From a virus, in the IMG/VR virus record IMGVR_UViG_3300021961_000044, positions 28,987 to 92,986 of that record: a DNA stretch of 64,000 bases; one strand, given 5' to 3'. How positions within the stretch are numbered: position 1 is the first letter of the stretch; every line of letters begins with the position of its first letter. The notes beneath the pieces were generated by a model that was not told the DNA's origin, ran no database searches, and saw nothing but the letters and a program-made list of their open reading frames with translations. Position numbers and translations under genes: made by a program. Shown here one piece after another: positions 1 through 64,000 of this stretch.

Positions 1-364
1 TATTGATTTTTTACTCAATACTGAAAAACAAGTAAGATTTAATAAGAGACAAGATAGATTATATTTAGATATTGATTGGGCATCAGCTACGACAAATGAT
101 TATATCGTCATTGATTCCTATAGCACATTAAACCCAAATGATTATTCTAGAGTTTGGAATGATTCATTCCTCAAACTTTATTTGACGGCTTTGATTAAAA
201 AACAGTGGGGACAAAATTTAATCAAATTCCAAGGAGTTAAACTTCCTGGAGGAGTCGAATTAAATGGTAGACAAATATATGATGACGCACAAAAAGAATT
301 GGATGTCATTATGGAAAAAATGTCCAATACCTATGAACTTCCTCCAATGGATATGATCGGATAG
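1..364 (+). CDS. gp13: Neck protein gp13, C-terminal part (truncated by window edge)
   Basis: The frame is open from base 2 and stops at 362-364; the start lies outside the window, leaving about 120 C-terminal residues. The end of the protein (KKQWGQNLIKFQG, then a PPMDMIG terminus) is the pattern I know from T4-like cyanophage gp13. In T4, gp13 and gp14 form the neck that closes the filled head and joins it to the tail. The position directly before gp14, gp15 and gp16 fits the T4 order 13-14-15-16. Only the tail of the protein can be inspected, so the name rests largely on synteny. Confidence 0.72.
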   Translation, partial: IDFLLNTEKQVRFNKRQDRLYLDIDWASATTNDYIVIDSYSTLNPNDYSRVWNDSFLKLYLTALIKKQWGQNLIKFQGVKLPGGVELNGRQIYDDAQKELDVIMEKMSNTYELPPMDMIG

Positions 365-368
365 TCAT

Positions 369-1790
369 ATGTTAAATCCCTTTTTCCAGCAAGGTTCAAA
401 AACAGAACAAAGTTTAGTACAAGATCTCATCAATGAACAGTTGAGAATGTATGGTGTTGAGGTTCATTATATGCCTCGACAATTTATTACTACAAAAACG
501 GTAATTGAAGAGGTAATTGAATCTTCTTTTAAAGAAGCATATCCTTTAGAGGCATATGTAGAAAATTTTGAGGGATACAATGACAATACTGTCATTCTTT
601 CCAAATTTGGAATACAGTCGCAACAGGAAATAACTTTAACTATTTCAAAAGAAAGATACGAAACTTATATTAGACCATTAGCACAACAAAACTCTTTAAA
701 TTTAGTCCCAGAAAGACCAAAAGAAGGAGATTTGGTTTATTTTCCACTTGGTGGAAGAATATTTGAAATAAAATATGTAGAGCACGAAAAACCATTTCAT
801 CAATTAAATTCTACATACGTTTATACTTTGAAATGTGAACTCTTCAGAATAGAAGATGAAGTTATTGATACTGGTATCGATGATGTAGATGATGAGCTTG
901 TTGGAGGCACTAGTGTTGATGGATCAACTCCTCTTGGAGTTGGTGGTGCTATGTTGACTCTCAATATGGTTGGAGTTGCTTCTACTGCTACTGCTTCTAC
1001 TGGTATCGTTAATGGATCAATTAATGCAATTTATATCAGTAATAGAGGTGGAGGTTATTCTTATGCTCCGCAAGTTGGATTTTCTTCTTCTCCAGAATAC
1101 GGAGGAACTGGAATTGGAACTGCAATTATGATTGGTGGAATAGTTGTATGTAATAAGAATGTAGATCCTGCTGATAAATCCGTCCAAGAAATCAGACTTA
1201 TTAATCCTGGATATGGATATACAGTTGCTCCTTTAGTTGCGGTTAGAGGAGATGGAACTGGATTTGCAGCTACAACGGGAATAACTACAGTTGGAGCAGT
1301 TGGATTTGTAACTATCACATATGGTGGATCTGGATATACCACAGCACCAACGGTTACATTCTCTTCACCTGGAACTGGAACGACTGCTATCGGTGTTGCT
1401 GCAATTAATTCAACTGGAAGTGTAACTGCTATCTATCTCACCAACTCTGGATCCGGTTATACTTCATCTCCAACAATTACTATTTCTGGAGCAGGATCAA
1501 CTTCAATCGGAACATTCCAACTTAATGAAATTGTTACCGGACAAACATCTGGAACAATAGCAAGAGTTAAGAATTGGGATAAACCTACATCAGTTCTCGA
1601 TGTTTATAATGTCAACGGAGATTTTATATATGGAGAAACCATAGTAGGTTCTGCATCTTCAGCAAGTTACAGATTGAAGAGTATTCAGGAATTCCCTAAA
1701 GATGATGGATTTACTTCAAATTCCGAAATTGAGGCGGAGGCTGATTTAATTTTAGATTTTACTGAACAAAATCCATTTGGAGTCCCCTAA
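369..1790 (+). CDS. gp14: Neck protein gp14 with beta-repeat insertion
   Basis: This 473-residue protein follows gp13 by four bases. Residues 1-175 (MLNPFFQQGS start, PLGGRIFEIKYVEH) and the last 35 residues (ILDFTEQNPFGVP) look like T4-type gp14, which joins the DNA-filled head to the tail. T4 gp14 is about 256 residues; the extra length lies between about residues 180 and 420. There a glycine/threonine-rich motif of the form GxGYTxxPxV recurs near residues 229, 281, 320 and 363, suggesting an inserted beta-structured surface domain. Neck identity comes from synteny and the conserved ends; the role of the insert is unknown. Confidence 0.78.
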   Translation: MLNPFFQQGSKTEQSLVQDLINEQLRMYGVEVHYMPRQFITTKTVIEEVIESSFKEAYPLEAYVENFEGYNDNTVILSKFGIQSQQEITLTISKERYETYIRPLAQQNSLNLVPERPKEGDLVYFPLGGRIFEIKYVEHEKPFHQLNSTYVYTLKCELFRIEDEVIDTGIDDVDDELVGGTSVDGSTPLGVGGAMLTLNMVGVASTATASTGIVNGSINAIYISNRGGGYSYAPQVGFSSSPEYGGTGIGTAIMIGGIVVCNKNVDPADKSVQEIRLINPGYGYTVAPLVAVRGDGTGFAATTGITTVGAVGFVTITYGGSGYTTAPTVTFSSPGTGTTAIGVAAINSTGSVTAIYLTNSGSGYTSSPTITISGAGSTSIGTFQLNEIVTGQTSGTIARVKNWDKPTSVLDVYNVNGDFIYGETIVGSASSASYRLKSIQEFPKDDGFTSNSEIEAEADLILDFTEQNPFGVP

Positions 1791-1794
1791 ACTG

Positions 1795-1801
1795 TTAAAT
1801 A
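1795..1801 (+). promoter_or_regulatory. Possible late promoter box (TTAAATA) before gp15
   Basis: TTAAATA lies 22 bases before the gp15 start, in the short gap after gp14. It is a degenerate match to the TATAAATA late box of T4 and shares the TAAATA core with boxes before other structural genes here. Weak on its own. Confidence 0.3.
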
Positions 1802-1823
1802 GTAATTATTAATCCTTGGCAAA

Positions 1824-2819
1824 ATGTTTGAATATTTTTATAACGAAATTTTTCGAAAGACTATTATTGCTTTCGGTACCCTTTTTAATAACATCGAAAT
1901 TCAGAAAACTGATTCTAACGGAGATGTAAGTAGCATCATTAAAGTTCCTCTTGCTTATGGACCTACACAAAAGTTTTTAGCAAGAATCAATCAACAAGCT
2001 GATTTAAATAATCCAACTGCAATGACATTGCCAAGGATGTCATTTGAATTTACTGGAGTTACTTATGATCCATCAAGAAAAGTAACTACAACACAAAGGT
2101 TTTTACAAAAAGATTCTTCTGACGGAACTAAAACTAGAAAGGCATATATGCCAGTTCCCTACACGATGCAATTTGAGTTATCAATTATGTCAAAATTAAA
2201 TGATGATGCATTGCAAATAGTAGAACAGATTTTGCCATATTTTCAACCTCAGTTCAATCTCACTGTTGAATTGGCATCAGATATAAATGAGAAAAAAGAT
2301 ATTCCAATTATCTTAGAAAATATTACTATGATTGATGATTACGAAGGTGATTATACAACGAGAAGAGTTTTGACCTATACATTGAGATTTAGCGCCAAAA
2401 CTTATTTGTTTGGACCAATTCCAGATGTTTCTGCAGATATTATCAAGAGAGCTACTGTTGCTATTGGTGCTGGTGATCCTTCAAATCAAAGAGAACTTAC
2501 ATATACACAAACAGCAAGAGCAATTAAAAATTATACTGGAAACGTTTTAACTTCTCTATCGGATGATGTTAAAACAACCGATACCTTAATTAAAGTCGAT
2601 GATGCTTCTGGAATTGTCAAAGATACATATTTGGATATAAACCAAGAAGAAGTATATGTAAGACTTGTTAGTGGAAATAATATTACAATAGATAGAGGAG
2701 TTGATGGCACAACAATTAAGTCTCATTTGAAAGGAGATAGTGTCAAATCTATAACCTCCGAAGATAATAACCTGATTCAATTTGGGGATGATTTTGGATT
2801 TGACGGAACTGCATCATGA
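1824..2819 (+). CDS. gp15: Tail sheath stabiliser and completion protein gp15
   Basis: The 331-residue protein starts MFEYFYNEIFRKTIIAFGTL, the typical gp15 N-terminus of T4-like phages. gp15 caps the finished tail, stabilises the contracted-type sheath and connects to the neck. It is longer than T4 gp15 (272 residues). The extra C-terminal part (about 245-320, with IDRGVDGTTIKSHLKGDSV) resembles a small beta domain found in many phage structural proteins. Its stop overlaps the start of gp16 by four bases, indicating translational coupling. Family assignment is firm from sequence and order; the role of the extension is inferred. Confidence 0.88.
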   Translation: MFEYFYNEIFRKTIIAFGTLFNNIEIQKTDSNGDVSSIIKVPLAYGPTQKFLARINQQADLNNPTAMTLPRMSFEFTGVTYDPSRKVTTTQRFLQKDSSDGTKTRKAYMPVPYTMQFELSIMSKLNDDALQIVEQILPYFQPQFNLTVELASDINEKKDIPIILENITMIDDYEGDYTTRRVLTYTLRFSAKTYLFGPIPDVSADIIKRATVAIGAGDPSNQRELTYTQTARAIKNYTGNVLTSLSDDVKTTDTLIKVDDASGIVKDTYLDINQEEVYVRLVSGNNITIDRGVDGTTIKSHLKGDSVKSITSEDNNLIQFGDDFGFDGTAS

Positions 2820-3268
2820 AAATGACTAAAAAATTCAACAAACTAAACGACTCCTTTGGAATTGAAGAAAATTCTATAGTTCCAGAAGTAGAGTCTGCTC
2901 CTATTGAGATTATTAACGATGATTCTGATGAAGAATTTGAAAAAACACCAGAGGTAAGAAAAGATTATAAGTATACAAGAAATCAATTATATTCATTAAT
3001 AGAAAAAGGACAAGATGCTATTAACGGTATCTTGGAATTGGCAGCAGAAACAGAACAACCAAGAGCATATGAAGTTGCAGCGCAATTGATTAAAAACGTT
3101 GCAGATACTACTGACAAGTTGATGGATTTGCAGAAAAAATTAAAAGAGGTAGAAGAAGATACCAAACCAAAAGGTCCAACAAACGTAACTAATGCTTTGT
3201 TTGTTGGGTCAACTGCAGATTTGGCAAAACTTTTAAAGAACAAGCAACAAGAAGAGGATACTAAATAA
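2816..3268 (+). CDS. gp16: Terminase small subunit gp16
   Basis: This 150-residue acidic protein has a central helical segment (residues about 50-110, YTRNQLYSLIEKGQDAINGI) characteristic of gp16. gp16 assembles as a ring that recognises concatemeric DNA and stimulates the gp17 packaging motor. T4 gp16 is 164 residues. It overlaps gp15 by four bases (ATGA). In T4 the large subunit gene 17 follows directly, whereas here about 10.8 kb of structural genes intervene. Confidence 0.85.
   Translation: MKMTKKFNKLNDSFGIEENSIVPEVESAPIEIINDDSDEEFEKTPEVRKDYKYTRNQLYSLIEKGQDAINGILELAAETEQPRAYEVAAQLIKNVADTTDKLMDLQKKLKEVEEDTKPKGPTNVTNALFVGSTADLAKLLKNKQQEEDTK
3261..3267 (+). promoter_or_regulatory. Late-type promoter box (CTAAATA) before 3292
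   Basis: CTAAATA overlaps the last codons of gp16 and sits 24 bases before the next start. The same heptamer precedes gp20, gp3 and the genes at 51969 and 52957, so I read it as a variant of the T4-like late box. Confidence 0.35.
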
Positions 3269-3291
3269 TAGTAAGAATATAAAAAGTTAAA

Positions 3292-3627
3292 ATGTCCGTT
3301 GCCGCAGTAAACATAAGAATTGAAAAAGGCACTGATTTTGAATCAACTTTTACAGTCAATTCTACAGATGGATCTGCTTTCAATCTATCAAATTATAGTG
3401 CTACTGCAAAAATTAGGAAACATCCTAATGCTGGAACCGCAAAAACTTTTTCAACAACAATTACTTCATCTACGGGTGAAATAAAAATAACAATGAGTGA
3501 TACAGATACCTCTGATTTATCATCTGGAAGAAATTACTATGATGTAGTTATTCAACATTCATCTACAGAGAAGAAAACAAAAGTATTTGAAGGAATGGCA
3601 ATAGTATCGGATACCGTTTCCGTATAG
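3292..3627 (+). CDS. Small structural protein, possible baseplate/fibre adaptor
   Basis: A 111-residue protein rich in Ser, Thr and alternating hydrophobic residues, predicted from composition to be all beta. The layout (IRIEKGTDFESTF near the start, SNYSATAKIRKH in the middle, YYDVVIQ near the end) resembles the small immunoglobulin-like N-terminal domains of phage upper-baseplate proteins. It begins a run of fibre-like genes between gp16 and gp17 and carries its own late-type box. Virion location is an inference from context; no enzyme motif is visible. Confidence 0.65.
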   Translation: MSVAAVNIRIEKGTDFESTFTVNSTDGSAFNLSNYSATAKIRKHPNAGTAKTFSTTITSSTGEIKITMSDTDTSDLSSGRNYYDVVIQHSSTEKKTKVFEGMAIVSDTVSV

Positions 3628-3631
3628 TAAA

Positions 3632-3949
3632 ATGGAATTTAAAGTAACTCTGGTAACAGGACAAAATTACAGTGTTCGTCTTAAAGAAGACAATAAATTC
3701 AAAGTAATTTCAAATCTTACGCAGGCAGCAGAAGTGGCTAATTTTTCAGATTTAGGAGATTTTGACAATACTGGTGTTCAGGACGGATGGGTTCTGATGT
3801 ACGACTCTGCAACTGGAAAAATTAAAACAGTTAATCCAGATCTCGTGTTCAGTAAAGCTGTTGCGGATAACAGTCTTCCTAGTGAGTTTATTGATCAATT
3901 GGATGGAGATCTTGATGATAAGATCGATCTTGATGCGGGCTCTTTTTAG
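3632..3949 (+). CDS. Conserved cyanophage structural protein
   Basis: This 105-residue protein has a motif describing a beta hairpin (WVLMYDSATGKIKTVNPD) and ends KIDLDAGSF. Proteins with the same middle and end accompany fibre genes in many marine T4-like phages, but I know no assigned function. The terminus resembles that of the next protein (IDGGSF), suggesting a shared assembly tag. It lies four bases after the preceding gene and is probably co-transcribed with it. Confidence 0.65.
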   Translation: MEFKVTLVTGQNYSVRLKEDNKFKVISNLTQAAEVANFSDLGDFDNTGVQDGWVLMYDSATGKIKTVNPDLVFSKAVADNSLPSEFIDQLDGDLDDKIDLDAGSF

Positions 3950-3955
3950 AAAAAT

Positions 3956-3963
3956 TATAAATA
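3956..3963 (+). promoter_or_regulatory. Late promoter TATAAATA before fibre gene 3997
   Basis: An exact TATAAATA, the T4 late promoter consensus read by gp55-programmed RNA polymerase, lies 33 bases upstream of the fibre-like gene at 3997 in a non-coding gap. Confidence 0.65.
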
Positions 3964-3996
3964 ATTACACTAAAAATATAATAAGGTATAATTAAG

Positions 3997-6087
3997 ATGC
4001 CTGCACCTGTAATTCAATTTAAAAGGGGCAATTTAAGCAATCTTCCTGGTTTACAGGCTGGTGAACCCGCATTTACAACTGATACGTTCGACCTGTTTGT
4101 TGGATTATCTTCAACCACTGATGCCAATAAGTTTTTTGGTTCTCATAGATATTGGAATAAAGAATCTACAACTTCTGGAAGTTCAGTAAATTTAGTCGAA
4201 GGAACTTCCAACGGTTCCAGTTATATCAGTTTAAAATCTCCAGATTCTCTTGCTGGCGTCACTACATATACTCTTCCAGCAGTTCCAGTTAATGGATATT
4301 TTCTGAAAACAAACGCAGATGGAGAATTGTCTTGGGGACAAGCTGCGTCTTTTGCTGGAATCGTAACCTTTACCGATACTACAGAAAATACCTTAGGAAA
4401 TGCGGACACTGGTGCTGTTCAAATTGATGGTGGACTGGGAGTTAATAAAAACGTTACTGTTGGTGGAAATTTAAACGTACAAGGATATTCTGAGTTTGTT
4501 GGTGTTGTAACATTCCAAGGTGGAACCATTAATCTTGGAGATTCTGATGCAGATGATATCAATGTTGCTGGTGAATTTGTATCCAACTTAATTCCAAATG
4601 CCACAGCTGAATATGATTTGGGAAATGGTGATAAGAAATGGAGAAGTTTAAATGTCTCTGGATTCTGCACAAGTGGTGGGTTAAGAGTTGCTGGTCCTGC
4701 ACAAGTTGGATCTTTAACAGTCGATTCTGATTTAAATGTAATTGGCAATGTAACTATTGGCGGTACATCTTTAAGTGTTTCCGCACAGTCTCTTGTAATT
4801 CGTGATCCTGACATTGTTCTTGGATATAGAACAGATGGTAGCAATAACGATATTTCTACTGACACTACTGCCAATCATGGTGGTATCGCAATTGCATCTA
4901 CAGAAGGATATCCTTTAGTAGATTTAGTAATTGCTGGAGTTGAAACATCTCCAGTAACTTATAAGAAATTGATGTGGTTTAAATCAGAGTCTTTCTCTGG
5001 TTTAGGCACAGATGCATGGTTATCAAACTATGCTATTGGTATTGGAAGCACACAGTTCCCAACAGGAACAAGATTAGCTGCTGGAAATGTTCAGTTTACT
5101 CAAGAAGATTTATCAGTTGTAAGAAATATCAATGCTTCTGGTGTTGGTACATTTGCTGGCGCACTTTACGTTGCAGGACTCGAAATTAGTGGTGGCGCTT
5201 CTATTGGAGAAGATATTAGAACAAGAAACTTAGATGTATCTGGAATTACAACGTTAGGTAATACAAGTACAGATATAGTTCAAATTTATGGTGATGCTAA
5301 TTTTATTGCTTCTGTTCAAGCAGTAAACATCAATTCAAGTGGAATTGTAACTGCTACTACTTTTGATGGTAATTTAGCGCTTTCAAATGTTACTGGTCTT
5401 GGTGCTAATGTTTCTACATTCTTAGCAACTCCTTCCTCCGCAAACTTAGCAGCTGCAGTAACAGATGAAACTGGCACTGGTGCTCTCGTATTTGCAAACA
5501 GTCCAACATTAATAACTCCTGCTCTTGGAGATGCATCTGCTACTACATTAACTACAAGTGGCGATGTAATAGTTGGAACCGCCATGAGCGCTCCAACTGT
5601 AAGAACAGCAACGATTACTCATTCTAACGGTACTAATGCTGCTACAATTGATTCTAGTGGAAATTTAACTGCATCTCAAAATTTAACAGTTACAGGAAAC
5701 CTGTATGTTAATGGATCAACCACTCAAGTAAATACTTCTTCGATGACCGTCGAAGACAGAACAATTGAGTTAGGTTTGGTAGATGGTTCTGCTCCTTCAT
5801 CAGCAACTACTTGGGACCTTGGTGTTCTCTTCAATTATAATTCTTCAGGTGCTAAGAAGTCTGCTGTTCTTTGGGAACATGCTGATGGAAGATTTAAGTT
5901 TGGATCACAAGTAAGCGATGGTGGAGGAACTGATAACGATAGTCCACAAATTACCGTTTCTAACTATGCTGCGATTGAAGTAAGTTCAATTTGGATTAAT
6001 GATTGTGCTGGACAATCACAATTAATTGATTGTTCTGGAGGAGTGAGAACACTTCAAAACATAACTATCGATGGCGGTTCGTTCTGA
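3997..6087 (+). CDS. Tail-fibre-like structural protein
   Basis: A 696-residue Gly/Ser/Thr/Val-rich protein. Residues 5-40 (IQFKRGNLSNLPGLQAGEPA, then FDLFVGL) form the short RG...GE...VG motif seen at the N-terminus of many phage fibres and tropism-determinant-like proteins. The body contains repeated beta-strand units (VTVGGNLNVQG, LTVDSDLNVIGNVTIGG). A domain at about residues 251-340 recurs at about 562-660; both have a GxxT/S stretch, an acidic D-(R/P)-x-I core and a later W. The C-terminus is ITIDGGSF. The gene has its own late promoter and a strong terminator after it. Fibre or baseplate-attached role is inferred. Confidence 0.72.
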   Translation: MPAPVIQFKRGNLSNLPGLQAGEPAFTTDTFDLFVGLSSTTDANKFFGSHRYWNKESTTSGSSVNLVEGTSNGSSYISLKSPDSLAGVTTYTLPAVPVNGYFLKTNADGELSWGQAASFAGIVTFTDTTENTLGNADTGAVQIDGGLGVNKNVTVGGNLNVQGYSEFVGVVTFQGGTINLGDSDADDINVAGEFVSNLIPNATAEYDLGNGDKKWRSLNVSGFCTSGGLRVAGPAQVGSLTVDSDLNVIGNVTIGGTSLSVSAQSLVIRDPDIVLGYRTDGSNNDISTDTTANHGGIAIASTEGYPLVDLVIAGVETSPVTYKKLMWFKSESFSGLGTDAWLSNYAIGIGSTQFPTGTRLAAGNVQFTQEDLSVVRNINASGVGTFAGALYVAGLEISGGASIGEDIRTRNLDVSGITTLGNTSTDIVQIYGDANFIASVQAVNINSSGIVTATTFDGNLALSNVTGLGANVSTFLATPSSANLAAAVTDETGTGALVFANSPTLITPALGDASATTLTTSGDVIVGTAMSAPTVRTATITHSNGTNAATIDSSGNLTASQNLTVTGNLYVNGSTTQVNTSSMTVEDRTIELGLVDGSAPSSATTWDLGVLFNYNSSGAKKSAVLWEHADGRFKFGSQVSDGGGTDNDSPQITVSNYAAIEVSSIWINDCAGQSQLIDCSGGVRTLQNITIDGGSF

Positions 6088-6104
6088 TAGATAAAATATA
6101 ATTT

Positions 6105-6111
6105 CTAAATA
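6105..6111 (+). promoter_or_regulatory. Late-type box (CTAAATA) overlapping a terminator stem
   Basis: CTAAATA lies 27 bases before the start at 6139 and overlaps the 5' arm of the terminator at 6107-6138. A late promoter may therefore restart transcription at the point where the upstream transcript ends. Confidence 0.35.
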
Positions 6112-6138
6112 GGGGAAGTAATCTTCCCCTATTTTTTT
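6107..6138 (+). terminator. Rho-independent terminator after fibre gene
   Basis: A perfect 12-base stem (AAATAGGGGAAG with CTTCCCCTATTT) closes a TAAT loop and is followed by a run of seven T. It lies between the 696-residue fibre gene and the small coiled-coil gene, whose ATG begins right after the T run. Confidence 0.85.
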
Positions 6139-6369
6139 ATGTCTGAAGAAGAATATAAGTCTGTTATTGCAACATATCAGCAAAAAGCATTTGAACTTTT
6201 TAATTCAAATATAGTTTTAGAATCACAAATACAAGCACAAAGATCCACTATTGAATCCTTAAGAACAGAAATAGAGCAAATGTCTTTTGAACTACAAACT
6301 CTTAGAGATCTTAGAGAAAAAGGAGAACAACAATCAAAAATAACTAAAAAAACTAGTATATCTCAATAA
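6139..6369 (+). CDS. Small coiled-coil protein
   Basis: A 76-residue, Gln/Glu-rich, almost entirely helical protein. Residues 18-60 show a heptad-like spacing of Leu, Ile and Phe (NIVLESQIQAQ, IESLRTEIEQM) typical of a coiled coil. The ATG directly follows a terminator T run, so a transcript would have to begin at the CTAAATA box inside that region or read through. Similar small helical proteins sit among fibre genes of other marine phages; the function is unknown. Confidence 0.6.
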   Translation: MSEEEYKSVIATYQQKAFELFNSNIVLESQIQAQRSTIESLRTEIEQMSFELQTLRDLREKGEQQSKITKKTSISQ

Positions 6370-6377
6370 CATAAATA
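6370..6377 (+). promoter_or_regulatory. Possible late promoter box (CATAAATA)
   Basis: CATAAATA lies directly after the stop of the coiled-coil gene and 52 bases before 6430. A terminator hairpin sits between it and that gene, so its function is uncertain. Confidence 0.3.
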
Positions 6378-6383
6378 AATTAT

Positions 6384-6405
6384 ACCGATAAATATCGGTT
6401 TTTTT
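6384..6405 (+). terminator. Rho-independent terminator
   Basis: ACCGAT and ATCGGT pair perfectly around an AAAT loop, followed by seven T. It separates the coiled-coil gene from the fibre genes at 6430 and 7099. Confidence 0.7.
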
Positions 6406-6429
6406 ACGGTAAATACCACACCAAATTGA

Positions 6430-7098
6430 ATGGCCGATCCGAATATTAGGATAAAACGGTCTGCCATACCTGGCAAACAGCCTACGGCAGATCAGCTCCC
6501 GTTGGGAGAACTAGCTTTAAATACTAATGATGGAAAACTCTTTGCCTCTAAAAATGCAGGCATAGGCACAACAGTTTTCGCTGTAAACCCGTGGTCGGTT
6601 GGAACAGGAACCGATTCTTATAATGCATATTTTACTGCTGGAAATGTTGGTGTTGGTAGCACAATCCCCACATCTAAATTAGATGTAGAGGGTGACATCA
6701 ATGTTTCTGGTGTAATAACTGCTAGTCAATTTATTGGTGGTGGTGTTGGTGTTGGAATTCAATCTGGGGGCACTGTCCTTGGATATGGAATTACAACACT
6801 GAATTTTATTGGTACTGGAAATACTTTCTCTGTTAGCGGAACTACTGTCGATATCAGCATAGCTGCTGGTAGTGGAGGTGGTGGAACTGGAATCAGTTCC
6901 GTGATCATACAGAAAGATGGAACAAATATAGGTACTGGTTCCAGTACTATAAATTTCACTGGAACAGGTATTCAAACTGTTACATCATCTCCTAGCGGGA
7001 TTACGACTGTTAGGGTTGAACTACAAGGCAATCTTGATGGTGGATTGCCAGATTCAAATTACGGCGGCATCGAAGCTATTGAAGGGGGAGGAATCTAA
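6430..7098 (+). CDS. Fibre-associated protein with glycine-rich repeats
   Basis: A 222-residue protein beginning with the fibre-type N-terminal pattern (IRIKRSAIPGKQPT, then LPLGELALNTNDGKLF). The centre carries a head-fibre motif (NVGVGSTIPTSKLDVEGDI) that also occurs in the small S74 protein at 10306. The rest is Gly/Thr/Ile-rich beta sequence ending EAIEGGGI. Its stop codon abuts the start of the giant fibre gene, and a strong GGGGGAGG ribosome site for that gene lies inside its last codons, implying coordinated production. Probably a fibre partner or adaptor. Confidence 0.65.
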   Translation: MADPNIRIKRSAIPGKQPTADQLPLGELALNTNDGKLFASKNAGIGTTVFAVNPWSVGTGTDSYNAYFTAGNVGVGSTIPTSKLDVEGDINVSGVITASQFIGGGVGVGIQSGGTVLGYGITTLNFIGTGNTFSVSGTTVDISIAAGSGGGGTGISSVIIQKDGTNIGTGSSTINFTGTGIQTVTSSPSGITTVRVELQGNLDGGLPDSNYGGIEAIEGGGI

Positions 7099-10000
7099 AT
7101 GGCAACAAGAATTCAAATAAGAAGAGGCACTGCCGCTGCATGGACCTCAGCTAACCCTATTCTTGCCGAGGGTGAACTTGGCGTAGAGTTAGATACACAG
7201 AAATTTAAAATTGGTATTGGAACAACCAGTTGGAGTGGTCTAAGTTATGCAACTGGTATTCAAGGAACCACTGGTGCCCAGGGAATCCAAGGAACAACAG
7301 GTATCCAAGGGGATACTGGTATTCAAGGCATTACTGGTAGAGGTCTGAATATTGTAGGAAACGTTGCTACAGTTGGAGATCTCCCAGATCCCTATAGTGG
7401 ATCTATTGGAGATGCTTATGTTGTAACAGGAACAGGCGATCTTCACGTTTATAATGGAACGAGTTTCGATAACGTTGGACAAATTGTTGGTCCTCAAGGA
7501 ACCACTGGCGCTCAAGGAACCCAGGGTATCCAAGGCGAATCAATTCAAGGTACAACTGGATATAATGGTACCCAAGGAACTCAGGGTATTCAGGGTGATG
7601 ATGGTGCTCAAGGAATTGCTGGTGCCTTCGCTGCACAAGGTATTCAAGGAACCCAAGGTATTCAAGGTAGAGAACCTGATGTAGCACAAACAGAAAAAAA
7701 TACAATTACCTTTTCTGCTACTGAAGGTCAAGTATCTTTTGGAGCAACATACGTTCCAAATGCGATTGATGTTTATCTGAATGGTGTCAGATTATCAGAA
7801 TCGGAATATGTAGGAACAAGTGGAACTCACATTCTTCTTAATGATGGTGCTAATATAGGGGATGTTTTAGATCTCGTTAAATTTGACTTTGGTAATGCTT
7901 TTAGAGGTCTTCAAGGCGTACAAGGTCTTCAAGGATTACAAGGAGTTCAGGGTCTTCAAGGACCACAGGGAACAACTGGTATTCAAGGTGATGTTGGTAT
8001 TCAAGGAAGTACTGGTGCTCAGGGAACTCAGGGAGTCCAAGGAACAACTGGTATCCAAGGTGATGTTGGTACCCAAGGAACTCAAGGGGTTCAAGGTGTT
8101 CAAGGCGAAATTGGATCTCAGGGTCTTGATGGTGCATATGCAGCACAAGGTATCCAAGGCATCCAAGGTATTCAAGGTTTAACACCTGACGTTGCTCAAA
8201 CAAGCAAGACAACAATTAGTTTTTCTGCCAATGAAGGTCAAACTTCTTTTGCAGGAACATATGTAGCAGGAGCAATAGACGTATTCTTAAATGGCGTAAG
8301 ATTATCAGAATCGGAATACGTAGGAACAAGTGCAACTAATATCGTCTTAAACGACCCTGCTAACGCTGGAGACGTACTTGATCTTGTTAAGTTTGATTTT
8401 GGTAATGCTCTGAGAGGTTTGCAAGGTGTTCAAGGAACACAAGGTATTCAGGGCGATCTTGGTATTCAGGGTATTCAAGGTCTTGACGGTGCTTATGCCG
8501 CTCAAGGTATCCAAGGTCCACAAGGTACTGATGGTGTTCAAGGAACAAGTGGTCGTGGTGTTACCATTCTTGGTAGTGTTTCTACATCTACAAATCTTCC
8601 AGGATATCCAACTTCTTATGGTGGATCTGTTGGTGATGGATATATCACTTTAGACACAGGTCACTTATGGACTTGGAACGGTAGTTCTTGGGACGATGTT
8701 GGTAACATCACAGGTCCACAAGGAACTACTGGAACACAGGGAACTCGTGGTATTCAGGGAACTACTGGTTCTCAGGGTCAAACAGGTATTCAGGGCGACT
8801 TAGGTATCCAAGGTATTCAAGGAGAGGCATTACAGGGCGTTCAGGGGACGACTGGTATTCAAGGTGATCTTGGCATTCAGGGCGCTACTGGTGCTGGTAT
8901 ACAAGGTGCTACTGGCACTCAAGGTGAAACAGGTACTCAAGGTACAACAGGTACTCAAGGTCTTGATGGTGCCTTTGCTGCACAAGGTATCCAAGGTATT
9001 CAAGGTATCCAGGGTTTAACACCTGACGTTGCTCAAACAAGTAAGTCAACCATCACATTCTCCGCTAATGAAGGACAAACTTCTTTTGCTGGAACATATG
9101 TAGCGGGAGCTATTGATGTTTATTTGAATGGTGTTAGATTATCCGATTCTGAATATGTTGGAACAAGTGCAACCAATATTGTTCTCAACGATCCCGCCAA
9201 CGCTGGAGACGTACTTGATCTTGTCAAGTTTGATTTTGGTAATGCATTAAGAGGTCTTCAGGGAATTCAAGGAACAACTGGTATTCAAGGTTTTACTGGT
9301 ATCCAGGGAAGTGATGGTGCCCAGGGTCTTGCTGGTGAATATGCAGCACAAGGTATTCAAGGTACTGATGGTTCACAAGGTACCGATGGTACTCAAGGAA
9401 CTACAGGACCTCAAGGAACCACTGGAACTCAAGGAACCACTGGAACTCAGGGAACACAAGGTATTCAAGGTGACAGTGGTCGTGGTGTTACTATTCTCGG
9501 TAGTGTTTCGACATATACAAGTCTTCCAGGATATCCAACTTCTTATAGTGGAAATATTGGAGATGGATACATTACTACCAATACTGGTCACTTATGGACT
9601 TGGAACGGTAGTTCTTGGGACGATGTTGGTAACATCACAGGTCCACAAGGAACTACGGGAACGCAAGGAACTCAGGGTGTACAGGGACCTTCAATTCAAG
9701 GTGCTCAAGGAACAACTGGAATTCAGGGAACAACTGGAACTCAGGGAACTACAGGTCCACAAGGAACTACAGGTTTACAGGGAACTACAGGTCTCCAAGG
9801 TTTAACTGGTATTCAAGGAGACACAGGTCTTCAAGGTTTAACTGGTGTTCAGGGAACGGACGGTCTTGGAGCACTTACAGGAGTTACATCTGTAACTAGT
9901 GGAACATTCTTCCCACTTTTCGTTTCTGGAACTGGAGATGTTTCTCCAAATATCAGAACAGAAGCAACCGCATTTGGTTATGACGCAGGAACCAACACTG

Positions 10001-10296
10001 TTACTGCCACAAACTTCAATACAACATCGGACATTACACTGAAGAAAAATGTCAATATTATTGAAAATGCTATTGATTCGGTAAAACTTATCAACGGTGT
10101 CAAATTTGACTGGAAAGATAACGGAAGACCTTCTATTGGTGTTATCGCTCAAGATGTTGAGCAAGTTTATCCAGAATTGGTTTATGAAGTAGACGGACAG
10201 AAGACATTAAACTATAGCGGTTTAATAGGTGTTCTTGTTGAAGCAGTTAAAGACCTTCAGCAACAAATTAACAATCTAAATAGTACTACAGGTTAA
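7099..10296 (+). CDS. Large collagen-like tail fibre with C-terminal S74 chaperone domain
   Basis: A 1065-residue modular fibre. Residues 1-50 are the RG...GELG...IGIG N-terminal domain shared by phage fibres. Long collagen-like runs of Gly-x-x (mostly QGxxG) alternate with globular modules: module A at 192-270, 362-440 and 641-719 (DVYLNGVRLSESEYVGTS), and module B at 81-133, 486-540 and 795-849 (HLWTWNGSSWDDVGNITG). Residues 970-1065 are an S74 intramolecular chaperone; the expected catalytic pair is Ser977 (TSD) and Lys982, as in self-cleaving endosialidase fibres. The collagen arms probably trimerise, and the protein is a likely receptor-binding or side-fibre component. Collagen-like phage fibres are known; this target is not. 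Confidence 0.85.
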   Translation: MATRIQIRRGTAAAWTSANPILAEGELGVELDTQKFKIGIGTTSWSGLSYATGIQGTTGAQGIQGTTGIQGDTGIQGITGRGLNIVGNVATVGDLPDPYSGSIGDAYVVTGTGDLHVYNGTSFDNVGQIVGPQGTTGAQGTQGIQGESIQGTTGYNGTQGTQGIQGDDGAQGIAGAFAAQGIQGTQGIQGREPDVAQTEKNTITFSATEGQVSFGATYVPNAIDVYLNGVRLSESEYVGTSGTHILLNDGANIGDVLDLVKFDFGNAFRGLQGVQGLQGLQGVQGLQGPQGTTGIQGDVGIQGSTGAQGTQGVQGTTGIQGDVGTQGTQGVQGVQGEIGSQGLDGAYAAQGIQGIQGIQGLTPDVAQTSKTTISFSANEGQTSFAGTYVAGAIDVFLNGVRLSESEYVGTSATNIVLNDPANAGDVLDLVKFDFGNALRGLQGVQGTQGIQGDLGIQGIQGLDGAYAAQGIQGPQGTDGVQGTSGRGVTILGSVSTSTNLPGYPTSYGGSVGDGYITLDTGHLWTWNGSSWDDVGNITGPQGTTGTQGTRGIQGTTGSQGQTGIQGDLGIQGIQGEALQGVQGTTGIQGDLGIQGATGAGIQGATGTQGETGTQGTTGTQGLDGAFAAQGIQGIQGIQGLTPDVAQTSKSTITFSANEGQTSFAGTYVAGAIDVYLNGVRLSDSEYVGTSATNIVLNDPANAGDVLDLVKFDFGNALRGLQGIQGTTGIQGFTGIQGSDGAQGLAGEYAAQGIQGTDGSQGTDGTQGTTGPQGTTGTQGTTGTQGTQGIQGDSGRGVTILGSVSTYTSLPGYPTSYSGNIGDGYITTNTGHLWTWNGSSWDDVGNITGPQGTTGTQGTQGVQGPSIQGAQGTTGIQGTTGTQGTTGPQGTTGLQGTTGLQGLTGIQGDTGLQGLTGVQGTDGLGALTGVTSVTSGTFFPLFVSGTGDVSPNIRTEATAFGYDAGTNTVTATNFNTTSDITLKKNVNIIENAIDSVKLINGVKFDWKDNGRPSIGVIAQDVEQVYPELVYEVDGQKTLNYSGLIGVLVEAVKDLQQQINNLNSTTG
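7339..9645 (+). repeat. Three copies of fibre module B (about 53-55 residues each)
   Basis: The module occurs at 7339-7497, 8554-8718 and 9481-9645, each starting RG(L/V) and ending with VG(Q/N)I(V/T)GPQG. Between the last two copies, bases 8659-8729 and 9586-9656 are identical over 71 bases, which points to recent duplication or gene conversion. Confidence 0.82.
7672..9255 (+). repeat. Three copies of fibre module A (79 residues each)
   Basis: The module recurs in frame at 7672-7908, 8182-8418 and 9019-9255. Each copy contains PDVAQT, a LNGVRLS(E/D)SEYVGTS core and GDVLDLVKFDFGNA. Copies two and three are nearly identical in protein and very close in DNA, while copy one is more diverged, indicating stepwise duplication. 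Confidence 0.85.
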
Positions 10297-10305
10297 TCTA
10301 GATAA

Positions 10306-10758
10306 ATGAACAAAACTAGAGAAGTTGCAAACTTAGTTACTGAGAATAATATCTTTGTTAGCACCTCTAATAATAGAGTTGGCGTCGGATCCACTGTACC
10401 AGTAAGTAAACTCGATGTTACTGGAGATGTGACTGCTGACAACTTCAATTCGGCTTCTGATGAGTCGATGAAGAAAAATATTGTCAGTATCGCAGATGCT
10501 ATCGCAAAACTCGATAGAATCAATGGCGTTTCTTTCGTATGGAAAGAAACAAATACCAAATCATATGGAGTTACTGCTCAAAATGTTCAGAGCGTATTTC
10601 CAGAACTGGTAAATGATAATGGATCACACTTAACAGTCAATTATAATGGGTTAATTGGCGTTTTGATTGCTGCCGTAAAAGAACAACAAAAACTAATTGG
10701 TACTTTGTCGGACAGATTAGATGCTTTAGAAGGAAATAACCAAAGTGAAAACGTTTAA
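10306..10758 (+). CDS. Small S74 chaperone-domain protein
   Basis: A 150-residue protein. Residues 20-40 carry the VGVGSTVPVSKLDVTGDVT fibre motif and residues 45-150 form a complete S74-type chaperone domain with candidate catalytic Ser51 (ASDES) and Lys56 and the NYNGLIGVLIAAVKEQQK helix at the end. It follows the giant fibre, which has its own S74 domain, by nine bases. It may be a separate fibre-tip chaperone, a partner for the 222-residue protein, or the remnant of a shortened fibre gene. The end overlaps the start of the next small gene. Confidence 0.75.
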   Translation: MNKTREVANLVTENNIFVSTSNNRVGVGSTVPVSKLDVTGDVTADNFNSASDESMKKNIVSIADAIAKLDRINGVSFVWKETNTKSYGVTAQNVQSVFPELVNDNGSHLTVNYNGLIGVLIAAVKEQQKLIGTLSDRLDALEGNNQSENV

Positions 10759-10900
10759 ACAATTTCAAGAGGATTGGAGTAATAAATATAAAAAGAGTAT
10801 CGATTGCTCTAACCCAAAAGGATTTTCCCAAAAAGCACATTGTGCGGGAAGAGCAAAAAGAGCAAGAGGTGAGAAAACAGCATCTAAATCAGTTTCATGA
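10745..10900 (+). CDS. Small basic Cys protein with MKTFKQF start
   Basis: A 51-residue protein from a GTG start. It begins MKTFKQFQED, resembling the capsid-targeting N-terminus of T4 internal proteins (MKTYQEFIAE). It continues with a DCSNPKGFSQKAHCAGR motif that I recognise as common in marine T4-like phage proteins of unknown function. The GTG start is supported by in-frame coding up to a TGA that overlaps the next ATG (ATGA). It overlaps the preceding gene by 14 bases. No function can be assigned; a virion-internal or DNA-associated role is an inference from its basic charge and its start. Confidence 0.6.
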   Translation: MKTFKQFQEDWSNKYKKSIDCSNPKGFSQKAHCAGRAKRARGEKTASKSVS

Positions 10901-12339
10901 AAAAGTATTGTCGTCTTTGTAAGAAAAAAGAACATCGTGAGGAATGCGGATTTGGTCCCAAAATGTGGGACAAGTATTCTGTAGATGATGCTACCGATAA
11001 AGAGCAAGAAACTGCTGCGAAAGAATCTGGAATTATTGATGTTGAAGAAGAAAACAAGAGTGGTGATAGTTCTTTGCGTGACTGGTTTACTAAGAGTCGC
11101 GCTTCTGATGGCACCCCTGGTTGGGTTCAATTGGGCGGCAAATATGCAGGAAAACCCTGCGCCAAACAACCAGGACAAACAACTAAACCCAAGTGCGGTT
11201 CCAGCAAAATGAAGCGCAATCTTGACAAAGGTGAAGAAGAAGCGGCATTCCGTCGTAAAAATCGTAAAGATCCAAATCCAGATAGAGAGGGTAAGGCAAT
11301 CAACGTGGCTACTGAAGAAATGAATTTGGATGAAAAGTGCTGGCAAGGATACACACAGAAAGGTATGAAAAAGAAAGGCAATAAAGTTGTTCCTAACTGT
11401 GTTTCTGTTGGCGAGGAAAAAGAAAAAGATCACGAATACTCTATGGCTCGTTCTGAGATAAAAACTCTCAAAAATGCTGCTAAGAGATTAGAAAAGAAAA
11501 TGGGCAAAAAGGGTGAGGGAAATCTTGAAGCCTGGGTTCAATCCAAAATCACAAAAGCGGCGGATTATATTGACACAGCTGCGGACTATGTTACCAATGA
11601 AGAAAAAGATGCATGTTACCATAAGGTAAAGTCTCGTTATAAAGTTTGGCCAAGTGCATATGCTTCTGGTGCATTAGTTAAGTGTCGCAAAAAAGGTGCT
11701 AAAAACTGGGGCAAGAGTACCAATAAAGAAGGATATGAATATTCAAACTGGAGAGAAGACTTCAAAGCAATGGAATATGAATTCATTGATGTGATTACTC
11801 CAGATCCACTGGAACCAACAAAGGGAATTGGCAGTGAAATGATCGGAATTGAAGAGGCAGTAAGAGTTCCTCAAAAAACAGGAACAATTGTTTTTGTATA
11901 CCTTACTTTTAGAGGAAAAGCATATACCATTCAAATGTTCTTCCCATCAGTAAAACTTCCAAGTAGATCTGAAATTCAAGATCAGATTGATAAGGTATAT
12001 CCTGGAGGAAAGGTGAGAAGTTATCACACATCTGATTACAAACCAGGAGAACCAGTTTTTCATACAGAAGATTGGCAAAAAGTTAATAGACAAGATAAAA
12101 CCGATGGATTAAGTCCTGCTGCTGTAAAAGCATACCGCAGAGAAAATCCAGGTTCTAAACTGAAGACCGCTGTGACCAAGAAACCATCAGAACTTAAAGC
12201 AGGTTCTAAGGATGCAAAGCGTCGTAAGTCGTTCTGTTCAAGAATGAGTGGCATGAAGAGGCGTCTCACTTCTGCTAAAACTGCCAGAGATCCTGATAGC
12301 AGAATCAACAAAGCACTCCGTCGTTGGAACTGTAACTAA
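10897..12339 (+). CDS. Modular basic Cys-rich protein of unknown function
   Basis: A 480-residue, Lys/Arg-rich protein made of several short modules. Residues 5-28 hold a CxxC...C finger (CRLCKKKEHREEC); 58-105 a tryptophan/cysteine module (LRDWFTKSRASDGTPGW); 146-170 CWQGYTQKG...NC; 240-272 CYHKVKSRYKVWPSAYASG; and 440-479 a Cys-Arg tail ending RRWNCN. These blocks recur in various orders in marine phage proteins, but their function is not known to me. Residues about 330-395 (VKLPSRSEI...YPGGKV) resemble the next protein. It is coupled to both neighbours by start/stop overlaps. DNA binding is plausible from charge and possible zinc sites but unproven. Confidence 0.7.
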   Translation: MKKYCRLCKKKEHREECGFGPKMWDKYSVDDATDKEQETAAKESGIIDVEEENKSGDSSLRDWFTKSRASDGTPGWVQLGGKYAGKPCAKQPGQTTKPKCGSSKMKRNLDKGEEEAAFRRKNRKDPNPDREGKAINVATEEMNLDEKCWQGYTQKGMKKKGNKVVPNCVSVGEEKEKDHEYSMARSEIKTLKNAAKRLEKKMGKKGEGNLEAWVQSKITKAADYIDTAADYVTNEEKDACYHKVKSRYKVWPSAYASGALVKCRKKGAKNWGKSTNKEGYEYSNWREDFKAMEYEFIDVITPDPLEPTKGIGSEMIGIEEAVRVPQKTGTIVFVYLTFRGKAYTIQMFFPSVKLPSRSEIQDQIDKVYPGGKVRSYHTSDYKPGEPVFHTEDWQKVNRQDKTDGLSPAAVKAYRRENPGSKLKTAVTKKPSELKAGSKDAKRRKSFCSRMSGMKRRLTSAKTARDPDSRINKALRRWNCN

Positions 12340-12668
12340 TGAAAAACTTCAAACAATTTCTATCAGAAAGCGTCACTATTCACGGTGATTTTAATGGAAC
12401 TCTTAATGTAGGTTCTGATCCAGTTCAACAAAAAGTTAATGAGCAGAATCAATATATTGCTGATGTTGTTTGGATGGGAAGTATTTACAGAATGAAAATC
12501 GAAAGAAAAGAATCGTTAAGACTTCCATCGACTCAAGAACTAGCAGAACAACTCCAGGGAGAATATCCTGGAGCAATCGTTCAAAGGATTTATCCATTAG
12601 AACCAAAACCAACAGTAAAAATCGCAGACGTAAAAAGGTATCATCCAGGAAAATTAGAGTGGGTATAA
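12339..12668 (+). CDS. Small protein with putative capsid-targeting sequence
   Basis: This 109-residue protein starts MKNFKQFLSES, closely resembling the T4 capsid-targeting sequence MKTYQEFIAEA of internal proteins; FLSE followed by a small residue also matches the T4 protease consensus (L/I)xE. The gp23 of this phage has the same FLSE at its predicted processing site. The body (LRLPSTQELAEQL, EYPGAIV) is related to residues 330-395 of the upstream 480-residue protein. Its ATG overlaps the previous stop (TAATGA). I infer a small internal head protein processed by gp21; no direct proof is in the sequence. Confidence 0.62.
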   Translation: MKNFKQFLSESVTIHGDFNGTLNVGSDPVQQKVNEQNQYIADVVWMGSIYRMKIERKESLRLPSTQELAEQLQGEYPGAIVQRIYPLEPKPTVKIADVKRYHPGKLEWV

Positions 12669-12671
12669 ATT

Positions 12672-14036
12672 ATGGCTCAGTGGAATAAAGAAACTCAAGA
12701 TTATTTAAATCAAGAAAGAACTCTTCATGAAGTTTTCATGTGTGCCGACAGGTATGGCAACATTGGAAATTGTGGCGTTTCCACTGGTGCTGGTGGCGGT
12801 AGTTATGATGCTTTTGGTCGTTCCAGAGTATCAGAACCATTCACGCTTGCTGATTATTCTCATCAATATGGACTCAATGAAGAGATTTTATCAAAGACAG
12901 TTGGCACTGCTTCTACAGTAGTACATGAACGGAATAAAGCATCAGCATCTCTAGTTGTTGGAACTGGTGCTACAGATAAAACCATTCACCAGACTCGTAT
13001 GTATCACCATTACATGCCTGGTAAGTCTCAGTTTGCTCTGTCCAGTTTCAATTTTCAAGATGTCAGAGAGAACACCGTAAAGAGAACTGGATACTTTGAC
13101 GACTACAATGGTGTTTTTGTTCAACAAGAAGGTGATGGAACAGTTTCTATCGTAAGAAGAGATTATGTTTCTGGCATTACATCTGACACGGTTATCAATC
13201 AGTCCAGTTGGAATCTTGATAAACTAGATGGAACAACTGTATCCGGTATTGAACTAGATTTTACTAAAACTCAATTATTCGCAACAGACTTTCAGTGGTT
13301 AGGTGTTGGTAGACTTCGTTGTGGATTTGTCATTGGTGGACAACTTATCTACTGCCATGAGTTCAATCATTCCAATATAGAAGAGAATGTCTATTGGTCT
13401 CAACCATCACTACCTATTCGTTGCGAGGTAGCAAATACGGGTGCTGCTGTTGGCATTACATCTATGCAGCAGATTTGTTCTACCGTCATGAGTGAAGGTG
13501 GATATGAGGAAAGTGGATTTGAATTCTCTACTGGCGATACAACTGCAATTTCTCTTCCTGGTTCTAATAATGCTCCTAATCATATCAAGTGTGTAATAGC
13601 AATTCGTCTTAAGAATACTATTAATGGGTATCAAAATAGAACGACTGTAAGGATTACAAACCTGGAACTTCTGTCTACTGCGGCACCTTGTAAGTTTGAC
13701 CTTTACAGAATGCCTAGTAATTCTAATATTACTGGAGGAACATGGGTAGATTTTGATGGTGATTATTCTGGTGTCCAGTATAATGTTGGTGTTGGAACAA
13801 ACTTTAATCTCACTGGAGCATATTCCAAACTCACTGGATTCTTAGCAGCAAACAATCCTTCGGGCAACCAAAATTCTGGCGATGCTCGTCTCAGTCCATC
13901 TGCAGCAAAAAAATCTTATCTATCACAGAACATAGATAGTAATGATAGTAATATTTTTGCTGTAGTAGTTCAAAATATGACAACAAATACGGCAAATGAA
14001 ATTTATGCTGCAGTTCAATGGAGAGAAACTAGATAG
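12672..14036 (+). CDS. Virion structural protein, family not recognised
   Basis: A 454-residue protein with a Gly/Ser/Thr-rich, beta-type composition. The N-terminal part (YDAFGRSRVSEPFTLADYSH) contains a pattern that I associate with phage structural proteins. The C-terminal half is Asn-rich and ends in an AVQWRETR strand. It lies between a small virion-like gene and the large terminase gene, in the late block. No catalytic motif, signal peptide or membrane segment is visible. A tail or head decoration role is inferred only from location and composition. Confidence 0.6.
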   Translation: MAQWNKETQDYLNQERTLHEVFMCADRYGNIGNCGVSTGAGGGSYDAFGRSRVSEPFTLADYSHQYGLNEEILSKTVGTASTVVHERNKASASLVVGTGATDKTIHQTRMYHHYMPGKSQFALSSFNFQDVRENTVKRTGYFDDYNGVFVQQEGDGTVSIVRRDYVSGITSDTVINQSSWNLDKLDGTTVSGIELDFTKTQLFATDFQWLGVGRLRCGFVIGGQLIYCHEFNHSNIEENVYWSQPSLPIRCEVANTGAAVGITSMQQICSTVMSEGGYEESGFEFSTGDTTAISLPGSNNAPNHIKCVIAIRLKNTINGYQNRTTVRITNLELLSTAAPCKFDLYRMPSNSNITGGTWVDFDGDYSGVQYNVGVGTNFNLTGAYSKLTGFLAANNPSGNQNSGDARLSPSAAKKSYLSQNIDSNDSNIFAVVVQNMTTNTANEIYAAVQWRETR

Positions 14037-14046
14037 GTAATTTTTT

Positions 14047-15693
14047 ATGAGTGAAGTATATCTTGGTAATCCCAATCTAAAAAAAGCAAATACTCAAATT
14101 GAATTTACGGAAGAACAGGTCCGTGAATTTATTAAATGTAAAGATGACCCTGTTTATTTTACAAGAAATTATATTAAAATTGTCTCTCTCGATGAAGGTC
14201 TTACGCAATTCAATCCATATCACTTTCAAGAAAAATTAATTCACAATTTTCATGAAAACAGATTTAACATTTGTAAGATGCCTCGCCAGACGGGCAAATC
14301 TACAACTGTCGTATCTTACCTGCTCCACTATGCAGTTTTTAATGATAGTGTTAATATTGGCATCCTCGCTAACAAAGCAGCAACCGCAAGAGAATTGTTA
14401 GGTAGATTACAAACCGCATATGAGAACTTGCCCAAATGGATGCAGCAGGGTATTATTTCATGGAATAAAGGTTCGCTGGAGTTGGAGAATGGCAGTAAGA
14501 TATTGGCAGCTTCTACGTCTGCAAGTGCTGTCCGAGGTATGTCGTTTAACATCCTCTTTCTCGACGAGTTCGCGTTCGTCCCGAATCATGTTGCTGACTC
14601 GTTCTTTGCATCTGTTTATCCTACTATTACTTCTGGTAAAAACACCAAAGTAATCATTGTATCTACTCCACATGGTATGAATCATTTCTACCGTTTGTGG
14701 CATGATGCAGAAAAAAGAAAGAATGATTATATACCAACAGACGTTCATTGGTCTGAAGTTCCTGGTAGAGATTTGGAATGGAAAGAACAAACGATTAAAA
14801 ATACTTCCGAACAACAATTCAAAATTGAGTTTGAATGCGAATTTCTTGGATCTGTCGATACCTTAATTAATCCATCAAAATTAAAAAGTTTTGTTTATGA
14901 TGATCCCATACAAAAAAATGCTGGATTAGATGTATATGAAGCAGTAAAAGAAAATCATGATTATGTTTGCACTGTTGACGTTGCTAGAGGAGTTGGAGAA
15001 GATTATTCCGCATTTGTAGTTGTTGATATAACAGAATTTCCACATAAAGTAGTAGCAAAATATAGAAACAATGAAATTAAACCAATGTTGTTTCCGAATA
15101 TAATATATGAAGTATGCAAGAGTTATAATAATGCATATATTCTTTGCGAAGTAAATGATATTGGAGATCAAGTAGCAAGTATTCTCCAATATGATTTGGA
15201 ATACCAAAATCTTCTTATGTGTTCTATGAGAGGTAGAGCAGGACAAATTGTTGGACAAGGATTTTCTGGAAAGAAAACACAATTGGGCGTCAAGATGTCC
15301 AAAACTGTTAAAAAAGTTGGATCATTGAATCTTAAGACTTTAATCGAAGAAAATAAACTCATATTCAATGATTATGAAATAATCTCAGAACTTACTACTT
15401 TTATATCAAAACACAATTCATTTGAAGCTGAAGAAGGTTGCAATGATGACCTTGCAATGTGTCTTGTCATTTATGCATGGTTGGTCCAGATGGACTACTT
15501 CAAGGAACTTACTGATCAAGATGTTCGTAAAAGATTATATGAAGAACAAAAAAATCAAATTGAACAGGACATGTCTCCTTTCGGATTTATTGTTGATGGA
15601 GTAAATGATTTGGATAGTTTTGTCGATGCTGAAGGAGATAGATGGCATGTTGATGAATATGGAGACAGAGCATATATGTGGGAGTATATGTGA
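14047..15693 (+). CDS. gp17: Terminase large subunit gp17
   Basis: A 548-residue packaging ATPase/nuclease (T4 gp17 is 610). Walker A MPRQTGKST is at residues 78-86, Walker B ILFLDEFAF near 169-177, and the coupling motif STPHG near 206. The C-terminal RNase H-like nuclease begins with VDVARGVGEDYS near residue 310, with an Asp expected to bind metal, and a later acidic site DDLAM. The protein cuts concatemeric DNA and pumps it into the prohead at the portal gp20. The stop overlaps the start of a small zinc-ribbon gene (TGATG). Assignment is secure. Confidence 0.96.
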   Translation: MSEVYLGNPNLKKANTQIEFTEEQVREFIKCKDDPVYFTRNYIKIVSLDEGLTQFNPYHFQEKLIHNFHENRFNICKMPRQTGKSTTVVSYLLHYAVFNDSVNIGILANKAATARELLGRLQTAYENLPKWMQQGIISWNKGSLELENGSKILAASTSASAVRGMSFNILFLDEFAFVPNHVADSFFASVYPTITSGKNTKVIIVSTPHGMNHFYRLWHDAEKRKNDYIPTDVHWSEVPGRDLEWKEQTIKNTSEQQFKIEFECEFLGSVDTLINPSKLKSFVYDDPIQKNAGLDVYEAVKENHDYVCTVDVARGVGEDYSAFVVVDITEFPHKVVAKYRNNEIKPMLFPNIIYEVCKSYNNAYILCEVNDIGDQVASILQYDLEYQNLLMCSMRGRAGQIVGQGFSGKKTQLGVKMSKTVKKVGSLNLKTLIEENKLIFNDYEIISELTTFISKHNSFEAEEGCNDDLAMCLVIYAWLVQMDYFKELTDQDVRKRLYEEQKNQIEQDMSPFGFIVDGVNDLDSFVDAEGDRWHVDEYGDRAYMWEYM

Positions 15694-15923
15694 TGGATCT
15701 AGATGGGCAAATAAAGTTAGGTCATTTGTTATTGTCTGATAGAAAATGTAGAACTTGCAAAGAAATTAAAAATTTAGTTGATAGTTTCTATAGAACTAGA
15801 AAAGATAGAGGAGCAGTTGCTTCTTCATATTCATATGAATGTAAAGAGTGTACTAAAAAAAGAATCGTTATTGGGAGAATGGTTTCTAATGTATTGAATA
15901 AATGGGAATATCCTGATTGGTAG
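15693..15923 (+). CDS. Small zinc-ribbon protein
   Basis: From the ATG at 15693, which overlaps the gp17 stop as TGATG, the product has 76 residues; an upstream in-frame GTG at 15678 is possible but would lie inside gp17. Two CxxC pairs (CRTC near residue 19 and CKEC near residue 50) with DSFYRTRKDR between them match the short zinc ribbons found in phage proteins and at the start of some HNH or endonuclease VII-like enzymes. No nuclease domain follows, so this is either a free-standing zinc ribbon or a shortened relic. Nucleic acid binding is likely but unproven. Confidence 0.6.
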   Translation: MDLDGQIKLGHLLLSDRKCRTCKEIKNLVDSFYRTRKDRGAVASSYSYECKECTKKRIVIGRMVSNVLNKWEYPDW

Positions 15924-15959
15924 TTCACGTCACATTTCCCCACTGAAAACATATTTTTT

Positions 15960-15967
15960 AATAAATA
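15960..15967 (+). promoter_or_regulatory. Late promoter box (AATAAATA) before gp18
   Basis: AATAAATA differs from the T4 late consensus only at the first base and lies 37 bases upstream of the tail sheath start, in an 81-base intergenic gap. Confidence 0.6.
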
Positions 15968-16004
15968 TTTCCAGACAAACTGAGATTTTAACACGGAGAA
16001 AAAC

Positions 16005-18218
16005 ATGGCAACTCCACAATTATCTCCTGGTGTATTAACTAGAGAGGTTGACTTAACAGTAGGAAGAGCTGATAATGTCCTCGATAATATTGGGGCTATT
16101 GCCGGACCTTTTCCCATTGGACCAGTTAATCAACCTATTTTGATCACCAATGAGACAGAACTCATCGATACCTTTGGAAAACCATTAAGTACAGATGGTC
16201 AGTACGAGTATTGGATGAGCGCAGCTTCATATCTTTCTTATGGTGGAATCATTAAGGTCGTTAGAGCAGGATCCACCGATTCTACTCTTTTAACTAATGC
16301 TAACGCTGGAGTAGGTGCTGCTTACACAACTACCCTCAAGATTGACAATTATGACGACTACACTGCTAATCACCAGGATGTTGATACTGACTACGCTTAT
16401 GCTGCAAAAACTCCAGGCTCTAGACTTAACAATCTGAAAGTCTGTGTCATCGACGATCTTGCAGATCAAAGAATCGGCATCAACACAACCAACCTTGCTA
16501 ATGCAGGTGCTTTGATTGGATATGGTGTTACCACAGTTATCAACGCACAAACTCTTCCAGGTGCAGGAACAACACAATCCTTCAGTGGTTATCTGAAAGG
16601 TATTATTACAGGTGTTAGTACAGACAGCACAAACGGAAATAGCACAATCGACGTTAAGATTGTTTCTAGAGTATCTGCTGCTGGTACAGAAACAAATATT
16701 ACTTATGCTGAGAGAAACAGAACAGCTTCATTCAGCACTTCAGATGCACTTTACTTTGTAAATAACTCTGGTATTAATACCGGTCTTTCTGGCACTGTTA
16801 GCGCATATACACCTACAACTGCGGTTGATTGGTATAATGAGCAAACACTTGGTCTTACAAATGCAACAATCTATTGGAAGTCGATTGCTCCAAGACCAAC
16901 AACTTCCAATTATGCATCTCAGAGAAACTGCAAAAACGACGCACTTAACGTTGCTGTTGTAGATGATTTGGGAACAATTACGGGAGTACAAGGAACTATC
17001 CTTGAAAAGCATGTTGGACTTTCCAAGGCAGCAGACGCTATTTCTGCAGTAAATTCTCCACAAAAGATTTACTACAGTCAGTATCTTGCAGACTTCTCAC
17101 CAAATATCTACGCTGGATATAATCCATCTCAATCAGAAGATACTTATAATGGAACTGCTCCTAGAGCAACTGGTTACTCGGCAGCCTTCACAGCAGTAAC
17201 AACTGCAAGTGGTCTTTGGGGACAAAATGCACAAGACGTAACCTTCAGTGCAATTGGTAACGTAACATATACCCTTGGTGGTGGTGTTGATTATTCTGCT
17301 ACTGGCGGAATGAAGGCAACACTCGCAGATCAAATTACTGCATATGGTTACTTTGCTAATGAAGATGATGAAGCAGTTGACTTCTTGATCATGGGTCCTG
17401 GTTGCGATTCGATTGGCGAATCTCAAGCAAAAGCAAACTATCTGATTTCACTTGCAAATCAAAGAAAAGACTGTGTTGCTTGTGTTGGACCACATAGAGG
17501 AGGAATCGTTGGACAAACCAATGCAACCACTCAAACAAATAACCTGATTGAGTACTTCAGCCCACTTCAATCTTCTTCTTATGCTGTATTTGATAGTGGA
17601 TATAAGTACACTTACGATAGATTTAATAACAGATTCCGCTATGTTCCAACTAACGCTGACGTAGCAGGTTTGATGTGCAGAACAGGAATCTTGGCATTCC
17701 CATGGTTCTCCCCTGCAGGTCAACAAAGAGGAATCATCAACAATGCAATTAAACTTGCATACAATCCAAACAAAGCTCAAAGAGATCAACTTTATCCTTT
17801 GAGAATCAACCCTGTTGTTAACAAGCCTGGTGTTGGTGTTCTCTTGTTTGGTGATAAAACCGCTCTTGGTTATGAAAGTGCTTTCGATAGAATTAATGTT
17901 CGTCGTCTGTTCCTTACAATCGAACAAGCACTTCAAACTAGTGCAGAAGCACAATTGTTTGAATTGAATGACGAATTAACAAGAGCTAATTTTGTTAACA
18001 TTGTCGAACCATATCTCCGCGATATTCAAGCGAAGAGAGGAATGTATGATTTCAGAGTCATTTGCGATGGAACAAACAACACTCCTGATGTTATTGATAA
18101 TAATGAATTCAGAGCAGACATCTTTATCAAACCAGCGAAATCGATTAACTACGTCACTCTGACCTTCGTTGCAACCAGAACTGGTGTTGCATTTGAAGAA
18201 GTCATCGGTCGAGTTTGA
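16005..18218 (+). CDS. gp18: Tail sheath protein gp18
   Basis: A 737-residue contractile sheath subunit (T4 gp18 is 659). The N-terminus (LSPGVLTREVDLT) and C-terminus (FIKPAKSINYVTLTFVATRTG) are the conserved sheath ends that interlock neighbouring subunits. The middle (about residues 120-350) is variable and Asn/Thr-rich, as expected for surface domains. The conserved inner domain includes GPGCDSIGE and the run VNIVEPYLRDIQAKRGMYDF. It is followed by gp19 after 35 bases and preceded by a late box, fitting high late expression. Assignment is secure. Confidence 0.95.
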   Translation: MATPQLSPGVLTREVDLTVGRADNVLDNIGAIAGPFPIGPVNQPILITNETELIDTFGKPLSTDGQYEYWMSAASYLSYGGIIKVVRAGSTDSTLLTNANAGVGAAYTTTLKIDNYDDYTANHQDVDTDYAYAAKTPGSRLNNLKVCVIDDLADQRIGINTTNLANAGALIGYGVTTVINAQTLPGAGTTQSFSGYLKGIITGVSTDSTNGNSTIDVKIVSRVSAAGTETNITYAERNRTASFSTSDALYFVNNSGINTGLSGTVSAYTPTTAVDWYNEQTLGLTNATIYWKSIAPRPTTSNYASQRNCKNDALNVAVVDDLGTITGVQGTILEKHVGLSKAADAISAVNSPQKIYYSQYLADFSPNIYAGYNPSQSEDTYNGTAPRATGYSAAFTAVTTASGLWGQNAQDVTFSAIGNVTYTLGGGVDYSATGGMKATLADQITAYGYFANEDDEAVDFLIMGPGCDSIGESQAKANYLISLANQRKDCVACVGPHRGGIVGQTNATTQTNNLIEYFSPLQSSSYAVFDSGYKYTYDRFNNRFRYVPTNADVAGLMCRTGILAFPWFSPAGQQRGIINNAIKLAYNPNKAQRDQLYPLRINPVVNKPGVGVLLFGDKTALGYESAFDRINVRRLFLTIEQALQTSAEAQLFELNDELTRANFVNIVEPYLRDIQAKRGMYDFRVICDGTNNTPDVIDNNEFRADIFIKPAKSINYVTLTFVATRTGVAFEEVIGRV

Positions 18219-18253
18219 TTTTATTATCTAATTAACACTAGGAGGACCCAAAA

Positions 18254-18880
18254 ATGGCTTACACAATCGAAAGTTTCAAAAGTGCTATGAAAGGGGGCGG
18301 TGCCCGCCCCAATCTATTTGAAGTTCAACTTACTTCATTCCCAGGTTCTGGAGCAGAATCTTTTAGTGCAACTAATTTCTCTATGCTTTGCAAGGCAGCT
18401 CAACTTCCTGCTTCAAACATCGCATCCATCGATGTTCCTTTTAGAGGAAGAACATTTAAAGTAGCTGGAGACAGAACTTTTGATCCTTGGACAATCACAA
18501 TCATCAATGATGAGGATTTTGTAATTAGAAACGCTATGGAGCGTTGGATGCAAATCATCGGTCAATATGCTGATGGTTCAGGTAAAGTTAATCCTGCAGA
18601 TTATCAAGTCAATGCAACAGTAAAACAACTTACCAGAAATTCTTCAACAGAAGGAAAAGGTGTTGCTACTGGTCAGGGACTGAGAGGAATTGCACAGTAT
18701 AAATTCTACGGAATTTTCCCAACTGCAATCTCCGCTATTGATCTGTCATTCGATTCTTCAGACACAATTGAAGAATTTACAGTTGATTTTGCTGTACAAT
18801 ATTGGACACCAGAAAACGTAACCGCAACCGGTAACAATGGTAGCCAAGCAGCACAAGATCAGGCAAATCTCGGAGCTTGA
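18254..18880 (+). CDS. gp19: Tail tube protein gp19
   Basis: A 208-residue inner tail tube subunit (T4 gp19 is 163). The N-terminus (YTIESFKSAMKGGGARPNLF) and the FRGRTFKVAGDRTFDPWTITI strand pattern near residues 62-82 are characteristic of T4-like tube proteins. Rings of this protein stack inside the gp18 sheath and conduct DNA. A strong AGGAGG ribosome site lies just upstream, consistent with the high copy number needed. It probably shares the late transcript of gp18. Confidence 0.94.
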   Translation: MAYTIESFKSAMKGGGARPNLFEVQLTSFPGSGAESFSATNFSMLCKAAQLPASNIASIDVPFRGRTFKVAGDRTFDPWTITIINDEDFVIRNAMERWMQIIGQYADGSGKVNPADYQVNATVKQLTRNSSTEGKGVATGQGLRGIAQYKFYGIFPTAISAIDLSFDSSDTIEEFTVDFAVQYWTPENVTATGNNGSQAAQDQANLGA

Positions 18881-18901
18881 TAATCTTATATTTGAAATTG
18901 C

Positions 18902-18908
18902 CTAAATA
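18902..18908 (+). promoter_or_regulatory. Late-type box (CTAAATA) before gp20
   Basis: CTAAATA lies 31 bases before the portal gene, in the short gap after gp19; same heptamer and similar spacing as at 52927. Confidence 0.45.
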
Positions 18909-18939
18909 GTCTAAGATAATTCAAGTTTAACTTATAATT

Positions 18940-20616
18940 ATGTCTAGGCTTTTTGGCTTTTCTATTGAAGATTCAGACGATAAAAAACCCGAACTCACAC
19001 CGTCACCCGTTCCTCCTTCTAAGGAGGACGGGTCTGACTTTTATCTGAGTAGCGGGTTTTTTGGATCTTATGTTGATATAGAAGGAGTATATAGATCTGA
19101 ATTCGATCTAATTAAAAGGTATAGAGAAATGGCATTGCACCCAGAGGTGGATGGTGCAATTGAAGATATTGTAAATGAAGCGATTGTCTCCGATACAAAT
19201 GACAGTCCTGTACAGATTGAGTTGTCAAATTTAAATGCCAGTGACGGCATTAAGAAAAAAATTCGCAACGAGTTTAAATATATTTTAGAGTTATTAGATT
19301 TTGATAAAAAAGCACACGAAATCTATAGAAACTGGTATATAGATGGTAGAATTTATTATCACAAAATAATTGACGTAAAAAATCCTAGTGAAGGAATTCA
19401 AGAACTTAGATATATTGACGCATCTAAAATGCGTTATATTCGTCAAGAGAAAAAGAGAAAAGGAGATGAATTAAGACTTTCAAGTAATACAGAAAATCCA
19501 TTAGATTATAATTTTCCAGAAATAGAAGAATATTTTATTTACACCCAAAAAGAAACTTATCCTATGGGAACACCTAGACCTGGAGGATATAGTGGAAGTT
19601 CAAATGGAATCAAAATGACAAAAGATTCCATTTCATATTGCACTTCTGGATTAGTGGATAGAAATAAAGGAACTACCCTTTCCTATCTCCATAAAGCAAT
19701 TAAATCTCTCAATCAACTTCGTATGATTGAAGACTCTTTGGTAATTTATAGATTATCAAGAGCACCTGAGCGTAGAATATTTTATATCGATGTTGGCAAT
19801 TTGCCCAAAGTTAAGGCAGAACAATATCTTCGTGACGTTATGATGCGTTATCGCAACAAACTTGTTTATGACGCAAACACAGGAGAAATCAGAGATGACA
19901 AAAAATACATGTCCATGCTTGAGGATTTTTGGCTCCCTAGACGAGAAGGTGGGAGAGGAACTGAAATCTCAACGTTGCCAGGTGGCCAAAACCTTGGAGA
20001 AATCACTGATATTGAATATTTTAAAAAGAAACTCTTCCGTTCGCTTAACGTCCCAACATCGAGAATGGATGGAGAAGGTGGGTTTAACCTTGGAAGATCT
20101 TCTGAGATCCTGAGAGATGAAGTTAAATTCAGTAAGTTTGTTGGACGTTTGAGAAAGAGATTTTCTGGAATGTTTAATGATATGTTGAGAACTCAACTCC
20201 TTCTCAAGAATATCATTACTCCAGAAGATTGGAACATAATGAGTGAGCATATTCAATATGACTTCCTCTATGATAATCATTTTGCAGAAATGAAAGAAGC
20301 GGAGTTGATGAATGAAAGACTTGCTTTAGTTCAAACTGCAGAACCATATATTGGAAAATATTATTCACAAGATTATGTAAGACGTAAAATTCTCCGTCAA
20401 ACAGATCAAGAAATTATTGAAGAAGATATGATGATCAAAAAAGAAATTAAAGACGGAATAATTCCAGATCCAAGTGTACCTGTAGATCCAGAAACAGGAA
20501 TGCCAATAGATTCTGCAGCAGGTATGGATTTAGGAAAACCTGTAATGGAACCCGAACTTAATGCGCCAGAAGTAGATGCATCTGCTATCGAAATGCCAAA
20601 AGGCGGCGAAATTTAA
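18940..20616 (+). CDS. gp20: Portal vertex protein gp20
   Basis: A 558-residue portal subunit (T4 gp20 is 524). Hallmarks are EGVYRSEFDLIKRYREMALHP near residues 48-68, DGRIYYHKIIDV near 134 and the conserved SRAPERRIFYIDVGNLP segment near 273, widely used as a cyanomyovirus marker region. The dodecameric portal starts head assembly and is the docking ring for the gp16/gp17 motor and the neck. The last 60 residues are acidic and Pro-rich. Downstream order (small core gene, structural gene, gp21, gp22, gp23) follows the T4 head cluster. Confidence 0.96.
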   Translation: MSRLFGFSIEDSDDKKPELTPSPVPPSKEDGSDFYLSSGFFGSYVDIEGVYRSEFDLIKRYREMALHPEVDGAIEDIVNEAIVSDTNDSPVQIELSNLNASDGIKKKIRNEFKYILELLDFDKKAHEIYRNWYIDGRIYYHKIIDVKNPSEGIQELRYIDASKMRYIRQEKKRKGDELRLSSNTENPLDYNFPEIEEYFIYTQKETYPMGTPRPGGYSGSSNGIKMTKDSISYCTSGLVDRNKGTTLSYLHKAIKSLNQLRMIEDSLVIYRLSRAPERRIFYIDVGNLPKVKAEQYLRDVMMRYRNKLVYDANTGEIRDDKKYMSMLEDFWLPRREGGRGTEISTLPGGQNLGEITDIEYFKKKLFRSLNVPTSRMDGEGGFNLGRSSEILRDEVKFSKFVGRLRKRFSGMFNDMLRTQLLLKNIITPEDWNIMSEHIQYDFLYDNHFAEMKEAELMNERLALVQTAEPYIGKYYSQDYVRRKILRQTDQEIIEEDMMIKKEIKDGIIPDPSVPVDPETGMPIDSAAGMDLGKPVMEPELNAPEVDASAIEMPKGGEI

Positions 20617-20619
20617 GGC

Positions 20620-20627
20620 AATAAATA
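20620..20627 (+). promoter_or_regulatory. Late promoter box (AATAAATA) before 20656
   Basis: AATAAATA lies 28 bases upstream of the small gene at 20656, directly after the gp20 stop. Confidence 0.5.
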
Positions 20628-20655
20628 AATTATAGTTGTTTATTACAATATTAAC

Positions 20656-20829
20656 ATGGAAGAACTTTTAGATATGATCCAATCTGATGAATCACCTTCC
20701 CAAATCAGTGATAAGATCAAGGATATGCTTTTTGCAAAATCAGCAGAAAGAATCGAAGCTGCACGTCCAGAAGTAGCAAATTCTATGTTTGATGCTGACG
20801 AACCCTATGAGGAAGAAAGCGAAGAATAA
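20656..20829 (+). CDS. Small acidic protein, candidate prohead core protein (gp67-like)
   Basis: A 57-residue acidic protein (MEELLDMIQSDESPSQISDK start, EEESEE end). It is flanked by late boxes and lies between gp20 and the gp21 protease. In T4 that place is occupied by gp67 and gp68, small proteins of the prohead core; gp67 is likewise short and very acidic. The similarity is one of size, charge and location rather than recognisable sequence, so the gp67 role is an inference. Confidence 0.55.
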   Translation: MEELLDMIQSDESPSQISDKIKDMLFAKSAERIEAARPEVANSMFDADEPYEEESEE

Positions 20830-20835
20830 TAAATA
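20828..20835 (+). promoter_or_regulatory. Late promoter box (AATAAATA) before 20865
   Basis: AATAAATA overlaps the stop of the small core gene and lies 29 bases before the 20865 start; spacing matches the box at 20620. Confidence 0.5.
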
Positions 20836-20864
20836 ACTATTAAAGTGTATTTAATTTTAGAATA

Positions 20865-21413
20865 ATGGCTCATAGACCTGTAGGATTATCAACATCATTG
20901 GCAACTAGTGCCACTTCTGGGATGACAAGTTCTTTTGTTGTCTCTTCAAATGTCATTAGGGTTGTTGCCGTAACGGCTGGTGCCCATGTAAAAATTGATA
21001 GCGCACCTACCGCCACTACTAATGATTATTATATTCCTGCAGGAACTTCCGCTACCCTTGCTTTAACAAAAGCATCTAATAGAGTTGTTGGAATTACTAC
21101 AGGAGCTTCTACCACAATTACTTTCCCAGAAGGAACACAGTGTCCATTTGGAGTTGGAGATTTTATTACAATAACAGGTGGATCAAATTCGGCGCTGAAT
21201 CTCCTCCATGTTGAAGTAACTAGTGTAGATACCACTTCAAATTTCAATGGAAATTTCCAAACCACATGTACAGTTGCTTATGACTCTAGTGCTGCTGGAG
21301 ATTTTGCAGGAGCAGATGTCACAGCAAGCCTCTCAGTGAGATTGGCAGCTAGAACTGATACTGGCACTGGAACTTTACATGCACAACAAGTTCAAATTTC
21401 AGGAGTAGCATAA
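20865..21413 (+). CDS. Structural protein between portal and prohead protease
   Basis: A 182-residue, Ser/Thr/Ala-rich, Lys-poor protein with regularly alternating hydrophobic residues, suggesting a beta sandwich. Conserved-looking parts are IRVVAVTAGAHVKIDSAPTA and YYIPAGTSATLALTKA. Proteins of this kind occupy this slot in marine T4-like phages, but I know no assigned function. It has a late box of its own and ends in TAATG overlapping the gp21 start. A head-associated role is inferred from its position. Confidence 0.6.
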   Translation: MAHRPVGLSTSLATSATSGMTSSFVVSSNVIRVVAVTAGAHVKIDSAPTATTNDYYIPAGTSATLALTKASNRVVGITTGASTTITFPEGTQCPFGVGDFITITGGSNSALNLLHVEVTSVDTTSNFNGNFQTTCTVAYDSSAAGDFAGADVTASLSVRLAARTDTGTGTLHAQQVQISGVA

Positions 21414-22063
21414 TGAAATTAATTAGGGAAGAAATTGAAAACGTAGAAATTATCGTAGAATCAAAAGGCGGTAAAAAGTCTCTTTACATCGAAGGAGTTT
21501 TTCTCCAAGGAGACATCAAAAACCGTAATGGTCGTATGTATCCAATGGAGACTCTTCGTCGCGAAGTTTCTCGCTACAATGAAAATCATGTTGTTGCTGG
21601 TAGAGCACTTGGAGAACTCGGTCATCCTGATGGTCCAACCGTCAATTTAGATCGTGTTTCTCATAAGATTGTTTCTCTGAAAGAAAGCGGATCCAACTTT
21701 ATCGGAAAAGCAAAAATTCTCGGAACACCAATGGGAAAAATTGCGGCTTCTCTTTTAGATGAAGGCGTAAAACTCGGTGTTTCTTCTAGAGGTATTGGAT
21801 CTTTAAGAGAAGACCGTAATGGTATCAAAGTTGTTGGTGAAGATTTTATGCTAGCTACTGCTGCTGATATCGTTGCCGATCCTTCCGCTCCTGATGCATT
21901 CGTATCAGGAATTATGGAAGGAAAAGAATGGGTTTGGGAAGGAGGCATTCTTCGTGAAAAGTTTGCTGAGCAAACCAAACGCAGAATTAATACTTTAGTC
22001 GATCAAAGAAAACTTGATGAACATAAGTTAAATTTGTTTGATGACTTCTTAAGAAGTCTCTAA
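21413..22063 (+). CDS. gp21: Prohead core protease gp21
   Basis: A 216-residue serine protease of the prohead core (T4 gp21 is 212). GELGHPDGPTVNLDRVSH (residues 68-85) carries the catalytic His71, and KLGVSSRG (120-127) the catalytic serine, as in T4-type and herpesvirus-like maturation proteases. It degrades the scaffold gp22, trims the N-terminus of gp23 and cleaves internal head proteins after (L/I)xE. In this genome such a site is visible in gp23 and in two small proteins with T4-like capsid-targeting starts. It is translationally coupled to the upstream gene. Confidence 0.95.
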   Translation: MKLIREEIENVEIIVESKGGKKSLYIEGVFLQGDIKNRNGRMYPMETLRREVSRYNENHVVAGRALGELGHPDGPTVNLDRVSHKIVSLKESGSNFIGKAKILGTPMGKIAASLLDEGVKLGVSSRGIGSLREDRNGIKVVGEDFMLATAADIVADPSAPDAFVSGIMEGKEWVWEGGILREKFAEQTKRRINTLVDQRKLDEHKLNLFDDFLRSL

Positions 22064-22081
22064 ACATTAAATATATTAATT

Positions 22082-22089
22082 TATAAATA
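22082..22089 (+). promoter_or_regulatory. Late promoter TATAAATA before gp22
   Basis: An exact TATAAATA lies 38 bases before the scaffold gene in the AT-rich gap after gp21. Confidence 0.65.
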
Positions 22090-22127
22090 AATATAGATTT
22101 AATACACAGGTAAATCGGAGAGTTCAA

Positions 22128-23231
22128 ATGTCTAGTGACAACAATTTACAAGAAATGGAAGCAGGCACTAAGCAATCCAAAACTGCCGTTAATGCTGGTG
22201 CTGCAGCGGCGGATTCAATGGATACTTCAGTTGCCGGAAGCTATGAAGATCTCGGTGGTCCTACCCCCGATAACTACAGATCTGACGACGATTCAGCAAA
22301 GTTAAAGACCCCTGGTGGATCTTTAAAGCAAGTTAAGGATGTAGTTAATAAGGGTGCTGGTGCCGCTGAAGCAGCTAAAGGAGTCAAGGAAGAAGAAGAT
22401 CTTTCTGACGAAGAAGTAGTTGCTGAAGAAGAAACTACTGAAGAAGAAGTAGTTGCTGAAGAAGAAGTCACTGAAGAAACTACTGAAGAAGAAACTGAAG
22501 AAGTCATTTCTGAGTATGACATCGAAGAAGATGTCAATGCTCTTCTTCAAGGTGAGGAACTCTCCGAAGAATTCCAAGAAAAAGCACGCATGATTTTTGA
22601 AGCAGCAATCAACTCTAAGGTTGCTGTTATCGAACAACAAATCAAAGAAGAATATGCTGCAGCTTTCGCTGAAGCTATCGAAGAAGAGAAGACTGCTCTT
22701 GCTGAAAGAGTAGATTCTTATCTCGAATATGTTGCTGACGAGTGGATGACCGAAAATACACTCGCAGTTGAAGCAGGTCTTAAGACCGAAATGACTGATT
22801 CATTCCTTGTTGGAATGAAGCAACTTTTTGAAGAACATTATGTAACCATCCCTGAAGATAAATATGATGTGCTTGAAAGCATGGTAGATAAACTTGATGA
22901 AATGGAAACAAAACTCAACGAGCAAATTGAGAAAAACGTTTCCCTAAACAAGCGTCTCGCAGAGTCGGTTGCTGAAGGAATCTTAGATCAAGTCTCTGAA
23001 GGTCTTGCACAGACACAGAAAGAGAAGCTCGCTTCACTTGCCGAAAGTGTTGAGTTTGAAAGTGAGACTCAATATCGTGAAAAACTGGAGACGCTGAAGG
23101 AGTCATATTTTAGCTCCAAGTCTTCATCTGCTAAGACTGAATCCATTTCTGAAGGAGTAGACGTAACTCCCGAATCTGTTTCGGGTACTATGGCTGCATA
23201 CCTGAGAACCATGGGTTCCATTAGCAAATAA
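22128..23231 (+). CDS. gp22: Prohead scaffold protein gp22
   Basis: A 367-residue acidic scaffold protein (T4 gp22 is 269). Residues 85-130 are an extreme Glu/Val/Thr-rich repeat tract (EEVVAEEETTEEE). The C-terminal two-thirds is helical and coiled-coil-like (KYDVLESMVDKLDEMETKLN), and the end is SGTMAAYLRTMGSISK, typical of cyanophage gp22. It forms the core around which gp23 assembles and is degraded by gp21 before DNA packaging. Position between protease and capsid genes is as in T4. Confidence 0.92.
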   Translation: MSSDNNLQEMEAGTKQSKTAVNAGAAAADSMDTSVAGSYEDLGGPTPDNYRSDDDSAKLKTPGGSLKQVKDVVNKGAGAAEAAKGVKEEEDLSDEEVVAEEETTEEEVVAEEEVTEETTEEETEEVISEYDIEEDVNALLQGEELSEEFQEKARMIFEAAINSKVAVIEQQIKEEYAAAFAEAIEEEKTALAERVDSYLEYVADEWMTENTLAVEAGLKTEMTDSFLVGMKQLFEEHYVTIPEDKYDVLESMVDKLDEMETKLNEQIEKNVSLNKRLAESVAEGILDQVSEGLAQTQKEKLASLAESVEFESETQYREKLETLKESYFSSKSSSAKTESISEGVDVTPESVSGTMAAYLRTMGSISK

Positions 23232-23284
23232 CCCCTGAATTTAATATTAATTCAAACGTAAACATCCACAAAAGGTAAACGCAA

Positions 23285-24706
23285 ATGTTCCAATCCGAGC
23301 ATCTGCAGGAAAAGTGGGCACCTCTCCTCAATTATGAGGGTCTTGATCCTATCAAAGATTCGCACAGAAGAGCTGTAACCGCAGTCCTGCTTGAAAACCA
23401 AGAAAAATTCCTCCGTGAACAGTCTGCATTTGAGCAGTCTGGTTCATTCCTTTCCGAAGCTCCAACCAACAGCGCTGGTTCTTCCCCCGCTGGTTTCAGT
23501 GGTGGCGCAACTGCAGCTGGTCCTGTTGCAGGTTTCGACCCAGTTCTGATCTCACTGATCAGACGCTCCATGCCTAACCTGGTCGCTTATGACCTGGCTG
23601 GCGTTCAGCCTATGAGTGGTCCTACTGGACTCATCTTCGCGATGCGTTCACGTTACACCAATCAGTCTGGAACCGAAGCATTCTTCAACGAGCCTGATTC
23701 GGCATTCTCCGGACGTGACAATGCATCCAACGTTGAGACAGGTCATAGCGACGGTCTCGCTGGTATGGGTACTACCGCTCAGAGCGGCAGCAACCCATCT
23801 GTTCTGAACCCTGTTGGTGCTGCTGCTTCCCTGAGCTACAATGTCGGTCAGGGCATGACTACTGCTGAGGCAGAAGGTCTTGACGGCACTGGCGATGATG
23901 CATTCAACCAGATGGCATTCTCGATCGAGAAAGTCACTGTTACCGCCAAGTCACGCGCACTGAAGGCTGAGTACAGCTTAGAACTGGCTCAAGACCTCAA
24001 GGCAATCCACGGTCTGAACGCTGAAGCGGAACTCGCAAACATTCTCTCCACAGAGATTCTTGCTGAGATCAACCGCGAAGTTATCAGAACTATCTACAAG
24101 GTTGCTGAAGTAGGTGCTGTTCAGAACGTTGCTACCGCTGGTACATTCGACCTCGACGTTGACTCCAATGGTCGTTGGTCTGTTGAGAAGTTCAAGGGTC
24201 TCCTGTTCCAAATCGAGCGCGATGCTAACGCAATTGCACAAAGAACTCGTAGAGGAAAGGGCAACATCATCATGTGCTCTGCTGACGTTGCTTCAGCACT
24301 GACCATGGCTGGTGTTCTCGATTACACCCCTGCACTCAACGCTAACCTGAACGTTGATGACACCGGTAACACCTTCGCTGGTGTTCTCCAAGGTAAGTAT
24401 CGCGTCTACATCGATCCTTATTCGGCAAACCTGACCTCCGCTAACGGAGCACCTGGTAACCAGTACTACGTTGTTGGTTACAAGGGTACTTCCCCTTATG
24501 ACGCAGGTCTGTTCTATTGCCCATACGTTCCTCTCCAAATGGTCCGTGCCGTTGGTGAGAACTCCTTCCAGCCTAAGATTGGCTTCAAGACCCGTTACGG
24601 TCTGGTCGCTAACCCATTCGCAGAAGGAACCAACCAGGGTCTCGGTGCTCTGCACGTTAACCAAAACCGTTACTACAGAAGAGTTGCGGTTAAGAACCTC
24701 ATGTGA
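23285..24706 (+). CDS. gp23: Major capsid protein gp23
   Basis: A 473-residue major head protein (T4 gp23 is 521). The N-terminal propeptide (WAPLLNYEGLDPIKDSHRRA) ends at a likely gp21 site, FLSE58/A59. The mature part holds PMSGPTGLIFAMRSRY, the classic gp23 signature used in marine surveys, and SLELAQDLKAIHGLNAEAEL. The DNA is visibly richer in G and C (frequent GGT, CTG, AAC, ACC codons) than the surrounding genes, consistent with selection for very high expression. A strong terminator follows within 30 bases of the stop. Assignment is secure. Confidence 0.97.
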   Translation: MFQSEHLQEKWAPLLNYEGLDPIKDSHRRAVTAVLLENQEKFLREQSAFEQSGSFLSEAPTNSAGSSPAGFSGGATAAGPVAGFDPVLISLIRRSMPNLVAYDLAGVQPMSGPTGLIFAMRSRYTNQSGTEAFFNEPDSAFSGRDNASNVETGHSDGLAGMGTTAQSGSNPSVLNPVGAAASLSYNVGQGMTTAEAEGLDGTGDDAFNQMAFSIEKVTVTAKSRALKAEYSLELAQDLKAIHGLNAEAELANILSTEILAEINREVIRTIYKVAEVGAVQNVATAGTFDLDVDSNGRWSVEKFKGLLFQIERDANAIAQRTRRGKGNIIMCSADVASALTMAGVLDYTPALNANLNVDDTGNTFAGVLQGKYRVYIDPYSANLTSANGAPGNQYYVVGYKGTSPYDAGLFYCPYVPLQMVRAVGENSFQPKIGFKTRYGLVANPFAEGTNQGLGALHVNQNRYYRRVAVKNLM

Positions 24707-24735
24707 TATAATTCATATCCGTGTGAAGGAAGTGC

Positions 24736-24764
24736 GAGGAGGTCTTCGGACCTCCTCTTTTTTT
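24736..24764 (+). terminator. Strong terminator after gp23
   Basis: A nine-base stem (GAGGAGGTC with GACCTCCTC) closes a TTCG tetraloop and is followed by seven T. UUCG loops are unusually stable, so this would end the capsid transcript efficiently. Confidence 0.92.
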
Positions 24765-24766
24765 AT

Positions 24767-24773
24767 CTAAATA
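24767..24773 (+). promoter_or_regulatory. Late-type box (CTAAATA) before gp3
   Basis: CTAAATA follows the terminator T run and precedes the next start by 18 bases, so the following gene can be transcribed independently of gp23. Confidence 0.45.
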
Positions 24774-24791
24774 CATAAAAAGCTCAAAAAA

Positions 24792-25343
24792 ATGTTGGAT
24801 TCACAATTAGATAATAGAAATTTTTTATCCCCAACAGGGTTTAAATTTACTATTAAGAAAGCACCTGGAGCAACTTTTTTTTGCAACCAAGCAAATATCC
24901 CATCCTTAGATTTGGGAATTGCTGTGCAATCAACTTATTTAAAAGATATAGACGTTCCTGGTGACAAAATTAGATTTGGAGATCTCAATATCCAATTCTT
25001 AATAGATGAAAATATGACAAATTATATTGAACTTCAAAAATGGATTCGTGGATTAGGATATCCAGAAAAACTTCAACAATTTGAAGAATGGAAACAAGAA
25101 GATATAATGTATCAACATTTCTCCAAACAGGGAGATGAACCATATTCGGACGGAACTCTTCAAGTTCTAAACAGTAACAATATATCCAATATTGAAATAA
25201 GATTTAGAAGAATGTTTCCATACAGTCTTTCTACATTAAATTTCAATGCCACAGAAACAGATGTGAGCTACTTTACTGCTCAGGCATCTTTCAAGTATAC
25301 TATATACGATATACTCGATATCGAAGGAAACAAATTATTATGA
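24792..25343 (+). CDS. gp3: Tail completion/sheath stabiliser gp3 (tube-like fold)
   Basis: A 183-residue protein placed, as in other T4-like cyanophages, between gp23 and uvsY, where gp3 is usually annotated. The N-terminal pattern LSPTGFKFTIKKAPGATFFC and the DIDVPGDKIRFGDLNIQFLI strand pair resemble tail-tube-type proteins, which fits a protein that caps the tail tube. T4 gp3 is 176 residues. The name depends on synteny and size as much as on sequence; a tube-initiator-like role is the alternative. Confidence 0.68.
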   Translation: MLDSQLDNRNFLSPTGFKFTIKKAPGATFFCNQANIPSLDLGIAVQSTYLKDIDVPGDKIRFGDLNIQFLIDENMTNYIELQKWIRGLGYPEKLQQFEEWKQEDIMYQHFSKQGDEPYSDGTLQVLNSNNISNIEIRFRRMFPYSLSTLNFNATETDVSYFTAQASFKYTIYDILDIEGNKLL

Positions 25344-25777
25344 GTTTTGATCTTGATAAAATTCAAGAAATGTGGGAAAAAGATTCTAAAATTGATATGG
25401 ATAACTTGCATACAGAATCTACAAATATTCCTGTTTTACATGCAAAATATTTCCAACTCTACAATACCATCTTTCTTTTAAGAAAAAAAGCGGAACAACA
25501 AAGAAAAAATATTAGACATGAACGTTATGAATACTTTTCTGGAAAGGCAGATCCTGATGTTTATGTAGAGAATCCATTTCCAAAAAAGATTCGTGACAAA
25601 GATACTATGCAAAAATATCTTGATGCCGATGAGAAACTTTCTTCGATTTGTTTAAAAATCGATTACTATGATACTATTCTTGTATATATTGAAAGTATTT
25701 TAAAACAAGTTACTAATCGCACATATCAAATAAAAAATGCAATAGAGTTTATGAGATTTAATTCGGGATTGGGATAA
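25340..25777 (+). CDS. uvsY: Recombination mediator UvsY
   Basis: A 145-residue protein (T4 UvsY is 137). The sequence (DLDKIQEMWEKDSKID start; HAKYFQLYNTIFLLRKKAE; RNKYxxx-like basic patch HERYEYFSGKADPDVY) matches cyanophage UvsY. The protein forms rings that load the UvsX recombinase onto gp32-covered single-stranded DNA. It overlaps the previous gene by four bases and its stop overlaps the next start. Placing uvsY behind the head genes is normal in this phage group. Confidence 0.92.
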   Translation: MSFDLDKIQEMWEKDSKIDMDNLHTESTNIPVLHAKYFQLYNTIFLLRKKAEQQRKNIRHERYEYFSGKADPDVYVENPFPKKIRDKDTMQKYLDADEKLSSICLKIDYYDTILVYIESILKQVTNRTYQIKNAIEFMRFNSGLG

Positions 25778-25998
25778 TGGACAACGAAGACTGGATTTAT
25801 GCTGATGAAGATTTTGATGCGGATATTCCCTATGTTGAACTTCAATTTGGAATTGAAGATCTAACAATTATTCATGATGCTGTCAAATTTAGTTATGAAA
25901 ATTACTCTGAAGATAATCCTGAAGGAAAACAAAGATTAAATTATCTGAGAGATTTTTTGTATAGGATTATTTTGGAATATAGGTTTAACGTAGACTAA
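25777..25998 (+). CDS. Small acidic hypothetical protein
   Basis: A 73-residue acidic protein with a helical second half (LNYLRDFLYRIILEYRFNVD). It lies between uvsY and uvsW and overlaps the uvsY stop by one base (TAATG), so it is translationally coupled. I recognise similar small proteins at this place in cyanophages but no function. No motif for metal or nucleotide binding is visible. Confidence 0.65.
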   Translation: MDNEDWIYADEDFDADIPYVELQFGIEDLTIIHDAVKFSYENYSEDNPEGKQRLNYLRDFLYRIILEYRFNVD

Positions 25999-26004
25999 TA
26001 AATA
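25997..26004 (+). promoter_or_regulatory. Late promoter box (AATAAATA) before uvsW
   Basis: AATAAATA overlaps the end of the previous gene and lies 15 bases before the uvsW start. T4 uvsW is a late gene, so a late box here fits the known programme. Confidence 0.5.
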
Positions 26005-26019
26005 TCTACAGATGCATAA

Positions 26020-27501
26020 ATGCATGTGATTGATACTGAGTCAAATCTTATTATTACCAAATCAAACGAAGTATTTTTAAAGGTAAAAACGGAACCGCAC
26101 ATTGAGTATGAACTCAGAGACCATTTTACCTTTGAAGTTCCAAACGCAAAGTTTATGCCTCAATATAGGGGCAGAAATTGGAATGGAGAAATACATTTAT
26201 TTGATATGAGATCTAAGCAAATTTATGTTGGACTCTTAGATAAGATTGTCCAGTTTTGCAAGAATCATGGATATACTTATAAATTTGAAGATAATAAATG
26301 GTATGGCACTCCATATGAAGAAAATGAAAATATCTCATATGAAGGAGTTAAAGACTATATGAATGCTATTTGCTCCCATTCTCCAAGGAAATACCAAATT
26401 GAGGGAGTATACGGTGCTCTAAAGCATAATAGAAAACTATTGATAAGCCCCACTGCGAGCGGCAAATCTTTGATGATTTATTCTCTTGTGAGATATTATG
26501 TAGACAAAGGAGAAAAAATCCTTTTAGTTGTTCCAACGACATCTCTTGTAGAGCAGATGTACAAGGATTTCCTTGATTATGGTTGGGATGTTGATTCATA
26601 CTGCCACAAGATTTATTCTGGTAAAGAAAAAAATATTGATGTTCCAGTAACAATTACTACTTGGCAATCTGTATATAAACTAGAACGTTCTTTTTTTGAA
26701 AAGTATGGTTGTATTATAGGCGATGAAGCACATTTATTCAAGTCTAAATCTTTAATTCAGATTATGACCAAACTTCATCATGCCAAATACCGTTTTGGTT
26801 TTACTGGAACTTTAGATGGAACTCAAACACATAAATGGGTGCTTGAAGGATTATTTGGTCCATCCTATAAAGTGACAAGAACAGAAGAATTGATGAAACA
26901 AGGTCACTTGTCTCAACTGGATATTCAGTGTCTTATTCTTAAACATCCTTCAAAAAAATTTGATACCTATGAAGATGAGATACAATATTTAATTTCACAC
27001 GAGCAAAGAAATAAATTTATTACCAATCTTACTTTAGATTTAAAAGGAAATACTCTTGTGTTATTCAGTAGAGTAGAAGCACACGGAGCAGTCTTATATG
27101 AAAAGATAAATAGTAGTACACGAGTTGATCGTAGAGTATTTTTTGTGCATGGTGGAGTTGATGCTGAAGAAAGAGAATTAGTCAGAGAGATTACTGAAAG
27201 AGAAAACAACGCAATCATCGTTGCTTCTTATGGAACTTTTTCTACTGGTATTAATATTAAAAACCTCCATAACGTTATCTTTGCATCACCCAGTAAATCG
27301 AGAGTTAGAAATCTCCAATCAATTGGACGAGTTCTTAGAAAGGGAAAAGATAAGTCTAAAGCAATGCTCTATGACATCGCTGATGATTGTTCAACTAAAT
27401 CAAGAAGAAACTATACTTTAAACCACCTCATTGAAAGAATTAAAATCTATAATGAAGAGAATTTTAATTATGACATAATAACTATCAATCTAAAACCATG
27501 A
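26020..27501 (+). CDS. uvsW: UvsW DNA/RNA helicase
   Basis: A 493-residue superfamily 2 helicase. The N-terminal 100 residues form the UvsW-specific domain; Walker A ISPTASGKS is at 142-150, the DEAH box GDEAHLF at 234-240, a TGTLDG motif III near 265 and motif VI QSIGRVLRKG near 433. UvsW unwinds R-loops and branched DNA, ending origin-dependent replication in favour of recombination-dependent replication. A late-type box precedes it. The end overlaps the next gene by four bases (ATGA). Confidence 0.95.
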   Translation: MHVIDTESNLIITKSNEVFLKVKTEPHIEYELRDHFTFEVPNAKFMPQYRGRNWNGEIHLFDMRSKQIYVGLLDKIVQFCKNHGYTYKFEDNKWYGTPYEENENISYEGVKDYMNAICSHSPRKYQIEGVYGALKHNRKLLISPTASGKSLMIYSLVRYYVDKGEKILLVVPTTSLVEQMYKDFLDYGWDVDSYCHKIYSGKEKNIDVPVTITTWQSVYKLERSFFEKYGCIIGDEAHLFKSKSLIQIMTKLHHAKYRFGFTGTLDGTQTHKWVLEGLFGPSYKVTRTEELMKQGHLSQLDIQCLILKHPSKKFDTYEDEIQYLISHEQRNKFITNLTLDLKGNTLVLFSRVEAHGAVLYEKINSSTRVDRRVFFVHGGVDAEERELVREITERENNAIIVASYGTFSTGINIKNLHNVIFASPSKSRVRNLQSIGRVLRKGKDKSKAMLYDIADDCSTKSRRNYTLNHLIERIKIYNEENFNYDIITINLKP

Positions 27502-27899
27502 TGGAAGATGATTTTTATGCAACAATAAAACTAAAAACAGGCGAAGAAATATTTGCCAAAGTTTCACCATGCCATGAAGATGACAGAACTTTATTATTTC
27601 TTTCTTGTCCAATAATATTAGAAGAAATCAAACATCCTAAAGGGGTTACTGGATACAAAGTAGAAAGATGGTTGAAAAGTTCTGATGGAGAGATGATAGT
27701 ATTGGACATGGACAATGTACTTACAATGTCAGAATCAAAAGATATGCACATAATAAATATGCATCAACATTTCAGCAGATCATCTAATGAAAAATCTCCA
27801 TCAAATTCATCTCATTCAGAGTTAAGTAGAAAAATGGGATTCTTAGGAAACGTTGATGAAGCAAAAGAATTATTAGAAAAGCTTTATAAAGAACATTAA
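27498..27899 (+). CDS. Sm-like small protein (paralogue 1)
   Basis: A 133-residue protein whose N-terminal 80 residues (YATIKLKTGEEIFAKVSP, then PIILEEIK and IVLDMDNVLTMSES) follow the Sm-like pattern seen in three other proteins of this window (39440, 43848 and 44182): a TGEE/SGED turn, a proline-containing middle strand and a D-x-x-L-x-x-x segment. Sm-like proteins of presumed cyanophage origin are known. The C-terminal 50 residues are a Ser-rich linker and a helix with a LGNVDEAKELLEKLY end. Function is likely RNA- or oligomerisation-related but unproven. Confidence 0.6.
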   Translation: MMEDDFYATIKLKTGEEIFAKVSPCHEDDRTLLFLSCPIILEEIKHPKGVTGYKVERWLKSSDGEMIVLDMDNVLTMSESKDMHIINMHQHFSRSSNEKSPSNSSHSELSRKMGFLGNVDEAKELLEKLYKEH

Positions 27900-27953
27900 G
27901 CTATATTTGTCTCTTCAACCCTAACAAAGGTATTCTACTGATGTTTTAGAACC

Positions 27954-27983
27954 TTGTCAACTATTCACTGTAGATGTTATAAT
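27954..27983 (+). promoter_or_regulatory. Sigma-70-type promoter before gp55
   Basis: TTGTCA (27954-27959) and TATAAT (27978-27983) are separated by 18 bases, giving a start near 27990. The late sigma factor gene is thus placed under a host-type early promoter, as expected for a protein that must be made before late transcription. Confidence 0.75.
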
Positions 27984-28007
27984 GTCTACATATGATAGTA
28001 AATACTT

Positions 28008-28544
28008 ATGATACATTCAGGAATGACTAAAAGAAAAAGGTCAGAACATTATGTAAATAATAAAGAATTTCTTGCAGCATTGATAACTTATAGAAATGAT
28101 GTAGAAAATACATTTATTAAAAAGTTTGGAAGAGAACCAACCAAAGAAGATAGAGGCACAAAGTGGGATACTAAACCTCCTATCCCTCGCTACATTGGAG
28201 AGTGTTTTCTTAAGATTGCTAATCACTTGTCATTCAAACCAAACTTCGTGAACTATATGTTCAAGGAAGATATGATTTCTGATGGCATTGAAAACTGTGT
28301 TCAATACATTCATAACTTCAATCCAGAGAAGTCACAAAACCCATTTGCATACTTCACTCAAATCATTCACTACGCTTTCCTTCGTCGTATCCAAAGAGAA
28401 AAGCGTCAATTAGACATCAAGAATAAGATTATTGAACGATCTGGATTTACTGAAGTATTTGACGATAACAATACTCTTGACGGATCCAACTACTCCGATT
28501 ACAATAGCATTAAAGACGCTGTACACTCTAAACTTCGGTACTGA
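28008..28544 (+). CDS. gp55: Late-transcription sigma factor gp55
   Basis: A 178-residue protein (T4 gp55 is 185). The EHYVNNKEFLAAL start, the DGIENCVQYIHNFNPEKSQN region 2-like helix and AYFTQIIHYAFLRRIQREKR are hallmarks. gp55 replaces the host sigma on RNA polymerase and reads the TATAAATA late box with help from the sliding clamp gp45. The in-frame ATG at 28023 gives MTKRKRSEHYVNN, closer to other cyanophage gp55 starts, so the true start may be 15 bases later. A sigma-70-type promoter stands just upstream. Confidence 0.93.
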   Translation: MIHSGMTKRKRSEHYVNNKEFLAALITYRNDVENTFIKKFGREPTKEDRGTKWDTKPPIPRYIGECFLKIANHLSFKPNFVNYMFKEDMISDGIENCVQYIHNFNPEKSQNPFAYFTQIIHYAFLRRIQREKRQLDIKNKIIERSGFTEVFDDNNTLDGSNYSDYNSIKDAVHSKLRY

Positions 28545-29594
28545 ATGAAAGTCGCTATTATCACGGATCAACATTTTGGATGCCGTAAAAATTCAAAATT
28601 ATTTCATGATTATTTTTTGAAATTCTATAATGATATATTTTTTCCTACCTTGGAAAAAGAAGGAATTTCAGTAGTTATTGATATGGGAGATACGTTTGAT
28701 AATAGACAAGGTATTAATTTTGGTGCTTTAGCGTGGGCAAAAGATAATTACTATGATCGTTTGAGGAACATGGGTGTTCATGTTCATACGATTGTTGGAA
28801 ACCATACTGCATTTTATAAAAATACGAATGAAATTAACGCAGTAGATTTGTTGCTTCGTGAATACAACAATGTTACTGTATATTCAAATGCAAAAGAAGT
28901 TAAGTTAGATAATTTAAATGTTCTTTTTATTCCTTGGATCAATCAAGAGAATGAAAATGAAACAGTCAAATTGGTTAAAAATACAACTTGTAAACTGGCA
29001 ATGGGTCATCTTGAATTAAATGGATTCAGGGCTCATCGTGGACATGTCATGGAAAATGGTATGGATACAGATCTTTTTAACAAATTTGAAAAAGTATACT
29101 CTGGACATTATCATACAAGATCTTCCGATGGTAAAATTTTCTATTTGGGAAATCCATATGAAATGTTTTGGAATGATGTAAATGACACTCGTGGATTCCA
29201 TATATTTGATACAGAAACTCTAGAGCATGTTGCAGTCGATAATCCATATAAGTTGTTTTATAACATTTATTATGAAGATCAACCACATCAACTTCTAGAT
29301 GCAAAAGTGTATGAGGATAAAATTGTAAAAGTTATTGTCCGTAAAAAATCAAGTTCTAAAAGATTTGAAAAATTTATTGATAAACTTTATGATGCTGGAG
29401 TATATGAGTTAAAAGTTGTTGAAACATATAATTTTGATGGATGGTATGAATCCGATGATAAAAAAACATATGAATCGGAAGATACGATGTCAATTCTAAA
29501 CCGTTATATTGATGATGCAGAAATAGAATTGGATAAGTCCCACATTAAGAATATTATGAGAACAGTATATCAAGAAGCATGTGAGATGATATAA
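28545..29594 (+). CDS. gp47: Recombination nuclease subunit gp47
   Basis: A 349-residue Mre11/SbcD-family nuclease (T4 gp47 is 339). Phosphoesterase motifs appear in order: DQHFG (8-12), GDTFDNR near 49, GNHTAFY near 85, GHLELNG near 154 and GHYHTR near 186. With gp46 it resects double-strand ends to start recombination-dependent replication and helps degrade host DNA. It begins directly after the gp55 stop and overlaps the next small gene by one base. Confidence 0.95.
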   Translation: MKVAIITDQHFGCRKNSKLFHDYFLKFYNDIFFPTLEKEGISVVIDMGDTFDNRQGINFGALAWAKDNYYDRLRNMGVHVHTIVGNHTAFYKNTNEINAVDLLLREYNNVTVYSNAKEVKLDNLNVLFIPWINQENENETVKLVKNTTCKLAMGHLELNGFRAHRGHVMENGMDTDLFNKFEKVYSGHYHTRSSDGKIFYLGNPYEMFWNDVNDTRGFHIFDTETLEHVAVDNPYKLFYNIYYEDQPHQLLDAKVYEDKIVKVIVRKKSSSKRFEKFIDKLYDAGVYELKVVETYNFDGWYESDDKKTYESEDTMSILNRYIDDAEIELDKSHIKNIMRTVYQEACEMI

Positions 29595-29866
29595 TGTATA
29601 TTATTACTGTATTGGGAAAGGAGAGCGAAGGTGCTTATTCAGTTATGAGTGATGATGGAGAACATGTTCTCTATATGTTTGAAGATGAGGACGATGCTGT
29701 GAGATATGCTATGCTTTTGGAAGAAGATAGAGATTTCCCAGAAATGCATGTAATTGAAGTTGACGATGAAATGATGTTTCAGTTATGTGAACTAAACGAT
29801 TATAGATATGCAGTTATATCTAAGAATGACATTGTAATTCCACCAGAACACCATGATTATATTTGA
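29594..29866 (+). CDS. Small acidic protein between gp47 and gp46
   Basis: A 90-residue acidic protein (start MYIITVLGKESEGAYSVMS; DEDDAVRYAMLLEE in the middle). It is inserted between the two nuclease subunit genes and overlaps both, by one and 14 bases, so it is translated together with them. T4-like cyanophages often have a small gene here. The pattern suggests a compact alpha/beta fold. Function is unknown; a regulator of the nuclease complex is only a guess from location. Confidence 0.65.
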   Translation: MYIITVLGKESEGAYSVMSDDGEHVLYMFEDEDDAVRYAMLLEEDRDFPEMHVIEVDDEMMFQLCELNDYRYAVISKNDIVIPPEHHDYI

Positions 29867-31565
29867 AAAAATTCGTTGGAAAAACTTTTTGTCAACGGGC
29901 AATCAATTTACTGAAATTAATTTATCCAATAAATCTACAACTCTGGTTGTAGGTACTAATGGTGCTGGAAAGAGTACAGTTTTGGATGCACTTACTTTTT
30001 CTTTGTTCGGCAAACCATATAGAAAAATCAATAAACCACAACTTTCTAATTCCGTGAATGAAAAAGATTGTGTTGTTGAAATTGAATTTACTATTGGTCC
30101 TTCCAAATGGAAAATAATTCGTGGAATCAAACCAAATAAATTCGAGATTTATAAAAATGATAATCTATTGAATCAAGACGCAAGTATTATTGATCAACAA
30201 AAATGGTTTGAGCAAAATGTCTTAAAAATGAACTATAAGTCTTTTACTCAAATTGTAATTTTGGGTAGCAGCACTTTTGTTCCATTTATGCAACTTTCCG
30301 CTTCTCATCGAAGAGAAGTGATTGAGGATCTTCTGGATATTAAAATATTCTCTTCAATGAGTAATATTTTGAAAGAAAAAATTCGTGATGTTAGGGAAGA
30401 AATTAAAGTCCTTGAACTTAAAAAAGAATCTCTCAAGGATAAAGTTGAAATGCAAAACAACTTTATAGAAGAATTGGAGAATCGCGGTAAAGAAAATATA
30501 AATCAGAAAAAACATATTATAGAAAGTCTTATTAGTGAAGAAACTCTTTTGATGAATTCAAATGCTTCTATTGAGGAAGATATTTTTAAACTCACAAAGG
30601 ATCTTGAAGATGTTTCTGGAGCAACAGAAAAACTTCGTAGACTTGGTGGACTCAAAGGAAAAATCTCACAAAAAGTATCAAACATTACAACAGAACATAA
30701 ATTTTTTACAGAAAATACGGTATGCCCTACATGTACGCAATCTATTGATGAAGAGTTTCGCCTAAATAGAATTAAGGACGCTCAAGATAAAGCAAAGGAG
30801 TTGCAGTCTGGTTACAAAGAACTAGAGGAGGCAATTAAAGAGGAGGAAGAGCGAGAGCGTCATTTTTCCATTTTATCTAAGGAGATTACTTCTTTAACAC
30901 ATGGCATTTCTAAAAACAATACTAAGATATCTGGATGTCAACGACAGATCAGAGATCTGGAATCGGAAATTCAGAGAATTACCGATCAACTTGAAAACAG
31001 AAATACTGAACATGAGAAGTTAGAAACTTTTAAAAAAAATTTAATAACAACGGATAATTCTCTTTTTGAATACAAAGAGAATTTATCTAACTATAATTTT
31101 TCTTTTTCCCTACTCAAAGATGGAGGGGTTAAAGGAAATATTATTAAAAAATATCTTCCTCTGATAAATCAGCAAGTAAACAGATACTTGCAGATGATGG
31201 ACTTCTATATTAATTTTACTCTTGATGAGGAGTTTAATGAAACTGTAGAATCTCCTATTCATGAGAATTTTTCATATTCATCTTTTAGTGAAGGCGAAAA
31301 GATGAGAATCGATCTCTCTCTTCTGTTTACTTGGAGAGAAGTTGCTAGAATGAAAAATTCTATCAACACAAATCTTCTCATAATGGATGAAGTGTTTGAT
31401 AGTTCTCTGGATGGTTTTGGTACAGATGAATTTTTAAAAATCATTCGGTTTGTCATCAAAGACGCTAACATTTTTGTTATATCCCATAAAACAGGAATGG
31501 AAGACAAGTTTGATGATGTAATTAAATTTGAAAAAGTTAAAGGATTTAGTAGAGTGGCATTATGA
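29853..31565 (+). CDS. gp46: Recombination nuclease ATPase gp46
   Basis: A 570-residue Rad50/SbcC-family ATPase (T4 gp46 is 560). Walker A GTNGAGKS is at 34-41; long coiled-coil arms flank a zinc-hook CPTC near residue 291; the signature FSEGEKMRIDLSLLF is near 473 and Walker B LLIMDEVFDSSLD near 508. It works with gp47 in end resection. It overlaps the preceding gene by 14 bases and the next by four. Confidence 0.95.
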   Translation: MIIFEKIRWKNFLSTGNQFTEINLSNKSTTLVVGTNGAGKSTVLDALTFSLFGKPYRKINKPQLSNSVNEKDCVVEIEFTIGPSKWKIIRGIKPNKFEIYKNDNLLNQDASIIDQQKWFEQNVLKMNYKSFTQIVILGSSTFVPFMQLSASHRREVIEDLLDIKIFSSMSNILKEKIRDVREEIKVLELKKESLKDKVEMQNNFIEELENRGKENINQKKHIIESLISEETLLMNSNASIEEDIFKLTKDLEDVSGATEKLRRLGGLKGKISQKVSNITTEHKFFTENTVCPTCTQSIDEEFRLNRIKDAQDKAKELQSGYKELEEAIKEEEERERHFSILSKEITSLTHGISKNNTKISGCQRQIRDLESEIQRITDQLENRNTEHEKLETFKKNLITTDNSLFEYKENLSNYNFSFSLLKDGGVKGNIIKKYLPLINQQVNRYLQMMDFYINFTLDEEFNETVESPIHENFSYSSFSEGEKMRIDLSLLFTWREVARMKNSINTNLLIMDEVFDSSLDGFGTDEFLKIIRFVIKDANIFVISHKTGMEDKFDDVIKFEKVKGFSRVAL

Positions 31566-32356
31566 TTGAAATTGGTATTGTAGGAAACGGTTTTGTTGGA
31601 AATGCAGTCTATCAAAACTTCAGAGATAAAGTATCAACAAAAGTTTTTGATGTAGACAAGAACAGATCTCTCAATACTTTTGAAGAAATTTTGGAATGTG
31701 ATTACATTTTTCTTTGTTTGCCGACACCAATGAGATTTGGTGGAGAATGTGATGTTTCCATTCTTGACAACTTCTTCGAATCTTTGCCTGATAATGTTCC
31801 AGGCACTTTTATTATCAAATCTACAGTTCCAGTAGGAACTACTAAGAAATATGCTGAAAGGCATAATGTCATTCATAATCCAGAATTTCTTACCGCTAGA
31901 AATGCTGTTCAAGACTTTGCAAATTCGGAAAGAAATGTGATTGGTGGCGATCTTGAATTGTGTCAAGACTTTGCAAGCATGTTCCACACTTGCTTCCCCC
32001 ATATTCCGAATCATATTGTTACTTCTGATGAAAGTGAAACAATTAAATATTTTTCAAATACTTTTCTCGCATATAAAGTTGCATATTTTAATAAGATGTA
32101 TGACTTTTGCGAAAAACATGGAATGAACTACGATGTAGTCTGTGACGGTGTTACTGCTGACAGTAGAATTGGAAAATCACACACAAGAGTCCCTGGAGTG
32201 GATACTGATCGTGGATTTGGAGGAACCTGTTTCCCCAAAGATCTGAATTCCCTCATAGTTCAAATGGAAGAAGTTGGTGTGAACGCTGATATGCTAAAAT
32301 CTGTTTGGGAATACAATCAACAAATACGAAAGGTCATAGACTGGCCAGTTACCTAA
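31562..32356 (+). CDS. Short UDP-glucose/GDP-mannose dehydrogenase-like protein
   Basis: A 264-residue protein with a Rossmann GNGFVG motif at residues 8-13, CLPTPM near 52, STVPVGTT near 87, LAYKVAYFNKM near 170 (catalytic Lys) and GFGGTCFPKD at 218-227 with the active-site Cys223. This is the NAD-binding and catalytic core of nucleotide-sugar 6-dehydrogenases. Full enzymes are about 390-450 residues and have a C-terminal sugar-nucleotide-binding domain, which is absent here. Similar short forms occur in cyanophages. The substrate is unknown; a role in sugar or surface polysaccharide metabolism is inferred. Confidence 0.82.
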   Translation: MIEIGIVGNGFVGNAVYQNFRDKVSTKVFDVDKNRSLNTFEEILECDYIFLCLPTPMRFGGECDVSILDNFFESLPDNVPGTFIIKSTVPVGTTKKYAERHNVIHNPEFLTARNAVQDFANSERNVIGGDLELCQDFASMFHTCFPHIPNHIVTSDESETIKYFSNTFLAYKVAYFNKMYDFCEKHGMNYDVVCDGVTADSRIGKSHTRVPGVDTDRGFGGTCFPKDLNSLIVQMEEVGVNADMLKSVWEYNQQIRKVIDWPVT

Positions 32357-32560
32357 ATGACTACTCCAAATTGGCAACATCACTCCAAGAAAGAACAAAA
32401 AAGAAAATTAAAACCGCAAGCATTAAGGTCTAGACGCGAAGCGTTAAGACACTTTAAGAAGAAGCACATGGGTCGTCCTAAGGGCGACCTTTCGTCGTAT
32501 TATGGATTCATACGAAACGAGGACCATGATCTCACACGAAATCAAATCTCAACTTGCTAA
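32357..32560 (+). CDS. Small basic hypothetical protein
   Basis: A 67-residue protein, very rich in Lys, Arg and His (HHSKKEQKRKLKPQALRSRR), which starts directly after the dehydrogenase stop. The basic helix-like stretch suggests nucleic acid binding or ribosome association, but I recognise no family. It overlaps the next gene by about 35 bases in another frame, and its DNA contains a hairpin (32471-32489) with only three T after it. Confidence 0.5.
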   Translation: MTTPNWQHHSKKEQKRKLKPQALRSRREALRHFKKKHMGRPKGDLSSYYGFIRNEDHDLTRNQISTC

Positions 32561-34678
32561 ACTTCTTGCTACGGAAGATCTGATTGTAGAGAATCGTAAG
32601 GTTGAAACGGCACAGTTTAATGTTCATACTCGTGTACTGACTCTTCCTATCTGGAGTAAAGCTAGTAATACTGTATATGATCTTCTTGTTGGACATGAAG
32701 TCGGTCATGCACTTTTTACCCCAGATGAGGATCTTCCAAAAACTATTCCTCACCAATTCATCAATGTAGTTGAAGATGCTCGTATTGAGAAATTGATGAA
32801 ACGAAAGTATCCTGGTCTTGCTAAAACTTTTTTTGGTGGATATAAAGAATTGAACGAAGAAGATTTCTTCAATCTTGAAGATGAAGATATTTCTTCAATG
32901 AATCTTGCTGACCGAGCAAACCTTTTGTTTAAAATCGGCAATCATATTCAGATTCCTATTGAGTCTGGAGAAGAAACTGAAATCATCAATATGATTGAGA
33001 GACTGAAACTTTTACTGATGTTCTCCTCGCAGCAGAAGCACTCTATAAGTTCTGTAAGCAAAAACAGCAGGAAGAAACTAAGATTCCTATAAATTCGCTC
33101 GAATCTCAGCAGAGTGGTGGCAACCAACCTGCCTCTGACTTCTCCGATCAACCTGAGGGTGAGAATGAAAGTGATCAGGAAAAACCTGGTGAAACTGATT
33201 CTTATGGTGGAACAGCTAATAGCGAATCTCCAACAACAACTCCTTCTTCTGCTGGGGATTCTAGTGAACCAGAAGTAAAAACTGCGGAAAGTCTTGAAGA
33301 TAGTTTGAAAAATCTTATCGATTCTGGAGCATGTGACAATGTTTATGTTGAACTTCCAAAATTGAATTTGGATACTGTTATTGCCAGCAACAAAGATGTT
33401 CATAATATCATCAATAGTCATTTTGTTTCTCAACTGAAAAAATGGGAACGATTCGACACAGATGGTAGTCCTTTTGCAGAAAAAGATGCAGAATATCTTT
33501 CATTTAAGAAGTCTGCTCAAAAAGAAGTTAATTATCTTGTAAAAGAATTCGAGTGCCGCAAAGCAGCAGATTCTTATTCTCGTTCTACCACTGCTCGCAC
33601 TGGTATTTTAGATTGCACCAAACTTCACACTTATAAGTATAATGAAGATCTATTCAGGAAAGTTTCCGTTATTCCTGATGGAAAAAATCATGGACTTGTA
33701 TTTGTCCTTGATTGGTCTGGATCTATGGGTCAGGTAATGCTTGACACTATCAAGCAACTCTATAATCTGATTTGGTTTTGTAAGAAAGTTTCTATTCCTT
33801 TTGAAGTATATGCCTTCACATGCGAGTGGAAACGCCCGTTCTATGACGAATTGTTGGACAAGTATACTCCAGCTAATATTCAACCTCACTTTGAAAAGAA
33901 AGAAAATCTTCTGTTAGTTGATGAAACTTTTTGTATGATGAATCTTTTTACTAGCAAAGTAAAGGCAAATCAACTTGAAGACCAAATGCTTAATATTTGG
34001 AGAGTTTCTTGTTATTTTTCAGGTTCTCGTTCTCTTTACACTATTCCAGATCAGTTGTCTCTTTCTGGAACTCCTCTGAATGAGTCTTTGATTGCTCTGC
34101 ATCAAATTCTTCCTAAGTTTCAAAAGGAGAATAAACTTCAAAAAGTCCAATGTGTTATTTTGACTGATGGTGAAGCTAGTCCATTGAATAGAGTTGTATC
34201 TGTTCAACGTGATTGGGAAAAAGAACCTTATCTTGGATCTAGACGTTTGATTCCAGACATTACTTTTGTTCGTGATCGTAAACTTGGAACAACATATAGG
34301 GTGGAATATCAATACCATAAGTTTACAGATCTTCTTCTCAATAATTTGAAAGATAATTTTTCGTATGTTAATTTTATTGGTATTCGTGTTCTTTCTTCCA
34401 GAGATGTGAATTCATTTATTCGTTTGCATTTATCATACGATTCCAAAGAATTTCAAAAAATTCAAACCGATTGGAAAAAGCAAAGAAGTTTTAATATTAA
34501 TAATTCTGGGTATGATGCATACTTCGGAATTTCTGCAACTTCTTTGTCTCAGGATTCTGAATTTGAAGTGAATGATGGTGCAACAAAAGCGCAAATCAAA
34601 TCCGCTTTTGTTAAATCTTTGAAAACAAAAAAACTAAATAAAAAAGTTCTTGGCGAATTTATTTCTTTGGTGGTGTAA
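32526..34678 (+). CDS. vWA/metalloprotease-like protein (CobT-like partner of CobS), frameshifted
   Basis: Two overlapping frames make one protein: frame one from about 32526 to 33002, frame two from 33002 to 34678. The junction near 33000 reads IINMIER then TETFTDV after a one-base step back; the frame-one continuation stops at 33092. The N-terminal half has a zinc-protease motif HEVGH (32694-32708). The C-terminal half has a von Willebrand A domain with a MIDAS site DWSGS (33710-33724) and TDGEAS. A Pro/Ser/Glu-rich linker joins them. The pair with the AAA ATPase at 34891 mirrors CobT/CobS and MoxR/vWA systems. Sequencing error or true mutation cannot be told apart here. An ATG at 32502 is an alternative start. 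Confidence 0.8.
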
Positions 34679-34867
34679 ATGGCAAAGTTTAATTATCCAA
34701 ATTCATCCGAGAAATGTCCGTACTGTGGTGAGAAACAGAAACCTTGTTCGGAAATAACAAGTTTGTCGCGAGCATATGCCCGCGCCGCCTGTAGGAAAAA
34801 ATACAATGGTGTGCCAATCGACAAACTGATTGAAGATGGGCATCCAGACACCAATCCTGACCTATAA
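34679..34867 (+). CDS. Small CxxC zinc-ribbon-like protein
   Basis: A 62-residue protein directly following the vWA gene and preceding CobS. CPYCGEKQKPC near residues 13-23 forms a likely metal-binding knuckle, and the rest is basic and helical (SRAYARAACRKKYNG). Only one CxxC is fully formed, with further Cys at 23 and 38 that could complete a site. Its place between the two partners suggests it belongs to the same unit. No known family is recognised. Confidence 0.55.
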   Translation: MAKFNYPNSSEKCPYCGEKQKPCSEITSLSRAYARAACRKKYNGVPIDKLIEDGHPDTNPDL

Positions 34868-34890
34868 TAACTTCAGTTCAAAAAAACAAC

Positions 34891-35994
34891 ATGGCAATCT
34901 CTTCTGAGTACATTCGCACTTCTTTAAAAGCAACTTACGGAGAGTCTGTGACTACTGCTGATATTCGTGCATGGTGCGCTTTGAATGATAACAACTATCA
35001 AACCGTTACCAAAAAACTTGAGCAATATAAAACTGGACGTGGTAAGTGGAACCTGACCGTGCAAGAAAAACTTGAGCAAACATATCAATCTCCTGCTGCC
35101 CTTCCTGCTATTGAACAGAATCTCATTCCAGAAAAAGATGAGACTTTCGTCAAGTTTGGCAATTTTGTAGATGTTAAAAAAATTATTCAGTCTCGTCTAT
35201 TTTATCCAACGTTCATTACTGGTCTTTCTGGAAACGGTAAAACCCTCTCTGTTGAACAAGCATGTTCGCAACTCAAGCGAGAACTTATCCGAGTAAATAT
35301 TACAATTGAGACAGATGAAGACGATCTTATTGGCGGTTTCCGTCTTGTTGATGGGGCAACTGTTTGGCATAACGGACCTGTCATTGAAGCACTCCAGCGA
35401 GGAGCAATCTTGCTACTCGATGAAATTGACCTTGCTAGCAATAAAATCCTCTGTCTCCAGTCCATTCTCGAAGGTAAAGGTGTGTTTTTGAAAAAAATTG
35501 GTCGTTGGGTAAAACCTGCTTCTGGTTTTAATGTGATGGCTACTGCAAACACCAAAGGCAAAGGTTCTGATGATGGTCGCTTTATCGGAACTAATGTTCT
35601 CAATGAGGCATTCTTGGAGAGGTTCCCCGTAACGTTTGAACAGTCCTACCCTGCTCCTGCCATTGAACAGAAGATCCTGGAAGGTGTCGCTCTGGACCTT
35701 GGCGTAGAAGACCGTGACTTCTGCAAGCGTCTGGTTGACTGGGCAGACATTATCCGCAAAACCTTTTTTGATGGTGGCATCGAAGAAATCATTTCTACCC
35801 GCCGCTTGGTTCACATTATTCGTGCTTACAGCATCTTCAATGATAAAGCAAAAGCGATTAACGTTTGTGTAAATCGTTTTGATGATGAAACCAAACAAGC
35901 CTTCATGGAACTGTATGATAAAGTTGATATTGACTTTCAGATGCCCTCTGAGGATCAACAAAAAGAATGCCTTGACTCTCACAACTTCTCTTGA
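34891..35994 (+). CDS. cobS: CobS-like AAA ATPase (cyanophage cobS)
   Basis: A 367-residue AAA+ ATPase recognised as the protein annotated cobS in T4-like cyanophages. Walker A GLSGNGKT is at 111-118, Walker B ILLLDEID at 173-180, a sensor near TANTKG (218-223) and an arginine-finger region FLERF near 241-245. The N-terminal 100 residues are a phage-type domain. CobS is one subunit of aerobic cobalt chelatase; in cyanophages its role is debated. Here the vWA protein upstream could be its CobT-like partner. A MoxR/vWA chaperone function is the alternative. Confidence 0.9.
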   Translation: MAISSEYIRTSLKATYGESVTTADIRAWCALNDNNYQTVTKKLEQYKTGRGKWNLTVQEKLEQTYQSPAALPAIEQNLIPEKDETFVKFGNFVDVKKIIQSRLFYPTFITGLSGNGKTLSVEQACSQLKRELIRVNITIETDEDDLIGGFRLVDGATVWHNGPVIEALQRGAILLLDEIDLASNKILCLQSILEGKGVFLKKIGRWVKPASGFNVMATANTKGKGSDDGRFIGTNVLNEAFLERFPVTFEQSYPAPAIEQKILEGVALDLGVEDRDFCKRLVDWADIIRKTFFDGGIEEIISTRRLVHIIRAYSIFNDKAKAINVCVNRFDDETKQAFMELYDKVDIDFQMPSEDQQKECLDSHNFS

Positions 35995-36000
35995 TATAAT
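35972..36000 (+). promoter_or_regulatory. Sigma-70-type promoter at the end of cobS
   Basis: TTGACT (35972-35977) and TATAAT (35995-36000) have 17-base spacing, a near-consensus host promoter. The predicted start (about 36007) is just downstream of the ATG at 36001, so it would serve the clamp gene gp45 and later genes or an internal start of the gene at 36001. Confidence 0.55.
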
Positions 36001-36597
36001 ATGACTAAACTAGTGGAACTATTGAATGACTCCATGTCTAATCTAAACAATGATACAATCACCATTCTTGGTGGAACTAACCCAATCGTTTCTTGTTCTA
36101 ATGATGATACCTCTCAAGCATGTAAAGAATCGTGGAATGATTTTTGGGAACAAGATGGTATTAGCTTAACTGGAAACCCTTTCTCGTCATATTCATATGA
36201 CTCTTATGGTTTAATCTCTCCTATTAACTCCGCAGACACTATTAGTTTCGTTATGAATGATAATGTTCCAGATCTTCCTTCAGCACCTACAAATGACAAT
36301 GGTTTCTGGAAGTATCATGAGGATGTGATTCTCAAGGAAGTGCGAGATTATCTCAGTGGAACATATCGTTCTCACTATGCTTCTGCTGAATCTAAAACTC
36401 AAACTCTCGACTTGATTGAATCTGTTGGTGATGCAGAACCATTCTGTCGTTCTAATGCAATTAAATATCTCTCTCGTTTTGGTAAAAAGGGTGGAAAGTC
36501 TAAACAGGACATCTTGAAAGCAATTCACTACTGCATTCTTCTCTATCACTTTGCTGGACTTTGTAATGAAAATAAGGAACCCTATGAAACTTTCTGA
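36001..36597 (+). CDS. DUF3310-like protein
   Basis: A 198-residue protein whose C-terminal 75 residues match the DUF3310 pattern common in phages: a His-Tyr (SHYASAESK), an acidic helix, then FCRSNAIKYLSRFGKKGGKS and a Lys-Ala helix. The N-terminal 110 residues are Asn/Ser-rich and low in recognisable motifs. DUF3310 proteins have no established biochemical role that I know of. The C-terminus overlaps the start of gp45 by 14 bases, implying co-expression with the sliding clamp. A promoter overlaps its proposed start, so an internal start at 36034 is possible. Confidence 0.65.
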   Translation: MTKLVELLNDSMSNLNNDTITILGGTNPIVSCSNDDTSQACKESWNDFWEQDGISLTGNPFSSYSYDSYGLISPINSADTISFVMNDNVPDLPSAPTNDNGFWKYHEDVILKEVRDYLSGTYRSHYASAESKTQTLDLIESVGDAEPFCRSNAIKYLSRFGKKGGKSKQDILKAIHYCILLYHFAGLCNENKEPYETF

Positions 36598-37249
36598 TAA
36601 AACTCTAAATCTTCTCAAAAACTTTTGCACCATTAATCAATCTATTCTTTTTAGGAAGGGAAATAAACTTCGCACTATTTCCGTGATGAAGAATATCCTT
36701 GCAGAGGCAGAAATTTCTGAAGATCTTCCAAAAGACTTTGGTGTTTATGAACTTAATAAATTTTTGACTCTGATGTCACTTTGTCAGACTCCAGAAATCG
36801 ACTTTGCTAACAGTGGTCACCTTCTAATTAAAGATGGCAACAGAACTTCTAAGTTTTTCTTTGCAGATCCAAATGTAATTGTGACTCCCCCCGAAAAAGA
36901 AATTGAGTTTCCTGCTGCAGATGTAATTTTTGATCTATCTACATCTGACCTTGAGACGTTACTTAAAGCAGCAAGCGTAATCGATGCTCCAGATCTTTCT
37001 GCCATTGGGGATGGTTCTTCCATTAAACTGGTTGTTAGGGACAAGAAGAATCCAACTTCCAATGACTTCTCTATTGTTGCTGGAGAAACTGACAAAACTT
37101 TTACTTGTAATTTCAAGGTGGAAAATATTAAGATTCTTCCAGGAAATTATACCGTAACAATCTCAAGTAAACTACTGTCTCTCTTTTCCTCAACTAAACA
37201 AAATCTCAAATATTACATTGCTCTTGAACCAGATTCTACCTTTGAATGA
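36584..37249 (+). CDS. gp45: Sliding clamp gp45
   Basis: A 221-residue clamp (T4 gp45 is 228) starting MKLSDKTLNLLKNFCTINQS, close to the T4 start MKLSKDTTALLKNFATINSG, which decides for the ATG at 36584 over an upstream ATG at 36551. An AAGGA site lies just upstream. The end (YYIALEPDSTFE) also resembles T4. The trimeric ring tethers DNA polymerase gp43 and also couples replication to late transcription through gp55. It overlaps the next gene by four bases. Confidence 0.94.
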   Translation: MKLSDKTLNLLKNFCTINQSILFRKGNKLRTISVMKNILAEAEISEDLPKDFGVYELNKFLTLMSLCQTPEIDFANSGHLLIKDGNRTSKFFFADPNVIVTPPEKEIEFPAADVIFDLSTSDLETLLKAASVIDAPDLSAIGDGSSIKLVVRDKKNPTSNDFSIVAGETDKTFTCNFKVENIKILPGNYTVTISSKLLSLFSSTKQNLKYYIALEPDSTFE

Positions 37250-37704
37250 TGAAAGACTGGAACACTATTTTCAATAACTTGTCTGATTCTGAAAAGGACA
37301 AAGTTGCCGTCCTTCGTGTGATGGAATGTGCTAATGGTGTTATGCAACATGCTTATAGAGGGAAGCAAATCTTTGCCTATTCTACCTATGAGACTCGCAA
37401 GGCAATGAAGTTCAGTATGTCTTGCATGAAGAGGATGGAAATTCCCCTGAAGGAAGAAACCATTTCATTTGAACCAGAAACAGAAAAACTATTGAGGGAA
37501 GTTAGAGAACTTTATATCAGTGGTTTTAAAAACGGAAACGATGATGATTTCAATGAGTTTATGATTGTTTCTGGTGCATGTATTCGTGCTCTTGGACAAG
37601 ACAGAATTGTTAAGGCAAAAGACATTCTGGCACAAAACATCACCGATATTCCACTTCAGGCATTAGACTGGGGTGTAAGATATATCAACCAGTTCTTCCA
37701 ATGA
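37246..37704 (+). CDS. Hypothetical protein between clamp and clamp loader
   Basis: A 152-residue, mainly helical protein with several Cys and Met residues (FSMSCMKRMEIPLKEETI; GACIRALGQDRIVKAKDI). It overlaps gp45 and the next gene by four bases each and is thus translated with the replisome genes. I do not recognise a family or a catalytic motif. In other T4-like cyanophages, one or two genes of unknown function also separate gp45 and gp44. Confidence 0.65.
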   Translation: MMKDWNTIFNNLSDSEKDKVAVLRVMECANGVMQHAYRGKQIFAYSTYETRKAMKFSMSCMKRMEIPLKEETISFEPETEKLLREVRELYISGFKNGNDDDFNEFMIVSGACIRALGQDRIVKAKDILAQNITDIPLQALDWGVRYINQFFQ

Positions 37705-38228
37705 ATATCTTTGTGACTTCTCCTAACCCCTGGGAATCTGCCAGGGTTCTTCCTGATAAACATATTGTCAAGATGCCTCTAGAGACTTGTCAGATGCTTG
37801 CTATTGTTGCTTCTGATAAATGGGGTTATGGATTTGGCACCCTTCCCAAAGCAGATGGTACTCCCTATGCTACTGAGAAGGGTGCTTTTCGTAATCATCC
37901 ATGTACTATTTGGGCAAAAGAGTTTGTAAATAACTGGCAGTGGTTAATTCAGCATGGCATTGCATTATGCGATGAATATAAACTTCGCTATGGAAAACAC
38001 CATACATGCTTTAAAACTCTTATAGAGGCAAAGAATATTTTTCCTACTGCAGATCCTCAAGGACGTAGTGGAAAAGAAACTACGCCATTTGTAAGGGCTA
38101 TGCCAGACGAATATAAACTTGATACAAGCATCGATACATTTACCGCTTACAAAATGTATATTGCTTCTAAACCATGGGTGTGCAATAATTATATTCGTAT
38201 GCCCCAGCGTAAACCTGATTGGATTTGA
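37701..38228 (+). CDS. Conserved phage protein of unknown function
   Basis: A 175-residue protein with motifs that I have seen in many phages: an N-terminal MNIFVTSPNPWESARVL, an adjacent DKHIVKMPLETCQML, then NHPCTIWAKEF and a W-rich helix, and a late TPFVRAMP. The combination of conserved His, Lys, Glu and Trp suggests an enzyme, possibly acting on nucleic acid, but I cannot name it with confidence. It sits between clamp and clamp-loader genes and is overlapped at its start by the previous gene. Confidence 0.65.
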   Translation: MNIFVTSPNPWESARVLPDKHIVKMPLETCQMLAIVASDKWGYGFGTLPKADGTPYATEKGAFRNHPCTIWAKEFVNNWQWLIQHGIALCDEYKLRYGKHHTCFKTLIEAKNIFPTADPQGRSGKETTPFVRAMPDEYKLDTSIDTFTAYKMYIASKPWVCNNYIRMPQRKPDWI

Positions 38229-38230
38229 TT

Positions 38231-39178
38231 ATGAGTCGTGATGAATTTCTTTGGGTGGAGAAATACCGTCCCAAAACTATTGAAGATTGTATTCTCCCCG
38301 AGAATATAAAAAAGACATTTAAAGAGTTCCTACATAAAGGAGAAGTGCCAAATCTTCTTCTTTCTGGACCTGCTGGTTGTGGAAAGACTACTGTAGCAAA
38401 AGCGCTGTGTAATGAACTAGGAGTAGATGTTTATGTCATCAATGGATCCGACGAAGGTAGATTCCTTGATACTGTCCGAAACAATGCGAAGAACTTCGCT
38501 TCGACCGTCTCACTTGCTTCGACTGCAAAACACAAAGTCATCATCATTGATGAGGCAGATAACACAACAAACGACGTACAACTCCTCCTACGGGCGTCTA
38601 TTGAGGAGTTTAGTGGCAACTGCCGCTTCATCTTCACTTGCAACTACAAGAACAAGATCATCGAACCACTTCACTCCCGTTGTGCAGTCATCGACTTTGG
38701 AATTGGTGGAAAACAAAAACCTGCTATCGCAGCTTCTTTCTATAAAAGAATCCAAGATATCTTGGATAAAGAAAGTATTGAATATGATTCAAAAGTTCTC
38801 GTCGAACTCATTAACAAGCATTTCCCCGATTGGAGACGAGTCCTTAATGAGTGCCAACGTTATTCGTCGGGAGGAAAAATCGATGCTGGCATTCTTGCAC
38901 ATTTCTCTGATGTAGCTATCAATGATCTTCTTAAAAACCTTAAAGAAAAGAACTTCCCTGAAGTTCGGAAGTGGGTGGTATCTAATTTGGACAATGATAC
39001 TACTGTACTTATGCGGCGTGTTTACGATGCTCTTTATAGCGCCCTTGAAAACAATAGCATTCCTGCTGCTGTGCTTGTTCTTGCTAAGTATCAGTACCAG
39101 TCTGCGTTTGTGGCGGATCAGGAAATAAATATTCTGGCTTGCTTGACTGAAATTATGGTAGAGTGTAACTTCAAATGA
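38231..39178 (+). CDS. gp44: Clamp loader large subunit gp44
   Basis: From the ATG at 38231 the product has 315 residues (T4 gp44 is 319), starting MSRDEFLWVEKYRPKTIEDC; an upstream ATG at 38219 would add four residues. Walker A SGPAGCGKT is at 45-53, the DEAD motif IIIDEAD near 104, and an SRC motif (HSRC) near 155. Four gp44 and one gp62 open the gp45 clamp using ATP. The gp62 gene is about 2.7 kb downstream rather than adjacent as in T4. Assignment is firm. Confidence 0.95.
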   Translation: MSRDEFLWVEKYRPKTIEDCILPENIKKTFKEFLHKGEVPNLLLSGPAGCGKTTVAKALCNELGVDVYVINGSDEGRFLDTVRNNAKNFASTVSLASTAKHKVIIIDEADNTTNDVQLLLRASIEEFSGNCRFIFTCNYKNKIIEPLHSRCAVIDFGIGGKQKPAIAASFYKRIQDILDKESIEYDSKVLVELINKHFPDWRRVLNECQRYSSGGKIDAGILAHFSDVAINDLLKNLKEKNFPEVRKWVVSNLDNDTTVLMRRVYDALYSALENNSIPAAVLVLAKYQYQSAFVADQEINILACLTEIMVECNFK

Positions 39179-39438
39179 AAAACAAAAAACTCAAAGCATT
39201 GATACAAAAACCCTTGAGGTTTCATCATCAGGATATTCATGAAGAGATTGATGAACTTAAAAAACATCAAGTCAAATCTAAGTGGTATTATATTTTCTGG
39301 GGAATTGCAACACTATCTGTTGTTTTTGGGCAAATTTATGTTGGAACTGGATATCGTTTAATGGCAGATAGTTTCAACAGAATGATTAATCTTACAATTC
39401 AGGGAATTGATCAATCAAACAATATGAATGGAATTTAA
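39175..39438 (+). CDS. Small membrane protein
   Basis: An 87-residue protein with a basic N-terminal helix (residues 1-35) followed by one clear membrane segment (about 37-59: YYIFWGIATLSVVFGQIYVG) and a short C-terminal tail. The basic side before the segment suggests the N-terminus stays in the cytoplasm. It overlaps the gp44 stop by four bases. No family recognised; such single-span proteins may anchor or modify host membranes. Confidence 0.6.
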   Translation: MKNKKLKALIQKPLRFHHQDIHEEIDELKKHQVKSKWYYIFWGIATLSVVFGQIYVGTGYRLMADSFNRMINLTIQGIDQSNNMNGI

Positions 39439-39439
39439 A

Positions 39440-39736
39440 ATGGAAATTAATGTAAAACTTATTCGTATAGTTACTGGAGAAGAAGTAGTTGCAGAACTAG
39501 TCTCAGAAACAGAAAGCACTATTACACTGAAAAACGGTCTTGTAGTCCTCCCAACAAATACTGGCGTAGGATTTGCCCCTTGGGCAACTGTAATTGATCA
39601 GGACAATCCAGAAATTACAGTGTCTAAAAATCACGTTGTATATATTGTTTCGGTTCAAGAAGACGTTGCCAATAAGTACAACGAAATGTTTGGAAGTAAA
39701 ATCGTTACCCCAAGTAAAAAGAAACTCATTGTATAA
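39440..39736 (+). CDS. Sm-like small protein (paralogue 2)
   Basis: From the ATG at 39440 (an earlier ATG at 39428 overlaps the previous gene) the product is 98 residues. INVKLIRIVTGEEVVAELVS, a proline-containing middle strand (NGLVVLPTN), FAPWATV and a YNEMFG tail follow the same plan as the proteins at 27498, 43848 and 44182. The plan resembles Sm/LSm folds, which form RNA-binding rings; Sm-like proteins of cyanophage origin have been described. RNA binding here is inferred, not shown. Confidence 0.65.
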   Translation: MEINVKLIRIVTGEEVVAELVSETESTITLKNGLVVLPTNTGVGFAPWATVIDQDNPEITVSKNHVVYIVSVQEDVANKYNEMFGSKIVTPSKKKLIV

Positions 39737-39739
39737 ATA
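39732..39739 (+). promoter_or_regulatory. TATAAATA box, possible late promoter
   Basis: An exact TATAAATA overlaps the stop codon of the Sm-like gene and lies 60 bases before the gene at 39800, a longer spacing than at other late boxes. It may be functional or a chance match in AT-rich DNA. Confidence 0.35.
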
Positions 39740-39799
39740 GATCTAAGGGATTGTAACACACACGCACACTCCCACAAGTACAATTACCAGTATAGAATA

Positions 39800-40129
39800 A
39801 TGTCAAACGCATATGAGTTGCGGTTGGAACTTTTTCGCGAAGCCCGCGATTATTTGACCAGCCTCTATGATAGAAATGTTTTAGAATGGGATCGACTTAA
39901 TCAAGAAAAACTTGATATTGAAAATAAGTATCAGCAAGATTGGAGTCGATGGTCTGAATTAAAAGAAGAAGGAAAAGCAACAGCAGAAGATTGTCCAATT
40001 TGTCCAGATCCAATTAAACTTCCAGAGTATCCCGAGTATCCATCTAAGTATGAAATTCTTAAGATGGCAGCTTTTATTAAAAGTTTTACTGACGGAGATC
40101 TTAAAAAAGAAGAGGAAGAATTGAGATGA
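39800..40129 (+). CDS. Hypothetical protein with CPICPDP motif
   Basis: A 109-residue, charged, helical protein. Residues 20-50 look like a coiled coil (LEWDRLNQEKLDIENKYQQ) and a short CPICPDPIKLPEYPEYP stretch follows near residue 66. Similar proteins occur in cyanophages without an assigned function. The single CxxC could hold metal only if the protein dimerises. It overlaps the HNH gene by four bases, so the two are translated together. Confidence 0.6.
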   Translation: MSNAYELRLELFREARDYLTSLYDRNVLEWDRLNQEKLDIENKYQQDWSRWSELKEEGKATAEDCPICPDPIKLPEYPEYPSKYEILKMAAFIKSFTDGDLKKEEEELR

Positions 40130-40797
40130 AGAACGAATATAAAACACTAATATTTGTAGATAAACCACATCCTTGGTATTCTATTGATAATTCTGGCAAT
40201 CTTGTTTGTCACCTTATAAATTCAAAAAGAATTGGTGCTAGGGATAGTCTTGGGAGAATCTTGGGTGGATCTTCCCGTCCTCCTCAATACGATCCTAGTC
40301 ATCGTTCTGTTGTTAAATGGAGTAAAAGATATAATCCAGATGGATCATTGAAATGTTTGTATAAAAAGTTAGTTTTTCCTGAAAAGTTTTTCGAAGGAAC
40401 TATTTACGATGGTCATGATTATCAAAAAAGTGGAGATCATACCATTACAAAACAAATTATGATGCATCAAGCTGTAATGTGGACATTTCGAAATATTGAC
40501 GAAAATCCTCCAGTTGATTTTAATGAAGAACAAAAAGAAGAATGGAAACACACTCCTACATCAATAAAGATGTATATGCTAACCCTTTTGCATATAAATC
40601 ATAAAGAACATGATCCATCTATAAATTTTATTGATTTGGATAATCCTAATAATGACTCTCTAGAATATTGTTCTCCCAAATGGAACACTAGACAAGCTGT
40701 AAAACAGTATGGAGGTCATGTTTCCAATAAAGGTAAAATGATGGACCTTATAGATAATAAGGTTAAAATAACTCCAATTGAATTATTATTTTCATGA
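40126..40797 (+). CDS. HNH endonuclease-like protein
   Basis: A 223-residue protein. The C-terminal half shows the HNH layout: a conserved MHQAVMWTF with His114, INHKEHD with Asn158-His159, then a gap, NNDSLEYCSP with Asn175/176 and WNTRQAV with Asn187. This is the pattern of HNH enzymes with a following NUMOD-like DNA-contact segment. Free-standing HNH genes are often homing endonucleases. It overlaps a Dam methylase gene directly, which could be a chance insertion site or a functional pair. Catalytic activity is inferred from the motif. Confidence 0.7.
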   Translation: MKNEYKTLIFVDKPHPWYSIDNSGNLVCHLINSKRIGARDSLGRILGGSSRPPQYDPSHRSVVKWSKRYNPDGSLKCLYKKLVFPEKFFEGTIYDGHDYQKSGDHTITKQIMMHQAVMWTFRNIDENPPVDFNEEQKEEWKHTPTSIKMYMLTLLHINHKEHDPSINFIDLDNPNNDSLEYCSPKWNTRQAVKQYGGHVSNKGKMMDLIDNKVKITPIELLFS

Positions 40798-41648
40798 TGA
40801 AACAACTTAAGACTCCTTTGAGATATCCTGGTGGAAAATCTCGCGCCTGCTCCAAATTAGATCTATATCTTCCAGATTTGAGAGATTTTAAAGAATTTCG
40901 TGAACCATTTTTGGGAGGAGGAAGTGTATCTATTCACATAACCAAAAAATATCCAGATCTAAACATATGGGTCAACGATTTGTATGAACCACTAATAAAT
41001 TTTTGGAAGACGTTGCAGGATCAGGGAGAAGAACTTCAAGAACAACTTTTAAAACTGAAATCTGGTCACGATAATCCGACCAAAGCAAAATATCTTTTTC
41101 TTCAGTCAAAGGAATATCTTTCAGAAGATCTAAAAAAATGTGATAATTTGAATCGTGCTGTTAGTTTTTATGTTGTGAACAAATGTTCCTTTTCTGGTCT
41201 TACTGAAGCTTCGTCTTTTAGTCCTCAAGCATCTATGAATAATTTCACAGTAAGGGGAATTGAAAAACTGACAGGGTATCAAGAACTAATTAAAAACTGG
41301 CGTATAACTAACTTACCATACCAGCATCTCCTTACTGATGATAAGGCAGTATTTACTTATCTTGATCCTCCTTACGATATTAAGGACAACCTCTATGGGC
41401 GTAAAGGATCAATGCACAAAGGATTTGATCACGATACTTTTGCTGTCGATTGTGACTGCTTTGTTGGTCCTCAACTGATTTCATATAATTCTTCTCAATT
41501 AGTCAAAGAGAGGTTTAAAGATTATGAGGTAAGTGAATTTGATCTCACATATACTATGCGTTCTGTCGGTGAATATATGAGGGAACAGCAGGATCGTAAA
41601 GAACTTGTTCTTACTAACTATGCAATGGTACTAGCAAATGAAATGTGA
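40794..41648 (+). CDS. dam: DNA adenine methyltransferase (Dam-like)
   Basis: A 284-residue N6-adenine methyltransferase of the D12/Dam class. The SAM-binding motif FREPFLGGGS is at 35-44, preceded by LRYPGGKSR, and the catalytic motif DPPY is at 191-194. T4 Dam is 259 residues and methylates GATC. This protein may protect phage DNA or mark it for repair or regulation; the target sequence cannot be read from the gene. It overlaps the HNH gene at its start and the next small gene at its end. Confidence 0.88.
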   Translation: MMKQLKTPLRYPGGKSRACSKLDLYLPDLRDFKEFREPFLGGGSVSIHITKKYPDLNIWVNDLYEPLINFWKTLQDQGEELQEQLLKLKSGHDNPTKAKYLFLQSKEYLSEDLKKCDNLNRAVSFYVVNKCSFSGLTEASSFSPQASMNNFTVRGIEKLTGYQELIKNWRITNLPYQHLLTDDKAVFTYLDPPYDIKDNLYGRKGSMHKGFDHDTFAVDCDCFVGPQLISYNSSQLVKERFKDYEVSEFDLTYTMRSVGEYMREQQDRKELVLTNYAMVLANEM

Positions 41649-41778
41649 AGTTACGCTTTATGTTGCGGGCAAAGTCTTCAAAGAAGAAGTATATGCCCGC
41701 GATTATCAAGAAGCAAGACAAGTTGCTCTTGCTAGAAATCCAAACGCAAAGGTAGTTGGAGTCACTGCTAAGTTATGA
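41638..41778 (+). CDS. Small conserved cyanophage protein
   Basis: A 46-residue protein (start MKCEVTLYVAGKVFKEEVYA, end VVGVTAKL). It overlaps the dam stop by 11 bases and its stop overlaps the next ATG (ATGA). I recognise the same short protein just before the gp62/regA group in many cyanomyoviruses, which supports it as a real gene in spite of its length. The pattern suggests a beta-alpha-beta unit (ARDYQEARQVALARNP helix). Function unknown. Confidence 0.72.
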   Translation: MKCEVTLYVAGKVFKEEVYARDYQEARQVALARNPNAKVVGVTAKL

Positions 41779-41975
41779 TTTGGAGACTATGGTGCTATGC
41801 CCTTGGGAGAAAAGAGGGTAGGAGTGATCGAGAGGCAAATATTATTGCCATAATGAGAACTTTTATATTATTATTGTATATGATTACAAACTTTTTTATT
41901 ATTGCTGGAGTGGTGAGGCATTGGAATGATGGAATACGAACTGAAGGATTGGTTGAATTCAATAAACTTCAATAA
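41775..41975 (+). CDS. Small membrane protein before gp62
   Basis: A 66-residue protein with a single hydrophobic segment at about residues 25-46 (IMRTFILLLYMITNFFIIAG). A basic N-terminal half (GRKEGRSDRE) suggests an inside N-terminus. It overlaps the previous gene by four bases and the gp62 gene by 50 bases. Similar single-span proteins occupy this place in other cyanophages. Function unknown. Confidence 0.65.
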   Translation: MIWRLWCYALGRKEGRSDREANIIAIMRTFILLLYMITNFFIIAGVVRHWNDGIRTEGLVEFNKLQ

Positions 41976-42318
41976 GAACAACCTTATTGAAGAAACACCC
42001 GACAGCATTAAGAATTATCCGCCATACATTATTAATCGCTGTCTTTCTGGACATTTAGATTGCGTCATGTTTGCAAACGAAATGAATAAGTATCACAACT
42101 TAGATAAGGATCTACAATATTCGTTTTATCTAAATAGTCTTAGGAAAAGAAAGAGATTTTCTCCCTGGCTCCGTAAGGATAAAGTCACAGACTTAGAATG
42201 TGTTAAGCAATACTATGGTTATAGTAATGAAAAAGCATCTGAAGCTCTTAAGATCCTGACAAAAGAACAAATTAACTTTATTAAAAAACGACTTGATGTT
42301 GGAGGAACAACAAAATGA
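41926..42318 (+). CDS. gp62: Clamp loader small subunit gp62
   Basis: A 130-residue protein (T4 gp62 is 187). The pattern YPPYIINRCLSGHLDCVMFANEMN (split here as YPPYIINRCLSGHL and CVMFANEMN), LQYSFYLNSLRKRKRFSPW and the helix EKASEALKILTKEQI identify cyanophage gp62. With gp44 it loads the gp45 clamp. The start lies inside the preceding membrane-protein gene and the stop overlaps regA (ATGA). Confidence 0.92.
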   Translation: MMEYELKDWLNSINFNKNNLIEETPDSIKNYPPYIINRCLSGHLDCVMFANEMNKYHNLDKDLQYSFYLNSLRKRKRFSPWLRKDKVTDLECVKQYYGYSNEKASEALKILTKEQINFIKKRLDVGGTTK

Positions 42319-42761
42319 CAGCTAACAGTATGACAACGGAACCTGTTGTTAATTGGTCCGCTAGTGATATGATAGAAGTTCTATTGAACGAACCAGATGA
42401 TTTTTTAAAAGTACGTGAGACTTTAACTCGTATTGGAGTTGCATCTCGCAAGGAGAAAAAACTTTATCAATCCTGCCATATTCTTCATAAACAAGGAAGA
42501 TATTATATTGTTCATTTTAAGGAATTATTTGCTCTAGATGGAAAGAGAGCAAATCTTACTGTAAATGATCTTCAACGCAGAAATAGAATTGTTAGGCTTC
42601 TTGTAGACTGGGGTCTTATCTCTGTTATTGATCAAGATTCTGTCTTAGATATCGCTCCATTGAATCAAATCAAAGTCCTTGCTTATAAGGATAAGGGGGA
42701 TTGGATTTTGGAAACGAAGTATAATATTGGCAAAAAAGGAAAGGCAGTAGAAACCGAATAA
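42315..42761 (+). CDS. regA: Translational repressor RegA
   Basis: A 148-residue protein containing LYQSCHILHKQGRYYIVHFKE split over a conserved core, almost identical to T4 RegA (YQSCHILQKKGLYYIVHFKE). RegA binds ribosome sites of early mRNAs and shuts off their translation. T4 RegA (122 residues) starts at MIEI; the matching position here is the in-frame ATG at 42369 (MIEVLLNEPDDF), so either this gene has an 18-residue extension or translation begins at 42369. A terminator follows. Confidence 0.93.
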   Translation: MTANSMTTEPVVNWSASDMIEVLLNEPDDFLKVRETLTRIGVASRKEKKLYQSCHILHKQGRYYIVHFKELFALDGKRANLTVNDLQRRNRIVRLLVDWGLISVIDQDSVLDIAPLNQIKVLAYKDKGDWILETKYNIGKKGKAVETE

Positions 42762-42769
42762 AAAATTAC

Positions 42770-42791
42770 GGGGGTCCACACCCCCTTTTTT
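42770..42791 (+). terminator. Terminator after regA
   Basis: GGGGGT pairs with ACCCCC around a CCAC loop and is followed by six T. It ends the clamp-loader/regA transcript. Confidence 0.85.
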
Positions 42792-42802
42792 ATGCTTTCT
42801 TG

Positions 42803-42808
42803 TATAAT
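42803..42808 (+). promoter_or_regulatory. Possible -10 box for hsp20
   Basis: TATAAT preceded by TTG lies 60 bases before the Hsp20 start, right after the regA terminator. No good -35 box is seen at the right distance. Confidence 0.4.
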
Positions 42809-42868
42809 TAGTAATGGATGCCGTAAGGGTCCACACAACACAAACTCGCTTTTAAAGGAGCTACCATA

Positions 42869-43303
42869 ATGACTAACCTCGCACGATACACTGCGGCAGA
42901 TCTTCCTGCGCTTATTGACCGTATAAATAAGTATAGTATTGGAATGGATGAGACGTTCGATAGACTCTTCAGAACTCACCAGACCGAATCGAATTATCCT
43001 CCATACAATCTAGTTCAGGTCAGTAGCAGCGAATCCAGACTTGAACTTGCACTAGCAGGATTTAAAAAGGAAGAAGTCAATGTCTACACACAAGACGGAA
43101 AACTTTTTGTCGAAGGACAAAAAGGCAATGATGACTCAAGCACAAATTATATCCATAGAGGAGTGGCTCAACGAAGTTTTACGCGAGCATGGACCCTTAG
43201 TGACGAAACAGAAGTTAGATCAGTTACTTTCGAGGATGGGCTTCTAGCAGTATCTTTGGGAAAGGTCGTGCCAGACCACCACCAAAGGAAAGATTGGTTT
43301 TGA
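42869..43303 (+). CDS. hsp20: Small heat shock protein Hsp20
   Basis: A 144-residue alpha-crystallin-type chaperone. The fold runs from YPPYNLVQV (about 44) through LELALAGFKKEEVNVYTQDG and LFVEGQK to the conserved RSFTRAWTLSDETEV and FEDGLLAVSL strand. Such proteins hold unfolding proteins and are part of the cyanomyovirus core gene set. A clear AAAGGAG ribosome site lies 7 bases before ATG. It stands as its own unit between a terminator upstream and a non-coding region downstream. Confidence 0.92.
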   Translation: MTNLARYTAADLPALIDRINKYSIGMDETFDRLFRTHQTESNYPPYNLVQVSSSESRLELALAGFKKEEVNVYTQDGKLFVEGQKGNDDSSTNYIHRGVAQRSFTRAWTLSDETEVRSVTFEDGLLAVSLGKVVPDHHQRKDWF

Positions 43304-43406
43304 TTTGATAACATTTTCTTTATAATTCAGTATCATAAAATACAAAAATGTTTGTTGTGATACATTATGATATAGATAATTATGTACTCAATGGAGGCTT
43401 ACTATT
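43304..43406 (+). other. Non-coding gap with weak promoter-like elements
   Basis: This AT-rich gap holds TTGTTG (43352-43357) and GATAAT (43375-43380) at 17-base spacing, a moderate match to a host promoter, and a GGAGG ribosome site at 43393-43397 for the micro gene at 43407. Confidence 0.4.
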
Positions 43407-43490
43407 ATGAACTTCACAGTACCAACAGTAATTATTGGATCGACTCTTTCTCTTTTTAGTTGGTTGGTCCTTCCCTCCGTCATTCCCTAA
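43407..43490 (+). CDS. Micro membrane protein (27 residues)
   Basis: A 27-residue product, MNFTVPTVIIGSTLSLFSWL then VLPSVIP, with a strong GGAGG site ten bases before ATG. Nearly the whole chain is hydrophobic and can form one membrane helix. The size and hydrophobicity resemble small subunits of photosynthetic complexes, but I cannot match it to any. The good ribosome site and an upstream promoter-like pair argue for real translation. Confidence 0.45.
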   Translation: MNFTVPTVIIGSTLSLFSWLVLPSVIP

Positions 43491-43500
43491 CCCACCACCT

Positions 43501-43578
43501 ATGGAAATCATCGCAACATTCGCACTACTCGGTTCTGCTATCTTCGGAGCATATAAATTAACTCCTAAAATCAAATAA
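43501..43578 (+). CDS. Micro membrane protein (25 residues)
   Basis: A 25-residue product, MEIIATFALLGSAIFGAYKL then TPKIK, ten bases after the previous micro gene. A single hydrophobic helix followed by a basic end fits a membrane peptide with the C-terminus in the cytoplasm. No family recognised. The ribosome site is poor (ACCACCT region), so it may depend on translation of its neighbour. Confidence 0.4.
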   Translation: MEIIATFALLGSAIFGAYKLTPKIK

Positions 43579-43609
43579 ATAAAACTGAATATCGTCGGCG
43601 CAATGCCAC

Positions 43610-43650
43610 GAGGGGTAACTGGCAAAATCCAGTTGACACCCCTCTTTTTT
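43610..43650 (+). terminator. Terminator overlapping the next promoter
   Basis: GAGGGGT-AACTGG pairs with CCAGTT-(GAC)-ACCCCTC, with a three-base bulge and a CAAAAT loop, followed by six T. It ends transcription of the micro genes. Confidence 0.8.
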
Positions 43651-43661
43651 ATTGTTAGAAT
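43633..43661 (+). promoter_or_regulatory. Sigma-70-type promoter before 43681
   Basis: TTGACA (43633-43638) and TAGAAT (43656-43661) have 17-base spacing. The -35 box lies within the 3' arm of the terminator. The predicted start, near 43668, is before the ATG at 43681. Confidence 0.8.
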
Positions 43662-43680
43662 AAGTGAAAACGGAGAAACA

Positions 43681-43851
43681 ATGACAACAAAAACCCATAT
43701 CATTGAAAAGAAGGACTCCAAACATTCCCAAACATGGGAGTGGGAAGAAACTCCAGAACTGATTGAAGCACTCAAAAAAGTTCATCAATTAAGTTCTACT
43801 ACTGAACTTAAAGCGCCAAACAAACCAAATACAATTAACGATAAAAAATGA
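43681..43851 (+). CDS. Small hypothetical protein
   Basis: A 56-residue polar protein (start MTTKTHIIEKKDSKHSQ; WEWEETPELIEALKKVHQL). The same frame is open from 43603, but the promoter at 43633-43661 lies inside that upstream part, so the ATG at 43681 is chosen. It heads a small early operon with two Sm-like genes, a helical gene and DNA polymerase. Its stop overlaps the next ATG. Function unknown. Confidence 0.62.
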   Translation: MTTKTHIIEKKDSKHSQTWEWEETPELIEALKKVHQLSSTTELKAPNKPNTINDKK

Positions 43852-44210
43852 CAGTAAAATTAATCTTACTTAAGTCTGGAGAAGATGTTATCTGCGATAT
43901 TTCCGAAATGGTCGTAGGTGAAGGAGAAAATGAAAGAGTGGTTGGATATTATCTTGATAAACCTTGCCTAGTAAAAATGCGAGATCCTGCTCCAGTTGAT
44001 TCTCCTACTCCTATGGTGAAGCTTTCCGAGAATGCAAAGCAAACTGGATTCCAGGTATCACTTTTTCCATGGATGCCACTCTCTAAAAATAGAGTTATTC
44101 CTATTGTAGCAGAATGGCTTGTAACTATGACTGATCCAATAGATAGACTTGTAGAACTGTACAATGAGGCTCAATTAAAAGATGACGAAGATCCTAGTCC
44201 TGACAAATAA
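43848..44210 (+). CDS. Sm-like small protein (paralogue 3)
   Basis: A 120-residue protein with the same plan as the one at 39440: VKLILLKSGEDVICDISEM, a proline strand (LDKPCLVKM), LFPWMPLSKNRVIPI and VTMTDPIDRLVELYNEA. The loop carrying PVDSPTPMVKLSENAKQTG is longer than in the other copies. The pattern is that of Sm-like ring proteins known from cyanophages. It overlaps the fourth paralogue by 29 bases, so two family members are produced from adjacent, overlapping genes. Confidence 0.68.
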   Translation: MTVKLILLKSGEDVICDISEMVVGEGENERVVGYYLDKPCLVKMRDPAPVDSPTPMVKLSENAKQTGFQVSLFPWMPLSKNRVIPIVAEWLVTMTDPIDRLVELYNEAQLKDDEDPSPDK

Positions 44211-44430
44211 TCAAATTCTAATCTGCAGAATCGAAGAAGTTGGTGCTGACATTGGAGAACCAGACTGCAAATTAGTAGAACCATTTTTGATCAATTCTGA
44301 TAGAACATTGTCTCCATGGTTGATCGATGTGAGTGTTCAAAATACATTCATGATTAGTTCGGAAAAGATTTTGACAATTGCAGATCCAACTTCAGAACTA
44401 TTAGAAAAATACAATTCTCTTATTAAATAA
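44182..44430 (+). CDS. Sm-like small protein (paralogue 4)
   Basis: An 82-residue short member of the Sm-like family: TKILVLTNNQILICRIEEVG, the KLVEPFLI strand, LSPWLIDVSV and LTIADPTSELLEKYNSLIK. It lacks the long loop of paralogue 3. The tail ADPxxxLLxxYN is shared with paralogue 3 (TDPIDRLVELYN). It is overlapped at both ends by neighbours. An RNA-binding or scaffolding role is possible, and a mixed ring with paralogue 3 is a guess from adjacency. Confidence 0.66.
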   Translation: MTKILVLTNNQILICRIEEVGADIGEPDCKLVEPFLINSDRTLSPWLIDVSVQNTFMISSEKILTIADPTSELLEKYNSLIK

Positions 44431-44663
44431 TGGCACTCTCAAAAACTACATTAGATCATCTTCTAGAAGCAAAGTCTCACATTCGTGCTGCAATTAAATG
44501 TGCAGCTGTTAACGAAAAACCATTAGTCATCAAGCAATTATCCGAAATGCTTATGGGTATGGAGCAATTGGAAAAGTTTGACGAAATTATGGATATGTTG
44601 GATAATAGAGCATCAGGGTCTAGAGGTAAGTTCGGTCCCTTTTTTACTGATGGTGAGGAATGA
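44430..44663 (+). CDS. Small helical protein before DNA polymerase
   Basis: A 77-residue, mostly helical protein (SKTTLDHLLEAKSHIRAAIK; QLSEMLMGMEQLEKFDEIM) with a Gly-rich end (GSRGKFGPFF). It overlaps the start of gp43 by four bases. I recognise it as a common companion of gp43 in T4-like cyanophages without a known function. Location suggests expression with the polymerase. Confidence 0.65.
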   Translation: MALSKTTLDHLLEAKSHIRAAIKCAAVNEKPLVIKQLSEMLMGMEQLEKFDEIMDMLDNRASGSRGKFGPFFTDGEE

Positions 44664-47155
44664 AGTTTTACACTAATGTTCAATTGATTGGAAATCAATT
44701 CCTAGTTCGTGGAGTTGAGAATGGAAAAAGATTTGAAACAAGAGAACAGTTTCAACCTGTTTTGTTTGTTAAATCCAAAAAAGATTCTAAGTATAAAACT
44801 TTGTCAGGAGAACCAGTAGAACCAATTCGCCCTGGTTCTGTAAAAGATTGCAGAGAGTTCATCAAAAAATATGATGAGATCGATGGATTTGAAATCTACG
44901 GAAATGAAAGATATATCTATCAATATATTTCTGAAAATTATCCACAAGAAAACCTTGAGTTTGATGCAAAGCAAATCAAGTTAGTTACTCTTGATATTGA
45001 AGTTTCTTCCGAAGAAGGATTCCCAGACGTAGAATCCTGTTCGGAAGAAATTCTTGCCATTACAATACAAGATAATTCCACAAAGAAAATTGTTACTTGG
45101 GGGCAAAAACCTTTTAGAAATGATCGTGATGATGTGGTCTACCATCATTGTCCAACAGAAAAAGAATTACTCTCAAGTTTTATTAATTATTGGATGGTTG
45201 ATGTTCCAGATGTTGTAACTGGTTGGAACATTGAATTTTATGATATTCCTTATATTTGCAAGAGACTTGATCGAGTTCTCGGTGAAAAACTAATGAAGCG
45301 TTTTTCACCTTGGGGTCTTGTTACTGAGGGAGAAGTGTATATTAATGGAAGAAAAAACACTACTTTCGATGTTGGAGGAATCACCCAACTAGATTATCTT
45401 GCTCTGTATAAAAAGTTTACATACAAAGCACAAGAATCATATCGTCTTGACTACATAGCTGAGGTAGAACTTGGTCAGAAGAAACTTGACCACTCAGAGT
45501 TCGATACATTTAAAGAATTTTACACTCATGGGTGGCAAAAATTTATTGAATATAACATCGTTGACGTAGAACTTGTTGATCGTCTAGAAGATAAGATGAA
45601 ACTCATTGAGTTGGCACTCACTATGGCATATGATGCTAAGGTAAATTATGGAGATGTTTTCTATCAAGTAAGGATGTGGGATAACATCATTTATAACTAC
45701 TTGAAGAACAGAGACATTGTTATCCCCCCCAAAAATAAGTCTCAAAAAAACGAAAAGTATGCGGGGGCATATGTCAAGGAACCGATTCCTGGAAAGTATG
45801 ACTGGGTTGTGTCTTTTGACCTTAATTCTCTTTATCCTCATCTTATTATGCAGTACAACATCTCGCCAGAGACACTACTGGAGGAACGACACCCAACGGC
45901 TACAGTTGATAAGGTACTTAATGAAGAGATAAACTTTGAGTTGTATAAAGATTATTCTGTTTGTGCTAACGGAGCAATGTATCGTAAGGACAAACGTGGG
46001 TTTCTTCCAGAACTCATGGATAAGATGTACAATGACCGAGTTAAGTTTAAAAAGATGATGCTTCAGGCGAAGCAGGAAAACGAGAAGAATCCTTCAATCA
46101 AATTGAAGAAAGAAATATCTCGATGCAACAATATCCAAATGGCAAAGAAAATTCAACTTAACTCTGCTTATGGTGCTATTGGCAATCAGTATTTTAGATA
46201 CTATAAACTTGCAAACGCAGAAGCGATTACACTTTCTGGGCAAGTTTCTATCCGATGGATAGAAATGAAAATGAATAAGTATCTAAATACTCTTTTAAAA
46301 ACAGATGAAGTCGATTATGTTATCGCATCTGACACTGATTCAATCTATCTTAATATGGGACCTCTTGTTACTAAATTTTTTAGTAATAAGTCTGACGATA
46401 AAGCAGCGATTGTGGGGATACTTGATAAGATCTGTCAAGACAAGTTGGAACCATTCATCGAATCCAGTTATCAGGAACTTGCGAATTACGTTTCGGCATA
46501 TGAACAGAAAATGAGCATGAAGCGTGAGAACATTGCTGATAGTGGAATTTGGACTGCAAAGAAAAGATATATTCTTAATGTTTGGAATAGTGAAGGAGTT
46601 GCATATTCGGAACCAAAATTAAAGATGATGGGAATTGAAGCAGTAAAATCATCTACTCCTGCTCCATGTAGGAAAATGATTAAGGATGCTTTGAAAATTA
46701 TGATGGAAGGCACTGAAGATGATGTAATTAAATTCATTGATAATGCAAGAAGTAAGTTTAATGAACTTCCTCCAGAACAAATTTCTTTTCCTAGATCTGT
46801 ATCTGATGTAGTTAAATATCATTCTAGTTCTGATATTTACAAGAAAGGAACACCTATTCATGTAAGAGGAGCACTTTTGTTTAATCATCATATCAAACAA
46901 AACAAGTTGACGAACAAATATTCTCTTATTCAGAATGGAGAAAAAATTAAATTTTGTTATTTAAAAAGTCCCAATCCTATGCATGAAAATGTTATTTCAT
47001 TTATTCAAGAATTTCCCACAGAACTTAATCTTGACAAATATGTAGATTATGATTTACAATTTGAAAAGTCCTTTTTAGAACCTCTCAAATCGATTCTTGA
47101 TGCAATAGGTTGGAGAGTGGAAAAAACTATTAATTTGGAGATGTTTTTCTCATGA
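44660..47155 (+). CDS. gp43: DNA polymerase gp43
   Basis: An 831-residue family B polymerase (T4 gp43 is 898). The 3'-5' exonuclease is marked by LDIEVSSEEG near 112 and TGWNIEFYDIPY near 191. Polymerase motifs are FDLNSLYPHLIMQYN near 389 (motif A), KIQLNSAYGAIGNQ near 497 (motif B) and ASDTDSIYLN near 556 (motif C). The C-terminus should bind the gp45 clamp. It is coupled to the genes on both sides by ATGA overlaps and starts a chain leading to uvsX and gp41. Assignment is secure. Confidence 0.97.
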   Translation: MKFYTNVQLIGNQFLVRGVENGKRFETREQFQPVLFVKSKKDSKYKTLSGEPVEPIRPGSVKDCREFIKKYDEIDGFEIYGNERYIYQYISENYPQENLEFDAKQIKLVTLDIEVSSEEGFPDVESCSEEILAITIQDNSTKKIVTWGQKPFRNDRDDVVYHHCPTEKELLSSFINYWMVDVPDVVTGWNIEFYDIPYICKRLDRVLGEKLMKRFSPWGLVTEGEVYINGRKNTTFDVGGITQLDYLALYKKFTYKAQESYRLDYIAEVELGQKKLDHSEFDTFKEFYTHGWQKFIEYNIVDVELVDRLEDKMKLIELALTMAYDAKVNYGDVFYQVRMWDNIIYNYLKNRDIVIPPKNKSQKNEKYAGAYVKEPIPGKYDWVVSFDLNSLYPHLIMQYNISPETLLEERHPTATVDKVLNEEINFELYKDYSVCANGAMYRKDKRGFLPELMDKMYNDRVKFKKMMLQAKQENEKNPSIKLKKEISRCNNIQMAKKIQLNSAYGAIGNQYFRYYKLANAEAITLSGQVSIRWIEMKMNKYLNTLLKTDEVDYVIASDTDSIYLNMGPLVTKFFSNKSDDKAAIVGILDKICQDKLEPFIESSYQELANYVSAYEQKMSMKRENIADSGIWTAKKRYILNVWNSEGVAYSEPKLKMMGIEAVKSSTPAPCRKMIKDALKIMMEGTEDDVIKFIDNARSKFNELPPEQISFPRSVSDVVKYHSSSDIYKKGTPIHVRGALLFNHHIKQNKLTNKYSLIQNGEKIKFCYLKSPNPMHENVISFIQEFPTELNLDKYVDYDLQFEKSFLEPLKSILDAIGWRVEKTINLEMFFS

Positions 47156-47346
47156 CAGAATATCTAGTAGATGATGGCGAATCAAAACAAGACAAATGGA
47201 ACCGAGGGTTGGATTTGTTTATAGAATCTGTACTAAAACCTGATTCAGAATTACGTCAGTGTGCTCATGAACAAAGATGTTATCATGAATTAATGGATAT
47301 TCGTAAAAATATTCTTGATCATTTGGATTCTATTAGGTGGCATTGA
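47152..47346 (+). CDS. Small hypothetical protein after gp43
   Basis: A 64-residue charged, helical protein (start MTEYLVDDGESKQDKWNRGL; CYHELMDIRKNILDHL). It overlaps gp43 by four bases and the next gene by one. No recognised family; two Cys and two His near residues 42-50 (CAHEQRCYH) could bind metal, but this is weak. Confidence 0.58.
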   Translation: MTEYLVDDGESKQDKWNRGLDLFIESVLKPDSELRQCAHEQRCYHELMDIRKNILDHLDSIRWH

Positions 47347-47516
47347 TGGATCTTCCTATTAATGATAAAGAACTTGGCATAATTGTAAATGCTTTACTTC
47401 TTGGTGGAGACTCTTCTTTATACCAAAAACTAAAAATCATCAAAGAGATTCGTGAAGAAAATCCTGATGGTCCTTATAAAAAAATTGCAAGAGAAAAATT
47501 TGGGTTTGTTATCTAA
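47346..47516 (+). CDS. Small hypothetical protein
   Basis: A 56-residue protein (start MDLPINDKELGIIVNALLLG) with a helical body and a Lys-rich end. Its ATG overlaps the previous stop (TGATG), and its stop overlaps the next start (TAATG), so it lies in a continuous coupled chain. No motif recognised. Confidence 0.55.
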   Translation: MDLPINDKELGIIVNALLLGGDSSLYQKLKIIKEIREENPDGPYKKIAREKFGFVI

Positions 47517-47977
47517 TGTTTTTTAAAAAAATTAGTTTAGTTACTGGTGGATTTGATCCAATTCATAGTGGACATATATCTTATTTCACAAGAGCTAAAG
47601 ATTTTTCCGATTATCTTGTAGTCGGACTTAATACAAACGAATGGTTAACTAATAAAAAAGGTCAATATTTTCAGTCCTGGGTTGAGAGGGCAGATATAAT
47701 TCGTCATCTCAATATGGTTGATGCTGTAATCACTGTTCCTGATGATGAAGTTGGATCTGCTTGTGGTGCAATTGCTAAATGCTTAGAGATTGCAGATACC
47801 GTTGTTTTTTGTAACGGTGGAGATAGAGGATCCTCCAATACTCCTGAATTGGATATGTATGGCAATAACCCAAGAGTTCAATTTGAATTTGGAATTGGTG
47901 GAGATGAAAAAATGAACAGTAGTTCATGGATCCTTAGGGGTTATTTTGAAAGACAAAGAAAATTATTGGGAATTTGA
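47516..47977 (+). CDS. Cytidylyltransferase-like nucleotidyltransferase
   Basis: A 153-residue single-domain nucleotidyltransferase of the HxGH class. The ATP/CTP site GGFDPIHSGH is at residues 11-20 and the second motif KMNSSSW at 132-138 corresponds to the ISSS motif. Size and pattern resemble glycerol-3-phosphate cytidylyltransferase and the RfaE C-terminal domain, which make activated precursors for cell-surface sugars or lipids. The true substrate cannot be read. It lies between gp43 and uvsX in a coupled run. Confidence 0.82.
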   Translation: MFFKKISLVTGGFDPIHSGHISYFTRAKDFSDYLVVGLNTNEWLTNKKGQYFQSWVERADIIRHLNMVDAVITVPDDEVGSACGAIAKCLEIADTVVFCNGGDRGSSNTPELDMYGNNPRVQFEFGIGGDEKMNSSSWILRGYFERQRKLLGI

Positions 47978-47978
47978 C

Positions 47979-48983
47979 ATGGATTTTTTAAAAGAAATTG
48001 TAAAGGAAGTTGGGGACGAATTTGCTCAACTTGCATCTGACATTGACGAGACCGAAACTTATGTGGACACAGGTTCGTACATTTTTAACGCACTGGTTTC
48101 AGGTAGCATATTTGGTGGTGTATCTGGGAATAAGATTACTGCTATTGCTGGAGAGTCTTCTACTGGAAAGACTTTCTTCAGTCTCGCCGTTGTTAAGAAT
48201 TTTCTTGATTCCAATCCCGATGGTTATTGTCTCTATTTTGATACTGAGGCAGCTGTTAATAAGTCCTTACTTGACTCTAGGGGTATTGACTTAAATCGAC
48301 TGGTCGTTGTAAATGTTGTTACTATTGAAGAGTTTCGTAGTAAAGCTCTTAGGGCAGTAGATATATACTTAAAAAAACCTTTAGACGAGCGTAAACCATG
48401 TATGTTTGTGCTAGACTCTTTAGGTATGCTCTCCACTGAAAAGGAGATCACTGATGCACTCAACGACAAACAAGTCCGCGACATGACCAAATCTCAACTG
48501 GTCAAAGGTGCATTCCGTATGCTCACCCTCAAATTAGGACAAGCAAATGTTCCGCTCATTGTCACGAATCACACGTATGATGTCATCGGAGCTTACGTAC
48601 CAACGAAAGAAATGGGCGGAGGTTCTGGACTCAAATACGCAGCAAGCACGATCATTCATCTCAGCAAAAAGAAAGAAAAAGATGGAACAGAAGTGGTCGG
48701 CAATCTTATCAAAGCTAAGACTGCTAAGTCGCGTCTGAGTAAGGAGAATAAGGATGTTACGGTACGTCTGTATTACGATGAGCGTGGTCTTGATCGTTAT
48801 TACGGTCTTCTTGAACTCGGTGAGATTGGTGGACTTTGGAAGAATGTCGCAGGTCGCTATGAGATAGATGGTAAGAAAATCTATGCCAAGCAAATTCTTA
48901 AAGAACCAGAAACATACTTCACTCCAGAAGTTATGGAACAACTAGATAAAATAGCACGTCAGGAGTTCAGTTATGGATCTTAA
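47979..48983 (+). CDS. uvsX: Recombinase UvsX
   Basis: A RecA-family strand-exchange protein. The ATG at 47979 (MDFLKEIVKEVGDEFAQLAS) gives 334 residues and lies one base after the previous stop; an in-frame ATG at 47946 would overlap that gene. Walker A GESSTGKT is at 58-65; YFDTEAAVNKS and VLDSLGMLSTEKE follow, then a DNA-binding loop near KEMGGGSGLKYAAS. T4 UvsX is 391 residues. It acts with UvsY, gp46/47 and UvsW. Confidence 0.95.
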   Translation: MDFLKEIVKEVGDEFAQLASDIDETETYVDTGSYIFNALVSGSIFGGVSGNKITAIAGESSTGKTFFSLAVVKNFLDSNPDGYCLYFDTEAAVNKSLLDSRGIDLNRLVVVNVVTIEEFRSKALRAVDIYLKKPLDERKPCMFVLDSLGMLSTEKEITDALNDKQVRDMTKSQLVKGAFRMLTLKLGQANVPLIVTNHTYDVIGAYVPTKEMGGGSGLKYAASTIIHLSKKKEKDGTEVVGNLIKAKTAKSRLSKENKDVTVRLYYDERGLDRYYGLLELGEIGGLWKNVAGRYEIDGKKIYAKQILKEPETYFTPEVMEQLDKIARQEFSYGS

Positions 48984-49107
48984 TCCCAAAAAGAAAGAAG
49001 TAGACAAAAGCAAAGACTTTAAAGAAAGTGGAATGACTTTAATTACGGAACCTGAAAGTGACAAATACCTCAAACCAACAACAAAACATAATCCTCCTAA
49101 AAACTGA
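48973..49107 (+). CDS. Small basic hypothetical protein
   Basis: A 44-residue Lys/Pro-rich protein (start MDLNPKKKEVDKSKDFKESG; end HNPPKN). It overlaps the uvsX stop by 11 bases and the next gene by 50. Nearly all residues are polar and it is likely unfolded alone. Kept as a candidate because it fills the gap between two real genes in an otherwise coupled chain. Confidence 0.42.
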   Translation: MDLNPKKKEVDKSKDFKESGMTLITEPESDKYLKPTTKHNPPKN

Positions 49108-49651
49108 TATAGATGTATCTAAAATAAAAAAACAGTTAGATGAATACAAATCAGATTGGGGATCACAAAAAACTCTTGACAACACAGACGTTCAGGATCC
49201 CCACAAATACCTTACAACTGTAGATGTTCTGCAGTTGATTATGGGAGGACTAGAAAAACCAGGACAATATGTTGGTGATAGTGAGATCTGCATCAAAACT
49301 CCTGCATATAATAACCACACTGCAGTCATAGAATACTTAAACCAGTATTTCTCTGATATTCGTAGATGTGGTTTTCTTTCTCTGCCCCCAAATGGAATCG
49401 TAGGTGCTCACATCGACGAAGGAACATACTATCTCAATAAAGATAGATATCATTTGTCCATTCAAGGAACATATCGTTACTTTGTTGGAAATCAGGCTTT
49501 AAATGTTGTACCAGGTATGCTATTCTGGTTCAATAACAAACTACCTCATGGTACAGTTAACACTGGTGATGAAACACGAATCACCTTTGTATTTGATGTG
49601 CCACATTCTCCAGATAATTTGCAAAACCAATGGACAAAGTTGAAATCCTAA
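49058..49651 (+). CDS. 2-oxoglutarate/Fe(II)-dependent oxygenase-like protein
   Basis: A 197-residue protein resembling aspartyl/asparaginyl beta-hydroxylase-type oxygenases. The metal triad reads His118-x-Asp120 (GAHIDEG) and His164 (LPHGTVN), and Arg174 (DETRITFVFDV) is placed to bind 2-oxoglutarate. The start is uncertain: a GTG at 49058 overlaps the upstream small gene and no good ribosome site is seen. It sits between uvsX and gp41; the C-terminus overlaps gp41 by 22 bases. The substrate could be protein, nucleic acid or a small molecule. Confidence 0.78.
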   Translation: MTNTSNQQQNIILLKTDIDVSKIKKQLDEYKSDWGSQKTLDNTDVQDPHKYLTTVDVLQLIMGGLEKPGQYVGDSEICIKTPAYNNHTAVIEYLNQYFSDIRRCGFLSLPPNGIVGAHIDEGTYYLNKDRYHLSIQGTYRYFVGNQALNVVPGMLFWFNNKLPHGTVNTGDETRITFVFDVPHSPDNLQNQWTKLKS

Positions 49652-51006
49652 TTCTAAGAAATCTTCTTTATAATGAGGAGTATTTACGTAAGGTAGTTCC
49701 TTTTATTAAACCAGATTATTTTGAAGATTCTCAGCAAAGAATTGTATTTGAGGAAATTCTTAACTTTGTTCAGCAATACAATCAACCTGCCAGTAAAGAA
49801 ATTCTTTGTATCGAAGTAGAAAAACGTCAAGATATTAATGACACAATTTTTACTGAGATTACAAAGTTTATCAGTTACCTTGAGGATGTTCCTACTGATT
49901 TTGATTGGTTAATTGATACTACTGAGAAGTGGTGTCGGGATCGTGCTATTTACCTAGCACTGATGGAATCCATTGCTCTTGCTGATGGAAAGGATGAGAA
50001 AAAAGGTAGAGACTCTATCCCAAGCATTCTTTCCGATGCTCTCGCGGTTTCTTTTGATACTCACATTGGTCACGATTATCTGCAAGACTATGAACAACGT
50101 TACGAAACATATCATAGAAAAGAGGAGAAAATCCCATTTGATCTTGAATTCTTTAACAAGATTACAAAAGGTGGTTTGCCTAACAAGACTCTCAACATCG
50201 CTCTTGCTGGTACGGGCGTCGGAAAGTCTCTATTCATGTGCCACGTTGCTAGTTCCGTTTTATTGCAGGGAAAAAACGTTCTCTACATCACACTTGAGAT
50301 GGCAGAGGAACGAATTGCTGAACGAATTGATGCCAATCTTCTCAATGTTCCAATCCAAGAAATCTCAGAACTTCCGAAAGTGATGTTCGAGAACAAAGTA
50401 ACTAATCTTGCAAAGAAGACTCAAGGAACTCTTATAATTAAAGAGTATCCTACCGCTAGTGCCCATAGTGGACATTTTAAATCACTTCTTAATGAACTTG
50501 CACTTAAGAAGTCATTTAGACCTGATATTATTTTCATCGATTACCTTAATATATGTGCTTCCTCTAGGTATCGCGGAAACAGCACTGTCAATTCATATTC
50601 GTATATCAAAGCTATTGCTGAAGAGCTTAGAGGGTTGGCTGTTGAAGCAAACGTCCCTATCGTTTCTGCCACGCAGACCACTCGTTCTGGTTATGGTAGC
50701 AGTGATGTTGAACTTACTGATACTAGCGAGTCCTTTGGTCTCCCTGCTACTGCTGATCTTATGTTTGCCCTTATTTCTACTGATGACCTTGAAGGGCTTG
50801 GACAGATTATGGTAAAACAACTTAAGAATCGTTATAATGATCCAACTATTTTTAAACGTTTCGTAGTTGGTATTGATCGCGCTAAAATGCGTTTATATGA
50901 TTGCGAGCAATCAGCTCAGAACGACATTATTGACAATGGAGTTGAAGAAGAGTATGATTATGAGGAATCAAAAGCAAAGAAAACCTTTGAGGGATTTAAA
51001 TTCTAA
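49630..51006 (+). CDS. gp41: Replicative helicase gp41
   Basis: A 458-residue DnaB-type hexameric helicase (T4 gp41 is 475). The N-terminal helical domain ends near 160, followed by the RecA-like motor with Walker A GTGVGKSLF near residue 195, LYITLEMAEERIAERID and Walker B IIFIDYLNIC near 301. With the gp61 primase it forms the primosome. The start overlaps the oxygenase gene and the stop is one base from the mazG start. Confidence 0.95.
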   Translation: MDKVEILILRNLLYNEEYLRKVVPFIKPDYFEDSQQRIVFEEILNFVQQYNQPASKEILCIEVEKRQDINDTIFTEITKFISYLEDVPTDFDWLIDTTEKWCRDRAIYLALMESIALADGKDEKKGRDSIPSILSDALAVSFDTHIGHDYLQDYEQRYETYHRKEEKIPFDLEFFNKITKGGLPNKTLNIALAGTGVGKSLFMCHVASSVLLQGKNVLYITLEMAEERIAERIDANLLNVPIQEISELPKVMFENKVTNLAKKTQGTLIIKEYPTASAHSGHFKSLLNELALKKSFRPDIIFIDYLNICASSRYRGNSTVNSYSYIKAIAEELRGLAVEANVPIVSATQTTRSGYGSSDVELTDTSESFGLPATADLMFALISTDDLEGLGQIMVKQLKNRYNDPTIFKRFVVGIDRAKMRLYDCEQSAQNDIIDNGVEEEYDYEESKAKKTFEGFKF

Positions 51007-51431
51007 TGACTAAAACTGTTGAAAAAACAATCGACACTGTAAAGTATCTTGAGTTTGTAAAAGGAACTACAAGTATGCCTAGTTCTGACTTGGCTGCTCT
51101 GATGACTTCCATTACTAACCTTGAACTGGAAGACGGCGCAGATGTTCCTCGTCTCCTCACTGCTGCTCTTGGTTTGACTGCAGAAGCAGGAGAGTTTACC
51201 GAGGTTGTGAAAAAGATTATCCTTCAAGGTAAACCTTATAATGAAGAAAATGCATTTCACATGAAGCGTGAATTGGGCGATATCTGCTGGTATCTTGCTC
51301 AGGCATGTATGGCACTTGATACCACCTTTGATGAAGTGATTGAGATGAACGTGGACAAACTCAAAGCACGTTATCCTGGTGGTGAGTTTGATGTCCATTA
51401 CTCTGAAAATCGTCAAGAGGGAGATCTGTGA
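51006..51431 (+). CDS. mazG: MazG nucleotide pyrophosphohydrolase
   Basis: A 141-residue MazG-type protein. The metal-binding acidic residues lie in GLTAEAGEFTEVVKK (about 57-71) and the RELGDICWYLAQ helix (about 88-100). MazG hydrolyses nucleoside triphosphates; in cyanophages it has been proposed to alter alarmone levels or recycle host nucleotides. The gene directly follows gp41 and its stop overlaps a GTG start of the next gene. Presence supports a cyanomyovirus. Confidence 0.9.
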   Translation: MTKTVEKTIDTVKYLEFVKGTTSMPSSDLAALMTSITNLELEDGADVPRLLTAALGLTAEAGEFTEVVKKIILQGKPYNEENAFHMKRELGDICWYLAQACMALDTTFDEVIEMNVDKLKARYPGGEFDVHYSENRQEGDL

Positions 51432-51679
51432 CAGAAGAAACTGGAAAAGAACATCCTGAAATCTCTGAAATCAATTGGATTGATGATTGCTTTCGTGTTT
51501 ACGAAACTAAGTATGGTTTGTGGCACAGTGCAGCAAAAGACGGCGAGGAATTGGTAACTGCTCTGACTGAGGATCAGTGTATTTCTGGAACTCGATTTTA
51601 TCTAAAAGGTAGACAAGAAGGATGGCCAGAAGAAATGAGTAGAGTAATGAATGATGGAATTGTTGGAGGTAAATTATGA
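51428..51679 (+). CDS. Hypothetical protein after mazG
   Basis: An 83-residue protein read from a GTG start overlapping the mazG stop (GTGA). It contains INWIDDCFRVYETKYGLWHS and a following helix GTRFYLKGRQEGWPEE. The same protein follows mazG or gp41 in several cyanophages in my recollection, with no known role. Acidic, soluble, no motif for catalysis. Confidence 0.62.
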   Translation: MTEETGKEHPEISEINWIDDCFRVYETKYGLWHSAAKDGEELVTALTEDQCISGTRFYLKGRQEGWPEEMSRVMNDGIVGGKL

Positions 51680-51849
51680 ACAAAGTAACTATTGAAATGC
51701 CCGTTCGTGCTGCAGCGGCAGTCCGTCAAGTTTTGTTTGATGCCCAGAAAGGATATGGAACTGAATATGTTCCTGAGCGTGTTTTTGAAATCCGCGAAGT
51801 CATTACAGACCTTGACAATGCTATCACTTCTGTGGTAGAATCCAATTGA
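51676..51849 (+). CDS. Small hypothetical protein with promoter inside its 3' end
   Basis: A 57-residue protein (start MNKVTIEMPVRAAAAVRQVL; end ITSVVESN) whose ATG overlaps the previous stop (ATGA). It is Ala/Val-rich and helical. The last 38 bases hold a consensus -35/-10 promoter for the tRNA region, so the end of this gene has a double function. Family not recognised. Confidence 0.58.
   Translation: MNKVTIEMPVRAAAAVRQVLFDAQKGYGTEYVPERVFEIREVITDLDNAITSVVESN
51812..51841 (+). promoter_or_regulatory. Sigma-70-type promoter for the tRNA
   Basis: TTGACA (51812-51817, consensus) and TAGAAT (51836-51841) have 18-base spacing. The start, near 51849, is about 17 bases before the tRNA. Confidence 0.75.
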
Positions 51850-51863
51850 CCCTTCGGGGTTTT
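51849..51863 (+). terminator. Small hairpin before the tRNA
   Basis: ACCC and GGGT pair around a TTCG loop and are followed by four T. It may weakly end the mazG-side transcript or mark the 5' leader of the tRNA; too short to be a strong terminator. Confidence 0.4.
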
Positions 51864-51865
51864 CT

Positions 51866-51939
51866 GGGGAATTAGCTCAGTCTGGTAGAGCGCCTGCTTT
51901 GCAAGCAGGATGTCAGCGGTTCGAGTCCGCTATTCTCCA
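51866..51939 (+). tRNA. tRNA-Ala (anticodon TGC)
   Basis: The acceptor arm GGGGAAT pairs with ATTCTCC (one G-T pair), the D arm is GCTC/GAGC, the anticodon stem CCTGC/GCAGG encloses TTTGCAA with anticodon TGC, and the T arm is AGCGG-TTCGAGT-CCGCT. The discriminator base is A and no CCA is encoded. It lies alone between the mazG-side genes and a late gene block. The anticodon reads GCA and related Ala codons, which are frequent in AT-rich phage genes. Confidence 0.95.
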
Positions 51940-51941
51940 TT

Positions 51942-51948
51942 CTAAATA
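51942..51948 (+). promoter_or_regulatory. Late-type box (CTAAATA) before 51969
   Basis: CTAAATA begins three bases after the tRNA and lies 20 bases before the next start, marking the change from early to late genes. Confidence 0.45.
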
Positions 51949-51968
51949 CTTGAAAAGAAAGTATTGAA

Positions 51969-52919
51969 ATGGCATCAAATACACCAGGAGCGGATTTAAA
52001 CGAGATACACCTTGGTTTTATATTGAATAATGGTGAATGGACGGGTGGCATGGAAGCAGCAAAACCCACTTATGATCTTAGAAAATCGAGTGTAAACAAA
52101 GATGAGCAAACTTGGAGAATTGGTCAAACATATTCAATGAAAGATGCCTTTTTACAAAAAGCATCAGAATTGGGATATGGTGGTGGAGTAAAAAATGTTC
52201 ACTGGACTGCTAGAGCAGATTTTTCTTTTACTGATATTAATCCTAGATTTGAAGCAATAAGCAAAAATAATCCATCAGATTTGCTTGTAGAATTTAATAG
52301 ATCTACTAATGTTGACAATTTTTTGGGATTGTCTGCTAAATCCGTTAGAAGTCCAACAGGAAGAGCACCCTTTAAAAATAAGGGAATGAATGAGATACAA
52401 AAAGAACTTTTGGGTGGAACTCAATTAACAACCTTTATATCCGAGCAAACAACTCATTTTCTTAATATGCATCCAAAGTATTCTTCTGTTGCATCAGCAA
52501 GAAAAACTCAAATAAAAGCAGAAAGTGAAACAATACAAAAAGATATTGCTGGTTATGCTAATGATTATATGTATGCCGGACTTCAAGATGTTTTGATTAA
52601 AGGACTGCAATCGGCAGGAGATATTGATGTAAAATACTACTGTCTTAATAATCTTTATGACGTAATAAGACTTCCTAGATTTGTTAAAGTTACTGGGAGG
52701 GGAACAACTCAAAATGCGTATAATGCAGTTGTTACTGATCCATTGAATAGTTCTGCATTTAGATCACTTGTTTCTAATGGCAGAGTGACATATGAAAAAT
52801 TAGGTCAAACTAGTGTTGGCATTAAGGTATCAAACAAAAGAATTTTAAAAATGAGATTTAAATTTGAATCTACACCAATGGCAACTCCAATGAAGTTCAG
52901 TGTTGAATATTGGGATTAG
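51969..52919 (+). CDS. Late protein of unknown function
   Basis: A 316-residue protein starting MASNTPGADLNEIHLGFILN. It has several basic clusters (SARKTQIKAESET; TGRGTTQNAY), an aromatic-rich middle (YYCLNNLYDVIRLPRF) and a C-terminal strand pair (KRILKMRFKFES, MKFSVEYWD). The alternating K/D/E residues could serve a nuclease fold, but I cannot pick out a catalytic set. It has its own late box and stands at the head of the second late block. Function not recognised. Confidence 0.6.
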   Translation: MASNTPGADLNEIHLGFILNNGEWTGGMEAAKPTYDLRKSSVNKDEQTWRIGQTYSMKDAFLQKASELGYGGGVKNVHWTARADFSFTDINPRFEAISKNNPSDLLVEFNRSTNVDNFLGLSAKSVRSPTGRAPFKNKGMNEIQKELLGGTQLTTFISEQTTHFLNMHPKYSSVASARKTQIKAESETIQKDIAGYANDYMYAGLQDVLIKGLQSAGDIDVKYYCLNNLYDVIRLPRFVKVTGRGTTQNAYNAVVTDPLNSSAFRSLVSNGRVTYEKLGQTSVGIKVSNKRILKMRFKFESTPMATPMKFSVEYWD

Positions 52920-52926
52920 GTAAACA

Positions 52927-52933
52927 CTAAATA
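52927..52933 (+). promoter_or_regulatory. Late-type box (CTAAATA) before 52957
   Basis: CTAAATA lies 23 bases before the start, followed by an AAGGA ribosome site; the sequence and spacing match the gp20 box. Confidence 0.45.
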
Positions 52934-52956
52934 TAATATAAGGACCAATTATATAC

Positions 52957-54183
52957 ATGAAAAGTTTTTTCCAGTTTCTAACTGAGGCAGAATCACAGGC
53001 GTCTGCACAGGCAAGAAAATTAAATCTTAAGAGTGATGGACACGGTGGATGGTTAGACACTCGTGGAAACTTTGTGGCGACCACTGAAAAGGGAAAGTTG
53101 GTTTTTGTAGATAAAAAGAAACCAAAGGTGAAAGATGAACCAACAAGAAAACCAAGAACAGCACAAGCAGAACCTAAAACAGAACCTAAGAAACCTGCAC
53201 CTGAGACTGCAGAAAAGGCGAGATCAAAAGAAGTTGAAGGAGATCAGGATTCTAGACAAACTTCAGAAACTTTGACCGTTGCATTTGGTCGTTTCAATCC
53301 TCCTACTGTAGGTCATGAAAAACTTCTTTCTGCTGCGAAGAAAGCATCTGCAGGTGGAGACTTGAAGATTTATCCATCAAGAACTCAAGATCCAAAGAAA
53401 AATCCATTGGATCCCGATATGAAAATTTCATACATGAAGAAGATGTTCCCCGACTATGCGGAGAATATTATTAATGATGATGAAATGAGATCTATATTTA
53501 ATGTATTAGTTGCTGCATCTGAAAAAGGATATGCTGCAGTAAACATTGTTGTGGGATCTGATCGTCAATCCGAATTTGAAAATCTTGCAACTAAGTACAA
53601 TGGTGAACTTTATAACTTTGAATTGATTCGTGTAATTTCTGCTGGCGTTAGAGATGCTGATGCTGAAGGTGTAGAAGGAATGTCCGCATCCAAGATGCGT
53701 AAAGCAGTAATGGATGATGACTTTGAATCATTCCGTAAAGGAACTCCTAAGTCTCTTGATGATGGCGATACTCAAGCACTTTTCGATGCAGTTCGCACTG
53801 GAATGAAACTGAAGGCAAAGAAGAAAGAAGTTTCTGAAATGTGGGAAATCGCTCCTAAGTTTGATCCAAAAGGACTAAGAGATAATTACGTTTCTGGTGA
53901 TATCTTTAAACTCGGAGATATTGTTGAAAATTTAAATACTGGATTAGTTGGTAAAATTATTCGTAGAGGAACAAATCATTTGATTTGTGTGACAAAAGAA
54001 GAATACATGTTTAAATCATGGATTCGTGATGTAATGGAAGCAGTTGTAAATTATCCTGGACCATCAGGAGTTCCTGCTGACCAGAGAGAGATTGGCACAG
54101 ACTCTCATAGAAAATATGCAATGAGAATGACGGGAACATTCGATATTCGTAATTTCATAAATAAGTATAAGGCTAAAAAGTAA
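52957..54183 (+). CDS. Nucleotidyltransferase with putative capsid-targeting N-terminus
   Basis: A 408-residue protein in four parts. Residues 1-11, MKSFFQFLTEA, resemble the T4 capsid-targeting start MKTYQEFIAEA, with FLTE as a likely gp21 site. Residues 22-50 are a GWLDTRGNF module, and a Lys/Pro/Glu linker follows (51-105). Residues 106-285 form a nucleotidyltransferase of the HxGH class: GRFNPPTVGH at 111-120 and GMSASKMR at 241-248. Residues 310-365 (DIVENLNTGLVGKIIRRGTN) form a small SH3/KOW-like domain. I infer an enzyme packaged inside the head and possibly injected; its substrate is unknown. It has a late-type box. Confidence 0.72.
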   Translation: MKSFFQFLTEAESQASAQARKLNLKSDGHGGWLDTRGNFVATTEKGKLVFVDKKKPKVKDEPTRKPRTAQAEPKTEPKKPAPETAEKARSKEVEGDQDSRQTSETLTVAFGRFNPPTVGHEKLLSAAKKASAGGDLKIYPSRTQDPKKNPLDPDMKISYMKKMFPDYAENIINDDEMRSIFNVLVAASEKGYAAVNIVVGSDRQSEFENLATKYNGELYNFELIRVISAGVRDADAEGVEGMSASKMRKAVMDDDFESFRKGTPKSLDDGDTQALFDAVRTGMKLKAKKKEVSEMWEIAPKFDPKGLRDNYVSGDIFKLGDIVENLNTGLVGKIIRRGTNHLICVTKEEYMFKSWIRDVMEAVVNYPGPSGVPADQREIGTDSHRKYAMRMTGTFDIRNFINKYKAKK

Positions 54184-54197
54184 ACAGACTTATACTC

Positions 54198-56897
54198 ATG
54201 AATCATCTTAACGATATCTCTAAGGTTTACTTGCAGAACATTGCTTCGCAAGAAACTCAGGAAGAGGGGTACAAACCCATTGATAAAAAGAAGGAAAGTG
54301 CAATGTATCGTCGTGCTGGAAATTTAGCACGTACTTCTTTGTCTTCTAGAGGCAAGAAGAAAGAGGAAGCACAAGATAAGTCTTCTAAAATTGTTTCTGC
54401 GATCACTCGTCAGAAAGAAAAAGAGCGTTTCGATAAGATGGCAGATATTAAAGCTAGAGATAACTATAATGAAGAAGTTGAGCAGGTTGATGAGAACGTA
54501 GCAACTGGTAAGGCAAGAAGAGCAAAGTTCGGTGGAATTGCTCAAAGAGTTGGTTCTGGTGAAGCGGTAAGTAATCAAGAAAAATCTGATAGATTTGCCA
54601 AGTCTGTTGCGGCAAAGAAAGCAGCATTGAAAGCAGCTGGAGACGCAGCACACAAAGCAGCATCCGATAAAGGTATGAGTCCTGCGGAGGCAGAAATGCG
54701 TAGAAAGGCAGCAGAGAGAAAAGCTGCCCGTGCGAAGAAGAGACAAATGGGAGAAGCGCTTGATCCTGTCGGTCAGGAAGATGCAGATGTGGATAATGAT
54801 GGTAAGAAGAACACTAAGACTGATAAGTATCTTCTGAAGCGTCGTAAGGCAATCGGCAAAGCAATTGCTACAAGAAAGGAAGAAACAGAAATAACAGAAA
54901 TTCATACTCAAGCACATACTCCTCACGAAGTTCCTACTAAAGATCTTAAGGGTCTTGTAAAGAAAGCAGTCAAGAGAATTGATGCTGACAATGATGGTGA
55001 TGTAGATACTAGCGACCCAAAAGAAACTGAAATGGGTGAGTTTATTCCTTCACCTGACGGAAAGAAAAAAATTAAACCAATTGTTCAGAAAGAAGGTTTC
55101 TCTAATTGGAGACATGAACTCTCTGAAGTTATTTCTGATGATTCTGATGAACAAAAAAAAATTAAAGAAAAAAAAGTAAATAATAAAATTGTAATCAATC
55201 CACAATTAAAAGAATCTGTAGAACAACTTGGTGGAGAATTAATTTCCATTGAGGAAGTGGAACTTGACGAAGAAGCACTTGTAGAATTTGCTGTCGATTC
55301 TTTATATGAGGAATTTCTTGAGGAAGGATATGATGAAGATACTATTGAAGAAGTAATTGAATCGGCAATTCAGGAAGCAACTGTTACATACGGTCACGAT
55401 ACTCGCAAACCAAAAACAGCTGCTCAACGCGCTGATGATAGAGTTAGTGCAGTTGCTAGATTTGCAAGAGCAAAAATTAAAAAGTATGCTAAAAAAGCAG
55501 TCGTAGGTGGAGCAAGAGCAGTTGCTAAGGGCGCAACTAAACTTGCTAATAAAGTTGAGCGTGATAACCCAAATACTTTTAGCGGTAAAAAAAAACCTAG
55601 AAGTGCATCCCCCTATCGTGGACAGGGTGTAGGAAGAAAAGAAAAAGTTGGTGCTACTTCAACAGCAGCACCAGCAGCAACAAAAACTCCAAAAAGCAGC
55701 AGGTCTACAGCACAAAAATCTCAAAGTGCAAAAACAAAAGCAAAGAAAAATAAATTAGACGATTTGCTTTCTTCCATTAGAAATGAAGCAGTAGATACAT
55801 TGGTAGATGAAGGAATTGGAATGACCATGGCTAATGCTATTGGCAATCCTCCTGCATTGAGCAAGAGAATGAAACTGAAGCAAGCACTTTTGAATAGAGA
55901 AATTAATAAGGAAACTGCAAAGAATAAAAAAAGAAAGTTCAGTGGCAAAGCTGCGGTTTCTGAAGAGGAGACTCCTGCGGAAAGACTTGATCGTATCTCT
56001 AGAGAAAAGGTAGCTGCTCAAAAAGCAGTTGCCGATGCTAAAAAGAAAGAGAGAGAAGATTCCGCTGCTGCATTCCAAGCACATAAAAAAGAAGTTCTTG
56101 CTAAGGGTGGTCGTCCAGTAGACGCACTTGATTCATGGCAAAAGAAAAAAATGAGTGAAGAGACTGTTGATGAAGCAGTCAAGGGTCAAGATACCGAAAG
56201 CAGAAGAGAAGCAGCAGTAGAAAGAAGATCTGGTGAGAAGCGTCTTCCTCCTTCAAAAGGAAAGGGATATGCTGATCAGCAGCAACAACAAATTTCTTAC
56301 ATGGATAAAGTGACTAAGAAAAATAAGAATGTTGTTGGACTGGTTACTAAAGAAGAGGCTGAGCAGGTTGATGAAAAACTCAACATGAAGAAAGAAAAGA
56401 TGGGTGATGTCATCAAAGACTTCTATAAGTCCGATGCTCCCCAGTTTAAGGGTAAGTCAAAAGAAAAGCGTCGTCAGATGGCTATCGCTGCTAAGTTAAC
56501 TGCTGAACGTGGTGGTAAGAGACTTGGTGAAGGTGCAACAGAAACAGCGATGTCTCCTCAAGAACTTCAACTTCAGAAGAGAAAAACACAGATCGATATG
56601 ATGATTTCTAGAAAGAGAAGACAAGCTCTTGATAAAGAAGGTCAGTCTGCTGGAGGTGTTAATGAGTCTTCTGAAGATCGTTTAAGAGACATGCGTCAAG
56701 AGCGTGGTGGTGTTGACGGAAACACTAGATATGATCGTCCTCCCGCTAAGAAACTCTCTAATGCTGAGTTTGGCATCAAACCAGGTAAAACCGCAGTTCA
56801 AAAGGAACTTGAGAAAAAGTATGGCAAAGGCAAGTCTGCACTTGATATTGTAAAAGCAGAGATTCGTGCCAAGCATGGCAAGGGATCTTTAAAATGA
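54198..56897 (+). CDS. Large Lys/Glu/Ala-rich late protein with EF-hand-like loops
   Basis: An 899-residue protein of extreme composition (Lys, Glu, Ala, Arg) with few aromatics. Two calcium-loop-like segments occur: residues 197-208 (DVDNDGKKNTKT) and 262-273 (DADNDGDVDTSD), the second a perfect 12-residue EF-hand loop. Further marks are FSNWRHELSE near 301, Ala/Lys-rich stretches (about 420-460), and KGKSKEKRRQMAIAAKL near 751, a motif seen in marine phage structural proteins. The acidic VDE tetrapeptides recur. A head-internal, DNA-compacting or tail-associated role is plausible from charge and neighbours, but not proven. Confidence 0.65.
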   Translation: MNHLNDISKVYLQNIASQETQEEGYKPIDKKKESAMYRRAGNLARTSLSSRGKKKEEAQDKSSKIVSAITRQKEKERFDKMADIKARDNYNEEVEQVDENVATGKARRAKFGGIAQRVGSGEAVSNQEKSDRFAKSVAAKKAALKAAGDAAHKAASDKGMSPAEAEMRRKAAERKAARAKKRQMGEALDPVGQEDADVDNDGKKNTKTDKYLLKRRKAIGKAIATRKEETEITEIHTQAHTPHEVPTKDLKGLVKKAVKRIDADNDGDVDTSDPKETEMGEFIPSPDGKKKIKPIVQKEGFSNWRHELSEVISDDSDEQKKIKEKKVNNKIVINPQLKESVEQLGGELISIEEVELDEEALVEFAVDSLYEEFLEEGYDEDTIEEVIESAIQEATVTYGHDTRKPKTAAQRADDRVSAVARFARAKIKKYAKKAVVGGARAVAKGATKLANKVERDNPNTFSGKKKPRSASPYRGQGVGRKEKVGATSTAAPAATKTPKSSRSTAQKSQSAKTKAKKNKLDDLLSSIRNEAVDTLVDEGIGMTMANAIGNPPALSKRMKLKQALLNREINKETAKNKKRKFSGKAAVSEEETPAERLDRISREKVAAQKAVADAKKKEREDSAAAFQAHKKEVLAKGGRPVDALDSWQKKKMSEETVDEAVKGQDTESRREAAVERRSGEKRLPPSKGKGYADQQQQQISYMDKVTKKNKNVVGLVTKEEAEQVDEKLNMKKEKMGDVIKDFYKSDAPQFKGKSKEKRRQMAIAAKLTAERGGKRLGEGATETAMSPQELQLQKRKTQIDMMISRKRRQALDKEGQSAGGVNESSEDRLRDMRQERGGVDGNTRYDRPPAKKLSNAEFGIKPGKTAVQKELEKKYGKGKSALDIVKAEIRAKHGKGSLK

Positions 56898-56928
56898 TAT
56901 ATAGTTAGTAGTAGGTTAGAGGTTTATC

Positions 56929-57132
56929 ATGCTCTCATTTCTTCTCCCACTAGCATCCAAAATTGTTATGGATGCCGTTGCTAAGATTCCTGAAAATGAG
57001 GAACTTGGCGAAAAACTCATCGATATTTGTATTGTTATTCTTAACAAAGCAGTTAAGTTGACAAAAACAGAAATGGATGACCAACTTCTTGAGGTTGTTT
57101 CAAAGGCTATTAGAGCAAGAGAAGCAGCTTGA
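56929..57132 (+). CDS. Small helical hypothetical protein
   Basis: A 67-residue protein (start MLSFLLPLASKIVMDAVAKI) with a hydrophobic N-terminal helix and a second amphipathic helix (IDICIVILNKAVKLTKTEM). It could associate with membrane, although the helices look amphipathic rather than spanning. Similar small proteins occur in T4-like cyanophages. Function unknown; a holin role would need evidence. Confidence 0.58.
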   Translation: MLSFLLPLASKIVMDAVAKIPENEELGEKLIDICIVILNKAVKLTKTEMDDQLLEVVSKAIRAREAA

Positions 57133-57148
57133 TCTGTTATTAAAGTTC

Positions 57149-57182
57149 ATAGGAGGCTCGAATTTTAGGGTCTCCTATTTTT
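57149..57182 (+). terminator. Terminator before late gene 57222
   Basis: ATAGGAG pairs with CTCCTAT around a 16-base loop and a T run of five follows. The stem is moderate. Confidence 0.6.
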
Positions 57183-57189
57183 ATAAATA
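57182..57189 (+). promoter_or_regulatory. Late promoter TATAAATA before 57222
   Basis: Exact TATAAATA, 32 bases before the start, immediately after the terminator T run. Confidence 0.65.
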
Positions 57190-57221
57190 TTAATTAGGAA
57201 ATTATTTTACAGGAAAAGAAC

Positions 57222-57758
57222 ATGGCACTCTGGGGAAATAATGATGCCGTAGGTAGTAATGGTACGGTTACTTTAGATTATTCTACTGGCGTTGTAACTG
57301 GATCTGGTACAACTTTTGGACAAGTTGGCGCTGCAAAAACAGGCGACGTTATTAAATTTGGTATTAAGGGAACTGCTGCTTCTGCAGTTTATTTTGGTGA
57401 TGCTGTTATTGTTGCTATTGCAGGAACACAGTCACTTACTATTGGATCTACTGCTGGTTTAAGTGGTGCTGCTATTGCTGCAACAACTTTCCAAGTAAGT
57501 GAGTCTCCCATTTTTGCTACTCTTGACGCACACTATAGTCAGCGTAAAGAGGGTTCTGAGTTTGTGTATGGCGTTGCAGGAGCAGGAGTTACTGCTTCAC
57601 AAAATACTTCACATCAACTGACCCATGCTGGATGGGTTGGAGTTACCACATACAACGATAGTGACGGAAATCTCAGAGTTAAGTCTGAAGTTCTTGTTGC
57701 TATGTCTGGAATCACAACTGGTAATACTCCTACATTCCCACCTGCATCTGAGGTTTGA
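57222..57758 (+). CDS. Conserved cyanophage structural protein
   Basis: A 178-residue Gly/Ala/Thr/Val-rich protein with beta composition, start MALWGNNDAVGSNGTVTLDY. The first residues are the strongly conserved start of a structural-type protein that I recognise from cyanomyoviruses, with no firm role. It is preceded by an exact late promoter and a terminator, so it is its own late unit. A head decoration or tail role is an inference from composition and promoter. Confidence 0.65.
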   Translation: MALWGNNDAVGSNGTVTLDYSTGVVTGSGTTFGQVGAAKTGDVIKFGIKGTAASAVYFGDAVIVAIAGTQSLTIGSTAGLSGAAIAATTFQVSESPIFATLDAHYSQRKEGSEFVYGVAGAGVTASQNTSHQLTHAGWVGVTTYNDSDGNLRVKSEVLVAMSGITTGNTPTFPPASEV

Positions 57759-57771
57759 TTTTTAGTGTAAT

Positions 57772-58167
57772 ATGCAATTTAATGAACTGAATGAAGAAAA
57801 CTTTCTTTTATTCGCTATCAAACACTATGAAAATCCTCAAGCTGTAACCAAAGAAGATTTTGATAGAGACTTAAACCATTTTAAGTATATAAAAAGATTA
57901 TTGAAAAGGTATACAAATACCGGGCAGTTAAAAACCCATCTTCTCCTTAATCATTTTATTATTCTTTATAACATTTTTGGAGAAGCAGCAACACCAATGC
58001 TATTTTTCAAAATTGATAGATCTCTTTGGGCAAGTGTTAAAAGTTTCATAGTCTTTTTGGGGAAATTTCCTCAGTATCCAAGAACAGTTCTTCATGATGT
58101 TCAGGTTGATATGTATTGTATGAAAGAACTATTGCAAATTTATAACAATGACCAGGAAGACGAATAA
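57772..58167 (+). CDS. Conserved hypothetical protein
   Basis: A 131-residue, mostly helical protein (HFKYIKRLLKRYTNTGQLKT; LLNHFIILYNIFGEAATPML). The YTNTGQLKTHLLLNHFIILYN segment (residues about 46-66), with NVFG/NIFG nearby, is a pattern that recurs in marine phages without an assigned function. It overlaps the next gene by 20 bases. No catalytic motif. Confidence 0.62.
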   Translation: MQFNELNEENFLLFAIKHYENPQAVTKEDFDRDLNHFKYIKRLLKRYTNTGQLKTHLLLNHFIILYNIFGEAATPMLFFKIDRSLWASVKSFIVFLGKFPQYPRTVLHDVQVDMYCMKELLQIYNNDQEDE

Positions 58168-58351
58168 AATTATTGATAGAATTATATCATTTATTAGAGA
58201 AGAGTCTCCCACTAATAATGTTGGTGGGGGACAAATTGCTGGAACAAAAGAAGCTGGTGATGATCCTCCTGTAAGAAAGAAAAAGAAGTATATAAAATTG
58301 CCCGTAGGGTCTAGAAAATTTTGGTTGGATGATTTAAGAAAACAGAGATAG
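58148..58351 (+). CDS. Small conserved basic protein
   Basis: A 67-residue protein. The first 20 residues form a helix (NKIIDRIISFIREE) and the centre carries GGGQIAGTKEAGDDPPVRKK, a stretch that I recognise from other cyanomyoviruses, followed by a basic tail. It overlaps the previous gene by 20 bases and ends just before the next start. No function known. Confidence 0.65.
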   Translation: MTRKTNKIIDRIISFIREESPTNNVGGGQIAGTKEAGDDPPVRKKKKYIKLPVGSRKFWLDDLRKQR

Positions 58352-58355
58352 GACA

Positions 58356-58745
58356 ATGTTCTCATCAAAAATAGATGTTCTCGAATCTAAACTTAACATA
58401 TATGAGGATCTCTCAAAAGAGATGCTTGAAAAGTTAGAAACAGCCGTCCAAAAAATATCAGAAGGAAATTCTCGCATTGCTCAAATTCTTGCGAAACATG
58501 ATGAAAGAATTGAGCAGAGTATGAAAACGGATGCTCTGATTATTAAAATGATAGATGAACTTAAAGAAGAAAGTGAAAGAGACCATAATATTATTCATGA
58601 GAGAATAAATGTCATTCAAAGGAAAGTTGATGAACTTTCTAGATTTAGATGGATGGCTGCAGGAATAGTTGCTGCTGTTATATGTGTAGCGCCAATAGCA
58701 GTTACTACATTTTTCCCTACTAACATTCAAAATTCATCTAAATAG
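58356..58745 (+). CDS. Coiled-coil protein with C-terminal membrane anchor
   Basis: A 129-residue protein with a long coiled coil (residues 5-95: EMLEKLETAVQKISE, ERDHNIIHERINVIQRKVDE) and one membrane segment near 97-119 (MAAGIVAAVICVAPIAVTTF). The layout is like small phage membrane proteins with a helical cytoplasmic stalk (XhlA-type) or spanin-like proteins. A role in lysis or membrane attachment is possible but not shown. It is the last gene before a regulatory gap. Confidence 0.65.
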   Translation: MFSSKIDVLESKLNIYEDLSKEMLEKLETAVQKISEGNSRIAQILAKHDERIEQSMKTDALIIKMIDELKEESERDHNIIHERINVIQRKVDELSRFRWMAAGIVAAVICVAPIAVTTFFPTNIQNSSK

Positions 58746-58801
58746 CAATAGAGTTGGCACTGGTGTGCCTATGCAGACAAAAGTCTTCTATCAGTTCTGG
58801 G

Positions 58802-58826
58802 CACTTAATAATGATGTTATTAAGTG
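58802..58826. repeat. Perfect palindrome (10-base arms)
   Basis: CACTTAATAA and TTATTAAGTG flank a TGATG spacer. It lies 26 bases upstream of the -35 box of the primase promoter, a good location for an operator or activator site; alternatively it is a hairpin in an upstream transcript, but it has no T run. Confidence 0.7.
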
Positions 58827-58852
58827 GACATCGATAATAACGTCAATTTGCA

Positions 58853-58880
58853 TTGACAAGATTTAGTCGTCTGTTATAAT
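58853..58880 (+). promoter_or_regulatory. Sigma-70-type promoter for primase-nrdAB
   Basis: TTGACA (58853-58858) and TATAAT (58875-58880), both consensus, have 16-base spacing. The start, near 58887, precedes the primase ATG at 58905. Confidence 0.85.
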
Positions 58881-58904
58881 AGTACCAAGTCTTTACCTTA
58901 TGCT

Positions 58905-59873
58905 ATGGATTTTGTTGATGTGAAGTACATCAATTTGATATCTGTTCGACTTCAGAAGTTCAAAAATGTAAAAAATAATCTCTACAACTTTCGTTGTCCA
59001 ATATGTGGAGATTCTCAAAAAAATAAAAACAAAGCTAGAGGATATTTTTATCAAGTAAAGAACAACACAAATTATAAGTGTCATAATTGTGGGTTAAATA
59101 TATCTTTTAGTAATTTTTTAAAACAATTAGATTCTCTATTGTTTAAACAATACTGTCTTGAAAAATTCAAGCAAGGCAATACTGGCAAAAACTTTGTTGC
59201 CGAGGAACCTACTTTTGAATTTAAGAAACCTATTTTTAGAAGCAAAGTAAATCTGCCTCTTTGTTCCGAGATTCCAATTGCTTCCAAATATCTACAAAAC
59301 CGTCGTATTGATCCAACTAAATTTTACTTTGCTGAAGACTTTAGTAAGTTTGTAGAAACTTTTAGTGAAGTAGATCACCAAAATTTATATAAGGAACCTA
59401 GAATTATTATTCCCATCTACTATGAAAAAAGTTTAGTGGGATTTCAAGGAAGATCTTTAGGTCCTAGCAAGGTTAAATACATTACTGTGATGCTTAATGA
59501 TGACTCACCAAAAATCTACGGACTGGATAACATCAGAACAGATGCTCCAGTCTATATTACAGAAGGACCATTTGACAGCACGTTCATTTGCAACTCGATT
59601 GCTATGTGCGGAGCTGATGCTGATATTAGTCGCTGGGGGATTAGCAATCCTGTGTGGATCTATGATAACGAACCGCGCAATAGAGAAATCACAAATCGAA
59701 TATCAAAAACAATCGATAAAGGAGATAAAGTTGTTATCTGGCCATCTAACATAGTTGAGAAGGATATTAACGATATGATTCTATCTGGACATGACGTTCA
59801 GACTATAGTAGAATCTAATATATACTCTGGTTTAAAAGCAAAACTTCAATTTAACACTTGGAAAAAAATATGA
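58905..59873 (+). CDS. gp61: DNA primase gp61
   Basis: A 322-residue primase (T4 gp61 is 342). An N-terminal zinc ribbon has Cys31, Cys34, Cys59 and Cys62 (RCPICGDS and KCHNCG), and a TOPRIM-type core is marked by VYITEGPFDSTFI and later WIYDNEPRNREI. It makes RNA primers for lagging-strand synthesis with gp41. Strong early promoter; the stop overlaps the nrdA start (ATGA), coupling primase and nucleotide supply. Confidence 0.94.
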   Translation: MDFVDVKYINLISVRLQKFKNVKNNLYNFRCPICGDSQKNKNKARGYFYQVKNNTNYKCHNCGLNISFSNFLKQLDSLLFKQYCLEKFKQGNTGKNFVAEEPTFEFKKPIFRSKVNLPLCSEIPIASKYLQNRRIDPTKFYFAEDFSKFVETFSEVDHQNLYKEPRIIIPIYYEKSLVGFQGRSLGPSKVKYITVMLNDDSPKIYGLDNIRTDAPVYITEGPFDSTFICNSIAMCGADADISRWGISNPVWIYDNEPRNREITNRISKTIDKGDKVVIWPSNIVEKDINDMILSGHDVQTIVESNIYSGLKAKLQFNTWKKI

Positions 59874-62167
59874 CTAACGGCACTAAGGTAAAAAAACGTG
59901 ATGGGAGAATTGAGCCACTTGATCTAGATAAGATGCATTTGATGGTTGAAGAGGCAACCAAGGGTCTTGCAGGGGTCTCTGCAAGTCAAGTTGAAATGAA
60001 GTCTGGAATTCAATTTTATGATGGAATTACCACAGCAGAGATTCAGGAAATTCTGATCCGTTCTGCTTCAGATTTGATTGATCTAGACCACCCAAACTAC
60101 CAATATGTTGCCGCAAGGCTACTTCTGTTTTCTGTTCGTAAACAACTTTACGGAAAGATGAGAGAACTTCCTACACTTGAGCAGCACATTATGGATTGTG
60201 TTTCGGCGGAAGTATACGATTCTGATATATACAACAAGTATTCTCAAGAAGAAATTGAGAAAGTTGATAGTTACATCGATCATCATCGTGACTTCTTGTT
60301 CACTTATGCAGGTCTACGTCAGGTCGTTGATAAGTACCTCGTGCAGGATCGAAGCAATGGTGGAGTATATGAAACTCCACAGTTTATGTACATGATGATT
60401 GCTTTGACCATTTTTGCAGAATACCCAAAAGAAACACGTCTCTCTTATGTGAAGAGGTACTACGATGCAATCTCAAAGCACAAAATCAACATCCCAACCC
60501 CAATCATGGCGGGAGTGCGGACTCCACTTAGACAATTTGCTAGCTGTGTCCTTGTTGACGTTGATGACACCCTCGATAGTATCTTTAGTAGCGATATGGC
60601 TATTGGCAGATATGTTGCACAAAGGGCGGGCATCGGTATCAACGCAGGCAGAATCCGTGGGATCAACAGTAAGATCCGAGGTGGAGAAGTTCAGCACACG
60701 GGTGTTGTACCGTTCCTCAAAAAGTTTGAGTCAACTGTCCGATGCTGTACACAGAATGGCATCAGAGGTGGATCAGCGACAGTACACTTCCCAATTTGGC
60801 ACCAAGAAATAGAAGACATTATTGTCTTAAAAAATAACAAAGGAACCGAAGATAATCGTGTTCGTAAGTTAGACTATAGTATTCAAATCAGCAAACTCTT
60901 CTATGAACGATTTATCCAAGATGGAGAAATCACACTTTTCTCCCCGCATGACGTTCCTGGTCTGTATGATGCTTTTGGTACTCCTGGATTTGACGACTTG
61001 TATGTGGGTTATGAACGAAATAACTCAATTCCAAGAAAGACTATCGGGGCTCAAGAACTCATTCTTAATCTTCTGAAAGAACGTGCTGAGACTGGTCGTA
61101 TTTACATCATGAATATTGATCACTGCAACTCTCATTCTTCTTTTAAAGATAAGGTGGAGATGAGTAATCTTTGCCAAGAAATCACCTTGCCAACTTATCC
61201 AATTCAACACATTGATGATGATCATGGAGAAATTGCATTGTGCATTCTTTCTGCGATTAATGTTGGCAAAGTTAAGTCTGATACTGAATTAGAGGAACTT
61301 TGTGATCTTTCTGTGCGTGGATTGGAAGAATTGATTGACTATCAAAAGTATCCTGTAGCCGCTGCAGAACGCGCTACAAAGGCACGTAGATCCCTTGGAG
61401 TCGGTTTTATTGGTCTTGCCCACTATCTTGCTAAATTGGGATATAGTTATGACTCTCAAGAAGCATGGGACGCTGTTCATGGACTTTCTGAATCCTTCCA
61501 GTATTATCTTCTGAAAGCATCAAATCAACTCGCTAAAGAGAAGGGATACTGCGAATACTTTGGACGTACCAAGTATGCGGATGGAATTCTTCCTATCGAT
61601 ACATATAAAAAGGATGTAGACGAAATTACTTCTATTAATCTGGATCATGATTGGGAAAGTCTTAGAGCATCTATCTTGGAATACGGTTTACGACACAGCA
61701 CGTTGTCCGCACAAATGCCATCGGAAAGTAGTTCCGTTGTGTCAAATGCCACAAACGGAATCGAACCTCCTAGAGACTACCTGTCCATTAAGAAATCAAA
61801 GAAGGGACCTCTTAAGCAAATTGTTCCGCAGTATACTACGCTGAAGAATAACTATACTTTGCTATGGGATATGGAAGATAATTCTGGATATATTAAGATC
61901 GTAGCAGTAATGCAAAAATTCTTTGACCAAGCAATTTCAGGAAACTGGTCATATAACCCAGAACATTTCCCCGATAATGAAATTCCTATTTCTGTTTGGG
62001 CAAATGATCTTTTGACTACATATAAGTACGGGTGGAAGACATCCTATTATCAGAACACACATGATCTAAAAAATGATGATGCAGGTGAAGACAAATCTGA
62101 ATTGGAAAATCTAATTCAAGAATTAAGTAAGTTAGAGGAGGGAGAGTGTGAATCCTGTGCAGTTTAA
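59870..62167 (+). CDS. nrdA: Ribonucleotide reductase large subunit NrdA
   Basis: A 765-residue class Ia large subunit (T4 NrdA is 754). The ATG at 59870 starts MTNGTKVKKRDGRIEPLDLD, and an earlier ATG at 59858 lies inside the primase. It has an ATP-cone N-terminus; redox Cys in FASCVLVD; the active-site NLCQEITLPT with catalytic Cys; ALCILSAINVG with the partner Cys; and the C-terminal CESC that accepts electrons. With NrdB it reduces ribonucleotides for phage DNA synthesis. The end overlaps nrdB. Confidence 0.96.
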   Translation: MTNGTKVKKRDGRIEPLDLDKMHLMVEEATKGLAGVSASQVEMKSGIQFYDGITTAEIQEILIRSASDLIDLDHPNYQYVAARLLLFSVRKQLYGKMRELPTLEQHIMDCVSAEVYDSDIYNKYSQEEIEKVDSYIDHHRDFLFTYAGLRQVVDKYLVQDRSNGGVYETPQFMYMMIALTIFAEYPKETRLSYVKRYYDAISKHKINIPTPIMAGVRTPLRQFASCVLVDVDDTLDSIFSSDMAIGRYVAQRAGIGINAGRIRGINSKIRGGEVQHTGVVPFLKKFESTVRCCTQNGIRGGSATVHFPIWHQEIEDIIVLKNNKGTEDNRVRKLDYSIQISKLFYERFIQDGEITLFSPHDVPGLYDAFGTPGFDDLYVGYERNNSIPRKTIGAQELILNLLKERAETGRIYIMNIDHCNSHSSFKDKVEMSNLCQEITLPTYPIQHIDDDHGEIALCILSAINVGKVKSDTELEELCDLSVRGLEELIDYQKYPVAAAERATKARRSLGVGFIGLAHYLAKLGYSYDSQEAWDAVHGLSESFQYYLLKASNQLAKEKGYCEYFGRTKYADGILPIDTYKKDVDEITSINLDHDWESLRASILEYGLRHSTLSAQMPSESSSVVSNATNGIEPPRDYLSIKKSKKGPLKQIVPQYTTLKNNYTLLWDMEDNSGYIKIVAVMQKFFDQAISGNWSYNPEHFPDNEIPISVWANDLLTTYKYGWKTSYYQNTHDLKNDDAGEDKSELENLIQELSKLEEGECESCAV

Positions 62168-63338
62168 AATTTCTTCCATGGAAGATCCTTCAACACCTAT
62201 TAAAGGCATGACAGTCTTTAATACTGAACAAGTTAATACTAGAAAGCAACCGATGTTTTTCGGTAAACCTCTGGGAGTCCAGAGATATGATTCATACAAA
62301 TATCCAATCTTCGATAAACTCACCACACAACAGTTGGGATACTTCTGGAGACCCGAAGAAGTCTCTCTGCAGAAGGATCGTGGAGACTATCAAACACTCC
62401 GTCCAGAACAAAAGCATATCTATACTTCTAATCTGAAGTATCAGATTATGCTTGACTCCGTTCAGGGACGTGCTCCTGGAATGGCATTTATTCCATATTG
62501 CTCTCTTCCTGAACTTGAGGCATGTATGGAAGTGTGGGGATTCATGGAGATGATCCACAGTCGTTCTTACACCTACATTATCAAAAATGTCTATTCCGAC
62601 CCTTCCGAGGTGTTTGATAAGATTGTCACCGACGAGCGCATTCTAGAGCGTTCTAGAAGCGTTACAGAGACTTATGATGACTTCATTAACAGCGCTCAAC
62701 TTTGGGGCACAGGAAATATGTGGAAAGAAGATTTCAGATCTTCACCTAGCTCTCAATGGGAGATGAAAGATGTTAAGAGAAAACTCTACAGAGCGGTTGC
62801 AAATGTCAACATTCTTGAAGGAATTAGATTTTACGTCTCGTTTGCATGTTCTTTCGCCTTTGGCGAACTTAAGCTCATGGAAGGATCGGCTAAAATTATC
62901 AGCCTCATCGCAAGAGACGAAAACCAACACTTAGCGATCACTCAAAATATTCTTAATAAATGGGCTGCTGGAGATGATCCAGAAATGAAACAGATCATGA
63001 AAGAAGAAGAAGAGTGGACCTATAAGATGTTTGATAATGCTGTAAATGAAGAAAAGCGTTGGGCAGATTACTTGTTTAGAGATGGATCTATGGTAGGTCT
63101 AAACGATAAACTTTTACAGCAATATGTTGAGTGGGTTGCAAATAGGAGACTTAAATCTATCGGTCTGAAACCACAGTACGATATTGCAGCCAATAATAAT
63201 CCACTACCTTGGACAGAACACTGGATTTCTTCAAAAGGTCTTCAGGTTGCTCCTCAAGAAACTGAGGTAGAATCTTATGTAGTAGGGGGTATCAAACAAG
63301 ATGTTACCAAAAATACTTTCTCAGGATTCAAACTATGA
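62148..63338 (+). CDS. nrdB: Ribonucleotide reductase small subunit NrdB
   Basis: A 396-residue radical-bearing subunit (T4 NrdB is 388). The GTG at 62148 overlaps nrdA; in-frame ATGs at 62178 and 62208 (MTVFNTEQVN) are alternatives, the last giving the start that other cyanophage NrdB proteins show. The iron ligands and radical region appear in NLKYQIMLDSVQGRAPG, EVWGFMEMIHSRSYT and ARDENQHLAITQ. It completes the class Ia enzyme. A small overlapping gene begins before its stop. Confidence 0.94.
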   Translation: MNPVQFKISSMEDPSTPIKGMTVFNTEQVNTRKQPMFFGKPLGVQRYDSYKYPIFDKLTTQQLGYFWRPEEVSLQKDRGDYQTLRPEQKHIYTSNLKYQIMLDSVQGRAPGMAFIPYCSLPELEACMEVWGFMEMIHSRSYTYIIKNVYSDPSEVFDKIVTDERILERSRSVTETYDDFINSAQLWGTGNMWKEDFRSSPSSQWEMKDVKRKLYRAVANVNILEGIRFYVSFACSFAFGELKLMEGSAKIISLIARDENQHLAITQNILNKWAAGDDPEMKQIMKEEEEWTYKMFDNAVNEEKRWADYLFRDGSMVGLNDKLLQQYVEWVANRRLKSIGLKPQYDIAANNNPLPWTEHWISSKGLQVAPQETEVESYVVGGIKQDVTKNTFSGFKL

Positions 63339-63453
63339 TGAATGGTGCGAACAAGAAATCATAAATGCCTATATTGAAGCAGCAGAGTGTGATGAGTATT
63401 TGTTTGGAGATTATGACTATTGTAAAGAATGGGGAGTAGGCATAACTACTTAA
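63301..63453 (+). CDS. Small acidic Cys/Tyr-rich protein overlapping nrdB end
   Basis: A 50-residue protein (start MLPKILSQDSNYDEWCEQEI; AYIEAAECDEYLFGDYDYC) read in another frame from inside the nrdB 3' end, overlapping it by 38 bases. Three Cys and many Tyr/Asp residues occur. The start is weak in ribosome site. It fills the gap before a terminator and may be a small companion of the reductase. No family recognised. Confidence 0.45.
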   Translation: MLPKILSQDSNYDEWCEQEIINAYIEAAECDEYLFGDYDYCKEWGVGITT

Positions 63454-63464
63454 GTATTATAGAT

Positions 63465-63489
63465 AGAGGAGGCAATACTCCTCTTTTTT
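63465..63489 (+). terminator. Terminator after nrdB operon
   Basis: AGAGGAG pairs with CTCCTCT around a GCAATA loop and a T run follows. It ends the primase-nrd transcript. Confidence 0.85.
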
Positions 63490-63492
63490 ATT

Positions 63493-63648
63493 GTGTCAAA
63501 AAATCAACTGAAGAAAGACGAATTTAGAGTTCGTGTGTTAAACTTAAAAAACGAATTACATCAAGAAGGATGGTCTCAGGGCATCTCTCATCTTGCTGAT
63601 AAATATCTGAACAAGGTTCTTGATATGATTGATGAGTATAGATATTGA
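63493..63648 (+). CDS. Small hypothetical protein
   Basis: A 51-residue protein from a GTG start right after the terminator (MSKNQLKKDEFRVRVLNLKN start; HLADKYLNKVLDMIDEYRY end). It is basic and helical. The end overlaps the endonuclease start by 17 bases. No family recognised. It could be a small regulator of the endonuclease unit, but this is a guess. Confidence 0.5.
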   Translation: MSKNQLKKDEFRVRVLNLKNELHQEGWSQGISHLADKYLNKVLDMIDEYRY

Positions 63649-64000
63649 TTATGAAAACCCCTGGATGTATAATGAGAGTGCTTTTACCAGTGATGATATT
63701 GGGGATAACTACGGTTTTGTTTATCTCATTACCAATCTCACCAACGGACGAGCGTACATTGGTAGAAAGTATTTTTGGTCTCACCGAAAACCGCCAGGAA
63801 AAAAACGCAGAGTAAAAAAAGAATCCGATTGGAAAAAGTATTATGGGTCTTGTCCAGAACTTAAAGAAGAAATTGAACAACTTGGGAGACAAAATTTTAG
63901 TCGAACTATCTTGTCTCTACATAAAACAGCTGGCAAAACAAACTACGAAGAAACAAGACAACTCTTCACCAATAATGTCCTCACCGAGTCCCTTGACGAC
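63632..64000 (+). CDS. GIY-YIG endonuclease (cut by window edge)
   Basis: The visible 123 residues contain a GIY-YIG-type core: YGFVYLITNLTNGRAYIGRK near residues 27-46, with Tyr, Tyr-Ile-Gly and Arg placed for catalysis, followed by a basic stretch KPPGKKRRVKKESDWKKYYG. The end lies beyond the window. Such genes in T4-like phages are often Seg-type homing endonucleases. The neighbouring reductase genes are a frequent target of homing elements; no intron or intein was seen in nrdA or nrdB here. Confidence 0.78.
   Translation, partial: MSIDIDYENPWMYNESAFTSDDIGDNYGFVYLITNLTNGRAYIGRKYFWSHRKPPGKKRRVKKESDWKKYYGSCPELKEEIEQLGRQNFSRTILSLHKTAGKTNYEETRQLFTNNVLTESLDD

Follow-up and report, generated by a model that had tools for sequence, protein, structure and literature searches.

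Do two very short open reading frames (ORFs), set one behind the other between an Hsp20 gene and a terminator, encode two separate micro membrane proteins, or parts of a single product? The question is raised by a 64,000-nt stretch of DNA (the window) that belongs to a 92,986-base virus record. The surrounding genes are those of a T4-like cyanophage, including a clamp loader, a RegA-like repressor, Hsp20, a DNA polymerase and a UvsX-like recombinase, as named in part from matched records. ORF A (43407..43490, + strand, with its TAA at 43488-43490) specifies a 27-residue hydrophobic product in frame 0, MNFTVPTVIIGSTLSLFSWLVLPSVIP, and is preceded by a GGAGG Shine-Dalgarno (SD) site at 43393..43397 (+). 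ORF B (43501..43578, +) specifies 25 residues, MEIIATFALLGSAIFGAYKLTPKIK, with the motif GAYKLTPK, and has no SD site before it in the window. Hsp20 lies upstream (42869-43303, including the stop, which ends at 43303); the downstream boundary is formed by a hairpin that resembles a strong terminator (43610-43644). The best 19-residue Kyte-Doolittle means, 1.96 for A and 1.55 for B, mark both products as hydrophobic. These coordinates and values bear out an earlier sequence-only reading of the locus, which had described 27- and 25-residue hydrophobic products, a strong GGAGG site on the first frame and a position between Hsp20 and a terminator. The examined 2.2 kb overlaps 44 ORFs of 20 aa or more, so that length by itself says nothing for A or B; the evidence is their conservation.

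Distribution and regulatory surroundings

An Hsp20 search yielded 80 viral-contig loci, which together with three named phages and the window make up 84 loci with Hsp20 on the forward strand. (Viral-contig loci overlap and contain repeats; counts refer to distinct sequences where possible.) A 27-codon A-like ORF lies downstream of Hsp20 in 50 of the 84 and is absent from 34. Among the loci listed that lack A and B, the Hsp20 stop mostly abuts the terminator element. Because the two meet almost directly where A and B are missing, the pair looks like an accessory insertion, as far as gene order can tell. A scan of viral contigs with a B alignment located relatives of B at 60 loci, and a corresponding scan with an A alignment gave 169 relatives, of which the best 80 were taken. 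Conservation of the frames in relatives, which the sequence-only reading had set as its own test, was thus found for both ORFs.

The length of A is also constant. A set of 225 sequences, with one copy of the window left out, contains 176 A genes (106 distinct), and all 176 have exactly 27 codons under a motif that demanded LF at codons 16-17. To avoid this LF bias, we also ran a leader-only scan (palindrome, GGAG and ATG) that is blind to coding sequence. It returned at least 155 distinct sites with an ORF of at least 12 codons, and 145 of the 155 listed have 27 codons; of 192 further entries without such an ORF, nearly all of those listed lie on the opposite strand of the palindrome or in cut contigs. 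One locus (L053, after position 947) carries a shortened A (MNFTTAVLP) from which the shift site discussed below and the middle of the gene are lost.

Among named isolates, a DNA search of a phage collection matched the micro-ORFs to S-B43, S-B05, RB11-B, RN05-S and S-SCSM2R, and none of these five has an annotated feature under the match. Peptide searches for named isolates were insensitive with such short queries; it was the DNA search that gave S-SCSM2R and the S-B43 group. In S-SCSM2R (L001, locus 3203-4753), a gene annotated as NdhD, a host-like gene, sits in the spot downstream of A. Searches of six proteins at E up to 10, limited by the short queries, gave a best E of 0.091 in Pfam, below the cut-off, and a best E of 0.28 in PHROGs, with none informative. 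A scan of bacterial and archaeal genomes returned 67 pattern matches and no confirmed relative. The small photosystem and cytochrome b6f subunits PsbT, PetN, PetL and PsaM resemble A and B in size and in having one hydrophobic helix; no match of A or B to such a family appeared in Pfam, PHROGs or the genome scan. The suggestion that the peptides tune photosynthetic complexes is therefore unsupported. We found no report of the A/B gene pair in open-licence papers.

The leader of A contains what looks like an operator. In most relatives, the palindrome TGTATCA-N3-TGATACA is found some 55-60 nt ahead of A, frequently joined by a third half-site farther upstream (for example L086:1430-1500; the corresponding window leader is 43329-43386). 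Of 95 distinct A genes that had been retrieved without this pattern, 87 have the exact palindrome in their leader; the palindrome occurs once per locus in the loci checked, and also precedes a locus with B only (L066). The window retains the right half, TGATACA (43358..43364, +), with a degenerate left half, and the full palindrome was not found in the window at up to two mismatches. A site for NtcA was considered and rejected: the consensus spacing, as given in PMC3037559, is GTA-N8-TAC, and the leader has GTA-N9-TAC, one base too long. By eye, TATAGATA (43371..43378, +) resembles a -10 or late-promoter box, and relatives have TATATAAT, CTAAATA or TATAAATA there. An SD-like sequence precedes A in 135 of 137 distinct genes.

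Next to the coding interval lies a composite element (43575..43661, +) that we read as regulatory, with a putative promoter. It comprises ATAAATA (43575-43581, +), GAATATCGTCG (43587-43597, +) and, in the 3' arm of the terminator hairpin, TTGACA (43633-43638, +), 17 bp ahead of TAGAAT (43656-43661), so that some bases seem to serve both the terminator and an early promoter. The DNA search matched 300 phage records; 55 of the 60 matches listed cover the composite element only, and some lie elsewhere in the genome, for example near hli and psbA genes in ACG-2014d. An RNA family was rejected as an account of this element, since Rfam gave no match there at gathering score and only chance-level matches below it.

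Coding constraint in two frames

If A and B were ordinary, independent tandem micro membrane proteins, each would be read in one frame. Several observations agree with this: each ORF occurs alone (B without A at loci L061 and L066, A without B at many loci), and the B motif is conserved among relatives as GAY.LTPK. To see which frames of A are under constraint, we counted changes by codon position, using parsimony on trees from short alignments (40 nt of leader plus A), with events taken as independent; genes with less than 40 nt of leader are excluded from the 137-gene set. Across 93 distinct genes, changes at positions 1/2/3 number 79/32/180 over codons 2-14, 2/0/3 over codons 15-17 and 114/42/99 over codons 18-27. 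By these counts, codons 2-14 evolve like ordinary frame-0 codons, and the frame-0 constraint here, which in some relatives described below continues later, also speaks for independent genes. The nine columns of codons 15-17 are nearly frozen, with 5 changes in total versus 291 over codons 2-14 and 255 over codons 18-27. Past codon 17, position 1 rises and position 3 falls, as dual coding predicts, since a base at position 1 in frame 0 is a third position in +1.

This signature differs between classes of genes. In the long class (77 of the 137 distinct genes), the counts move from 46/20/121 to 84/35/64 past the site (Fisher p = 2e-7), and in the ten genes with AUU at codon 16 from 4/0/12 to 7/3/1 (p = 0.008). 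In the short class, 49 genes with a three-residue extension, they are 56/22/93 and 52/18/73 (p = 0.54), with no signature of dual coding and with frame-0 constraint in the later codons as well. The short class therefore counts against a uniform dual-coding reading, though it keeps both the shift site and an open +1 frame.

The +1 frame is open throughout. None of the 145 genes among the leader-scan matches listed has a +1 stop in codons 17-27; codon usage predicts one in about one fifth of genes, and the observed number is 0 of 94. Over codons 18-27 there are no +1 stops in the 77 long or the 49 short genes, compared with averages of 28.6 and 24.2 in shuffles of frame-0 codon order, of which 10 of 500 (long) and 2 of 500 (short) gave as few. 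Under codon-order shuffling, +1 pN/pS did not stand out. In the long class, openness of frame 0 over the same codons does not reach significance by itself (as low in 357 of 1000 shuffles), so that a frame-0 product past the site is less supported there than the +1 product.

The window's own clade comprises five distinct sequences (the window, L210, L271, L354 and L296) in which the +1 frame continues directly into ORF B. Another short +1 end, in L294 (S-SCSM2R type), falls outside this clade. Over codons 18-27, pairs within the clade differ at 2 to 5 bases, with L271 identical to L354. None of the ten pairs differs in a +1 residue, the sequence being LVGWSFPPSFPNPPPM in all; each of the nine differing pairs has 1-4 residue changes in frame 0. 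By this comparison, the constrained protein in the clade is the +1 product. Together with the long-class shift in codon positions and the lack of +1 stops, it marks codons 18-27 (43458..43487, +) as a stretch that is probably coding in both frames.

Constraint on the +1 frame does not end with the stop of A. The +1-only extension, NPPP in the window (43489..43500, +) and in frame with B, corresponds in the long class to N(G/S/A/P)PP..., mostly ending in TTP or TTL, and in the short class to (D/N)T(S/C) followed by a stop. Among 51 distinct sequences, extension lengths are 36, 42, 45, 48 and 51 nt, all multiples of three. In the three larger length groups, variable columns are mostly third positions (9 of 14, 11 of 20 and 12 of 22), and +1 pN/pS is 0.20, 0.19 and 0.37, with values of at least 0.62 in the other two frames; 0, 0 and 5 of 300 column shuffles were as low. 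All 137 genes retain the frame-0 stop at codon 28; among long-class genes it rests on the +1 codon being CCT (75 of 77) or TCT (2 of 77), with no other ending. Long-class +1 ends are TAATG overlapping the ATG of B in 29 of 77, TAAATA in 37 and others in 11.

These results make it unlikely that A and B are independent genes. In the long class as in the window clade, +1 coding extends from codon 18 past the stop of A, and B, which lacks an SD site here, begins in many relatives exactly where the +1 frame stops (the 29 TAATG cases). Of the two tandem micro proteins described by the sequence-only reading, the conservation of both frames stands; their independence probably does not, since +1 constraint from codon 18 joins A to B in the window clade.

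Alternatively, as known from Listeria phage PSA, the +1 shift could take place at the stop of A itself, a shifty CCC_UAA or CCC_UGA, and the long product would consist of all 27 residues followed by the extension. The codon before the stop is CCC in 57 of 68 long-class and 14 of 28 short genes, CCC is otherwise a minor proline codon (12 of 115 in ten genes of the window), and the extension follows the stop directly. CCC_UAA was our first model, dropped because +1 constraint begins at codon 18 and not at the stop: the +1 frame is open and constrained ten codons ahead of it, and the window clade varies in frame 0 and not in +1. Moreover, CTC, TCC, ACC, ACA, CCA and TCA also precede the stop, and the prevalence of CCC follows from constraint of the +1 frame to P-N (CCT AAT). 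We consider a shift at the stop very unlikely.

The proposed shift site

Constraint in two frames could be brought about by a ribosomal shift at codons 15-17, where the window has UCU_CUU_UUU (43449..43457, +) and relatives mostly have ACU_CUU_UUU. Among the 137 distinct genes, these codons read ACTCTTTTT in 86, TCTCTTTTT in 24, ACTCTTTTC in 15, ACTATTTTT in 10, and ACCCTTTTT and TCTCTCTTT in one each, so that 125 of 137 share (A/T)CTCTTTT(T/C). CUU_U is present in 126, AUU_U in 10 and CUC_U in 1. CTTTT also occurs in 95 of 95 genes not fetched via the leader pattern, most of which had passed the LF motif. According to PMC5009743, the release factor 2 shift takes place at a conserved CUU_U, which outperformed all other strings of a substitution series by a wide margin. 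Thus, the shift-prone string of a +1 programmed frameshift is found here. The window has a second CUU_U at codon 14, where the +1 frame is open too.

Base pairing makes AUU_U a poor string for a +1 shift, and the ten genes that carry it would thus use a -2 shift on UUU or none. If tRNA-Phe slipped by -2 on UUU, the same frame would be reached, which would fit these genes; at the sequence level such a slip is equivalent to a +1 shift.

No stimulator or slow A-site codon accompanies the string. An internal SD at the spacing of release factor 2 is present in 0 of 137 genes, and the A-site codon is UUU or UUC, neither a stop nor an evident slow codon. RNA structure was rejected as a stimulator: folds of 21 thinned long-class genes show nothing consistent, and 14 of the 21, tested against shuffles, have no significant structure past the site (z +0.8 to -2.5). 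Some known programmed frameshifts need no stimulator, and its absence accordingly lowers the standing of A among programmed frameshifts rather than excluding it.

Two further routes to a second product bypass the ribosomal shift. The +1 frame might be translated from its own start codon within A, and an ATG, GTG or TTG does occur somewhere in the open +1 stretch of 49 of 68 long-class genes. These candidate starts are spread over three codon indices and are lacking in 19 of the 68 genes; no +1 start is conserved, and the frozen codons 15-17 would be left unexplained, which makes this route highly improbable. Alternatively, RNA polymerase could slip on the T run (as in ACTCTTTTT), given a site made of pyrimidines whose last 4 to 8 bases are T. 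In many members the T stretch is no longer than 4 (ACTCTTTTC, 15 of 137) or 5 bases, and the runs at which bacterial polymerase is known to slip are longer. We find slippage by the polymerase scarcely credible. A ribosomal shift is the reading under which a frozen site joins two conserved coding frames without a second start, a combination found in the long class and the window clade; the short class has only the site and the open frame.

A candidate recoded microgene and known systems

Based upon these comparisons, A and B are probably one small gene decoded in two frames through programmed frameshifting, with a net +1 shift at CUU_U. Ribosomes would start at ATG 43407 and read 16 codons in frame 0. 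At (A/U)CU_CUU_UU(U/C), the peptidyl-tRNA(Leu) on CUU would most likely move forward by one base to pair with UUU, taking a fraction of the ribosomes into the +1 frame; the unshifted ones would stop at the conserved codon 28 and release the 27-residue peptide. We infer the shift, its +1 direction (-2 leads to the same frame) and its efficiency. The shifted product would have the same first 16 residues and a different C-terminus, with about 40 residues in most long-class relatives (three products worked out have 40-41). In the window clade the +1 frame is fused to ORF B and would give a 56-residue protein, MNFTVPTVIIGSTLSL-LVGWSFPPSFPNPPPMEIIATFALLGSAIFGAYKLTPKIK (43407-43454 joined to 43456-43578 with one base skipped, +), that has two hydrophobic segments. 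In many relatives B is a separate ORF, and in the 29 of the long class with a +1 end in TAATG a shift would deliver ribosomes to the start of B.

Hydropathy suggests that the products insert into a membrane. As to their role, we can only guess that one membrane peptide is made with two different C-termini, in a set ratio and with B as its partner, in the host membrane during infection.

The fuller proposition is a 27-codon, dual-coded phage microgene in which a +1 (or -2) shift, at a sense string without stop codon, SD or RNA-structure stimulator, switches the C-terminus of a membrane peptide, with fusion to B in some lineages and coupling with B in others. We consider the case for it evenly balanced. 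If true, such a recoded gene would be among the smallest known, programmed frameshifting would extend to phage micro membrane proteins, and the shift site would be either self-sufficient or aided by a factor present at infection time. Gene finders would overlook A and B twice, for their small size and for the change of frame. With its nine almost unchanging bases and no visible stimulator, the site would offer a simple natural test of +1 shift efficiency, and the two products a concrete, testable peptide pair in marine viruses.

How does this gene compare with known recoding systems? The frameshift of phage tail-assembly chaperones is usually -1. In that system, as proposed for A and B, a conserved recoding event joins two neighbouring ORFs in tailed phages, according to PMC10885494; A and B differ from it in gene, place and size. 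Like prfB, the release factor 2 gene, as described in PMC5009743, A has CUU_U near its 5' end, and it would likewise have a short frame-0 product and a long +1 product. It differs from prfB in having neither an in-frame stop right after CUU, in the A site, nor an SD-like string just upstream. A is moreover a phage microgene of 27 codons, its frame-0 stop comes 11 codons past the last codon of the site, and the overlap is probably dual-coding. Listeria phage PSA, in the same paper (PMC5009743), uses +1 frameshifts in tsh (CCC_UGA) and cps (ACA_CCC) to produce alternative C-termini, and A would resemble it as a phage gene with a +1 shift and an alternative C-terminus. The PSA genes encode capsid and tail proteins and slip on a proline codon, whereas A would slip on Leu CUU and is not a known structural gene. 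Thus, programmed +1 frameshifting itself is already known, with release factor 2 and Listeria phage PSA as the nearest cases, and A appears to differ from them in gene, size, shift context and dual coding.

Follow-up and report, generated by a model that had tools for sequence, protein, structure and literature searches.

A capsid-targeting-like tag suggests that a cyanophage nucleotidyltransferase is head cargo

The tagged nucleotidyltransferase and its locus

The window, meaning the whole 64-kb stretch of DNA that was analyzed, is part of a 92,986-base virus record, and its source is a T4-like cyanomyovirus, a virus of marine cyanobacteria. The genes and features relevant to this study are as follows (a slash marks a predicted protease cut).

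12339..12668, +: second tagged gene, 109 aa (MKNFKQFLSESV), with MKNFKQFLSE/SV, found with the strict pattern
18940..20616, +: portal protein gp20, which marks a T4-type head (PF07230, E 4.5e-193)
21413..22063, +: prohead protease of the gp21 type (Peptidase_S77), expected to carry out the processing (PF03420, E 3.6e-34)
22128..23231, +: scaffold of the gp22 type, with which the tag is expected to pair (PF25623, E 1.9e-78)
23285..24706, +: major capsid protein gp23 (PF07068, E 8.8e-152)
23447-23461, +: predicted gp23 maturation site SFLSE/AP, from the window phage's own sequence
47516-47977, +: second nucleotidyltransferase, 153 aa, untagged (PF01467, E 4e-10; RfaE-like phrog_7878)
51969-52919, +: gene just upstream of the tagged nucleotidyltransferase, with an LGLSAK stretch
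52957..54183, +: tagged nucleotidyltransferase gene (P0001), 408 aa, ATG start (phrog_395, E 4e-106)
52957..52986, +: capsid-targeting-like tag MKSFFQFLTE, residues 1-10, from its match to the T4 tag and its conservation
52984..52989, +: predicted site of prohead-protease cleavage, E10/A11 (LTE/A), from the site sequence
52990..53115, +: SDGHGGW module, residues 12-53, a small beta module (HMM matches; pLDDT about 80)
53116..53265, +: linker, residues 54-103, unconserved (column entropy 2.5 bits) and disordered (pLDDT about 30)
53266..53826, +: (H/T)xGH nucleotidyltransferase domain, residues 104-290 (fold matches, motifs)
53305..53316, +: TVGH motif, residues 117-120, from the sequence
53677..53700, +: GMSASKMR motif, residues 241-248, the equivalent of the superfamily's second signature, from the sequence
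53869..54042, +: C-terminal beta-rich domain, residues 305-362 (phrog_4808, E 6e-10; strands in the model)
54198..56897, +: low-complexity gene downstream, 899 aa; its homologue SSCSM1_92 is annotated as a virion protein

The protein belongs to phrog_395, labeled a cyanophage "cyti(ti)dyltransferase" and corresponding to the T4-GC190 family, which is present in 558 phage records, mostly cyanophages; its closest match in a cultured phage is from Synechococcus phage S-SM2 (79% identity). As an earlier sequence-only reading had it, the translation starts with MKSFFQFLTEA, and GRFNPPTVGH and GMSASKMR both occur in it. The motif which that reading took to be of a complete HxGH class is in fact TVGH, with threonine replacing the first histidine. 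The threonine variant is known in the (H/T)xGH superfamily, relatives have HAGH or HKGH at this position, and the catalytic motifs are strictly conserved. The C-terminal domain (phrog_4808) occurs as a separate small protein, Syn1_162, in Syn1 (positions 3034-3312 of L189), and several GenBank records repeatedly misname it a ribonucleotide reductase alpha subunit.

An AlphaFold2 model of the protein (mean pLDDT 70, the catalytic domain mostly 80-92, confident in the folded parts only) was searched with Foldseek against the PDB. The matches were phosphopantetheine (PPAT), NMN (NadM) and NaMN (NadD) adenylyltransferases, with E from 3.5e-5 and target TM-scores of about 0.6-0.68, and the superfamily enzymes among the best 50 PDB matches were all adenylyltransferases; identity as a cytidylyltransferase is not supported by this search, none appearing among these best 50 fold matches listed. 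The Rossmann-like domain combines an (H/T)xGH motif with an SxSxxR-type signature, as in the (H/T)xGH superfamily (PF01467). The protein scores 15.3 bits against the Pfam CTP_transf_like (PF01467) gathering cut-off of 21 bits, and 48 of 48 family members match PF01467 weakly (best E 2e-4), so that its placement is based on fold and motifs and not on the Pfam cut-off. NMNAT (NadD, NadM, NadR) was likewise dismissed as a firm identity, with NCBIfam equivalog scores of 13.1 bits (cut-off 112.45) and 11.5 bits (cut-off 341.15), and searching PDB sequences with the protein and its profile returned low-complexity or chance matches only. The fold matches together with the missed Pfam and NCBIfam cut-offs therefore define a member of the (H/T)xGH superfamily, likelier to transfer adenylyl than cytidylyl groups. 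That the enzyme part may be an adenylyltransferase whose substrate is a small phosphorylated metabolite, NMN for example, is a tentative assignment.

The gene just upstream gave no family match in the family search. The protein at the same position in phage S-SCSM1, SSCSM1_90 (positions 140-1474 of L192), is a virion protein with FGVSLKK, and this stretch and that of the upstream gene are possibly PD-(D/E)xK-like. SSCSM1_93 (S-SCSM1 91626-91835), a virion protein of 69 aa, has tag-like residues at its C-terminus (TFKEFLEYIE).

A T4-type tag and its predicted cut site

T4 internal proteins IPII and IPIII both start MKTYQEFIAEA, and the sequences of the two proteins bear out what the sequence-only reading had said of them. 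In the T4 capsid-targeting sequence (CTS), residues 4 and 7 matter for targeting and residues 8 and 10 for processing, gp21 cuts after (L/I)xE, and the tags act through the prohead core (PMC9026906). The window protein shares with IPII and IPIII the start, the spacing, aromatic or hydrophobic residues at 4 and 7 and an LxE-type site at residues 8-10, and the same phage encodes an S77 prohead protease and a scaffold, the latter with five LxE-type sites; it differs from them in that its cargo is an unrelated enzyme domain, with an extra module after the tag. LTE/A is the sole [LI]xE[ASG] site among the protein's 408 residues, and the local sequence around the predicted cut, FLTE/AE, is also present in T4 gp23, at its known cleavage site. 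Cleavage after E10 is likely. The sequence-only reading had also drawn a parallel with T4 Alt, a packaged ADP-ribosyltransferase. This stands as a functional parallel, in that the window protein too would be a head-carried and injected enzyme, and fails as a likeness of tags: Alt starts MELITELFDEDTT, without the MKTYQEF tag, which rules it out as a tag homologue, and there is no sequence or fold relation between the two.

A strict pattern, M[KR]x[FYL]xx[FY][LIMF]xE, was run at every ATG, GTG or TTG start followed by at least 50 codons. The window yields 2 matches at 1188 starts, where column composition would give 0.035, T4 yields 3 at 2426 (IPII, IPIII and gp61.1), and S-CREM2, S-SZBM1 and S-SCSM1 yield 4 at 3854, 2 at 4011 and 2 at 3429, respectively, with 0.04-0.1 expected from column composition per sequence set. 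Wherever annotation exists, all matches lie at annotated gene starts. The tag match is real and more than chance. The rest of the same genome outside the window (29 kb) holds no more strict tags.

Among the 80 homologues returned by a scan of IMG/VR, all 80 keep the tag. M1, K2, F7 and E10 are invariant, and F4, L8 and A11 are conserved at 94%, 98% and 96%. Variation is greatest at residue 9 (31%), which is the x of LxE. The conserved positions coincide with those important in T4 CTS mutants. The underlying codons vary synonymously (AAA/AAG at K2, TTT/TTC at F7, GAA/GAG at E10, four leucine codons at residue 8 and four alanine codons at residue 11), which places selection at the level of the protein.

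Whether homologues share the start, a point on which the sequence-only reading had staked its claim, has a divided answer. The tag is present in the whole near family and in S-SM1, ACG-2014d, S-CREM2 and S-B68, one residue shorter in S-SZBM1 and S-WAM1 (MRFRQFIIEA) and as a variant in Melnitz-3. It is missing from the homologues in Syn1 and HTVC008M despite their T4-like heads, and from the jumbo phages slurp01, K64-1 and PA5oct, which have other heads and carry the bare enzyme. In these sequences the tag accompanies T4-type heads, though not universally, Syn1 and HTVC008M being untagged. The tagged phages group together in a tree of the catalytic domain; we claim no single origin of the tag because this grouping has weak support and long branches.

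Relatives in virions and the shared module

Mass spectrometry (MS) of purified virions has detected members of this family in four phages: T4-GC190 in S-SM1 (PMC3037559), ORF91 in S-SCSM1 (PMC9602691), S-SZBM1_140 in S-SZBM1 (PMC9146016) and gp154 in S-CREM2 (PMC10665884). Full-length identity between ORF91 and the window protein is 72%; ORF91 starts MKSFLQFLKEAAESGASVQAKKLNLKSDGHGGW and carries the tag MKSFLQFLKEA. For S-CREM2, 52 of 221 genes are virion-detected (PMC10665884), and the four genes with a strict tag, encoding the SAM lyase gp6, gp13, the APH-like kinase gp14 and the nucleotidyltransferase gp154, are all among them (chance 0.0028, on small counts). Over the three proteomes of S-CREM2, S-SZBM1 and S-SCSM1, 5 of 8 tagged genes were detected against 1.5 expected (p 0.008, again on small counts). 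The three tagged proteins absent from the published virion proteomes, S-SZBM1_191, S-SZBM1_192 and S-SCSM1_30, are short (105-165 aa), and two of these, S-SZBM1_191 and S-SCSM1_30, are the conserved homologues of the 109-aa tagged protein of the window.

These detections could be read in another way, with the protein as an ordinary intracellular auxiliary metabolic enzyme of NAD, CoA or sugar-nucleotide metabolism that is made late and reaches virion samples by carry-over from the lysate, its N-terminus being a coincidental helix. The S-CREM2 and S-SCSM1 authors do allow for carry-over of abundant lysate protein (PMC10665884, PMC9602691), the published annotation is that of an auxiliary metabolic gene (PMC9146016), and the window contains a second, untagged adenylyltransferase-like gene (47516-47977). 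We nevertheless hold this reading to be very unlikely: tag and LxE pattern are kept position by position in 80/80 homologues, the family was detected in four virion preparations made independently, every tagged gene of S-CREM2 encodes a virion protein, and the linker adjoining the module is wholly unconserved.

The SDGHGGW module itself recurs on other enzymes. A profile built from residues 12-54 of the near family matches, with E from 1e-8 to 1e-22, the kinases of S-CREM2 (gp14), S-B68 and MC09 and, in the same range, phrog_3561 nuclease-like proteins of these three phages, of which S-CREM2 gp12 is annotated as Cas9-like. With gp12 as the query, a direct BLAST search finds the P-TIM68, P-SSM2 and Bellamy nucleotidyltransferases as well. 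Proteins of the gp12 group have FASFMAEA, FSSFIAEA or FSSFLKEA ahead of the module, and the regions after it vary between phages; both module-bearing S-CREM2 proteins, gp12 and gp14, were virion-detected. The mixed module alignment proved too divergent for scanning contigs, and two narrower alignments were used instead. When viral contigs were surveyed, a strict tag stood directly before the module in 126 of 127 distinct open reading frames combining module and catalytic domain, the lone untagged one being cut by a contig end. The remaining module proteins are kinases, HNH-like proteins or proteins of unknown kind, and not every one has a recognizable tag. Such recurrence, usually behind similar tags, suggests a modular loading system, in which the module would most likely bind to the core, to the DNA or to the inner shell.

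Of the virion kinases and nuclease-like proteins that share the module and tag-like stretches (S-CREM2 7704-10313 and 10579-12846; L097; L098), the nuclease-like group has variable C-termini that are reminiscent of polymorphic effectors. The virion-detected SAM lyase of S-CREM2 (3837-5081, -; PF23780, E 2e-19) starts MKDFDSFLEE, a T4-type tag; its removal of SAM on entry could forestall restriction.

Proposed loading, delivery and fate of the enzyme

The proposed route is the following. Residues 1-10 would serve as a capsid-targeting sequence of the T4 type and tie the protein to the prohead scaffold core, presumably through gp22, after which the gp21-type protease would cut between E10 and A11 and free a mature protein of 398 residues inside the maturing head. 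The SDGHGGW module would be a shared cargo part, found as well on the virion kinases and nuclease-like proteins. Enclosed with the DNA, the mature enzyme would leave with it at infection and be at work in the new cell before any expression of phage genes. The head-packaging claim of the sequence-only reading finds good support in the tag with its LxE/A site, its conservation, the co-encoded gp21 and the homologues in virions. We thus consider it probable that the protein is a head cargo enzyme, targeted by its tag, packaged and cut by gp21, and packaging of the window nucleotidyltransferase, taken by itself, is very likely. Injection is plausible, and for the further step, ejection with the DNA and action in the new cell ahead of phage gene expression, we lean slightly in favor.

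An enzyme that docks on the scaffold might also act, or have a structural part, in head assembly, what is found in virions then being a remnant that is neither ejected nor active in the next host. T4 tags do act via the core (PMC9026906), and the downstream neighbor and further proteins of the same gene cluster are virion proteins. Set against this are the strict conservation of the catalytic motifs and the nature of the other tagged S-CREM2 proteins, which are enzymes with an obvious intracellular use (the SAM lyase, E 2e-19, and the kinase), and we judge an assembly role rather unlikely. Should the enzyme be injected, it might modify host proteins or RNA directly, for example by AMPylation, as T4 Alt does by ADP-ribosylation. 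The module and the C-terminal beta domain could indeed bind macromolecules, but the nearest folds are PPAT, NadM and NadD, and this mode of action appears quite unlikely. The (H/T)xGH enzymes of this fold known so far act on small molecules. An NMN-type adenylyltransferase delivered at entry could, if the enzyme is one, raise or restore NAD, which would fit a role against NAD-depleting defenses.

More broadly, the head-cargo reading may extend to a modular delivery code in Kyanoviridae, for which the balance tips marginally to the positive side: a T4-type tag with its LxE site, often followed by an SDGHGxW adaptor, placed on different enzymes (nucleotidyltransferases, Ser/Thr kinases, SAM lyases and HNH-like nucleases with variable C-termini), would have this effector set loaded into the head and injected into cyanobacteria before phage gene expression. 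S-CREM2 gp14, gp6 and gp12 share this kind of N-terminal tag, and gp12 and gp14 also the SDGHGxW module. They differ from the window protein in their catalytic domains, and gp12 also in where its tag-like stretch lies, around residues 17-26 and not at the very start.

That the family associates with virions and may be injected has been proposed before; host entry of the enzyme is already suggested by virion-proteome authors. T4-GC190 and S-SCSM1 ORF91 ("NMNAT") are of the same family, with the same tag and module, and distant similarity is the basis of their published substrate names. Earlier virion reports on the family name neither a targeting tag nor a cleavage site in the available text, and no cyanophage use of the term "capsid targeting sequence" is recognizable by title or abstract in the searched literature, which covers subscription papers thinly. 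Within that literature, the tag, the cut site and the module common to other virion enzymes appear to be new. The tag would account for the recurrent finding of the enzyme's relatives inside purified virions. How enzymes come to be in cyanophage virions has so far been without an explanation, for which a ten-residue code with a cut site offers a prediction from sequence; if true, it supplies, for phages among the most abundant in the ocean, a list of candidate injected effectors, and with it a tag for loading chosen proteins into their heads.

The prediction is checkable in existing mass-spectrometry data. Computed [M+2H]2+ values for the predicted cut form and the intact form are 509.762 (AAESGASVQAK) and 574.283 (EAAESGASVQAK) for S-SCSM1 ORF91, 571.794 (ADEKQQQAPK) and 694.322 (NFSSFLTEADEK) for S-CREM2 gp154, and 422.196 (EETEAHK) and 833.883 (FDAFLTEEETEAHK) for S-CREM2 gp14. 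In T4 itself, gene 61.1 (18966-19130, -) encodes 54 aa that start MKTFKEFIKED, a strict CTS match, from which the pattern predicts gp61.1 to be another small internal head protein.
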